27,208 bases of DNA, from positions 1 through 27,208 of IMG/VR virus record IMGVR_UViG_3300031643_000009; one strand, written 5' to 3'. Positions 1 through 27,208 of the stretch are shown piece by piece. The position numbers were made by a program, and so were the translations under genes. The notes under the pieces are model-generated. The model was not told the DNA's origin, searched no databases, and saw nothing but the letters and a program-made list of their open reading frames with translations. This DNA is from a virus. Numbering within the stretch: the stretch's first letter is position 1; every line of letters starts with the position of its first letter.

Positions 1-1
1 C

Positions 2-229
2 CCCGGCAGCCCGCTGCCGGTTATCGCCCATGGGGGCGAGACGGTATTCACCCCGGGGCAGCTCGGCGACCTGGTCACCGTATTGAACAAGCTGGCGGAA
101 GGTGACGGCGGGACAAAATCTCCGTTTCACATCACCCTTGAGGTGGATGGGGAGAAGATGGCAGAGGTAGTGATGAGGCACAGCGGGGAGACTTATGGCC
201 GGGAATCTCATTTCAGGGGGCGGGGTTAG
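2..229 (+). CDS. Tail tape measure protein, C-terminal end (partial)
   Basis: This is the last 75 codons of a gene that begins before the window. The visible protein starts PGSPLPVIAHGGETVFTPGQ. A Pro-Val-Ile-(Ala/Gly)-His-x-Gly-Glu segment followed by a TPGQ-like motif is the usual C-terminal signature of phage tape measure proteins, which set tail length and are packed inside the tail tube. The TAG stop at 227-229 directly abuts the ATG of the next tail gene at 230, as expected in a tail operon. The length and transmembrane segments cannot be judged because the rest is missing. The family call rests on this short motif plus gene order. Confidence 0.75.
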   Translation, partial: PGSPLPVIAHGGETVFTPGQLGDLVTVLNKLAEGDGGTKSPFHITLEVDGEKMAEVVMRHSGETYGRESHFRGRG

Positions 230-2044
230 ATGGCATTCAGATTAAAGCTGTCCGACGGCACCACTACCATTGACCTCCATGACGGCAGCGATGCGCTGGT
301 CAGGGACGCCGGACTCTCCATGCCGGCACCCGAGTTTGTGTCCTCTTACGTCGGCTCGCCTTACTATGACGGCGAGCGGCTTTCCCAGAGCCGGTTCGCC
401 AACCGCCTCATCGAGCTGACCCTGAAGATATGGGGCTCCTCCCTGAGCGATTTGCAGACCAATATTCGCTCCATACAGAGGCTGCTCAACGACGCCCGGC
501 AGAGGGTGCTCCTGGGGTATGGCTCTCAGGTCTATCTTGAGTACCAGTGGGGCGATACCGCTGGCCAGTCCGTCTACTTTGACGTGCTGCAGGGCAGGCT
601 CCGGCTCCCCGCCGATTACTTCTCAGCCGTCCTCACCAACAATTACACGATTCCCAGCGCCGTCCTCTCGCTGGAGTGCCTGCCCTTCGGCAGGTATACC
701 AATCAGGACATCGCCCAGGCTACGCTGGAGAATGAAGACGAAGGCTCCAATCATAACTACCAGGACATAGTCACCGCCGAGGCGTATGGCGACGTCCCCG
801 CGAAGCTCTACTGGAAGCTCGCCATGACCGGCGCCACCGGCGACAAGAAGGTCTGGCTCGCCAAGCGTTCCGGCTCCCGCTATGATGACGACCTGTGGAC
901 TCAGGGGGAAGACGAGGACAGCACCACCGAGATAGAGCCGACTGTTACCTTTACTGATGAGAATGACGCCGCTCTGTCCGGTGAAAAATATAAAAGAGCC
1001 TTATACTCCTGCGGGCCCGGCGGGCTTCCGGCGGACAGTGAAGTGTCAAGGCTCAATTATGATATCGCCGACCCGCCCAGGGGCCACTTCCGGGTATTGA
1101 TATTCTGCCGCACAACCGAGACCAGCGACGCCGAAGAATTTGCTTACATGGCCTGGGGTTTCGGCTATAGCTATGGCGACAGAACAAAAACGCCCTCGGA
1201 AGACGACGATGAATATTACAGCAATGGCGCTGACAATGTCTTGGAAATCCTGGACCTGGGGGATATCTATATACCTCCCATCGCCGAGAGCGTTATCGCC
1301 GGCAATAATTCTCTTCAATTAAGAATCTATCAATATGCCAAGGAAGCTCTTACCGGCAAGGATGGTTCATATGTAAATCCGACAGGAGCAACCGGCGCCA
1401 CCTGGACCAGCCCTGCGAATGTCTATGATGATGATACCGGCACCTATGCACAGGACCCTCTTGGAGGGGCCGGGTGGACTGGTTTTCTGGAAACAACAAA
1501 AGCTGCCACGGAATGTTGTGGCGTGAAAGTTTTCTTAACGCATGGTACCGGAGCTGCCTTCAATAAGGTTGACATTGACGCCTACTATGATGATGCTTGG
1601 CATGATTTATATGAAGGTTCTATATCGGAGGGCGGGTTTCAAAACAAGTATTTTAGCGATGGCAACCATGATGTCACCAAGGTTCGTATCCGCATATACG
1701 TTACCGGAGCTTCTCAATGTCGAATAAATGAAGTTGACTGGATAGCCCCCGGCTCCGCCCACCAGTGGGACCTTGATTTTATCTTCCTGCTCCCCATAGA
1801 CGAGGGCGTGGTTATCATAGATGATGTAAACGCCGATGATGTCATCGCCGTGGACGGTATCACCGACCCTCCCAACGTCTTTATACTGGACGGCATCGGC
1901 AATATCCAGGATTACCCGACCTGTGTCGGCAAGCCCTTCACACTGGGGAGGGAGAACACGCGCCTGTACGTATTGCGCGACGATGTCAAGGGGGTCACCT
2001 TTGCCTCGGATGTGAAGTATCAGCCGCTTTTCCTTGTTGTGTAA
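230..2044 (+). CDS. Distal tail (Dit-like) protein with discoidin-like insert
   Basis: This 604-residue protein follows the tape measure gene with no gap, the standard place for Dit, the hub between tail tube and tail tip. Residues 1 to about 150 have the feel of Dit-like and baseplate N-domains: an anti-parallel beta region, an RFANRLIELTLKIWG stretch and a LECLPFGRY end. Residues about 378-495 read like an F5/8-type C (discoidin) carbohydrate-binding fold: an Ala-Asn-Val-Tyr-Asp-Asp-Asp-Thr start, Trp-Thr-Gly-Phe-Leu, Gly-Val-Lys-Val-Phe, and a late Val-Arg-Ile-Arg-Ile-Tyr strand. That would make it an evolved Dit that touches a cell-surface glycan. The ATG at 230 is chosen because it abuts the previous stop. 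The tail role is well supported by context; the domain calls are from memory of family patterns. Confidence 0.75.
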   Translation: MAFRLKLSDGTTTIDLHDGSDALVRDAGLSMPAPEFVSSYVGSPYYDGERLSQSRFANRLIELTLKIWGSSLSDLQTNIRSIQRLLNDARQRVLLGYGSQVYLEYQWGDTAGQSVYFDVLQGRLRLPADYFSAVLTNNYTIPSAVLSLECLPFGRYTNQDIAQATLENEDEGSNHNYQDIVTAEAYGDVPAKLYWKLAMTGATGDKKVWLAKRSGSRYDDDLWTQGEDEDSTTEIEPTVTFTDENDAALSGEKYKRALYSCGPGGLPADSEVSRLNYDIADPPRGHFRVLIFCRTTETSDAEEFAYMAWGFGYSYGDRTKTPSEDDDEYYSNGADNVLEILDLGDIYIPPIAESVIAGNNSLQLRIYQYAKEALTGKDGSYVNPTGATGATWTSPANVYDDDTGTYAQDPLGGAGWTGFLETTKAATECCGVKVFLTHGTGAAFNKVDIDAYYDDAWHDLYEGSISEGGFQNKYFSDGNHDVTKVRIRIYVTGASQCRINEVDWIAPGSAHQWDLDFIFLLPIDEGVVIIDDVNADDVIAVDGITDPPNVFILDGIGNIQDYPTCVGKPFTLGRENTRLYVLRDDVKGVTFASDVKYQPLFLVV

Positions 2045-2088
2045 TAGGAGCGCCAGCCGGTATTTCCGGTAAGCAGAAACGTGAGGGC

Positions 2089-3198
2089 ATGATGGAAATA
2101 AAGCTCTACGACAGAAATCTCTCCAGCCCGACTTTCATAGACGAGCTGACCTATAAAGTCCAGAACCTGAAATTCTCCACCAGGCTGCACGGGGGATTCT
2201 CTATCTGCTCCTTTAATCTCAAGGCTGATTTACCCGAGGCCTGGCAGTGGATAGTGGACAAGGTCTTCTACCGGCTGGTAATCACGGACGGCGGCCGGAC
2301 GCTGTGGGAAGGCAGGCTGGAAGACCCTGGCTTCACCCGGGGCGGTGTGTCCGTCGTTGCCTACGGCTATTATGCCAACCTGAGCGATATCCCTTATCAT
2401 ACCGCCTATAACGACAACCTCGATGTCGTCATCAAGGCTGTCCTTACCGCCAACTGCTCCCAGCTCTCCAGCGACCAGACCCATATTGAGGCTACCGGCG
2501 GCCCGGCAATCGACAGCGCCGCCGCCGACAGCTACCTGGATATCTACCCCAAGGATATCGTCGAGAAGCTCTCCGAATTCTCCGATGATACGAATCATGA
2601 CCGGTGGTACTTTGCCGTGTGGGAAGACAGGGTGCCTTATCTTTTTGCCCGTTCGGTTTCTTCGGTGGACTGGAATGTCAAGCTGCGTGACTTCGCCCAG
2701 TTTCTTTTAAAACACAGGGGCGCCGACCTCTGGAACTCCTGCTACGCTCTGTATACCTCCGGCGGCACTCTTACCAGGACGGCTGACGCCGACAATACCA
2801 GGAGCCAGGGGAAGTTCGGCGACGGCGCCAGTGATTTCAAGAGGCAGAAGGCAATCTCCAATCTCGGCGAGGTATCCGCCGCCGCCGCCCAGTCACGCCG
2901 CGATGCTTATCTTGTCGAGCATAAGGACCTGTGGCCAAGGCTGGAGAACATGGTGCTGGGGAACATGGTCTATGATACCAGCGGCATAGCCTACCCGTCT
3001 TCATGGGTGAGGGCTGGGGATGTCATCAGGGTTCAGGACCTGGTGCCGGTCAGCGCCGATTTGGATACCGTCAGCCGGGATGCCCTGAGAACCTATTATA
3101 TTGTGGAGACGGAATACGACATGGATGCCGCGACGCTGAAGATAGTACCGGACACCGAGAAGGCATCGCTGGACGCTGTCCTGGCCCAGAAGCTCTGA
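2089..3198 (+). CDS. Tail tip / baseplate hub-like protein
   Basis: This 369-residue protein lies 44 bp after the Dit-like gene. It opens with MMEIKLYDRNLSSPTFIDEL, and the RLHGGFSICSFNLKADLPEA segment and the later VSVVAYGYYANL segment resemble the N-terminal barrels of gp27-like and ReqiPepy6-gp37-like tail hub proteins that follow Dit in siphoviruses. A late region (PSSWVRAGDVIRVQDL) resembles the beta domain of hub proteins. No peptidase or glycosidase motif is visible, so this looks like the structural hub without the usual lysozyme or endopeptidase extension. Two adjacent ATGs (2089, 2092) are possible starts. The stop overlaps an ATG at 3198 by one base. Confidence 0.65.
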   Translation: MMEIKLYDRNLSSPTFIDELTYKVQNLKFSTRLHGGFSICSFNLKADLPEAWQWIVDKVFYRLVITDGGRTLWEGRLEDPGFTRGGVSVVAYGYYANLSDIPYHTAYNDNLDVVIKAVLTANCSQLSSDQTHIEATGGPAIDSAAADSYLDIYPKDIVEKLSEFSDDTNHDRWYFAVWEDRVPYLFARSVSSVDWNVKLRDFAQFLLKHRGADLWNSCYALYTSGGTLTRTADADNTRSQGKFGDGASDFKRQKAISNLGEVSAAAAQSRRDAYLVEHKDLWPRLENMVLGNMVYDTSGIAYPSSWVRAGDVIRVQDLVPVSADLDTVSRDALRTYYIVETEYDMDAATLKIVPDTEKASLDAVLAQKL

Positions 3199-3257
3199 TG
3201 ATGAATGATGGGGGAAATTTGCCTGCTCAATTCTATAACAGCAAGGAGGCATACGAT

Positions 3258-3479
3258 ATGGTGAATGAGGAAACGGCCAAACTGGTTAAAGATACCCATG
3301 AGAAAGTAAATGCAATAGAGCAGGCCTTGCGGGGCTACAATGGACAACCCGGGCTGATAAAGGACCATGAAAATCTGAAGAAAGACTATTTCAAATTCAA
3401 ACGCCTGGTTCTCGTAATATTCGCATTCGCCATCGGTTCTGGAGCTATTGGCCTGGGTATCTGGAGGGTGCTGATTTGA
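3258..3479 (+). CDS. XhlA-like coiled-coil, single-TM lysis-region protein
   Basis: A 73-residue protein with a charged helical N-terminus (about residues 1-48, heptad-like with many Lys and Glu) and one C-terminal transmembrane helix (about 49-70, RLVLVIFAFAIGSGAIGLGIW). This N-out coil plus C-terminal anchor layout is that of haemolysin XhlA-like proteins, which sit next to holins and endolysins. The frame is open further upstream and has ATGs at 3198 and 3201, but AAGGAGG at 3243-3249, eight bases before the ATG at 3258, decides the start. The stop overlaps the next gene's start. The holin-accessory role is inferred from shape and from its position after the tail genes. Confidence 0.7.
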   Translation: MVNEETAKLVKDTHEKVNAIEQALRGYNGQPGLIKDHENLKKDYFKFKRLVLVIFAFAIGSGAIGLGIWRVLI

Positions 3480-3973
3480 TGATATTCAAATTGTTCAAGC
3501 GCTTTTTCCAGAAGAAAACTTCCGATGATAAACCCCCGCCGCCGAAAAGCACCGTCACCATAAACGGCAACACTCTCCTTCAGCTGCTCCGTCCTTATGG
3601 CATTACTCTATCCGGCGGGCCCGGGGACTATCTCTACAAGCTGATGTCCCCTGACGAAGCCAGACGCTTCCTGAGATGGTACAAAGCCAATGCCCCCATC
3701 AAGCCCTCGGATTATGAAGACGATGACCGCGACTGCGAGGACTTCGCCTGGATAGGCAGGGCCTTCGCTCTTCTCTGGATGGAAAGCAAATATGTCTGGG
3801 GCTATATAGAAGCCGAAGGCGCCGACCCCGTCTATGGATTCCCCAATCACGGCTTCTGTTTCATCGTCACCGATGATTACCGCGTCTGGTACGCCGACCC
3901 CCTGGGGATTGCCGGCCCCGACGATGACCTGAAGCCAGCTTACGTTGTTAAATGCCACTCTGCAAAAGCATAA
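3479..3973 (+). CDS. Predicted Cys-His-Asp hydrolase-like protein (possible endolysin)
   Basis: A 164-residue soluble protein with a basic N-terminus (MIFKLFKRFFQKK) and a Pro-Lys linker, but no signal peptide. The middle reads Asp-Arg-Asp-Cys86-Glu-Asp-Phe-Ala, followed by Asn123-His124-Gly-Phe-Cys-Phe-Ile-Val and Val-Trp-Tyr-Ala-Asp140-Pro. A Cys at a helix start, then a His strand, then Trp-Tyr-x-Asp-Pro is the order found in papain/transglutaminase-like cysteine enzymes, including the MOA-related group. Its place in the lysis cassette suggests a cell-wall or protein-cleaving role, but no known endolysin domain is recognised. ATG 3479 overlaps the previous stop; an in-frame TTG at 3476 is the alternative. 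GGAGGG at 3463-3468 serves either. Confidence 0.55.
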   Translation: MIFKLFKRFFQKKTSDDKPPPPKSTVTINGNTLLQLLRPYGITLSGGPGDYLYKLMSPDEARRFLRWYKANAPIKPSDYEDDDRDCEDFAWIGRAFALLWMESKYVWGYIEAEGADPVYGFPNHGFCFIVTDDYRVWYADPLGIAGPDDDLKPAYVVKCHSAKA

Positions 3974-3985
3974 AGGAGATAAGAA

Positions 3986-4066
3986 ATGGACGTTTGGTTT
4001 GAAATATATCTGGCTTGTGCCATCGCATTCTTTCTGGCTTGTTACTACGATTCTATTATGAGGTAA
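3986..4066 (+). CDS. 26-residue single-TM miniprotein, copy 1
   Basis: A short gene with strong initiation signals: AAAGGAG at 3972-3978 and ATG seven bases later. The peptide starts MDVWFEIYLACAIAFF and ends CYYDSIMR. It is one hydrophobic helix with a short acidic or polar N-terminus and an Arg end. It lies between the predicted cysteine hydrolase and the two-TM putative holin. A second gene of exactly 26 codons at 12518-12598 shares the pattern WFEIYLA, nine residues, then CY(Y/W)D, and also ends in Arg. The match in both length and pattern argues that both are real. A role in lysis control or the membrane is inferred only from hydrophobicity and place. Confidence 0.65.
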   Translation: MDVWFEIYLACAIAFFLACYYDSIMR

Positions 4067-4079
4067 AAAGGGAGGTATC

Positions 4080-4286
4080 ATGAATAACGAGGTATTCAAA
4101 CTAATGACCCGGAGGTACCTGGCCTGGGGTGTTGGAGGATTTTTCACGGTTACAGCCTGTTTTGTCACTGTATACGGGGCGCTTACTGCGCAGGCTGAAT
4201 TTGTAGCCGCAGGTCTCGGCATTGCCTCCACGTCAATAGGCTTCGTGCTCGGCTATTACTTCGCCAAGAAAACCAACGAAGAATAA
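4080..4286 (+). CDS. Two-TM small protein, putative holin
   Basis: A 68-residue protein with two hydrophobic helices (about 14-36 and 41-61), separated by a short Thr-Ala-Gln-Ala-Glu turn, and a charged AKKTNEE tail. Small size, two TM segments and a charged C-terminus match class II-type holins. It is the last plus-strand gene of the late operon before a strong terminator. GGGAGG at 4070-4075 precedes the ATG. No sequence family is recognised with certainty; the holin role is inferred from topology and from the neighbouring XhlA-like and hydrolase-like genes. Confidence 0.65.
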   Translation: MNNEVFKLMTRRYLAWGVGGFFTVTACFVTVYGALTAQAEFVAAGLGIASTSIGFVLGYYFAKKTNEE

Positions 4287-4305
4287 TATAGCTTTCCCGA
4301 AGAAT

Positions 4306-4343
4306 ATTCCCCCCTCTCTCCGTAAAAGGAGGGAGGGGGGAAT
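4306..4343. terminator. Bidirectional hairpin terminator between convergent units
   Basis: Two 16-base arms (ATTCCCCCCTCTCTCC and GGAGGGAGGGGGGAAT) pair with one G-T wobble around the loop GTAAAA. A T-rich stretch (TCTTTATATATA) follows on the plus strand. The hairpin lies 20 bp after the putative holin and a few bases after the stop of the minus-strand small ORF, so it can end transcription from both sides. Confidence 0.7.
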
Positions 4344-4346
4344 TCT

Positions 4347-4460
4347 TTATATATAATGCAGGCAGCCGAAGCGGTCGGCAAACAGATAAACAAACCCCAG
4401 TATCACCAGCGTCATGATAAACCAGAATAGCACCTTCCCGCTGCACCCCTCCGGCATCAT
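4347..4460 (-). CDS. Small single-TM protein on the minus strand
   Basis: A 37-residue ORF: MMPEGCSGK, then a strongly hydrophobic helix (VLFWFIMTLVILGFVYLF), then ADRFGCLHYI. It would be read in the same direction as the integrase operon. On the minus strand GGAG lies six bases before the ATG, and that GGAG is part of the first 28-bp tandem repeat unit. The stop sits next to the bidirectional terminator. A clean membrane helix, a placed ribosome-binding site and a terminator support a real gene. There is no known family, and antisense chance remains possible. Confidence 0.4.
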   Translation of the reverse strand: MMPEGCSGKVLFWFIMTLVILGFVYLFADRFGCLHYI

Positions 4461-4464
4461 CTAT

Positions 4465-4744
4465 GTCTCCACTCCCCGTTTTTTCTGGCCGCGTCTCCAC
4501 TCCCCTTTTTTTATGGCCGCGTCTTCATGGCAGTTTTTTTCTGGCAATGTCTCCACTCCCCTTTTTTTCTGGTGATGTCTCCACTCCCCTTTTTTTATGG
4601 CCGCGTCTTCATGGCAGTTTTTTTATGGCAACGTCTCCACTCCCCTTTTTTTCTGGTGATGTCTCCACTCCCCTTTTTTTATGGCAACGTCTCCACTCCC
4701 CTTTTTTTCTGGTGATGTCTCCACTCCCCTTTTTATTTCGGGCA
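4465..4744. repeat. Ten head-to-tail 28-bp tandem repeats
   Basis: Ten units of exactly 28 bp start at 4465, 4493, 4521, 4549, 4577, 4605, 4633, 4661, 4689 and 4717. Most units are GTCTCCACTCCCC, seven T, then an eight-base tail that is CTGGTGAT, ATGGCCGC, ATGGCAAC or a close variant. Units 3 and 6 carry GTCTTCATGGCAG instead of the usual first 13 bases. Unit 10 decays in its tail. There are no spacers. The period is not a multiple of three, so open frames across it repeat only every three units and are not convincing coding. The array lies between the late terminator and the integrase stop, close to where attP is expected. Confidence 0.95.
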
Positions 4745-4808
4745 GAACGCCATTACTTGCACACATAATGAAAAGGCAGGGAGCTACGCTTTTCCACGTG
4801 TAACGGCA

Positions 4809-4822
4809 TACGGAAATCCGTA
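4809..4822. other. Candidate attP core dyad beside the integrase
   Basis: TACGGA-AA-TCCGTA is a perfect 6-bp inverted repeat around a two-base centre, 36 bp beyond the integrase stop codon. Large serine integrases cross over at a central dinucleotide inside an imperfect dyad, and attP is usually next to the integrase gene. The non-palindromic AA centre fits that rule. Arms this short can occur by chance, so this is only a candidate. Confidence 0.25.
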
Positions 4823-4858
4823 ACCCCCACAGGCAGGAGTCCATCAATCACGGTTGAT

Positions 4859-6349
4859 TTATCCGGCATGTAGGTAATCTTGGATATCAAGAGCCTCCAG
4901 CGCCTTTGTTTTCAGGGCATAGTCCGCCTCGTGGAGGACTTTAGAGAATACTTGGGCGGAGGCTGTCAGCTTGTCGGCGTTGGCCAGGACTCTCTCTATT
5001 GATTCCCTTTTGAGCTGGAGGTCATGGAGTTTTCTTTCCTGTTGCTGAATATTGTCCCTTACCTTTTCCACCAGGGTCTCGAATGAGACCTCCGTTATCT
5101 TGTTCTGAACGTAGAGCTCGATACACCGTTCTTCTTCCTGTCGATACTTTTTGATATTATTCTTTATCAGGTATTCCTCCGCTTCTATGACCGACGGCTC
5201 CTGGGTGTTCCTGCTCCTGATGTTTGCTAGCAGCATGTCTGGGTTGTCCAGGATACTCAGCAAGTTGGCCCAGACAGCAGTCTCTATCCTATTGGCTGAC
5301 ACACTGGGCTGGGGGCACTTTTCATAATAGTTTGGCTTGACGTTGCAGACACACCGGTAAAAGAGCCAGGGCTTCCCTGCCTTTTTCTTGACGCTGCCGG
5401 TCATGCTCCGGCCGCAGGTCCCGCAGCGCAGGCGCCGGCCGGTGAAAAGGTACTGGTGTTTCCGGTTTACCGGCGATTTGTGCCGGTTGATGCTCAGCTG
5501 CTCCCGGGCGGCATCATGGACCTCTTTTGAGACGATAGCCGGCGTGGCGCCGGGGATTTCTATCCACTCCGCCATGTCACGCAGCTTACGGGCGCTCCTG
5601 GTGCGTCTGGTGGCCCTTGTGCGCTTCGGTTCCACGCACTTATAGCGGAAGGCATAAGTCACTCCATGATAAGCCGGGTGAGTCAGCAGCCGGTAGACCG
5701 AGTTTTCGCTCCACTTCCCGCCGGCAGGTCCCGGAATTCTCTCCTGGTTTAATTGCCTTACAGCTTCGTAGAGAGTATAGCCTCCCCCGGCAAACCAGCC
5801 GAATATTCGCTTGATGACTTCCGCCTCGGTATCGTTTGTCACCCGGCGCCCCTCAACTATGTTATAGCCGAAAAGGCGGGGTCCGCCGGTGGAGAGCTTT
5901 CCCTGCCTGGCCTTCTCTCGCTTTCCGCGGATGGAGCGTTCGCGGATTTTCTCGCGCTCTATCTGGGCGGCGTACCCCTTGACATAGCGGATAAGCGCAC
6001 CCTCGGGAGTCCTGTCCAGCGGCTCGGAGATGAAGACCAGCTCGATGTCTCGCTTCTCGCATTCCTCGGCGATGATGGCGATATGGATGGGATTCCGCGC
6101 CAGGCGGTCGGTGGAATAGCAAAAGACGGCGTCCACCGTATGGCTCTTAACCAGGCTGCGCAGCTCGTTCAATTTGGGTCTATCGGTATCGGCTCCGGAG
6201 AATACTTCGGAGAAGATGAAATACTCGGGCACGTCATAGCCCAGGTCGTAAGCCTTCCGGAGGCAGTAGTCGCGCTGGGAGGACAGACTGGAGCCCTCCT
6301 GCTCCTGATTCTCCGTGCTGACCCGGCAGTAAACAGCGGCCGTCGGCAT
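4859..6349 (-). CDS. Large serine recombinase (phage integrase)
   Basis: This 496-residue protein catalyses site-specific integration and excision through a phosphoserine link. The N-terminal resolvase domain shows YCRVS with catalytic Ser11 and the YSTDRLAR motif at about 79-85 (Arg82, Arg85). The recombinase domain (about 157-285) includes PRLFGYN and the NSVYRLLTHPAYHG segment. A zinc ribbon is marked by Cys309-x2-Cys312, Cys333 and Cys345. A charged coiled coil (about 390-450), expected for attL/attR control, follows. The frame is open upstream to a TTG at 6376. AAAGGA at 6365-6370 is spaced best for a TTG at 6358, but homologues usually begin just before the YCRVS strand, so the ATG at 6349 is used here. 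The gene lies directly after the TM2 gene in a repressor-TM2-integrase unit. Confidence 0.95.
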   Translation of the reverse strand: MPTAAVYCRVSTENQEQEGSSLSSQRDYCLRKAYDLGYDVPEYFIFSEVFSGADTDRPKLNELRSLVKSHTVDAVFCYSTDRLARNPIHIAIIAEECEKRDIELVFISEPLDRTPEGALIRYVKGYAAQIEREKIRERSIRGKREKARQGKLSTGGPRLFGYNIVEGRRVTNDTEAEVIKRIFGWFAGGGYTLYEAVRQLNQERIPGPAGGKWSENSVYRLLTHPAYHGVTYAFRYKCVEPKRTRATRRTRSARKLRDMAEWIEIPGATPAIVSKEVHDAAREQLSINRHKSPVNRKHQYLFTGRRLRCGTCGRSMTGSVKKKAGKPWLFYRCVCNVKPNYYEKCPQPSVSANRIETAVWANLLSILDNPDMLLANIRSRNTQEPSVIEAEEYLIKNNIKKYRQEEERCIELYVQNKITEVSFETLVEKVRDNIQQQERKLHDLQLKRESIERVLANADKLTASAQVFSKVLHEADYALKTKALEALDIQDYLHAG

Positions 6350-6369
6350 AGATTTCAATATCTTTCCTT

Positions 6370-6585
6370 TCACCAATTCTTAATAGGTAATCCCTTTTTA
6401 TCCTTCATAACACCGGCTACAGCCATAATGAAATCAATCAACCACCATATTCCCAGGGCACCGCCGGTGAAGAGCATGAGAATACCAGTACCTATTTTGC
6501 CCAGATAAAATCGATGTACCCCAAGAGCACCCAAAAACCAAGCTAAAAGCGTTGTCGCCAATCTGGATTTTTCAGAAATATCCAT
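6370..6585 (-). CDS. TM2-domain membrane protein
   Basis: A 71-residue protein of the TM2 family: a first helix (LATTLLAWFLGALGVHRFYLG) with the hallmark Gly-x-x-Gly-x-His-Arg-Phe-Tyr-Leu-Gly turn, then a second helix (GILMLFTGGALGIWWLIDFI). TM2 proteins sit in the membrane; their biochemical role is poorly known. Here the gene lies between repressor and integrase, so it is probably expressed in the lysogen and could alter the host surface or exclude other phages, though that is inference. AGGAGG just upstream of the ATG at 6585 selects this start over longer in-frame options. Its stop is a few bases before the integrase ribosome-binding site. Confidence 0.85.
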   Translation of the reverse strand: MDISEKSRLATTLLAWFLGALGVHRFYLGKIGTGILMLFTGGALGIWWLIDFIMAVAGVMKDKKGLPIKNW

Positions 6586-6623
6586 ATTTCCTACCTCCTT
6601 TCTTTCTAAATTTGACCACCCTC

Positions 6624-6986
6624 TCACCCCCTTTCCTCTGGTGCTGATTTATATCTATCCCGCTCCTTCACCCGCTCCCGGATGATATTGATGGAGTGCC
6701 GGAGCAGTTCTTTGTTATCATCACTTAGCTCTGGCAGTTCATTTGTCAAAAAAGCCCTGATGTCCTCATCCTCAATAGTAATGGTATCTAGGAAACCACC
6801 CAGGCTCATATCAAATCCCTTCGCCAGCTTCTCTGCCGTTGTGATGGTAATTGAGTGAGTTTTCCCGGATTCAAGTAAGCTAATGTATCCTCTGTCTATA
6901 CCGGCGCGTTTCCCAAATTGCCTTTGACTTAAGCCTGCTCTTTCCCTCAAATCTTTTATTAAAAAGCCTATAGGTATATCCCCCAT
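6624..6986 (-). CDS. XRE-family HTH repressor (cI-like)
   Basis: A 120-residue protein with a clear lambda-repressor-like HTH at about residues 8-62: LIKDLRERAGLSQRQFGKRAGIDR with the recognition helix followed by GYISLLESGK. The C-terminus is charged (NKELLRHSINIIRERVKERDRY) and has no S24 self-cleavage domain, so induction would not use simple RecA-stimulated autolysis. It is divergent from the HTH gene at 7087, with about 100 bp of operator/promoter DNA between them, and heads the unit with TM2 and integrase. The ATG at 6986 has no close Shine-Dalgarno and lies eight bases after a predicted -10, suggesting leaderless translation. Confidence 0.9.
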   Translation of the reverse strand: MGDIPIGFLIKDLRERAGLSQRQFGKRAGIDRGYISLLESGKTHSITITTAEKLAKGFDMSLGGFLDTITIEDEDIRAFLTNELPELSDDNKELLRHSINIIRERVKERDRYKSAPEERG

Positions 6987-6993
6987 GTGTAAT

Positions 6994-7022
6994 ATTCTCT
7001 ACCCCCTGTGGATTTTTTTCAA
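6994..7022 (-). promoter_or_regulatory. Candidate repressor promoter (PRM-like)
   Basis: Read on the minus strand, TTGAAA (7022-7017), a 17-bp spacer and GAGAAT (6999-6994) form a moderate sigma70 promoter. The repressor ATG starts at 6986, seven bases beyond the -10, so the transcript would start at or just before the start codon. The -35 is good and the -10 matches four of six. Confidence 0.45.
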
Positions 7023-7050
7023 GATTGCATAAAAATACACCCCAGACCAC

Positions 7051-7078
7051 TTGACAAATTGCCATATCCGTGTATAAT
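7051..7078 (+). promoter_or_regulatory. Consensus early promoter (PR-like)
   Basis: TTGACA at 7051-7056 and TATAAT at 7073-7078, both perfect, are separated by 16 bp. The start codon of the first early gene lies at 7087, only eight bases beyond the -10, so the predicted mRNA is leaderless or nearly so. This is the obvious early lytic promoter and a target for the divergent repressor. Confidence 0.85.
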
Positions 7079-7102
7079 ATAAGCATATGCATAAAGATAT
7101 AC
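7072..7102. promoter_or_regulatory. Candidate operator dyad over the early start site
   Basis: The palindrome GCATATGC (7083-7090) covers the early start codon. It is flanked by GTATA (7072-7076) and TATAC (7098-7102), giving a nested, roughly symmetric 31-bp element over the early -10, start site and ATG. That is a plausible place for repressor or Cro-like binding. AT-rich sequence forms dyads easily, so confidence is limited. Confidence 0.35.
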
Positions 7103-7404
7103 AACTCACAACCAAGCTAACCCTTAATCAGGCTATCGAAAACTTGCAAAAATCCAAAGGCATGAGCGACCAGCAGTTCGCTTTTTCTCTCGGGGTAGAC
7201 CCTTCCACATGGTCGAAGATAAAGAACGGGCACCGCCCGCCGGGGGGTATTTTTATCCGCCGCTTATCGGCTGCTTACCCGGAGTTGCGCAATGCGGTAA
7301 TGGGATATTTATCTACCCCTGCTGAAAGCGCACAGAATCAAAAATCAGGCGGCTGGCTGATACGTTGCTGGGAATCCTTCAAGAGAGCATTTATATACCC
7401 ATAA
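7087..7404 (+). CDS. Cro-like / HTH early regulator
   Basis: A 105-residue protein with a helix-turn-helix at about residues 12-55: LNQAIENLQKSKGMSDQQFA, then LGVDPSTWSKIKNGHRPP, typical of XRE/Cro-type domains. The C-terminus holds a Trp-rich amphipathic segment. It is the first gene of the plus-strand early operon and diverges from the cI-like gene, which is the Cro position. There is no Shine-Dalgarno before the ATG, in line with a leaderless start from the promoter eight bases upstream. Confidence 0.8.
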   Translation: MHKDIQLTTKLTLNQAIENLQKSKGMSDQQFAFSLGVDPSTWSKIKNGHRPPGGIFIRRLSAAYPELRNAVMGYLSTPAESAQNQKSGGWLIRCWESFKRAFIYP

Positions 7405-7422
7405 AACAGATAGGGGGATAGC

Positions 7423-7476
7423 ATGGGAAATATTGAGGAAGGTTTGAGGGACTTATGGGTAGAACGCAAAGGTTAG
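7423..7476 (+). CDS. Possible 17-residue leader peptide
   Basis: ATG at 7423 after a GGGGG-rich site opens a 17-codon frame (MGNIEEGLRDLWVERKG) that overlaps the start of the next gene in another frame. Its initiation region, GGATAGCATGGGAAATA at 7416-7432, is repeated exactly at 8727-8743, where it starts a full gene (MGNTAYRDW). It could be a coupling leader or a leftover start from a duplicated gene. There is no other support. Confidence 0.25.
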   Translation: MGNIEEGLRDLWVERKG

Positions 7477-7961
7477 TCTTGATTCTAGTGGCGGTCCTGG
7501 TTCTGGTCGGGGTACTGGCCTACAATCATGTCTCAGCCAGCGACGCCCCGGAAGCCGTTTACTGTGAATATAATGGTGCTTGGTTCCAATTCCGCTCTGA
7601 CTGGCAGGGGCAGCCGCAGGACTGGGACTCCATTAACGAACTCCGGGCTTTCCTGCAGTACGATGACACCGAACAGCGGAATATTTATATAGAGGTAATG
7701 GTTATTGGCCTCAAACCTCCCTGCTGGCAGAAAGCGCAACAGCTGAGGGACAATGCCTATTACTTCGGAAAATACCTGGAAACTGAAACTCTGTCCTATA
7801 ACGAATTTATCATGTATTACCACATGATACCTTCCTCCAAGTTCCACACGATAAACAAGGCTTATGTCTACAACAGCGAACTTGACCGGACTGAGGTCTG
7901 GTTTATCGAGCCACAGAACGACCGGCACTGGTATGTATGCGAACTGGGAAAGTACATATAA
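7455..7961 (+). CDS. Exported or membrane-anchored protein with Cys-His-Glu pattern
   Basis: A 168-residue protein with an N-terminal signal or anchor helix (about residues 6-23, LVLILVAVLVLVGVLA) and a possible cleavage near VSA-SDA, so the rest acts outside the cytoplasm. The body holds Pro-Pro-Cys90-Trp-Gln-Lys-Ala, His131-Thr-Ile-Asn-Lys-Ala-Tyr-Val and Val-Trp-Phe-Ile-Glu152-Pro. The order and spacing resemble the lysis-region protein at 3479 (Cys86, His124, Asp140), suggesting the same papain/transglutaminase-like fold. No family is recognised. As an early gene with an export signal it may act on the host envelope. GAGGG lies five bases before the ATG at 7455. Confidence 0.6.
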   Translation: MGRTQRLVLILVAVLVLVGVLAYNHVSASDAPEAVYCEYNGAWFQFRSDWQGQPQDWDSINELRAFLQYDDTEQRNIYIEVMVIGLKPPCWQKAQQLRDNAYYFGKYLETETLSYNEFIMYYHMIPSSKFHTINKAYVYNSELDRTEVWFIEPQNDRHWYVCELGKYI

Positions 7962-8012
7962 AGAAAGGTGGCAATTATCCCTTGACATACAGTAATGGAG
8001 GATATAGAAGTA

Positions 8013-8531
8013 ATGGCTAAAAAATGGAGAGCTACTATACAAAAAACTAATGGTGAACGCTGGCAGGGTGCGATGGCGGGAATTGCCGACCCTGGGAAAT
8101 GTGCTGAGGATATATTCCCAAATGGAGATTATGCGTCTCTGTTTGTCTATATGTATCGCAGGTTTGGTATCCCAGTATCAGGCTCAGACCCATATAAAGA
8201 AATAGCTTGCTGGCATATAAAAACACCCGACCCTGCTGTAGCGTTAATGGTTAGCCCCCGCCCCAACGGCTTGCGTCTCAGTTTTGGTTATCTTATTGAC
8301 ACCAATGTCTATAGTTATCGTAATCACGATGATATTGAGGCTATCCGCATTAAAATAGAATCGTCTCTGAAACTAGCGATGAAAGACCTCTTAATTCCCA
8401 CTAATGTTCGTGACACTTTTATCAATGCAGTAGGGCGGGTTAGTGATGATGAAGTAAAAGAAACGTGTGATTATTTCAAGTGGGCAGGTTATGGAGTCAC
8501 CTCTGATTATTATAAAAAATTCAAAGAGTAA
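8013..8531 (+). CDS. Unknown AT-rich early protein
   Basis: A 172-residue protein of no recognised family, from MAKKWRATIQKTNGERWQ to YGVTSDYYKKFKE. It is mixed alpha/beta with no TM segment and no clear metal-binding cluster. The GC content is visibly lower than in the preceding gene, a sign of separate acquisition. GGAGG at 7997-8001 lies 11 bases before the ATG at 8013; an in-frame ATG at 7995 overlaps that site and is less likely. A perfect minus-strand promoter downstream points antisense into its 3' end. Confidence 0.6.
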   Translation: MAKKWRATIQKTNGERWQGAMAGIADPGKCAEDIFPNGDYASLFVYMYRRFGIPVSGSDPYKEIACWHIKTPDPAVALMVSPRPNGLRLSFGYLIDTNVYSYRNHDDIEAIRIKIESSLKLAMKDLLIPTNVRDTFINAVGRVSDDEVKETCDYFKWAGYGVTSDYYKKFKE

Positions 8532-8591
8532 TACTGTAGATGAAGGGATACTTACGACATGATATTTAGGTTGAGGCGGCGCTTCATTTCG

Positions 8592-8669
8592 TCAATTTTC
8601 TTCTTGACCGACCTTGTAAAATCGGGGGCGAAACCATGCAATTCTAACCGCTGGCTCCACCCGCCCCAT
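8592..8669 (-). CDS. Possible 25-residue minus-strand peptide
   Basis: Downstream of a perfect minus-strand promoter, GGAGGGG (8680-8674) is followed four bases later by an ATG at 8669 opening a 25-codon frame (MGRVEPAVRIAWFRPRFYKV, then GQEEN). The peptide is basic and aromatic. The predicted transcript would also be antisense to the end of the gene at 8013-8531. The RNA itself may be the product. A longer overlapping frame that ends NLNIMS has no good start. Confidence 0.3.
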   Translation of the reverse strand: MGRVEPAVRIAWFRPRFYKVGQEEN

Positions 8670-8687
8670 ATCTCCCCTCCACCCCGA

Positions 8688-8715
8688 ATTATACTCTCCC
8701 TGAAAGGCTTGTCAA
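8688..8715 (-). promoter_or_regulatory. Consensus sigma70 promoter pointing against the early operon
   Basis: Read on the minus strand: TTGACA (8715-8710), 16-bp spacer, TATAAT (8693-8688), both hexamers perfect. The predicted start is near 8681. It lies in the roughly 200-bp gap between two plus-strand genes and fires backwards, toward the 3' end of the gene at 8013-8531. The gap holds nothing else I can support apart from the ribosome-binding site of the next gene. Confidence 0.7.
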
Positions 8716-8733
8716 TTATTGAAGGAGGATAGC

Positions 8734-9057
8734 ATGGGAAATACGGCATACAGAGATTGGGTCATTGAGCAGCTGAAGACGGAGGGAGTCCCGGAGGAAG
8801 AATGGTGGGTGACCCGGGGGAATCAAAAGCTGCTCCGGATGCCGAAGCGCAGTATTGAAAAGAAGCTCATAACCTTCCAGCCCACCGGTGAGCAGATGGT
8901 AATCATCTCCCGGTATGCCGTCGAGACAGAGGAAGGTTACTGGGCTTACTGGGATAAATACCGGCTATCAGACCTTCCGAACGATTTCATCAGTCTCGAC
9001 GACCTTAAAAGATTGGGCGTCAATCCTGTAAACCCTGAATCCCTCGGAGGTGAATGA
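8734..9057 (+). CDS. Unknown early protein
   Basis: A 107-residue acidic protein with many Trp and Tyr residues (EEEWWVTRGNQKLLRMPKRS, then YWAYWDKY). It is not recognised. AAGGAGG at 8722-8728, five bases before ATG 8734, fixes the start and excludes a TTG at 8719. Its initiation region is an exact copy of one at 7416-7432. Its stop overlaps the ATGs of the next gene. Confidence 0.7.
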   Translation: MGNTAYRDWVIEQLKTEGVPEEEWWVTRGNQKLLRMPKRSIEKKLITFQPTGEQMVIISRYAVETEEGYWAYWDKYRLSDLPNDFISLDDLKRLGVNPVNPESLGGE

Positions 9058-9239
9058 TGCGCCGGAACGCAGCCCCTGCCCATCCGACAGTCATCATCAA
9101 TGTAAAGCCCGGCAAACCCGCATCCCGGCAACTCAAGGCATGGGGTGAATTTCTGGACATGCTGATGGAGCGGGCTGAGGCGCTGGAAATAAACGAGGGG
9201 GAGCCGGCTGGCTGCGGCGGCTCCATGGAAAGGAATTGA
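9057..9239 (+). CDS. Small unknown early protein
   Basis: A 60-residue protein (MRRNAAPAHPTVIINVKPGK to GCGGSMERN) with a basic N-terminus and a helical middle (QLKAWGEFLDMLMERAEALE). GGAGG at 9046-9050 is spaced better for ATG 9057 than for the overlapping ATG 9054. The start overlaps the previous stop by one base, indicating co-translation. No family is recognised. Confidence 0.6.
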   Translation: MRRNAAPAHPTVIINVKPGKPASRQLKAWGEFLDMLMERAEALEINEGEPAGCGGSMERN

Positions 9240-9242
9240 TTA

Positions 9243-9674
9243 ATGACTGATGAATCCAGTATAGCACCGATGAACCTGTACCGGACCATCAAAGGATTAA
9301 AAATGGGAGACGAAGCCATGATTATCTATGAAGGTTCCCTCCGCGGCGAATACAAACCGCTGGTAGTGCGCTATGAGAGAAATGAGCTGGGGCGCGTCAG
9401 CATGGAAGTATTCGACCCTTTCCCCAGCCAGGAGCTTTGCAATCACTCCCCGGGCGGCTTCTCCTGGGGCTACCGCGGCAGCGGGCCCGCCCAGCTGGCG
9501 CTGGCATTGCTGCTCGATGCCACCGGCAACAAAGACATTGCCCTCGGCTACCACCAGGAATTTAAGGAAGACTTTATCGCCGGTTTTGGAGAAACCTGGC
9601 AGCTCGATGCCGGGCAGATTCAGCGCTGGGTGGGATTAAAACTGAATTACACTTCAATAAAGGAGGAGGGTTAA
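9243..9674 (+). CDS. DUF6166-like protein
   Basis: A 143-residue protein. The central FSWGYRGSGPAQLALALLLD motif, followed by a helix ending YHQEFKEDFIAGF and a terminal Trp-x-Leu-x(4)-Ile-x-x-Trp, is the signature I associate with DUF6166, a small domain common in phages and mobile elements with no known activity. It lies inside the early operon, three bases after the previous stop. AAAGGA precedes the ATG. The family call is fairly sure; the function is unknown. Confidence 0.7.
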   Translation: MTDESSIAPMNLYRTIKGLKMGDEAMIIYEGSLRGEYKPLVVRYERNELGRVSMEVFDPFPSQELCNHSPGGFSWGYRGSGPAQLALALLLDATGNKDIALGYHQEFKEDFIAGFGETWQLDAGQIQRWVGLKLNYTSIKEEG

Positions 9675-9676
9675 TA

Positions 9677-10276
9677 GTGGAAAAAATAATTACAAGTCTA
9701 GCTATTCAATTTCTGCTTTTAATCTGGAATGGAATTCATGAAAGTAAAACGATGTGGTCTTGGAATAGGCTTAATTCCTGCATGCATAATGGTCTTCACC
9801 TTGCTATAGAATCAGCATTAACTTTCGGCATTGATGATTTTTCTTATATCGCTAAAGAGTTCCGTTGGGCTTGGTGGGCTAGCGATGGTGAGCAATATTA
9901 TTCACGGGCGGTAGCAGAAAACAATATGTCAGCAACCCACGCCCTAGAAAAATACTTCAATAGAAAGCCCTTTATCGCCAATGAAGTTGACCCGCCTTTT
10001 GTTGCTAGGCAACGACAGCGATGTAGGCTTGCCGTTGGTGCGAGATTCAAATGGAATAATGAATGGGTAAGTGTAACCAGTATTGATGATAAACAAGGTA
10101 TTGTTAGAGCCTGCTCATATAAACCATACGAACGGGATGAGCGAAATTATATCATAAGAGCTCGTAGGATTGAACATATATATAGAATTACTCACAAAGA
10201 CCTAAAGGAGAAAATGCCAGCAACAATAAAGGAGGAAGGTGATAACGATGGAAAAGGCGTTGGAAAAGAAATTTGA
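9677..10276 (+). CDS. Unknown AT-rich early protein
   Basis: A 199-residue protein starting at GTG 9677, two bases after the previous stop, with AGGAGGAGGG just upstream. The N-terminal helix (IITSLAIQFLLLIWNGI) could be a membrane segment but is interrupted by polar residues. The middle holds SYIAKEFRWAWWASDGEQYY, and the C-terminus (ARFKWNNEWVSVTSIDDKQG to YIIRARRIEHIY) resembles a small beta domain. The GC content is well below the flanking DUF6166-like gene. No family is recognised. Confidence 0.6.
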   Translation: MEKIITSLAIQFLLLIWNGIHESKTMWSWNRLNSCMHNGLHLAIESALTFGIDDFSYIAKEFRWAWWASDGEQYYSRAVAENNMSATHALEKYFNRKPFIANEVDPPFVARQRQRCRLAVGARFKWNNEWVSVTSIDDKQGIVRACSYKPYERDERNYIIRARRIEHIYRITHKDLKEKMPATIKEEGDNDGKGVGKEI

Positions 10277-10442
10277 GAAAGTTGAGGAAGAACTTAATTG
10301 GTCAGGGCTGCATCTCGATGATATGGCTGAAGTTACGGAATATACCCTGGAACGATTAAGAGAATATCTAGATGAAATTGGGGCACCAAATGAAGCCGCA
10401 ATAATTCAAGAGGCTTTAGACTGCGTAGAAACTCACATCTAA
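10248..10442 (+). CDS. Small acidic helical protein
   Basis: A 64-residue acidic, almost wholly helical protein (MEKALEKKFEKVEEELNWSG to EALDCVETHI). Its start overlaps the end of the previous gene by 29 bp. GAAGG at 10235-10239, eight bases before ATG 10248, supports this start over GTG 10239. No family is recognised. Acidic helical proteins of this size in phage early regions are often anti-host inhibitors, but nothing here shows it. Confidence 0.55.
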   Translation: MEKALEKKFEKVEEELNWSGLHLDDMAEVTEYTLERLREYLDEIGAPNEAAIIQEALDCVETHI

Positions 10443-10459
10443 TAAGGGTGGAAGAATAA

Positions 10460-10753
10460 ATGCCCGGAATAAAGATAGAGCTCAAACGCATCGGCGATAT
10501 CTCTTTCAAGTTCAAGAAGGGCACCCTGCTGCTCACCATGGAGACCAATCTCCACCCCGGCGACATCGCCCGCCTGATTAACCTGGACCGGCAGGACGTC
10601 CCGCTGTACGGCTTCATCGCCAGCGACCAGGCCGAGATGGACCTGAGGTTCGATGCCGTCAGCGCCGTCACCGGCGAGGTTGTTGAGGACCGCTCGCTGT
10701 TTGCGCCGTCCCTCCAGCCCGCCGGCGTGGGAGAGGATGATATAACAGACTAA
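10460..10753 (+). CDS. Unknown GC-rich early protein
   Basis: A 97-residue protein with alternating beta strands (GIKIELKRIGDISFKFKKGT, LLLTMETNL) and a helix around PGDIARLINLDRQDVP, ending in an acidic tail. Its codon use and GC are like the core phage genes and unlike the two AT-rich genes before it. No family is recognised. Confidence 0.6.
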   Translation: MPGIKIELKRIGDISFKFKKGTLLLTMETNLHPGDIARLINLDRQDVPLYGFIASDQAEMDLRFDAVSAVTGEVVEDRSLFAPSLQPAGVGEDDITD

Positions 10754-10763
10754 AGGAGGCGTG

Positions 10764-10817
10764 ATGCACGAAGAGCAAATCCACGTCAAACTCGAAGACC
10801 TTGAGGTGGTGAGATGA
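10764..10817 (+). CDS. 17-residue micro-ORF coupled to the ASCH gene
   Basis: AAGGAGG at 10752-10758 and ATG 10764 give near-ideal initiation for a 17-codon frame (MHEEQIHVKLEDLEVVR). Its TGA overlaps the ATG of the ASCH gene as ATGA at 10814-10817. The ASCH gene has no comparable site of its own, so the micro-ORF probably delivers ribosomes to it. It may have no peptide function. Confidence 0.45.
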   Translation: MHEEQIHVKLEDLEVVR

Positions 10818-11242
10818 AAGCGCTTAGCATCAAGCAACCCTGGGCGTGGCTCATCTGCGCTGGCTATAAGGATATCGAGAACCGCAGCTGGTGGCTTCAT
10901 ATGCCACCGCTGTTGAATTACCCGGCTAACCCCAGACGGATTTACGTCCATGCTTCTAAGACAATAGATCGGGAAGCATTTAAATGGATAGCTCTTTGGA
11001 TACCTAAAGCTATCATTCGGAAATTTATGTTCAATGGTTTACCAGATGCTGGTATGTTCGTCACTGGTGCCATCATCGGCGAGGTGGACATCACCGGCTG
11101 TGTTGAGAAGTCGGATTCGCCCTGGTTCACTGGCCCCTATGGCTTCACACTCGCCAACCCGGTTCTCTATGAGAACCCCATCCCCTGCAGGGGCAGGCTC
11201 GGCTTCTTCGAGCCGGATATCGAGGTGCCAGAATATGACTGA
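10814..11242 (+). CDS. ASCH-domain protein
   Basis: A 142-residue protein. The N-terminus MKALSIKQPWAWLICAGYKD-IENRSW is the ASCH signature, and the later YVHASK and GAIIGEVDITGCVE strands and GPYGFTL turn complete the PUA-like barrel. ASCH proteins bind RNA or modified nucleosides, and some hydrolyse N4-acetylcytidine; phage versions are common. An inserted stretch (about residues 35-80, with FKWIALWIPKAIIRKFMF) is AT-richer and longer than the usual core. It starts at the ATGA overlap with the micro-ORF and overlaps the next gene by 8 bp. Confidence 0.85.
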   Translation: MKALSIKQPWAWLICAGYKDIENRSWWLHMPPLLNYPANPRRIYVHASKTIDREAFKWIALWIPKAIIRKFMFNGLPDAGMFVTGAIIGEVDITGCVEKSDSPWFTGPYGFTLANPVLYENPIPCRGRLGFFEPDIEVPEYD

Positions 11243-11573
11243 AGCCGAGCTAAAATCAAGTCTGCGCCGCGTCTTGATACTGCACATCGGCAGGGAAAAG
11301 GCTATTGATGCGGGGTCACTGGCCGGGATGTTCGGTTTCCGGGATGACCGCCCTGTACGGAAGGCTATCGAGGAACTGATAAAGGAGCATTTCCCCGTCT
11401 GCTCGGCCACCGAGGAGCCGCCCGGTTATTTTTTCCCCGCCAGCACGGAGGAAGCCAGAAGGTACACCAGGTCATTACAGAAAAGGGCGGTGCGGATATT
11501 CCTGCGCCGCCGGCATATTATCCGGGACACCGCCAGGTATTACGAAAATGCCCGCCAGGAGATGATGGTTTAA
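11235..11573 (+). CDS. Winged-helix DNA-binding-like protein
   Basis: A 112-residue protein. LAGMFGFRDDRPVRKAIEEL followed by a GYFFPASTEEARRY wing has the helix-turn-helix-wing layout of small phage DNA-binding proteins in which an N-terminal wHTH is followed by a basic helix (LQKRAVRIFLRRRHIIRDTA). It could help initiate replication or regulate early genes; no replicative enzyme is otherwise visible in the window. The frame is open far upstream, but the ATG at 11235, which overlaps the ASCH stop, is chosen. Confidence 0.6.
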   Translation: MTEAELKSSLRRVLILHIGREKAIDAGSLAGMFGFRDDRPVRKAIEELIKEHFPVCSATEEPPGYFFPASTEEARRYTRSLQKRAVRIFLRRRHIIRDTARYYENARQEMMV

Positions 11574-11607
11574 TGCCCCGATTTAACGGAGGGAGGTTCA
11601 GCCGAAG

Positions 11608-12357
11608 ATGAACGAACATAAGCATCAGTGGGACAAGCAGCCCCTCACCAGCCTTGTTGACCGCGCCACCTGCTACTGCGGCGCCATCCGGTTCTTCCCC
11701 AGAAGTGGTGCCACAGCCGCCGTTGAGCAGGCCAGAATACAGAATGAAAAACATGAAAAGGAGGGACCCCAATCAAAAGGAGGTATGAAGACTATGGACA
11801 GAAAACCGAAAACCGGAGCTGACAACATCGTGGTGATGAAAAAGGAAGACCACAACGCCATGCACGCCGGCCTGCCCCCCGTGCCGCCCAGGCCCGATAC
11901 CGCCGGCATGGATAATATCCGGGCCCGGATAGCGCTGGGGAAATATTACGAGGAGAATGCCCAGGCCATTCTCGCCGACCATCGTTATCTTGTTGAGAGG
12001 CTGGGTTTACGGAAAGGCAACCCGGCTGCCAGGAAGCGCTGGGGGTTTTCTCCGTGCGGCTGGTCATCGTTCCGCAGGCGGCATGGTTTGCCGATTGCAA
12101 AATACAAGACTAAAAACCCTGAGCCGGCGGCGGAGCCAAAATCAGAGTTTGAGAAGCCTGCTGCGGTGGACAAAGGTAACCCCGCCGGTGCTGATGTTAG
12201 CGTTGAACACGGTGATAAAATGCCGACAAGCATTCTCAAACTCCCCAATTATGTACCAGGGCTCCCGGCCTTCCCCAAGTTCAACCCGTGGTGGAGGAAG
12301 GACGTACAGATTGAATGGTTGAAGACCTACAGGGAGCTGGTAAGGGGTAAGGCATGA
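11608..12357 (+). CDS. Unknown protein, possible in-frame fusion with internal start
   Basis: A 249-residue protein. Residues 1-59 include His-Lys-His, Cys-Tyr-Cys-Gly-Ala and a charged helix; residues about 60-249 hold a Pro-rich linker and ARKRWGFSPCGWSSFRRRHG, which looks like a small HTH, before a Pro-rich tail. GGAGG at 11779-11783 sits inside the frame ten bases before an in-frame ATG at 11794 (MDRKPKTGAD). So a second product of about 187 residues is likely, or two genes have fused by stop loss. The first start is ATG 11608. The stop overlaps the next start as ATGA. No family is recognised. Confidence 0.6.
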   Translation: MNEHKHQWDKQPLTSLVDRATCYCGAIRFFPRSGATAAVEQARIQNEKHEKEGPQSKGGMKTMDRKPKTGADNIVVMKKEDHNAMHAGLPPVPPRPDTAGMDNIRARIALGKYYEENAQAILADHRYLVERLGLRKGNPAARKRWGFSPCGWSSFRRRHGLPIAKYKTKNPEPAAEPKSEFEKPAAVDKGNPAGADVSVEHGDKMPTSILKLPNYVPGLPAFPKFNPWWRKDVQIEWLKTYRELVRGKA

Positions 12358-12521
12358 TACCGCGTTCCTGTCCGAGGTGCGGCGGCGATTTGTTCCTGGA
12401 GCGGGACGAGTACCATGATTATTACCTTCACTGCCTCCAGTGCGGGGACACGAGGGATATCAAGCCGCTGGAGCCTCTGAAGATGGTCGGCAACAAGATG
12501 AGGGCGGGAGGTAAAAGATGA
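12354..12521 (+). CDS. Small zinc-ribbon protein
   Basis: A 55-residue protein: Cys6-Pro-Arg-Cys9-Gly-Gly, then a DEYHDYY linker, then Cys27-Leu-Gln-Cys30-Gly-Asp, a textbook four-Cys zinc ribbon. Both ends overlap neighbours as ATGA (12354-12357 and 12518-12521), so it is translationally coupled in a three-gene chain. Such knuckles bind nucleic acid or proteins; no specific role can be assigned. Confidence 0.7.
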   Translation: MIPRSCPRCGGDLFLERDEYHDYYLHCLQCGDTRDIKPLEPLKMVGNKMRAGGKR

Positions 12522-12598
12522 GCGGCTGGTTCGAGATTTATCTGGCGGTCATATTGTTCGGGTTCCTGCTCTGTTACTGGGATAGGACGAAGAGGTGA
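12518..12598 (+). CDS. 26-residue single-TM miniprotein, copy 2
   Basis: ATG 12518 follows GGGAGG (12506-12511) by six bases and overlaps the zinc-ribbon stop. The peptide begins MSGWFEIYLAVILFGF and ends CYWDRTKR. It matches the lysis-region miniprotein at 3986 in length (26 residues), in the WFEIYLA block at residues 4-10 and in CY-x-Asp at about 19-22. It is a single hydrophobic helix with a basic end. Being early rather than late, the pair may act at different times on the same membrane target. Confidence 0.65.
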   Translation: MSGWFEIYLAVILFGFLLCYWDRTKR

Positions 12599-12608
12599 AG
12601 GTGAGGAG

Positions 12609-12833
12609 ATGATTTTGCCAGAGAGAAGAGAGATATCCTGGAAGGTATCCAGAGGTATTAAAAGTAAACCCTGGGGGGCGCGTAGATTGGAAAGTCTGGG
12701 CTTCAGTCACCGGGAGGCTAACCAATATCTGGAAAACAGGAATGATTACCTCCGCCTGTGTATCGCTCAGGATGTATCCAAGAGGAATCACCGCTCCCAC
12801 GGGCTGGAATGCGCCATAGGGCTGAAGGAGTAA
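12609..12833 (+). CDS. Small basic protein
   Basis: A 74-residue basic protein (MILPERREISWKVSRGIKSK to ECAIGLKE) with a helical centre (GARRLESLGFSHREANQYLE). It is not recognised. The purine-rich GGTGAGGAG leader runs into the ATG at 12609. The stop is one base before the DUF5131 gene, so both are probably on one message. It marks the last gene before the AT-rich block. Confidence 0.5.
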   Translation: MILPERREISWKVSRGIKSKPWGARRLESLGFSHREANQYLENRNDYLRLCIAQDVSKRNHRSHGLECAIGLKE

Positions 12834-12834
12834 G

Positions 12835-13554
12835 ATGAGCTTAAATAAACAGACAGGTAACATGTATCCTTGGGTGACACACACATGGAACGTGATTAAG
12901 GGTAAGTGTCCCCATGATTGCATTTACTGCTACATGAAACAGTACCCGCAGCCTGAGTTGCACTTTGACGAAAAGGAATTAAAAACAGACCTCGGCTCCG
13001 GCAACACTATCTTTGTTGGAAGCTCATGTGATATGTGGGCAGAGTACATCCCTGACAAATGGATTGAGCAAGTTATGTTTCATTGTATGGAATATGGAAA
13101 TAGATATTTGTTTCAATCTAAGAACCCAATACGTTTTATAGAAATATTAGACTTCTTTCCAGACGAAGCCATTATTGGCACGACTATAGAGACAAATCGC
13201 AAATATGATTTTATCAGCTTAGCTCCACGAACAGAATTGCGTAAGGAACACATACAGGAGTCAATCCTGCCAAAAATGGTCAGCATAGAGCCTATCATGG
13301 ATTTTGACCTTGATGAGTTAGTGCGCTGGATAGAGGAGATTAAGCCAGAGTTCGTGAGCATCGGTGCTGATAGCAAAGGACACAACCTACCAGAGCCGTC
13401 TCCGGAGAAGACACGCCAGCTCATTCAGGAGTTGGCAAAGATAACCCAGGTAAAGATTAAAGATAACCTGAAAAGGATATTAAGGCAGGAGCTCCCACTG
13501 GTCTACCACTGTCTGCCAGTCAATTTCTTCAAGGCTGGCATGCCTGCAAAATAG
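12835..13554 (+). CDS. DUF5131 (phage Gp37/Gp68-like) radical-SAM-like protein
   Basis: A 239-residue protein. WVTHTWNVIKGKCPHDCIYC carries Cys25-x3-Cys29-x2-Cys32, the iron-sulfur motif of radical SAM enzymes, in the Thr-Trp-Asn context of the phage Gp37/Gp68 family (DUF5131). Later blocks (FVGSSCDMWAEYIP, YLFQSKNP, SIEPIMDFDL, FVSIGADSKGH) follow the family order. The reaction is unknown; radical SAM proteins cleave S-adenosylmethionine to start modification chemistry. AAGGAG at 12825-12830 precedes ATG 12835. It opens an AT-rich block with methyltransferase-like and phosphoribosyltransferase-like genes. Confidence 0.85.
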   Translation: MSLNKQTGNMYPWVTHTWNVIKGKCPHDCIYCYMKQYPQPELHFDEKELKTDLGSGNTIFVGSSCDMWAEYIPDKWIEQVMFHCMEYGNRYLFQSKNPIRFIEILDFFPDEAIIGTTIETNRKYDFISLAPRTELRKEHIQESILPKMVSIEPIMDFDLDELVRWIEEIKPEFVSIGADSKGHNLPEPSPEKTRQLIQELAKITQVKIKDNLKRILRQELPLVYHCLPVNFFKAGMPAK

Positions 13555-13569
13555 CATAGGGAGGGCTAA

Positions 13570-14187
13570 TTGAGAATATTAATAGCCTGTGAATATAGCG
13601 GGGTGGCAAGAGAGGCTTTCGCAGAGCGTGGGCATGATGTCTGGTCCTGTGACTTTTTAGAAACAGAAATACCAGGGAATCATATTCAAGATGATGTGTT
13701 AAAGCATCTTGGTGATGGTTGGGATATGATGATAGCTCATCCGCCTTGTACCTATCTCTCAAATGCGGGCTTACATTACCTTTACTCAGGGAGATACACG
13801 GGACTTAACAGGTTGGAAAGAATGGAAAGGGTTTCCCATGCTTATCACTTTGTACTAGAACTCTGGGCAGCCCCGATTGAGAAGATATGTATAGAGAATC
13901 CGCCTGGTTATCTTAACTCTCATTGGTATGCACCGTCACAAACTATACAGCCATATTATTTTGGCGAACTGGAAATGAAAACAACATGCTTATGGTTGAG
14001 AAACCTTCCAATCTTGATGTTTTCAGAGATTTTACCTAAGCCGAAGCCGAGCCGCGTATATGTCCGGAAGACTGGCGTGAAGGCAGGGCAAGTTTATAGA
14101 GGCTACTACCACGAAGGTAAAAATGGGCATGATAGAAGCCGGACTTTTAATGGAATCGCGAAGGCAATGGCAAAACAATGGGGTTAG
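13570..14187 (+). CDS. C5-cytosine methyltransferase-like protein
   Basis: A 205-residue protein. The order of motifs fits a compact C5-type DNA methyltransferase: motif I-like ILIACEYSGVAREAF, an acidic CDF after strand 2, IQDDV, the catalytic-loop motif IAHPPC60-TYLSNAG, and IENPPGYL in the motif VI position. A target-recognition domain and the usual later motifs are not evident, and the length is well short of normal (about 300 or more). It is either a minimal phage MTase or a relative with another base or nucleotide substrate. TTG 13570 follows GGGAGGG by a few bases. AT-rich. Confidence 0.7.
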   Translation: MRILIACEYSGVAREAFAERGHDVWSCDFLETEIPGNHIQDDVLKHLGDGWDMMIAHPPCTYLSNAGLHYLYSGRYTGLNRLERMERVSHAYHFVLELWAAPIEKICIENPPGYLNSHWYAPSQTIQPYYFGELEMKTTCLWLRNLPILMFSEILPKPKPSRVYVRKTGVKAGQVYRGYYHEGKNGHDRSRTFNGIAKAMAKQWG

Positions 14188-14347
14188 CAAATAACCTTGG
14201 CAGGCGTTTGTGGCAACCCGCATGAGGAGTGGAAAGCAGAGATTGATAGTGTTTATGACAAACTCAATAAGGCAAAGTAGCTTCAGGAAGTGAAAGATGA
14301 CACAAGTGAACAGGCATGAATAAGCTAGGTAAAAATGGGAGGGCTAG
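14188..14347 (+). other. Gap with at most a 27-codon frame
   Basis: This 160-bp gap separates the methyltransferase-like gene from the next TTG-start gene. One frame, from TTG 14197 to 14280, would give a 27-residue acidic helical peptide (AGVCGNPHEEWKAEIDSVYD, then KLNKAK), but it has no ribosome-binding site. It may be a remnant. The remaining bases hold the GGGAGGG site used by the gene at 14348. Confidence 0.3.
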
Positions 14348-14515
14348 TTGGGGATAAAAGAGCCTGACAATCCGTTGAGACCTTGGGAATACGACTTTGA
14401 CTTAAAAGATAAGTCTGTCTTGATTTCTTGGCGATATTTGGAGTTATGGCAGTATTTAAGAAGGAGTTCAAGAAGTTGGAAAGTATTTATCAGTAAAAGG
14501 GGATGGAAAAATTAA
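14348..14515 (+). CDS. Small TTG-start protein rich in Trp and Arg
   Basis: A 55-residue frame starting MGIKEPDNPLRPWEYDFDLK and ending in a basic aromatic helix (SWRYLELWQYLRRSSRSWKV). The start is supported by GGGAGGGCTAGTTG, nearly the same as the GGGAGGGCTAATTG initiation site of the methyltransferase-like gene at 13570. No family is recognised. Confidence 0.5.
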   Translation: MGIKEPDNPLRPWEYDFDLKDKSVLISWRYLELWQYLRRSSRSWKVFISKRGWKN

Positions 14516-14533
14516 TTAACATCGGAGTGTTGA

Positions 14534-14716
14534 ATGATAACGTTGAAGGATTTTAGGGCTGGAGTAAATGCCTCAATTATTGAACTGTCAGTATTGGCAA
14601 AAGAGTTGGGCATAGACGTAGAAATTATCAGAGCCAAGCATTACGATGCACTCTTTGAGGAATTAAGTGAGTCAATAAAAAAGGCAGATTCACAACAAAA
14701 TAACATCAGGGGGTAG
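14534..14716 (+). CDS. Small helical protein
   Basis: A 60-residue acidic helical protein (MITLKDFRAGVNASIIELSV to ADSQQNNIRG). GGAG at 14524-14527 is six bases before the ATG. It lies three bases before the phosphoribosyltransferase-like gene and is probably co-translated with it. No family is recognised. Confidence 0.55.
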   Translation: MITLKDFRAGVNASIIELSVLAKELGIDVEIIRAKHYDALFEELSESIKKADSQQNNIRG

Positions 14717-14719
14717 ATA

Positions 14720-15097
14720 ATGGGTTTATTTGAACTGGGCAATTTCACATTACATTCAGGAGATAAGAGCCATTTTTTGATAAACTGTGACGCTCTTACC
14801 GATGAGGATTGGCGAACATTAGCCTTTTCGATAAAAAAGCGTGTTAAGTTTGGTGCTGTCATTGGAATACCAGAGGGCGGGATGAAACTTGCTCATGCTC
14901 TATCTGGATATGTAACCGAAGGGCCTACGCTCATTGTGGATGACGTTCTAACCACAGGGGCTTCGATGGAACATGCCAGGAAAAAGGTTGATGGTGAGGT
15001 TTTAGGCATTGTTGCCTTTGCTCGTAGTAAATGCCCTTGGTGGGTTCTCCCGATAAGCGATTTATCCTTTTGGCTATCGTTGGGAGAATCAAAATAA
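14720..15097 (+). CDS. Phosphoribosyltransferase-like protein
   Basis: A 125-residue protein. PTLIVDDVLTTGASMEHAR (around residues 69-87) is the PRPP-binding loop of type I phosphoribosyltransferases: hydrophobic strand, two acidic residues, Thr-Thr-Gly. An upstream VIGIPEGGMKLAHAL loop matches the first substrate loop of orotate PRTase-like folds. The protein is short (typical PRTases are about 170-200 residues) and has an odd Trp-rich C-terminus, so it may be a minimal salvage enzyme or a PRPP-binding regulator. AGGGGG precedes ATG 14720. AT-rich, like its neighbours upstream. Confidence 0.75.
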   Translation: MGLFELGNFTLHSGDKSHFLINCDALTDEDWRTLAFSIKKRVKFGAVIGIPEGGMKLAHALSGYVTEGPTLIVDDVLTTGASMEHARKKVDGEVLGIVAFARSKCPWWVLPISDLSFWLSLGESK

Positions 15098-15135
15098 CTT
15101 CAGCATATTACCTATTATATATAGGAGGGAGCTTA

Positions 15136-15864
15136 ATGGGAAACCGGGGCAGCCAGAGCGTCAGCGAAACCAACTATAAATGGCTGGTAGCCACCTATGG
15201 TGAGAATTGCCTCATCTGCAAAAGCCCGCCGCCCCCCGGGCAGAAGCTCCAGATTGACCATATCTCCTATGACCCGGACGTAATATGGGACCCGGACAAT
15301 ATCAGCCTCGTCTGCGGCCAGTGCAATATCTATCTCCGCAGCATCGATGCGGAGGACAAAAACCGCCCGCGGATGCACCGGAAAATCATCGAACACTATC
15401 GTGCCCTGAGAATGAGCGAGCGCGCGCGCGAGCGCGAGAAACAAGGCAAATCAAGTCGCCAAGGGGTACGTATACCCGGAGTGGACAACGAAATAGCCAG
15501 GGAATTCGGGAGGGTAGCCAGGAGAAACAGGCTGGATGTACCGGTACCCGATTACTCGGTCAAAGCGGTACTCGATTATATGAACGGTTCCGCGGAGATG
15601 AAGGCCAACAGCAAATACCAGCCTTCCTATGCCGTCTGGGTATGGAAAGAGCTCCTTCAGCACGGACCGCTGCCCGAGGACGACCTTCTCGACTCCGGTG
15701 CCAATGATATCGGCGCCAACCAGACCACGCTCAAACGCTATCTCAAAGCCTGGTACTCGCGAAAAGGCGCGCTCGAACGGGCAGATGACTGCGGAATATG
15801 GAAGGTCTACTTCAAAGACCCATCCGGGGCCCGGAATGTAACCGGGCAAAAGGAGGGAAAATGA
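15136..15864 (+). CDS. HNH-like zinc-binding N-domain protein
   Basis: A 242-residue protein. Residues about 20-75 read NCLICKSPP, LQIDHISYDP, DNISLVCGQCNIYL: paired CxxC knuckles around Asp-His, the pattern of an HNH nuclease or related zinc finger. A very Arg-rich helix (ERAREREKQGKSSRQG) follows, then a C-terminal helical domain (about 120-230) that ends DDCGIWKVYF. It probably binds or cuts DNA. AGGAGGGAG just before ATG 15136 sets the start, although the frame is open upstream. The GC content returns to the high phage-core level here. ATGA links it to the next gene. Confidence 0.65.
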   Translation: MGNRGSQSVSETNYKWLVATYGENCLICKSPPPPGQKLQIDHISYDPDVIWDPDNISLVCGQCNIYLRSIDAEDKNRPRMHRKIIEHYRALRMSERAREREKQGKSSRQGVRIPGVDNEIAREFGRVARRNRLDVPVPDYSVKAVLDYMNGSAEMKANSKYQPSYAVWVWKELLQHGPLPEDDLLDSGANDIGANQTTLKRYLKAWYSRKGALERADDCGIWKVYFKDPSGARNVTGQKEGK

Positions 15865-16094
15865 CGATGCTGAAGATTGACGACTTCATGCCGGCTGTCA
15901 GGAGCGCCGAGCCGTCCGCCAGCGATGCGGCGGTCAGGCAGCTCGCGGAGGCCGGCGCCCGCAGCGCCCTGGGCAAAACCCTCGAGCTGCTCGCCTCGTT
16001 CAAAGTAAAAGTCACCGGCGACGGCAGCCGCGCCGTCTACTGCATCCCCGTCGACCTCATCAAGCGGCTCGGCGAAATTGCGAAAGGAGATTGA
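15861..16094 (+). CDS. Small unknown protein
   Basis: A 77-residue protein (MTMLKIDDFMPAVRSAEPSA to LIKRLGEIAKGD). It is helical with a central strand pair (FKVKVTGDGSRAVYCIPVDL). AAAGGAGGG precedes ATG 15861, which overlaps the previous stop as ATGA. A high-GC core-type gene with no recognised family. Confidence 0.6.
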   Translation: MTMLKIDDFMPAVRSAEPSASDAAVRQLAEAGARSALGKTLELLASFKVKVTGDGSRAVYCIPVDLIKRLGEIAKGD

Positions 16095-16098
16095 TATT

Positions 16099-16341
16099 TT
16101 GGATGTCCCCGACAGGTACTCTCAATGCACCCGCAAGCTATGCAATCTCTGGCAGGATGCCGAAGAGCGCCGGCAGAAATACGCCTACTGCCGGGCTTTG
16201 GGGGTAAGCAGCTACATGGCTCAGCGCCTGAGAGACTGGCAGTGGCAGACCATAGACAAATACTTTGAATACGCGGAGGCTTACGACAGGTTTATGAAAG
16301 AGCGAAAGGAAGAAGGTAAATGTCTAACAGAACCGGTGTGA
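16099..16341 (+). CDS. Small unknown protein, TTG start
   Basis: An 80-residue protein (MDVPDRYSQCTRKLCNLWQD to EGKCLTEPV), rich in Arg, Tyr and Trp and helical. AAAGGAG at 16083-16089 is nine bases before TTG 16099; a TTG at 16078 would overlap the previous gene and lacks a site. The RALGVSSYMAQRLRDW segment could be a small HTH. No family is recognised. Confidence 0.5.
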   Translation: MDVPDRYSQCTRKLCNLWQDAEERRQKYAYCRALGVSSYMAQRLRDWQWQTIDKYFEYAEAYDRFMKERKEEGKCLTEPV

Positions 16342-16535
16342 ACCTGACCTGTTACCAGCTCTCCCCGCTCCAGGCGGCCCTCATCGAGTGGGGCAAGGCT
16401 CACCCCTATGGCATCATCCGGGAGCTTCACTTCCAGGACGGCGTGCCCGTCAAAGCCGAGGTCTACCTTGAAGATGGCACCGGCACCGAGACCGTCCTCT
16501 TCGACAAAATCGCCCGAAAGGCGGGATTACTATGA
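16320..16535 (+). CDS. Duplicated small protein, copy 1
   Basis: A 71-residue protein: MSNRTGVNLTCYQLSPLQAA, then a helix and three strands, with a YGIIRELHFQDG core and a DKIARKAGLL end. It is nearly identical to the product at 17001-17192 but has an eight-residue N-terminal extension. It looks like a small alpha-beta fold and is not recognised. The start overlaps the previous gene by 22 bp, and the stop overlaps the next start as ATGA. Confidence 0.7.
   Translation: MSNRTGVNLTCYQLSPLQAALIEWGKAHPYGIIRELHFQDGVPVKAEVYLEDGTGTETVLFDKIARKAGLL
16345..16526 (+). repeat. 182-bp direct repeat, copy A
   Basis: The stretch from TGACCTGTTACC to AAAGGCGGGA recurs at 17002-17183 with the same length and roughly ten mismatches, mostly at third codon positions. 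It covers nearly the whole small gene at 16320. It brackets 475 bp that hold an unknown gene and a nucleoside-deoxyribosyltransferase-like gene. Confidence 0.95.
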
Positions 16536-16672
16536 AAATCATGGAGCAAATCGTAGATTTCATCGTCGATTTCATTGATGGAACTGCAGATGAAAATGCA
16601 AAAGCGCAGGAGGACTGGGATAAAGCAAAACGGTATCGTTCGGTTTTGGTTGGTAAGGGGGAAATTAGATGA
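16532..16672 (+). CDS. Small acidic protein inside the repeat bracket
   Basis: A 46-residue acidic helical protein (MKIMEQIVDFIVDFIDGTAD to SVLVGKGEIR). Both ends overlap neighbours as ATGA (16532-16535 and 16669-16672), so translation is coupled through the whole bracketed segment. AT-richer than the flanking repeat copies. No family is recognised. Confidence 0.6.
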   Translation: MKIMEQIVDFIVDFIDGTADENAKAQEDWDKAKRYRSVLVGKGEIR

Positions 16673-17004
16673 ATAGAGATAACGGATTCCCACAGGTTGT
16701 TTGTCTTTGTGGTTCGACACGCTTTATCGCTACCTTCAACGAATGGAGGAAGCGATTGACCTATGAAGGTAAAATTGTCTTATCAATAGAAATTGTCACC
16801 AGTCAGTCAATGGATACAGACCCGCAGTACGTAGCCCCTGATTTGAAGGCTATGCTTGATGAATTACACTTGCGTAAAATTGACCTTGCCGATGAGGTTA
16901 TGGTTCTTAATGTTGGCGGATATATTGGTGAGTCAACAATGCGTGAGATTCTATATGCTAAAAATATCGGAAAACGGATTAAGTACCTTGAGGGTGAAAG
17001 ATGA
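16669..17004 (+). CDS. Nucleoside 2-deoxyribosyltransferase-like protein
   Basis: A 111-residue protein. VVCLCGSTRF at the N-terminus, LHLRKIDLADEVMVLNVGGY and IGESTMREILYAKNIGKRIK form the pattern of nucleoside 2-deoxyribosyltransferase-like (DUF4406-related) Rossmann proteins: Gly-Ser loop, Asp strand, and Gly-Glu-Ser/Thr motif with the catalytic-type Glu. Members exchange bases on deoxynucleosides or cleave deoxynucleotides. Here it may serve phage nucleotide salvage with the PRTase-like gene. It is AT-rich, lies between the two 182-bp repeat copies and ends in an ATGA overlap. Confidence 0.75.
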   Translation: MNRDNGFPQVVCLCGSTRFIATFNEWRKRLTYEGKIVLSIEIVTSQSMDTDPQYVAPDLKAMLDELHLRKIDLADEVMVLNVGGYIGESTMREILYAKNIGKRIKYLEGER

Positions 17005-17192
17005 CCTGTTACCAGCTCACCCCGCTCCAGGCGGCCCTCATCGAGTGGGGGAAGGGCCACCCTTACGGCATCATCCGGGAGCTCCACTTCCAGGACGGCG
17101 TGCCCGTCAAAGCCGAGGTCTATCTTGAAGACGGCACCGGCACCCAGACCGTCCTCTTCGACAAAATCGCCCGAAAGGCGGGACTGATTTAA
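17001..17192 (+). CDS. Duplicated small protein, copy 2
   Basis: A 63-residue protein (MTCYQLTPLQAALIEWGKGH to KIARKAGLI) almost identical to the product at 16320-16535, differing at only a few residues in the shared part. It starts at the ATGA overlap with the deoxyribosyltransferase-like gene. It is the last gene before the terminator at 17229. Function unknown; keeping both copies open suggests both are used or the duplication is recent. Confidence 0.7.
   Translation: MTCYQLTPLQAALIEWGKGHPYGIIRELHFQDGVPVKAEVYLEDGTGTQTVLFDKIARKAGLI
17002..17183 (+). repeat. 182-bp direct repeat, copy B
   Basis: Second copy of the repeat at 16345-16526. Recombination between the copies would delete exactly one small gene plus the 475-bp segment between them, which holds two AT-richer genes. 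Confidence 0.95.
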
Positions 17193-17228
17193 CAACTGAA
17201 TAACCAACGCTGACCAGGGGAAACCGGA

Positions 17229-17266
17229 GGCGGATTTCAGAGCTGAGGCTCGGAGTCTGCCTTTTT
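17229..17266 (+). terminator. Terminator at the end of the early operon
   Basis: GGCGGA (17229-17234) pairs with TCTGCC (17256-17261), with one G-T pair, around an inner GAGC/GCTC stem. TTTTT follows. It separates the long early operon from the last two genes before the late region, so those would be expressed by read-through or antitermination. Confidence 0.65.
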
Positions 17267-17278
17267 ATTTGGAGAGGA

Positions 17279-17515
17279 ATGAGCAAGCCGTTTTTAGATT
17301 GTTTACCGGTAGATGCCGAGAGGTGGGTAAAGGCATTTCAGGCATTGAGTGACTGTTACGAGGCTGACTGCGGTCAGTGTCTGAAACTCCCCAATGATAC
17401 TGCACGTGCTGTGACCATCAACGCCACCGGCTATGAAGAAGAGCACGAGATGGAGATGGAAAGGGAGGTAAGCCGGCCCCCCGAATCCGAGGAGCACATG
17501 AGGAGGGAAACGTGA
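17279..17515 (+). CDS. Small Cys-containing acidic protein
   Basis: A 78-residue protein with FLDCLPVDAERWVKAFQALS and Cys-x(4)-Cys-x2-Cys spacing (CYEADCGQC), then an acidic Glu-rich tail. The start lies at the end of GGAGAGG. The three Cys could bind a metal. It overlaps the candidate late regulator by a GTGA junction, so the two are coupled. No family is recognised. Confidence 0.55.
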   Translation: MSKPFLDCLPVDAERWVKAFQALSDCYEADCGQCLKLPNDTARAVTINATGYEEEHEMEMEREVSRPPESEEHMRRET

Positions 17516-18084
17516 CCCTCCGCTACTACGGCGGCAAACCCTCGGAGCTCATCTGGGTAGCCCCCGGCGCCCTCCGCTATGACCTGGAGGATACCGAATT
17601 TGTGCTTCCCTGGCTCCCCGAGCTCCGTGAAGGCGCCTACCCTTCCGAACCTGCTGGAGGCTATACCGAAAGCAAGACCCCCGGCGGCAGCACCCACGCC
17701 TACTACGAGACCGCCTGCCAGGTCGCCGCCGAGCTCGATGACCGCCTCGCCCGGACCGGCCTCGACCGCTACATCGTCGAAGACTTTTACTGCCTCAGGC
17801 TCTCCGACGCCGATATTGCCCGCAAGCTCTCCCTGCCCGACCGGGAAGAAGTCCGCCGCCGCCGCCTCAACGCCCTCACCTACATCGCCAGCGGCCGGTG
17901 CCGCCGCTGGGTGAACTGTATCGACTGCTCCGAATATGAGAAGTGCCGGCAAAAAGAGAACCCGCCGCGGAAGTTCAGCAGGCAACCCGTCGGGATACCT
18001 TATCGGCAGTGGGTCAGGAGCCGCAGCAGTGAAATCGCCAGGAAAAACCAAAAGCACCGCCTGAATGCCCCTGAGAAGCCCTGA
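17512..18084 (+). CDS. Candidate late-gene regulator (Q/ArpU/RinA-like)
   Basis: A 190-residue basic protein. Residues about 84-120 (LDRYIVEDFYCLRLSDADIA, then RKLSLPDREEVRRRR) look like the sigma-region-4-type HTH found in ArpU, RinA and similar phage late regulators. Cys130, Cys136-x2-Cys139 and Cys145 could form a zinc site, as in Q-type antiterminators. It is the last gene before a consensus promoter 30 bp past its stop, which faces a terminator and then the terminase operon; that is the position of lambda Q. GTG 17512 overlaps the previous stop, and AGGAGGG at 17501-17507 precedes it. The regulator role is inferred; no family match was tested. Confidence 0.6.
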   Translation: MTLRYYGGKPSELIWVAPGALRYDLEDTEFVLPWLPELREGAYPSEPAGGYTESKTPGGSTHAYYETACQVAAELDDRLARTGLDRYIVEDFYCLRLSDADIARKLSLPDREEVRRRRLNALTYIASGRCRRWVNCIDCSEYEKCRQKENPPRKFSRQPVGIPYRQWVRSRSSEIARKNQKHRLNAPEKP

Positions 18085-18114
18085 ACTCAAAAATATGCGT
18101 TTGCATAGAAAAAC

Positions 18115-18143
18115 TTGACAAATAGCCCGTAGACCGTTATAAT
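18115..18143 (+). promoter_or_regulatory. Perfect sigma70 promoter, candidate late promoter (PR'-like)
   Basis: TTGACA (18115-18120), 17-bp spacer, TATAAT (18138-18143): full consensus. A TATGC-GTTT-GCATA dyad (18094-18107) lies just upstream of the -35. The predicted start is near 18150, about 16 bp before a terminator stem. It is the only strong promoter seen ahead of the HNH-terminase-capsid genes. Confidence 0.9.
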
Positions 18144-18165
18144 AGGGGTGTAGTGGTAAAAGTGT

Positions 18166-18193
18166 CCCGCCGGCAGGAACGGCGGGTTTTTTT
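18166..18193 (+). terminator. Promoter-proximal intrinsic terminator (tR'-like)
   Basis: CCCGCCG (18166-18172) and CGGCGGG (18180-18186) form a perfect 7-bp stem around GCAGGAA, followed by seven T. It should stop most transcripts from the promoter after about 40 nt, unless the polymerase has been modified. Confidence 0.9.
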
Positions 18194-18465
18194 ATTGATG
18201 GGTGCCGAAACGGGTGTGAGGAATTAAAACTCACCACAGAGGTCTATCGGTTAAATGCTCCCCGCCTGGTTGAGCAACCCGCCTGCCATGATGAATAGCT
18301 TGCTGGTGTTCTGTATATCGGTGTTGGTGGTATGATTACTGCTGTAATTATGATAGACAGTACAAAACCGAGCCAGCAAGAGCCAGCCACCCGTTAAAGG
18401 GCACCGACGCTGTTGTGGCGACATAAAAGGGCAGAAGTGGCTACTGGCTGGCATGATAATCAGAG
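18194..18465 (+). ncRNA. Structured non-coding late leader
   Basis: About 270 nt with no convincing gene lie between two strong terminators. Nested pairings are visible: CTTGCTGG (18299-18306) with CCAGCAAG (18373-18380); inside it CTGTATATC (18311-18319) with GATAGACAG (18352-18360), one mismatch; inside that ATTAC (18335-18339) with GTAAT (18344-18348) around TGCT. CCCGCCTG occurs twice nearby. A long multi-part stem of this kind suggests a folded RNA, such as an antitermination (put-like) element or a small RNA made by read-through. No known RNA family is recognised. Confidence 0.45.
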
Positions 18466-18490
18466 CCCCGGTAAGTGCCGGGGTTTTTTT
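18466..18490 (+). terminator. Second leader terminator
   Basis: CCCCGG (18466-18471), loop TAAGTG, CCGGGG (18478-18483), then seven T. It lies 24 bp before the ATG of the first late gene, so late transcription must pass two terminators in its leader. Confidence 0.9.
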
Positions 18491-18513
18491 ATTGGAACTT
18501 CAGGAGAATACAG

Positions 18514-18870
18514 ATGCCGCAGAAACCGATGCGCCCCTGCCGCTTCCCCGGATGCCCCCACCTCACCGACGACAAAAGCGGCTACTGTCCTGAGCACCTC
18601 AAACAGACCCGCCGCCGGCAGGATAAAGAGCGCGGCACCAGCACGCAGCGGGGCTATAACTACCGGTGGCAGAGGTACCGCAGGGCTTATCTCGCCGCGC
18701 ACCCGCTCTGTGTCTTGTGTCTCAAGAAGAAGCCGGAGGTTGTTCGGGAAGCCACCGTAATACATCACGTTGACAGAAACCCGAAAAATAATGAAAAATC
18801 TAATTTGATAGCGCTTTGTGATGAATGTCATCGCAATGAGCACCGACAAGAAATATTCAGGAGGCAATAA
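18514..18870 (+). CDS. HNH endonuclease next to terminase
   Basis: A 118-residue protein. An N-terminal knuckle (RPCRFPGCP, GYCPEHL) precedes a standard HNH: RGYNYRWQRYRRAYL, LCVLCLKK, the TVIHHVD core, KSNLIALCDECHRNEHR. HNH proteins of this kind sit just upstream of terminase in many HK97-type phages and aid DNA cleavage during packaging. CAGGAG at 18501-18506, seven bases before ATG 18514, fixes the start. The C-terminal half is AT-richer than the N-terminal half. Confidence 0.9.
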   Translation: MPQKPMRPCRFPGCPHLTDDKSGYCPEHLKQTRRRQDKERGTSTQRGYNYRWQRYRRAYLAAHPLCVLCLKKKPEVVREATVIHHVDRNPKNNEKSNLIALCDECHRNEHRQEIFRRQ

Positions 18871-18871
18871 A

Positions 18872-19156
18872 TTGAATATCAGGTCTTGTTACTGGTGTGG
18901 CCTTAGTTTAGATTGGCCGATCGCAGTAGTAGACCATCTCAATGAAGACAAGGCTGATAACAGACTGGAGAATCTGGTCATCAGTTGTAATAACTGCAAT
19001 CGAGCAAGAGGCGCTCTTATACCATTCATCAGGCGAATGAAATCAACATCTCTTCCCGCCTTCCTGAATTGCTGCCAAATCCTTAACCAGCGATACCACC
19101 ACGACAACAAGACCGCCAAAGAAGATGGGGCATTCGGGAATAGGGGAGGGGGGTAG
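18872..19156 (+). CDS. Second HNH-like protein
   Basis: A 94-residue protein: CYWCGLSL, VVDHLNEDKA, NRLENLVISCNNCNRARGAL. It has the CxxC, Asp-His, Asn and CxxC order of a small HNH domain, but is less typical than its neighbour (DH rather than HH) and has a Gly-rich end. AGGAGG at 18859-18864 is spaced seven bases from TTG 18872, one base after the previous stop. Two HNH genes in a row could reflect gene duplication or a homing element. The N-half is AT-rich. Confidence 0.65.
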   Translation: MNIRSCYWCGLSLDWPIAVVDHLNEDKADNRLENLVISCNNCNRARGALIPFIRRMKSTSLPAFLNCCQILNQRYHHDNKTAKEDGAFGNRGGG

Positions 19157-19331
19157 CAATCTCTACAGCCTTCTTGCTCTAAACCGAGTGCAAAACAGGA
19201 AAGAAATGTGTACGGGTTGGAGGGAAATCGGGAAAGTCCGGGGAAAATACTTTAATATCGCGCGCGTGTTGGCTTACATAACGTTTAGCTTTACGTTTCT
19301 TTGAACAATTACGATTATGGAGTGATTTTAA
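19157..19331. other. Non-coding stretch before terminase, candidate packaging site
   Basis: These 175 bp hold no gene. They include CGCGCGCG near 19260 and a direct repeat ACGTTT-AGCTTT-ACGTTT near 19280, plus an AT-rich run to the terminase start. Packaging sites (cos or pac) are commonly found next to the small terminase gene, and short direct repeats there are typical terminase-binding sites. Nothing proves it here. Confidence 0.3.
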
Positions 19332-19799
19332 ATGCCAGGTCCAGCTCCCAAAAATCCGAAGCTGAGGCAACGGAGAAATAAAGATGTCACGGCGCGTGCT
19401 TTGAAGGAAAAACAGTCTATAAAAAGCATCCCGGAACTGCCAAAGCGCCGCCGGAAATGGCGCGAGGAAACCATCACTTGGTGGCAGGATATATGGAGGT
19501 CTCCCATGGCGCCGGAATTTATCCAGTCCGACATTCACCAGCTGTATATACTGGCGGATTTAATAGACCAGTACTGGCGGGACTCGGCGACGAAAAAGGG
19601 ACCGTCGGCGGCACTGGCGACGGAGATACGTTTGCAGCGGCAGTGTTTCGGCCTGACGCCGATAGACCGCCGGAGGTTGCAGTGGGAAATCGAGAAGGCG
19701 GAGACTGCCAAAACCAAAGGCCAGAAACGGCGGAACCAGGGCCGAGAAGTCAAGAAATACACGGTTGACCCCAGAACCGCCCTGGAGTCTGTGAATTGA
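19332..19799 (+). CDS. terS: Terminase small subunit (P27-like)
   Basis: A 155-residue protein. The N-terminus MPGPAPKNPKLRQRRNKDVT is the hallmark of P27-type (Terminase_4) small subunits, followed by ELPKRRRKWREETITWWQDI and the LYILADLIDQYW helix. It recognises the phage packaging site and loads the large subunit. GGAG lies about nine bases before ATG 19332. The basic C-terminus (TKGQKRRNQGREVKKY) fits DNA binding. Its stop overlaps the large subunit start. Confidence 0.92.
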   Translation: MPGPAPKNPKLRQRRNKDVTARALKEKQSIKSIPELPKRRRKWREETITWWQDIWRSPMAPEFIQSDIHQLYILADLIDQYWRDSATKKGPSAALATEIRLQRQCFGLTPIDRRRLQWEIEKAETAKTKGQKRRNQGREVKKYTVDPRTALESVN

Positions 19800-21424
19800 A
19801 CATGACGGTATTAACAGTGCCGGATGATAAGGGAAAGTGGTATCCCTCGCTGGGGAGCCGGGTCTGCGACTTCATCGAGGAGAACCTGGTGTTCGGGCCC
19901 GGGGACCTGCGCGGAGAAAAAGCCAGGCTCGATGCCGATAAGAGAGCTCTCATCTGGCGGATGTATGAGGTATATCCCCAGAGGCACCGGATGGCGGGGC
20001 GGCGGCGGTTCAAAAGAGTGGGGATAAGCCTGGCGAAGGGGATGGCCAAGACGGAACTGGCGGCCTGGATAGCGATTTGCGAGCTGCACCCCGAAGCCCT
20101 GGTGAGATGCACGGGTTTCGATAAGAAGGGCAATCCCATCGGGGGGCCGGTCAACGACCCTTATATCCCGGTGGTGGCATATACGGAAGAGCAGTCGGAC
20201 GAGCTCCTTTACGGGACTATCAAGGTCATTCTCGAAGAATGCGACCTGGGCAAAGACTTCGACATCGGTCTGGAGCGGATCATGAGGAAGCGGGGAGACG
20301 GGAAGGTGGTATCGCTTTCCTCGTCTCCTAACGCCCGCGACGGCGCCCGGACGACCTTCTCCGCCATGGACGAGACGCACTGGTGGACATTACCGCGTTT
20401 ATTAAGAGCCCACCAGACGATGGTGGCCAACCTGGCCAAGAGAAAAAAGGCCGACCCATGGAACCTTGAGATAACGACGGCGCCGGAGCCGGGGGCGGGG
20501 AGCGTCGCGGAAAGCGCCATGGAATACGCCCGGGAAGTGAAAGAGGGACGTATAAAGGATACCCGGTTCTTTTATTATCACCGTCAGGCATCGGATGAGC
20601 ATCCGCTGAATGCCGTGAAAGACATCAGGGCGGCGGTGATAGAGGCCTCCGGAATGGCGGCATCATGGCGGGATATCGACGCGATTGTCGCTCTGTCTCA
20701 GGACCCTACGACCGACATGACTTTTTTCGACCGGGTGTATTGCAACCGGCTGGTGAAGGCTTCACAGAAAGCCTTTGATATCGAAGAGTGGAAGCCGCTG
20801 GCCAAGAAAAACTACCGGGTAAAAGACAGGGCACTGATTACGCTGGGGTTTGACGGCGCCATGTTCCACGATTCGGTGGGTCTGGTGGGGACGGAAATCG
20901 AGACGGGATACCAGTTCGTCCTGGGACTCTGGGAATGCCCTTACGGGAAGAAGGACTGGCAGGCGCCGGTAGAGGAAATTGAAGAGGCGGTGGTAGCCGC
21001 TTTCGAGAATTACGATGTCTGGCGGCTCTACGCGGACCCTCAATACTGGCTTTCCTATACCGCGCAGTGGGCGGGTCTATACGGCAAGGAGAGGGTCGTC
21101 GAATGGTACACGAACCGGTACAACCAGATGTGCTACGCGATAGAGGCCTTCGCCACGGCGATAAAAAGCCAGGAATTGAGTCATGAAAACCACAAGGGGC
21201 TGGAGAGGCATATCGGGAATGCTTTTAAGCAGGAGCTTAATAAGCGGGACGAGCAGGGGAAGCGCCTGTGGGTGATACATAAGGAGCGGGGAGACAGTGC
21301 CAATAAGATAGACCTGGCCATGGCGGCGATATTGAGCTGGAAGGCGAGGCTGGACGCGGTGGCGCTGAATGTGAATAAGCGCAGCGTATATGACGAACGG
21401 GGACCATTAAGCTATAAAATATAA
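19796..21424 (+). CDS. terL: Terminase large subunit
   Basis: A 542-residue ATPase-nuclease that drives DNA into the head and cuts it. A variant Walker A is at about 77-88 (ISLAKGMAKTEL, with Lys instead of the classical GKS/T order, as in related terminases), Walker B with catalytic Glu at FSAMDETHWW (about 188-197), a coupling region VAYTEEQSDE, and RNase-H-like nuclease acids at LGFDG (Asp353), LYADPQYW (Asp414) and near ANKIDLAMAA (about 515). The length is typical. The TTG at 19796 overlaps the small-subunit stop with GGAG eight bases upstream; the ATG at 19802 is an alternative. Confidence 0.95.
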   Translation: MNMTVLTVPDDKGKWYPSLGSRVCDFIEENLVFGPGDLRGEKARLDADKRALIWRMYEVYPQRHRMAGRRRFKRVGISLAKGMAKTELAAWIAICELHPEALVRCTGFDKKGNPIGGPVNDPYIPVVAYTEEQSDELLYGTIKVILEECDLGKDFDIGLERIMRKRGDGKVVSLSSSPNARDGARTTFSAMDETHWWTLPRLLRAHQTMVANLAKRKKADPWNLEITTAPEPGAGSVAESAMEYAREVKEGRIKDTRFFYYHRQASDEHPLNAVKDIRAAVIEASGMAASWRDIDAIVALSQDPTTDMTFFDRVYCNRLVKASQKAFDIEEWKPLAKKNYRVKDRALITLGFDGAMFHDSVGLVGTEIETGYQFVLGLWECPYGKKDWQAPVEEIEEAVVAAFENYDVWRLYADPQYWLSYTAQWAGLYGKERVVEWYTNRYNQMCYAIEAFATAIKSQELSHENHKGLERHIGNAFKQELNKRDEQGKRLWVIHKERGDSANKIDLAMAAILSWKARLDAVALNVNKRSVYDERGPLSYKI

Positions 21425-21445
21425 TCTTCGGATAGGGAGACTCAG

Positions 21446-22741
21446 ATGGCGAATCCCATAACGAAATTTTTAAATAATTTCAGGAAGAGCCTGGCGATAA
21501 CATTTTATAATGGCGCCAGATTAATGGGCGGAAGCTACCGCGGTGATTTTAAAACATTCTTTACCGAATTAAGTTACAGTGACAGCGATGCGGGGATACC
21601 GGTGACCAGAGATAAGGCGCTTAATTACACGGCATTCTGGTCGTGCGTGACATTGCTGGCGGGGACGCTGGCATCGCTTTCCTGCTTTTTATACCTTCGG
21701 AGGGGGCAGCGGGGAAGAGAGAAGGCGGTGGAGCACTCGCTATATCACAGATTACATAGCGAGCCGAACCCGGAGATGGACAGCTTTTCCTATTTTGAGA
21801 CTTTGATGTACCACCTGATAGCATCCAACGGCAATGCCTATTCATTTATAGACTGGGACGAGGACCGAACGACAATCAAGGCATTATGGCCGATGAATCC
21901 GGATAAAGTAACCAAAGCCCGGAGTGAGAACCGCGAGATTGTGTATCAATACCAGGCAGAAAACGGCCAGATTACGTTGCCTGCATACAGGGTCTGGCAT
22001 ATACCCGGGTTTGGTTATGATGGGATGATGGGCTATACACCGCTGACCTATGCCAGGAATCAGATAGGACTGGGAATAGCCGCCGAGAAAATGGGCTCTA
22101 AGCTATTCGCCAATGGGCTGACCTTCGGGGGCTTCCTGGAACACCCCAATCAAATGTCAGATATAGCTCTTCAGCATTGGGAAAAGCAATTAAAAGAAAA
22201 ACATGAAGGCGTCGATAAGGCGCACCGATTACTCATCCTCGAAGAGGGGATGAAGTACAGCAAGAATCATATCTCTCCCCAAGACGCGCAGATGCTGGAA
22301 GCGAGGAAATTCCAGCGGAACGAGATGGCGTCCTTCTTTCATATTCCGCCGCACATGATAGGCGACCTGGAGAGGGCAACGTTCTCAAACATCGAGGAGC
22401 AATCGCTGGAGTTCGTCGTCTATACGATGCGGCCCTGGCTGGTGCGCTGGGAGAGGTCGATGAACCGGCAGCTGCTCTTGCCGGATGAGAAGCAGAATTA
22501 TTATGTCGAATTCCTCGTAGACAGCCTGCTGCGGGGGAATATCGAGAGTCGGTACCGGGCGTACGCGATAGGGCGGAACTGGGGATGGCTGACGCCTAAC
22601 AGGATATGCGAGTTTGAGAATCTTGAGCCGATACCTCCGGAGGATGGTGGGGATACTTTTCTTTCACCGCAGAATATGATGCCCGCGGATGAGTTCAACA
22701 ACTCAATGCTGAAGCCCCCCGCCTCCATAGATAAACAATAA
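21446..22741 (+). CDS. Portal protein (HK97 family)
   Basis: A 431-residue protein that forms the dodecameric ring for DNA entry. It shows the HK97-portal pattern: ALNYTAFWSCVTLLAGTLAS, SLYHRLHSEPNPEMDSFSYF, LIASNGNAYSFIDWDE, WPMNPDKV, VWHIPGFGYDGMMGYTPLTY, ARKFQRNEMASFFHIPPHMI and an ATFSNIEEQSLEFV segment. The length is normal. The start is ATG 21446 after GGGAGA. It lies 21 bp from the terminase stop. Confidence 0.95.
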   Translation: MANPITKFLNNFRKSLAITFYNGARLMGGSYRGDFKTFFTELSYSDSDAGIPVTRDKALNYTAFWSCVTLLAGTLASLSCFLYLRRGQRGREKAVEHSLYHRLHSEPNPEMDSFSYFETLMYHLIASNGNAYSFIDWDEDRTTIKALWPMNPDKVTKARSENREIVYQYQAENGQITLPAYRVWHIPGFGYDGMMGYTPLTYARNQIGLGIAAEKMGSKLFANGLTFGGFLEHPNQMSDIALQHWEKQLKEKHEGVDKAHRLLILEEGMKYSKNHISPQDAQMLEARKFQRNEMASFFHIPPHMIGDLERATFSNIEEQSLEFVVYTMRPWLVRWERSMNRQLLLPDEKQNYYVEFLVDSLLRGNIESRYRAYAIGRNWGWLTPNRICEFENLEPIPPEDGGDTFLSPQNMMPADEFNNSMLKPPASIDKQ

Positions 22742-22763
22742 ATCAATATTTCAGGAGGAGATG

Positions 22764-22934
22764 ATGCTTTACGACCAGCAAGGGAATGAAATTAAACCAC
22801 CGATGCCGCCGATGGGCCCGGATGAATTTATAGAAAAAGGCTTTCCCTCGATAGCATGGGGCGGGCTAACGTGGTGGCAGAGAATCATGGTCGTGTTGTC
22901 TTTGACTCTATACTGCCCTGATATGACCGAGTAA
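22764..22934 (+). CDS. Small protein between portal and protease
   Basis: A 56-residue protein (MLYDQQGNEIKPPMPPMGPD to YCPDMTE) with a Pro-rich N-half and a short hydrophobic segment (WWQRIMVVLSLTLY) near the end. AGGAGGAG precedes the ATGs at 22761 and 22764; the second is better spaced. It is followed at once by a perfect UUCG-loop terminator. Function unknown; it is in the head operon and might be a minor head or scaffold factor. Confidence 0.6.
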   Translation: MLYDQQGNEIKPPMPPMGPDEFIEKGFPSIAWGGLTWWQRIMVVLSLTLYCPDMTE

Positions 22935-22957
22935 ACAATATTTAGCGTGAAATAATT

Positions 22958-22979
22958 GCCCTCTTCGGAGGGCTTTTTT
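22958..22979 (+). terminator. UUCG-loop terminator inside the head operon
   Basis: GCCCTC (22958-22963), TTCG, GAGGGC (22968-22973), then six T. A textbook intrinsic terminator between portal and protease, which would cut off all later virion genes unless read through. Confidence 0.9.
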
Positions 22980-22992
22980 ATTGGGGGGAGAA

Positions 22993-23904
22993 ATGCCAAT
23001 ACCTAAGCCTGGAGAAGATGAAACGGAAGAAGAGTTTATCAGCCGTTGCATGAGTGATGAATTGATGAACGAGGAATACCCCGACGAAGACGTGCGCGCC
23101 GGGGTCTGCTATACGCAATGGGAAAATCGAGATAAGGGAGGTCCCAAGATGGAATTAGAACGAAAGTCATTTACCGGTATCGAACTCAAAGCCGATAAGC
23201 CGGGGGCATTTATCGCCCGGATTGCCACGCTGAAGGTCATCGATAAGGACGGCGATGTCACTCTGCCCGGCGCATTCCCGGAGGGGAAGACGATACTTAT
23301 CTCTGCCTATATGCACGGGAGCTGGATGGGCGAGCTGCCGGTGGGGAAGGGTGTAATCCATGAGCAGGGTGAAGAGGTACTGGTGGAGGGGGATTTCAAC
23401 CTCAACTCCGATACAGGCAAAGAGCATTACGAGACGATTAAATTCGCGCCGGACCTGCAGGAATGGAGCTACGGATTCAAGATAATCGACGCCGAAGAGG
23501 ATACGGAATACGAAGGCAACCATGTCAACCGCATCTTGAAGAAACTCGATGTGTTCGAGGCGTCGCCGGTATTGCGCGGCGCCGGCATGAACACGGCCAC
23601 GCTGGCCATAAAAAACGATAATAAAGAGGGCCTGACCTTTACAGTCCAGGCGGAAGCGGCGCTTGCTGCCGTAAACGACCTGGTGGCCCGCGCGAAGTCG
23701 CTTGCTGACTTGAGGCGGAAGGAAGGTCGGGACCTTTCCAAAAACAGCAGGGAAGAAATCTCCAGGCTGCATGATGGGCTTGGGGAAATCGAGGTCGAAA
23801 TAAAAACCCTGCTCGAAAAACCCGAAGATGCTCTAAGTGAAAGCATCAGGACCGAGCTCAAGAGGGCTTTCATAACAATCAAATACATATATGGAGGAAA
23901 TTAA
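22993..23904 (+). CDS. HK97-type prohead protease with N-terminal extension
   Basis: A 303-residue protein. The first 50 residues (PKPGEDETEEEFISRCMSDE and DVRAGVCYTQW) are a Cys-containing motif often found in phage head proteins. The protease core follows: ARIATLKVIDKDGDV, ISAYMHGSWMGELPVGKG with the catalytic-type His, DLQEWSYGFKI with the Ser strand, and VFEASPVLRGAG. The C-terminal coiled coil may act as scaffold. ATG 22993 is the long start. GGGAGG at 23136-23141, seven bases before the in-frame ATG 23149 (MELERKSFTG), should give a 251-residue core product as well. Confidence 0.9.
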   Translation: MPIPKPGEDETEEEFISRCMSDELMNEEYPDEDVRAGVCYTQWENRDKGGPKMELERKSFTGIELKADKPGAFIARIATLKVIDKDGDVTLPGAFPEGKTILISAYMHGSWMGELPVGKGVIHEQGEEVLVEGDFNLNSDTGKEHYETIKFAPDLQEWSYGFKIIDAEEDTEYEGNHVNRILKKLDVFEASPVLRGAGMNTATLAIKNDNKEGLTFTVQAEAALAAVNDLVARAKSLADLRRKEGRDLSKNSREEISRLHDGLGEIEVEIKTLLEKPEDALSESIRTELKRAFITIKYIYGGN

Positions 23905-23905
23905 C

Positions 23906-25180
23906 ATGAGTACGAAACTCAAAACAAAGCATACAACCTTGAAGGACCTGCGCGGCAGGCAGGAAGAAATCGGGAAAACAATCACCCAGGTATTCGAGGA
24001 AGCCGGCGACGAGAAAGACATGGATTTCTCCAGGGTTAAGGTCCTGGGAGAAGGCGATACCGCCGCGAAGCTGGCAGAGCTCAAAAAGCTCAACGATGAG
24101 TCCGGCGATATCCATGACGACATCAAGGCGCTGGAAGAGGCCGAGGACATAATCCGGAAAGCGCGGCAGGCAGCCGATGAGGCAGCCGGATTCACCGGGG
24201 AAGTCCCGAGGGAAGACCCGGGCAAAGCCGCTGCCCCCGCCAAATCAATCGGCGAGCAGTTCATGGAGAAGGCGCTGAACAAGAAAGGCGCCCGCGGAGA
24301 ATTAGACGTCGACCTGAAGAGCATCGTGCAGACGGGCGCCGGCTGGGCGCCGGAGTCGATGCGGCTGCCGAGGGTCGAGCTCTACCCGCTGCGCCCGCTC
24401 CGGGTGGCCGACGCTTTCCCCACCTATCCGACCGGCGCATCCGACATCAAGTACATGGAGGAGACGACCCATACCGATAACGCCGCGGAAATCGCGGAAG
24501 AGGACGATGCTGCCAGCCCGACGGCTTACGGCGAAGGGGCTATCGCCATGACCGAGCGCTCCGTGCCGGTCGAGAAAATCGCCGTCTGGATTCCGGTCAC
24601 CGAGGAGCAGCTCGAGGACGTTGAAGGAATCGGCGCATTTATCGAGAGTCGCCTGACCTACATGGTCAGGAACCGCCTGGACGGGCAGCTGGTAGCCGGC
24701 AGCGGCTCGACGCCCAGTCTCCGGGGAGTGCTTCATGCCAGCGGCATCCAGACGCAGGCGAAGAGCACCGACCCGACCCCCGACGCATTCTTCAAAGCCA
24801 TGACCAAGATAAGGGGCACCACGGCCGGCACCGGTTTCGCCGAGCCTTCCCATTCCCTTATCCACCCGAGCGACTGGCAGGATATACGGCTGCTCCGCAC
24901 AGCGGACGGGATATACATCTTCGGCAGCCCGATGGATCCCGGGCCGGAGAGGCTCTGGGGCGTACCGGTCATCGTGACATCCGCCGAGACGCAAAATACC
25001 GGCGTCGTGGGCGACTTCACGAACTATGCCGCGCTCTTCGTTAAGAGGGGGCTGGCGATAGAGACTACCACCAGTCACGGCGAACTGTTCGCTTCCGGCG
25101 TGGTAGCCATCAAGGCCACGATGCGCTGCGCGGCAGTCTACTTCCGCGGCACGGCATTCTGTCAGGTAACCGGCATCTAA
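23906..25180 (+). CDS. Major capsid protein (HK97 fold)
   Basis: A 424-residue shell protein. Residues about 1-105 form a charged coiled-coil delta domain removed by the prohead protease; the mature part begins near GGARG-like ARGELDVDLKS. HK97-fold features include LRPLRVADAFPTYPTGASDI, the E-loop-like region YMEETTHTDNAAEIAE, PVEKIAVWIPVTEEQLED, LLRTADGIYIFG and RLWGVPVIVTSA, with a closing ATMRCAAVYFRGTAF. GGAGG at 23893-23897 is eight bases before ATG 23906, preferred over ATG 23891, which overlaps the protease gene. Confidence 0.95.
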   Translation: MSTKLKTKHTTLKDLRGRQEEIGKTITQVFEEAGDEKDMDFSRVKVLGEGDTAAKLAELKKLNDESGDIHDDIKALEEAEDIIRKARQAADEAAGFTGEVPREDPGKAAAPAKSIGEQFMEKALNKKGARGELDVDLKSIVQTGAGWAPESMRLPRVELYPLRPLRVADAFPTYPTGASDIKYMEETTHTDNAAEIAEEDDAASPTAYGEGAIAMTERSVPVEKIAVWIPVTEEQLEDVEGIGAFIESRLTYMVRNRLDGQLVAGSGSTPSLRGVLHASGIQTQAKSTDPTPDAFFKAMTKIRGTTAGTGFAEPSHSLIHPSDWQDIRLLRTADGIYIFGSPMDPGPERLWGVPVIVTSAETQNTGVVGDFTNYAALFVKRGLAIETTTSHGELFASGVVAIKATMRCAAVYFRGTAFCQVTGI

Positions 25181-25203
25181 ACCGGAGAGGAAAGAAAATC
25201 TTA

Positions 25204-25230
25204 GGGGCGGCTTGACAGCCGCCCCTTCTT
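25204..25230 (+). terminator. Hairpin terminator after the capsid gene
   Basis: GGGGCGGC (25204-25211), loop TTGACA, GCCGCCCC (25218-25225), then TTCTT. A perfect 8-bp GC stem with a modest T tract; it could reduce expression downstream of the capsid or protect its mRNA end. Confidence 0.75.
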
Positions 25231-25249
25231 AATCGGGAGGAATAATATC

Positions 25250-25564
25250 ATGGGAAAAATCAGTGGCGGAACAATAATCGAAGGTTCCATACCGGTCGGC
25301 GCTATCACCGCGACGGGTAATATCGGGCCATACCTCATCGAGCTTGTAACTGCTACCGGCGGCGCCATCACCCGGACACTCCCGGCGGTCGCCAGCAGCA
25401 AATACCACGAGTTCACCATCATCAAGGTCGATTCCAGCGCGAATGCCGTGACTATCGAGGGTAACGGCGCGGAGACGATAAACGGGGCCGCGAACATCGA
25501 GCTTTCCGCGCAATACGAGAGCGTGAGAGTCGCCTGCGATGGCACCAGCTGGTATATCGTTTAA
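25250..25564 (+). CDS. Capsid decoration / fibre-like beta protein
   Basis: A 104-residue beta-rich protein. GAITRTLPAVASSKYHEFTI, VDSSANAVTIEGNGAETING and ELSAQYESVRVACDGTSWYI match a repeated beta-prism pattern common in phage fibres and head decoration proteins. Its place just after the capsid gene suggests a decoration protein on the shell. GGGAGG is just before ATG 25250. The TAA overlaps an upstream in-frame part of the next gene. Confidence 0.7.
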   Translation: MGKISGGTIIEGSIPVGAITATGNIGPYLIELVTATGGAITRTLPAVASSKYHEFTIIKVDSSANAVTIEGNGAETINGAANIELSAQYESVRVACDGTSWYIV

Positions 25565-25596
25565 TGACCGGGAATAAATATTTCAGGAGGGAAAAA

Positions 25597-26229
25597 ATGA
25601 AAAAATACCTGACGACAATCATACTGCTGATAACCCTGTTGGTATCCGCGGTCTTCGTCTTTTCCAGCTGCGAAACAGAGCCAGTCTTACCTCCGGCGCC
25701 CGTGCCTTCCGGGGAGCCGGCTATTACGCCGGCCATTACGCCGCCGGGGGCTTATCCCAGCTCAATGATACCGACAGCCAACAACAGCTTCGATATCGGT
25801 AAGGCTACGAAGCAATGGCGCCACTTTTATCTTTACGGGAATATCTTTACCAGTGACGGCTCCGGCAATCTGACTCTACCGACTTCAACTACGACCCTCG
25901 TTGGCACTGATACCACAGACACGCTCACGAATAAGTCGTTGACGAGTCCGACGATAACCGGAACGGTCTCTGGCAATGCGACTTATACAAATCCAACGAT
26001 ATCAACCATTTCCAACAATGGCACACTCACTTTGCCGGCGGATACTTCCGATACAATGGTGGGCAGAGCTACTACCGATACCCTCACCAACAAGACACTG
26101 ACATCACCGACAATAGGGGGCACTTCGGTGGTATCCAACCGCGCGCTTCCGGAGTCAGTTCTAATTTGTCTAGCGGGAGCGTTGTCGTTACTCATGGTAT
26201 GGCTGGAACTCCCACCCGGATATTTCTGA
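25597..26229 (+). CDS. Fibre-motif protein with lipoprotein signal, frameshifted end
   Basis: A 210-residue protein. Residues 1-25 form a bacterial lipoprotein signal: MKK, a hydrophobic helix (YLTTIILLITLLVSAVFV), and the lipobox Phe-Ser-Ser-Cys. A Pro-rich spacer follows. The body has two fibre-type repeats, VGTDTTDTLTNKSLTSPTI and VGRATTDTLTNKTLTSPTI, typical of phage tail or head fibres. AGGAGGG is spaced well for ATG 25597. The last residues (VLICLAGALSLLMVWLELPP) look out of frame; the expected C-terminus continues in the overlapping frame at 26166-26369. A lipid-anchored fibre-like protein inside a head operon is unusual; it may be displayed on the host surface. Confidence 0.65.
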   Translation: MKKYLTTIILLITLLVSAVFVFSSCETEPVLPPAPVPSGEPAITPAITPPGAYPSSMIPTANNSFDIGKATKQWRHFYLYGNIFTSDGSGNLTLPTSTTTLVGTDTTDTLTNKSLTSPTITGTVSGNATYTNPTISTISNNGTLTLPADTSDTMVGRATTDTLTNKTLTSPTIGGTSVVSNRALPESVLICLAGALSLLMVWLELPPGYF

Positions 26230-26369
26230 CATACTCGGTTACTCCCACATATACCCAGGGTACTGCCTTATATCCATCTTCAATCAATGCGACAGCCTTT
26301 ACTATCAACACGGCAAATACCTCTGTAGTAGCTGCGGTGTACTGGTTGGCTCTTATCGCCGATGAATAG
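26166..26369 (+). pseudogene. C-terminal part of the fibre-motif protein in another frame
   Basis: This frame, with SSGSVVVTHGMAGTPTRIFL, then SINATAFTINTANTSVVAAV and YWLAL, is the usual C-terminal domain of phage fibre proteins (short TH-Gly-x-Gly-x-x-Pro-x-Arg turn, then a final Trp-x-Ala strand). It has no ribosome-binding site at its 5' end. It is most likely the natural end of the lipoprotein fibre gene, reached after a -1 shift somewhere between about 26115 and 26163; a G5 run lies at 26116-26120. It is a mutation, a programmed shift or a sequence error. Confidence 0.6.
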
Positions 26370-26373
26370 ATTA

Positions 26374-26446
26374 GCCCCGCCCCCGGGCAAGGCGGGGCAT
26401 CATCCTCCTTTGCGACAGTGGGCGGGATATAACCCGCCCCACTGTC
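26374..26446 (+). terminator. Two consecutive GC-rich hairpins
   Basis: Hairpin 1: GCCCCGCC (26374-26381) with GGCGGGGC (26391-26398). Hairpin 2: GACAGTGGGCGGG (26414-26426) with CCCGCCCCACTGTC (26433-26446), one bulged base, loop ATATAA, followed by TCTT. Neither has a long T tract, so they may act as processing or stability elements as much as terminators. The gap from 26370 to 26476 holds nothing else. Confidence 0.6.
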
Positions 26447-26476
26447 TCTTGAGTTATATATATCAGGAGAAGAAAG

Positions 26477-26692
26477 ATGGAACATAAATGCAAATATTTC
26501 ACCAGGAATCAAGAGGGACGCCTTGTCTGCGTTCAGTGCGGCGAGCCGTCGCCGCGGGAAACCGGGATGGAGGATAAAAACACGGCGCCGGCAGAGAACA
26601 AAATCGATGAGCGGCGCGAAACGAAGCAGATATGGCCACCCGAGGCAAAACGGCAGAAGAAGGTCATGAAGAAAACCGGCAGGAGGAGGTAA
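26477..26692 (+). CDS. Small zinc-ribbon-like head-region protein
   Basis: A 71-residue protein. CKYFTRNQEGRLVCVQCGEP holds a Cys, then a Cys-x2-Cys, that could bind a metal with His3; the rest is basic and charged, ending KKTGRRR. Short proteins of this type are common after capsid genes. AGGAGAAG precedes ATG 26477. It ends three bases before the next gene. The role is unknown. Confidence 0.6.
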   Translation: MEHKCKYFTRNQEGRLVCVQCGEPSPRETGMEDKNTAPAENKIDERRETKQIWPPEAKRQKKVMKKTGRRR

Positions 26693-26695
26693 GAT

Positions 26696-27109
26696 ATGGC
26701 GAACGCACTTTACGATAAAGGAAGAGAGCACTTTCTGGACGGAAGTCTGGACTGGGACACGCAGGATATCAGGTTCGTCTTCACCGACCACGGCGAAGAT
26801 ACGCCGGTAGTGGCGACCGATGAAGACCTGGACGACATCGATGACGGCAGTGCCACTATCGCTACCAGCGACACGCTGGCGTCGAAGACGATCGCCGCCG
26901 GAGTCGCCGACGCTGCCGATTCAACCGTCAGCACGGTCAGCGGAGCCGAGTTCGAGAGCATCAATATCTACTATCACACCGGCACCGCCGGCACATCGTT
27001 GCTGATAGCCTACATCGACACCGCCACCGGGTTGCCCTGCACCCCCAACGGCGGGGATATAACCGTCCAGTGGGACTCCAGCGCCAACAAGAAGATATTC
27101 AAGCTGTAA
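26696..27109 (+). CDS. Conserved virion-region protein
   Basis: A 137-residue protein. ANALYDKGREHFLDGSLDWD, IRFVFTDHGEDTP, an Ala-rich middle with GVADAADSTVSTVSG, and LIAYIDTATGLPCTPNGGDI to NKKIFKL match a protein family often seen among phage head and tail genes, whose role is not established. GGAGGAGG is just before ATG 26696. The context supports a virion or assembly protein. Confidence 0.75.
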   Translation: MANALYDKGREHFLDGSLDWDTQDIRFVFTDHGEDTPVVATDEDLDDIDDGSATIATSDTLASKTIAAGVADAADSTVSTVSGAEFESINIYYHTGTAGTSLLIAYIDTATGLPCTPNGGDITVQWDSSANKKIFKL

Positions 27110-27118
27110 AGGAGCGAG

Positions 27119-27208
27119 ATGGTAGAGATTCTAAAATCGAAGCTGTCCGAGATGACGGTCAGCCGTGACGGGCTGGACGTGGTGCTGGTGAAGAACGGGC
27201 AGCGGGTA
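27119..27208 (+). CDS. Start of the next virion gene (partial)
   Basis: ATG 27119 after AAGGAGCG opens a frame that runs off the window after 30 codons (MVEILKSKLSEMTVSRDGLD, then VVLVKNGQRV). Too little is visible to name it; head-tail connector genes are expected next. Confidence 0.5.
   Translation, partial: MVEILKSKLSEMTVSRDGLDVVLVKNGQRV

Follow-up and report, generated by a model that had tools for sequence, protein, structure and literature searches.

The region between the early and late genes of this phage is best read as a Q-type late switch, in which initiation would be constitutive, termination would be the default outcome, and release would be brought about by a Q-type protein that modifies RNA polymerase; we assign this reading a probability of roughly 0.78. 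The analogy with Q, PR' and tR' had been drawn in an earlier note on the same DNA, and it is supported because the layout is kept in five lineages, the order of elements is that of phage 21, the predicted model of one homologue aligns with Q21, and a further terminator interrupts the late operon.

The window, by which we mean the whole stretch of viral DNA analysed (27,208 bases), carries from position 7087 onwards a series of plausible plus-strand genes, namely, early genes, the candidate regulator, an HNH endonuclease, the small and large terminase subunits (terS and terL), portal, protease and capsid (Table 1). The regulator is the last gene of the early operon, with HNH, terS and terL coming next, and this is the place where a late regulator is expected. 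The combination of serine recombinase, repressor-like and Cro-like genes indicates that the phage is probably temperate. Also in the window, a gene segment of ~180 bp is present in two nearly identical copies (16345-16526 and 16998-17191; ORFs 16320-16535 and 17001-17192), and a tandem repeat of CTCCACTCCCCTTTTTTTCTGG-type units, with a period of 84 (3.2 copies) or 28, occupies 4463-4734, downstream of a small holin-like gene.

Table 1. Features of the window that bear on late-gene control, with plus (+) and minus (-) strands indicated.
Feature	Position	Strand	Remarks
Large serine recombinase	4859-6376	-	
Repressor-like protein	6624-6986	-	
Early promoter	7051-7078	+	perfect consensus
Cro-like protein	from 7087	+	
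Leftward promoter	8715-8688	-	perfect TTGACA-16-TATAAT
Candidate Q-like antiterminator gene	17512-18084	+	GTG start; 190 aa; stop codon 18082-18084
Predicted layout of its protein			N-terminal helix; flexible Gly/Pro-rich loop; sigma region 4-like HTH (residues ~61-126); C130-x5-C136-x2-C139-x5-C145
Conserved upstream element	18089-18107	+	A/T block AAAAATAT 18089-18096; GCGTTTGC 18097-18104
Upstream dyad	18094-18107	+	TATGCGTTTGCATA; contains GCGTTTGC
Late promoter (pR' analogue)	18115-18143	+	TTGACA 18115-18120; 17-bp spacer; TATAAT 18138-18143
Imperfect 7-bp direct repeat	18123-18136	+	TAGCCCG/TAGACCG; fills the -35/-10 spacer; shuffle p = 0.003
Conserved initial transcribed region	18151-18166	+	-10-like TAGTGG near +2; block AAAAGTGTC 18158-18166
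Immediate intrinsic terminator (tR' analogue)	18166-18193	+	7 G-C pairs plus T7; stem CCCGCCGGCAGGAACGGCGGG 18166-18186
Structured RNA element	18200-18280	+	matches L015 4118-4198
Second intrinsic terminator	18466-18490	+	CCCCGGTAAGTGCCGGGG 18466-18483, then seven T; just before HNH gene
HNH endonuclease gene	18514-18870	+	first late-operon gene; ATG 18514
Small terminase subunit	19332-19799	+	
Large terminase subunit	19796-21424	+	
Portal	21446-22741	+	
Mid-operon intrinsic terminator	22958-22979	+	GCCCTCTTCGGAGGGC-TTTTTTATTG; between portal and prohead protease
Prohead protease	ORF listed from 22981	+	

The late promoter matches the consensus at 12 of 12 positions and begins exactly 30 bp after the regulator stop codon, as the earlier note had described to the base. 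Perfect consensus promoters number three in the whole window, versus 0.01 expected from dinucleotide shuffles; one of the others, at 7051, is the early promoter between the minus-strand repressor-like gene and the plus-strand Cro-like gene, and the late promoter is as good in sequence. From 18190 to the end of the window there is no further perfect consensus promoter. The third, which points leftward between early genes, has a counterpart in L020 (3072, minus strand) with one mismatch and a similar transcribed start (cggggtggaggggag / cggggtgggaggggag, respectively), and possibly gives rise to a conserved antisense RNA.

Immediately downstream, the stem of the first terminator begins ~16 nt past the predicted transcription start (about 18150) and is followed by seven T, again in agreement with the earlier note, which had also placed a leader and a second terminator ahead of the HNH-terminase operon, where both were recovered. 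Defining a strong terminator as a stem directly followed by at least six T, two are found in 7087-18515, both of them at the late-promoter site, whereas 0.03 are expected from shuffles. A terminator-like hairpin with a shorter T run, GGCGGATTTCAGAGCTGAGGCTCGGAGTCTGCC-TTTTT at 17229-17261, lies just upstream of the small ORF at 17279 and the regulator; expression of the regulator may thus depend on read-through within the early operon as well.

Searching for relatives with the regulator and with the terminase, we recovered five more regulators, with identities to the window protein of 90% overall in L002 (which has the same leader), 58% in L003 (recurring as L010 on a different contig), 50% in L011, 57% in L014 and 56% in L015. 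As L002 is so close, it was counted together with the window, giving five lineages (window, L003, L011, L014 and L015). In every one of these (5/5) the regulator is followed by TTGACA, a -10 hexamer 17 or 18 bases further on, and then a G+C-rich hairpin with a T run. TTGACA is invariant, and the -10 hexamers are TATAAT, TAAAAT, TAAAAT, TAAACT and, in L015, a poor TAAATA. The distance from start to hairpin is as short in L015 as in the window, and nearly so in L011; in L003 and L014, the terminator stands about 350-390 nt downstream, with an HNH gene between promoter and terminator. Just after the terminator, L003, L011 and L015 encode a tRNA-Met (CAT), and in L014 inspection by eye shows the 5' portion of a tRNA of this type, interrupted by a second HNH gene. 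HNH, terS and terL come next in L003 and L011; the late region of L014 is rearranged around a transposase-like gene, and in the L015 fragment the HNH gene plus one further gene are visible.

The HNH genes between promoter and terminator (L003 3479-3804; L014 4100-4453) are free-standing, and it is the second one of L014 (4537-4797) that seems to break the tRNA-Met gene; these inserted genes behave as homing endonucleases might. In L002, the first regulator residues differ from those of the window and there is extra DNA upstream (2780-3010), the remainder being 93% identical, a pattern that reads as a recombination joint close to where the regulator gene begins. No relative came to light in two protein scans covering 84,980 bacterial and archaeal genomes, and phage and plasmid records contained none of the regulator. 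A cysteine-motif scan of viral contigs yielded no more than the relatives already known and some chance matches, L042 among them, and L007 and L012, which are more distant by terminase, showed no homologous module in the sequence stretch examined.

The best-conserved motif of the promoter region lies upstream of the -35 hexamer, not in the spacer. GCRTTTGC begins exactly 18 bases before TTGACA in four of the five lineages (window, L003, L014 and L015), an arrangement equalled in none of 4,000 shuffles, although the five loci are related and their common ancestry inflates the apparent conservation. The window and L003 agree here in an identical stretch of 16 non-coding bases (AATATGCGTTTGCATA); in L014 and L015, the motif falls within the last regulator codons and may be kept there for the protein. 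L011 has instead a different dyad, ATACAC-N7-GTGTAT, the centre of which is equally far from the -35 hexamer (14 to 14.5 bases; p = 0.011). A sequence similar to the window's dyad, GCATATGC, occurs at 7083, near the early promoter, and a role as a repressor operator was considered; however, L010 has a single copy, at the late promoter, and no early copy was seen at the early promoter of L020, leaving this a minor possibility. The direct repeat that fills the spacer of the window is a possible binding element, positioned like the QBE of Q21; it is not common to the relatives, since the spacers of the four other lineages hold nothing comparable.

The initial transcribed region is likewise conserved. 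An AAAAnTGTC-like block is present at about +9 to +17 in all five lineages (0/4,000 shuffles, common ancestry again contributing), and it is around this position that polymerases pause in lambdoid phages. The best match to TATAAT near +1, summed over the five loci, beats the shuffles (P = 0.003); the single elements are weak (4/6), including that of the window.

The regulator was described in the earlier note as carrying a zinc site plus an HTH, and both parts are borne out to the extent that the four cysteines C-terminal to the HTH are invariant in the alignment of six homologues and the HTH is predicted with a mean pLDDT of ~80 to 96 per ten-residue block. The cysteines suggest a putative zinc site, in a part where the model is uncertain. 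Over the whole window protein, the mean pLDDT of the predicted model is 66.7; it comprises a helix at residues 25-39 and four helices within 61-126, mostly of high confidence, and the loop is uncertain yet rich in invariant residues (E40, G41, Y43, P44, E46, P47, G49, G50 and Y51).

At the level of sequence, the window protein has no significant match in Pfam, NCBIfam or PHROGs (best PHROG E = 0.12), and it meets no family in these collections above that family's cut-off; this agrees with the earlier impression that it is not a classical lambda Q. PF03589 Antiterm (the lambda Q type) gave no profile match above cut-off, and nothing was found on comparison with the K-12 PF03589 protein YdfT. 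For PF06530 Phage_antitermQ, there was no match to the window protein, and the best homologue, L014, stayed below the curated cut-off (12.1 versus 26 bits; E = 0.2, over the HTH). L014 also matches PHROG 79, 'anti-termination protein Q-like', weakly over the HTH (E = 0.0027). When the regulator profile was compared using hhalign with eight proteins of the Q21/Phage_antitermQ type, the HTH region alone aligned (probability 6%; P = 0.0063).

The earlier note had proposed a structure-based search against Q, and the outcome was divided. The HTH part of the window protein model groups with sigma region 4, and there was no Q21 entry among the best 50 matches of its fold search. The model of L014 (pLDDT 58.5), on the other hand, aligns (VIA-align) with five Q21 entries (6p18, 6jny, 6p1a, 6p1b and 6p1c), all among its best 50 matches, over 94-98 residues beginning with the N-terminal helix, whereas most of the sigma region 4 alignments extend over about 60-79 residues; the Z scores of 5.7-6.3 (about 6) are within the range that the fold-comparison tool calls common and not above its stated background. 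In Q21 itself, helices H3-H6 have a fold like sigma region 4, H1 packs on them and H2 makes the ring (PMC6606751), and the predicted order of elements in the regulator (N-terminal helix, loop, sigma region 4-like HTH) is identical. The predicted fold of the regulator therefore appears to resemble that of Q21, which, given these Z scores, is support rather than proof; the models themselves are of moderate (66.7) to low (58.5) confidence.

The main rival explanation takes the 17512 product for an ordinary late activator, similar to RinA and ArpU, that would bind the conserved site upstream of the -35 hexamer and raise initiation, with the terminator serving mainly to end the early operon. The fixed distance of GCRTTTGC from the promoter in four of the five lineages would suit such a protein; phage activators also have sigma region 4-like HTHs, and L014 gives weak matches to PHROG 248 'transcriptional activator' (E = 0.23) and PHROG 3512 'sigma factor' (E = 0.13). 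Moreover, RinA of phage 80alpha is, like the regulator, a small protein encoded directly upstream of the packaging genes. Nevertheless, the comparison with RinA and ArpU was negative: RinA of phage 80alpha yielded nothing (hhalign P = 0.1), and the regulator matches no RinA or ArpU family (the late activators of Gram-positive phages) in NCBIfam or Pfam. A promoter with a full consensus match is hardly in need of activation, and an activator alone leaves unexplained both the terminator directly after the promoter and the terminators between portal and protease. We consider this explanation unlikely.

The latter terminators were absent from the earlier finding. Between 18500 and 27208, no strong terminator other than that at 22958 is present (shuffle mean 0.00), and a hairpin plus T run also follows the portal gene in L010 (8818), L011 (8217), L004 (4470) and L006 (4006); portals and proteases were assigned by Pfam, except for the downstream gene of L004. 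The position is kept while the hairpin sequences differ, those of L004 and L006 being alike; the same filter found no such terminator in L005 or L009. As no plus-strand promoter-like site separates this terminator from the protease and capsid genes, polymerase has to get past it, whether through antitermination or leakage, before the capsid genes can be transcribed. This favours a processive mechanism.

The Q-type switch could then operate as follows. The consensus promoter would fire without an activator, and, with transcripts ending at the first terminator, a lysogen would make only an RNA of ~40 nt. Upon expression of the early operon, its last gene would yield the regulator, which, we infer, would bind promoter DNA through its sigma region 4-like HTH, join RNA polymerase at a promoter-proximal pause near the start, and travel with it. 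Polymerase so modified would ignore the terminators at 18166, 18466 and 22958, and the terminase, capsid and tail genes would be expressed. Counting against the Q reading are the lack of a Q family match, the moderate to low model confidence, the motif upstream of the -35 hexamer, the weak pause element, the poor -10 hexamer of L015, and the position of the L003 and L014 terminators beyond an HNH gene.

A different possibility, which we regard as improbable, is that the late genes are driven from elsewhere, this promoter serving instead to make a small RNA or a short constitutive transcript. The first terminator would indeed give the ~40-nt RNA and the second one of ~340 nt, and the whole leader folds, if only slightly, better than shuffles (z = -1.5). 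However, the next perfect consensus promoter is lacking all the way to the end of the window, and the leader past the first terminator is conserved outside the window only in L002 and, partly, in L015.

Least probable is the alternative raised in the earlier note, that the leader RNA allows read-through; above all its structured element might be a cis-acting antiterminator in the manner of the put sites of phage HK022. The element is a three-way structure in which 21 of 21 pairs are kept between the window and L015, four of them with compensatory double changes, but its place beyond the first terminator prevents it from acting there, and most relatives do without the leader. The element is known in the window, L002 and L015; L003, L011 and L014 are without it and retain promoter and terminator, and it is not a general antitermination signal. 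Slid controls kept 26-45% of cells and no compensatory pair, and the shuffle control was modest (35/500), with two distinct sequences alone (window/L002 and L015) available for comparison. The window contains no tRNA, and neither it nor the leader gave an Rfam family above threshold; the best sub-threshold match, Leu_leader (20.9 bits versus 50), is probably a chance match to a terminator. Two tiny overlapping reading frames with a common ATGA, MMNSLLVFCISVLVV and MITAVIMIDSTKPSQQEPATR, were read by eye at 18289-18400 in the leader and were not seen outside the window and L002.

Returning to the Q reading, Q antitermination is proven in phage 21, the annotated record of which gives Q, pR' with the QBE, the start, a sigma-dependent pause element from +2 to +8, and a terminator from about +3, followed by tRNA-Asn, tRNA-Thr and the lysis genes. 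The same succession is seen here, with regulator, promoter, immediate terminator, tRNA (in three relatives of the window) and late genes, and the spacer of the window, unlike those of its relatives, has a direct repeat at the QBE position. The differences are that the regulator has no significant sequence similarity to Q of phage 21 and an added four-cysteine site after the HTH, that the late operon starts with HNH-terS-terL and not with lysis genes, and that the window has GCRTTTGC upstream of the -35 hexamer and a weak pause element. With lambda Q (PF03589), the regulator shares an HTH plus putative zinc site and, by functional analogy, a strong late promoter with a terminator downstream; lambda Q carries an inserted zinc finger (PMC9371919), whereas the cysteines of the regulator follow the HTH, and the PF03589 profile does not match. 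Antiterminators without sequence similarity to Q have been described in AlpA of Pseudomonas, which works on an intrinsic terminator located downstream of its promoter, and GafZ of Caulobacter, which has a sigma-like HTH; the described sites of Q, AlpA and GafZ lie between -35 and -10 (PMC7969949, PMC9371919, PMC11150451). Going by these descriptions of AlpA and GafZ, the conserved element of the present phages differs in lying upstream of the -35 hexamer.

Both the mechanism and Q-unrelated antiterminators such as AlpA and GafZ are therefore known already; what is new is the upstream element and the regulator, which appears to be a protein family new by sequence, with an added cysteine site, in uncultivated phages. 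Much more tentatively, and with some doubt on our part, it may represent a distant or separately evolved Q-type branch that is anchored upstream of the -35 hexamer (GCRTTTGC, centre about -50) and has gained a zinc site. Such a branch would combine the binding position of an activator with the action of an antiterminator.

Few systems, most of them in lambdoid phages, have provided experimental proof of Q-type antitermination. If the Q reading is correct, a protein unrelated in sequence serves the same anatomy, including the tRNA in some relatives, which would suggest that the switch is more widespread than sequence searches reveal; the loading of a Q-like protein could also be studied in one more natural case. 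Other such phages may be found by a simple genomic sign, namely, a terminator separating portal from protease, the place of which is kept while the hairpin changes.
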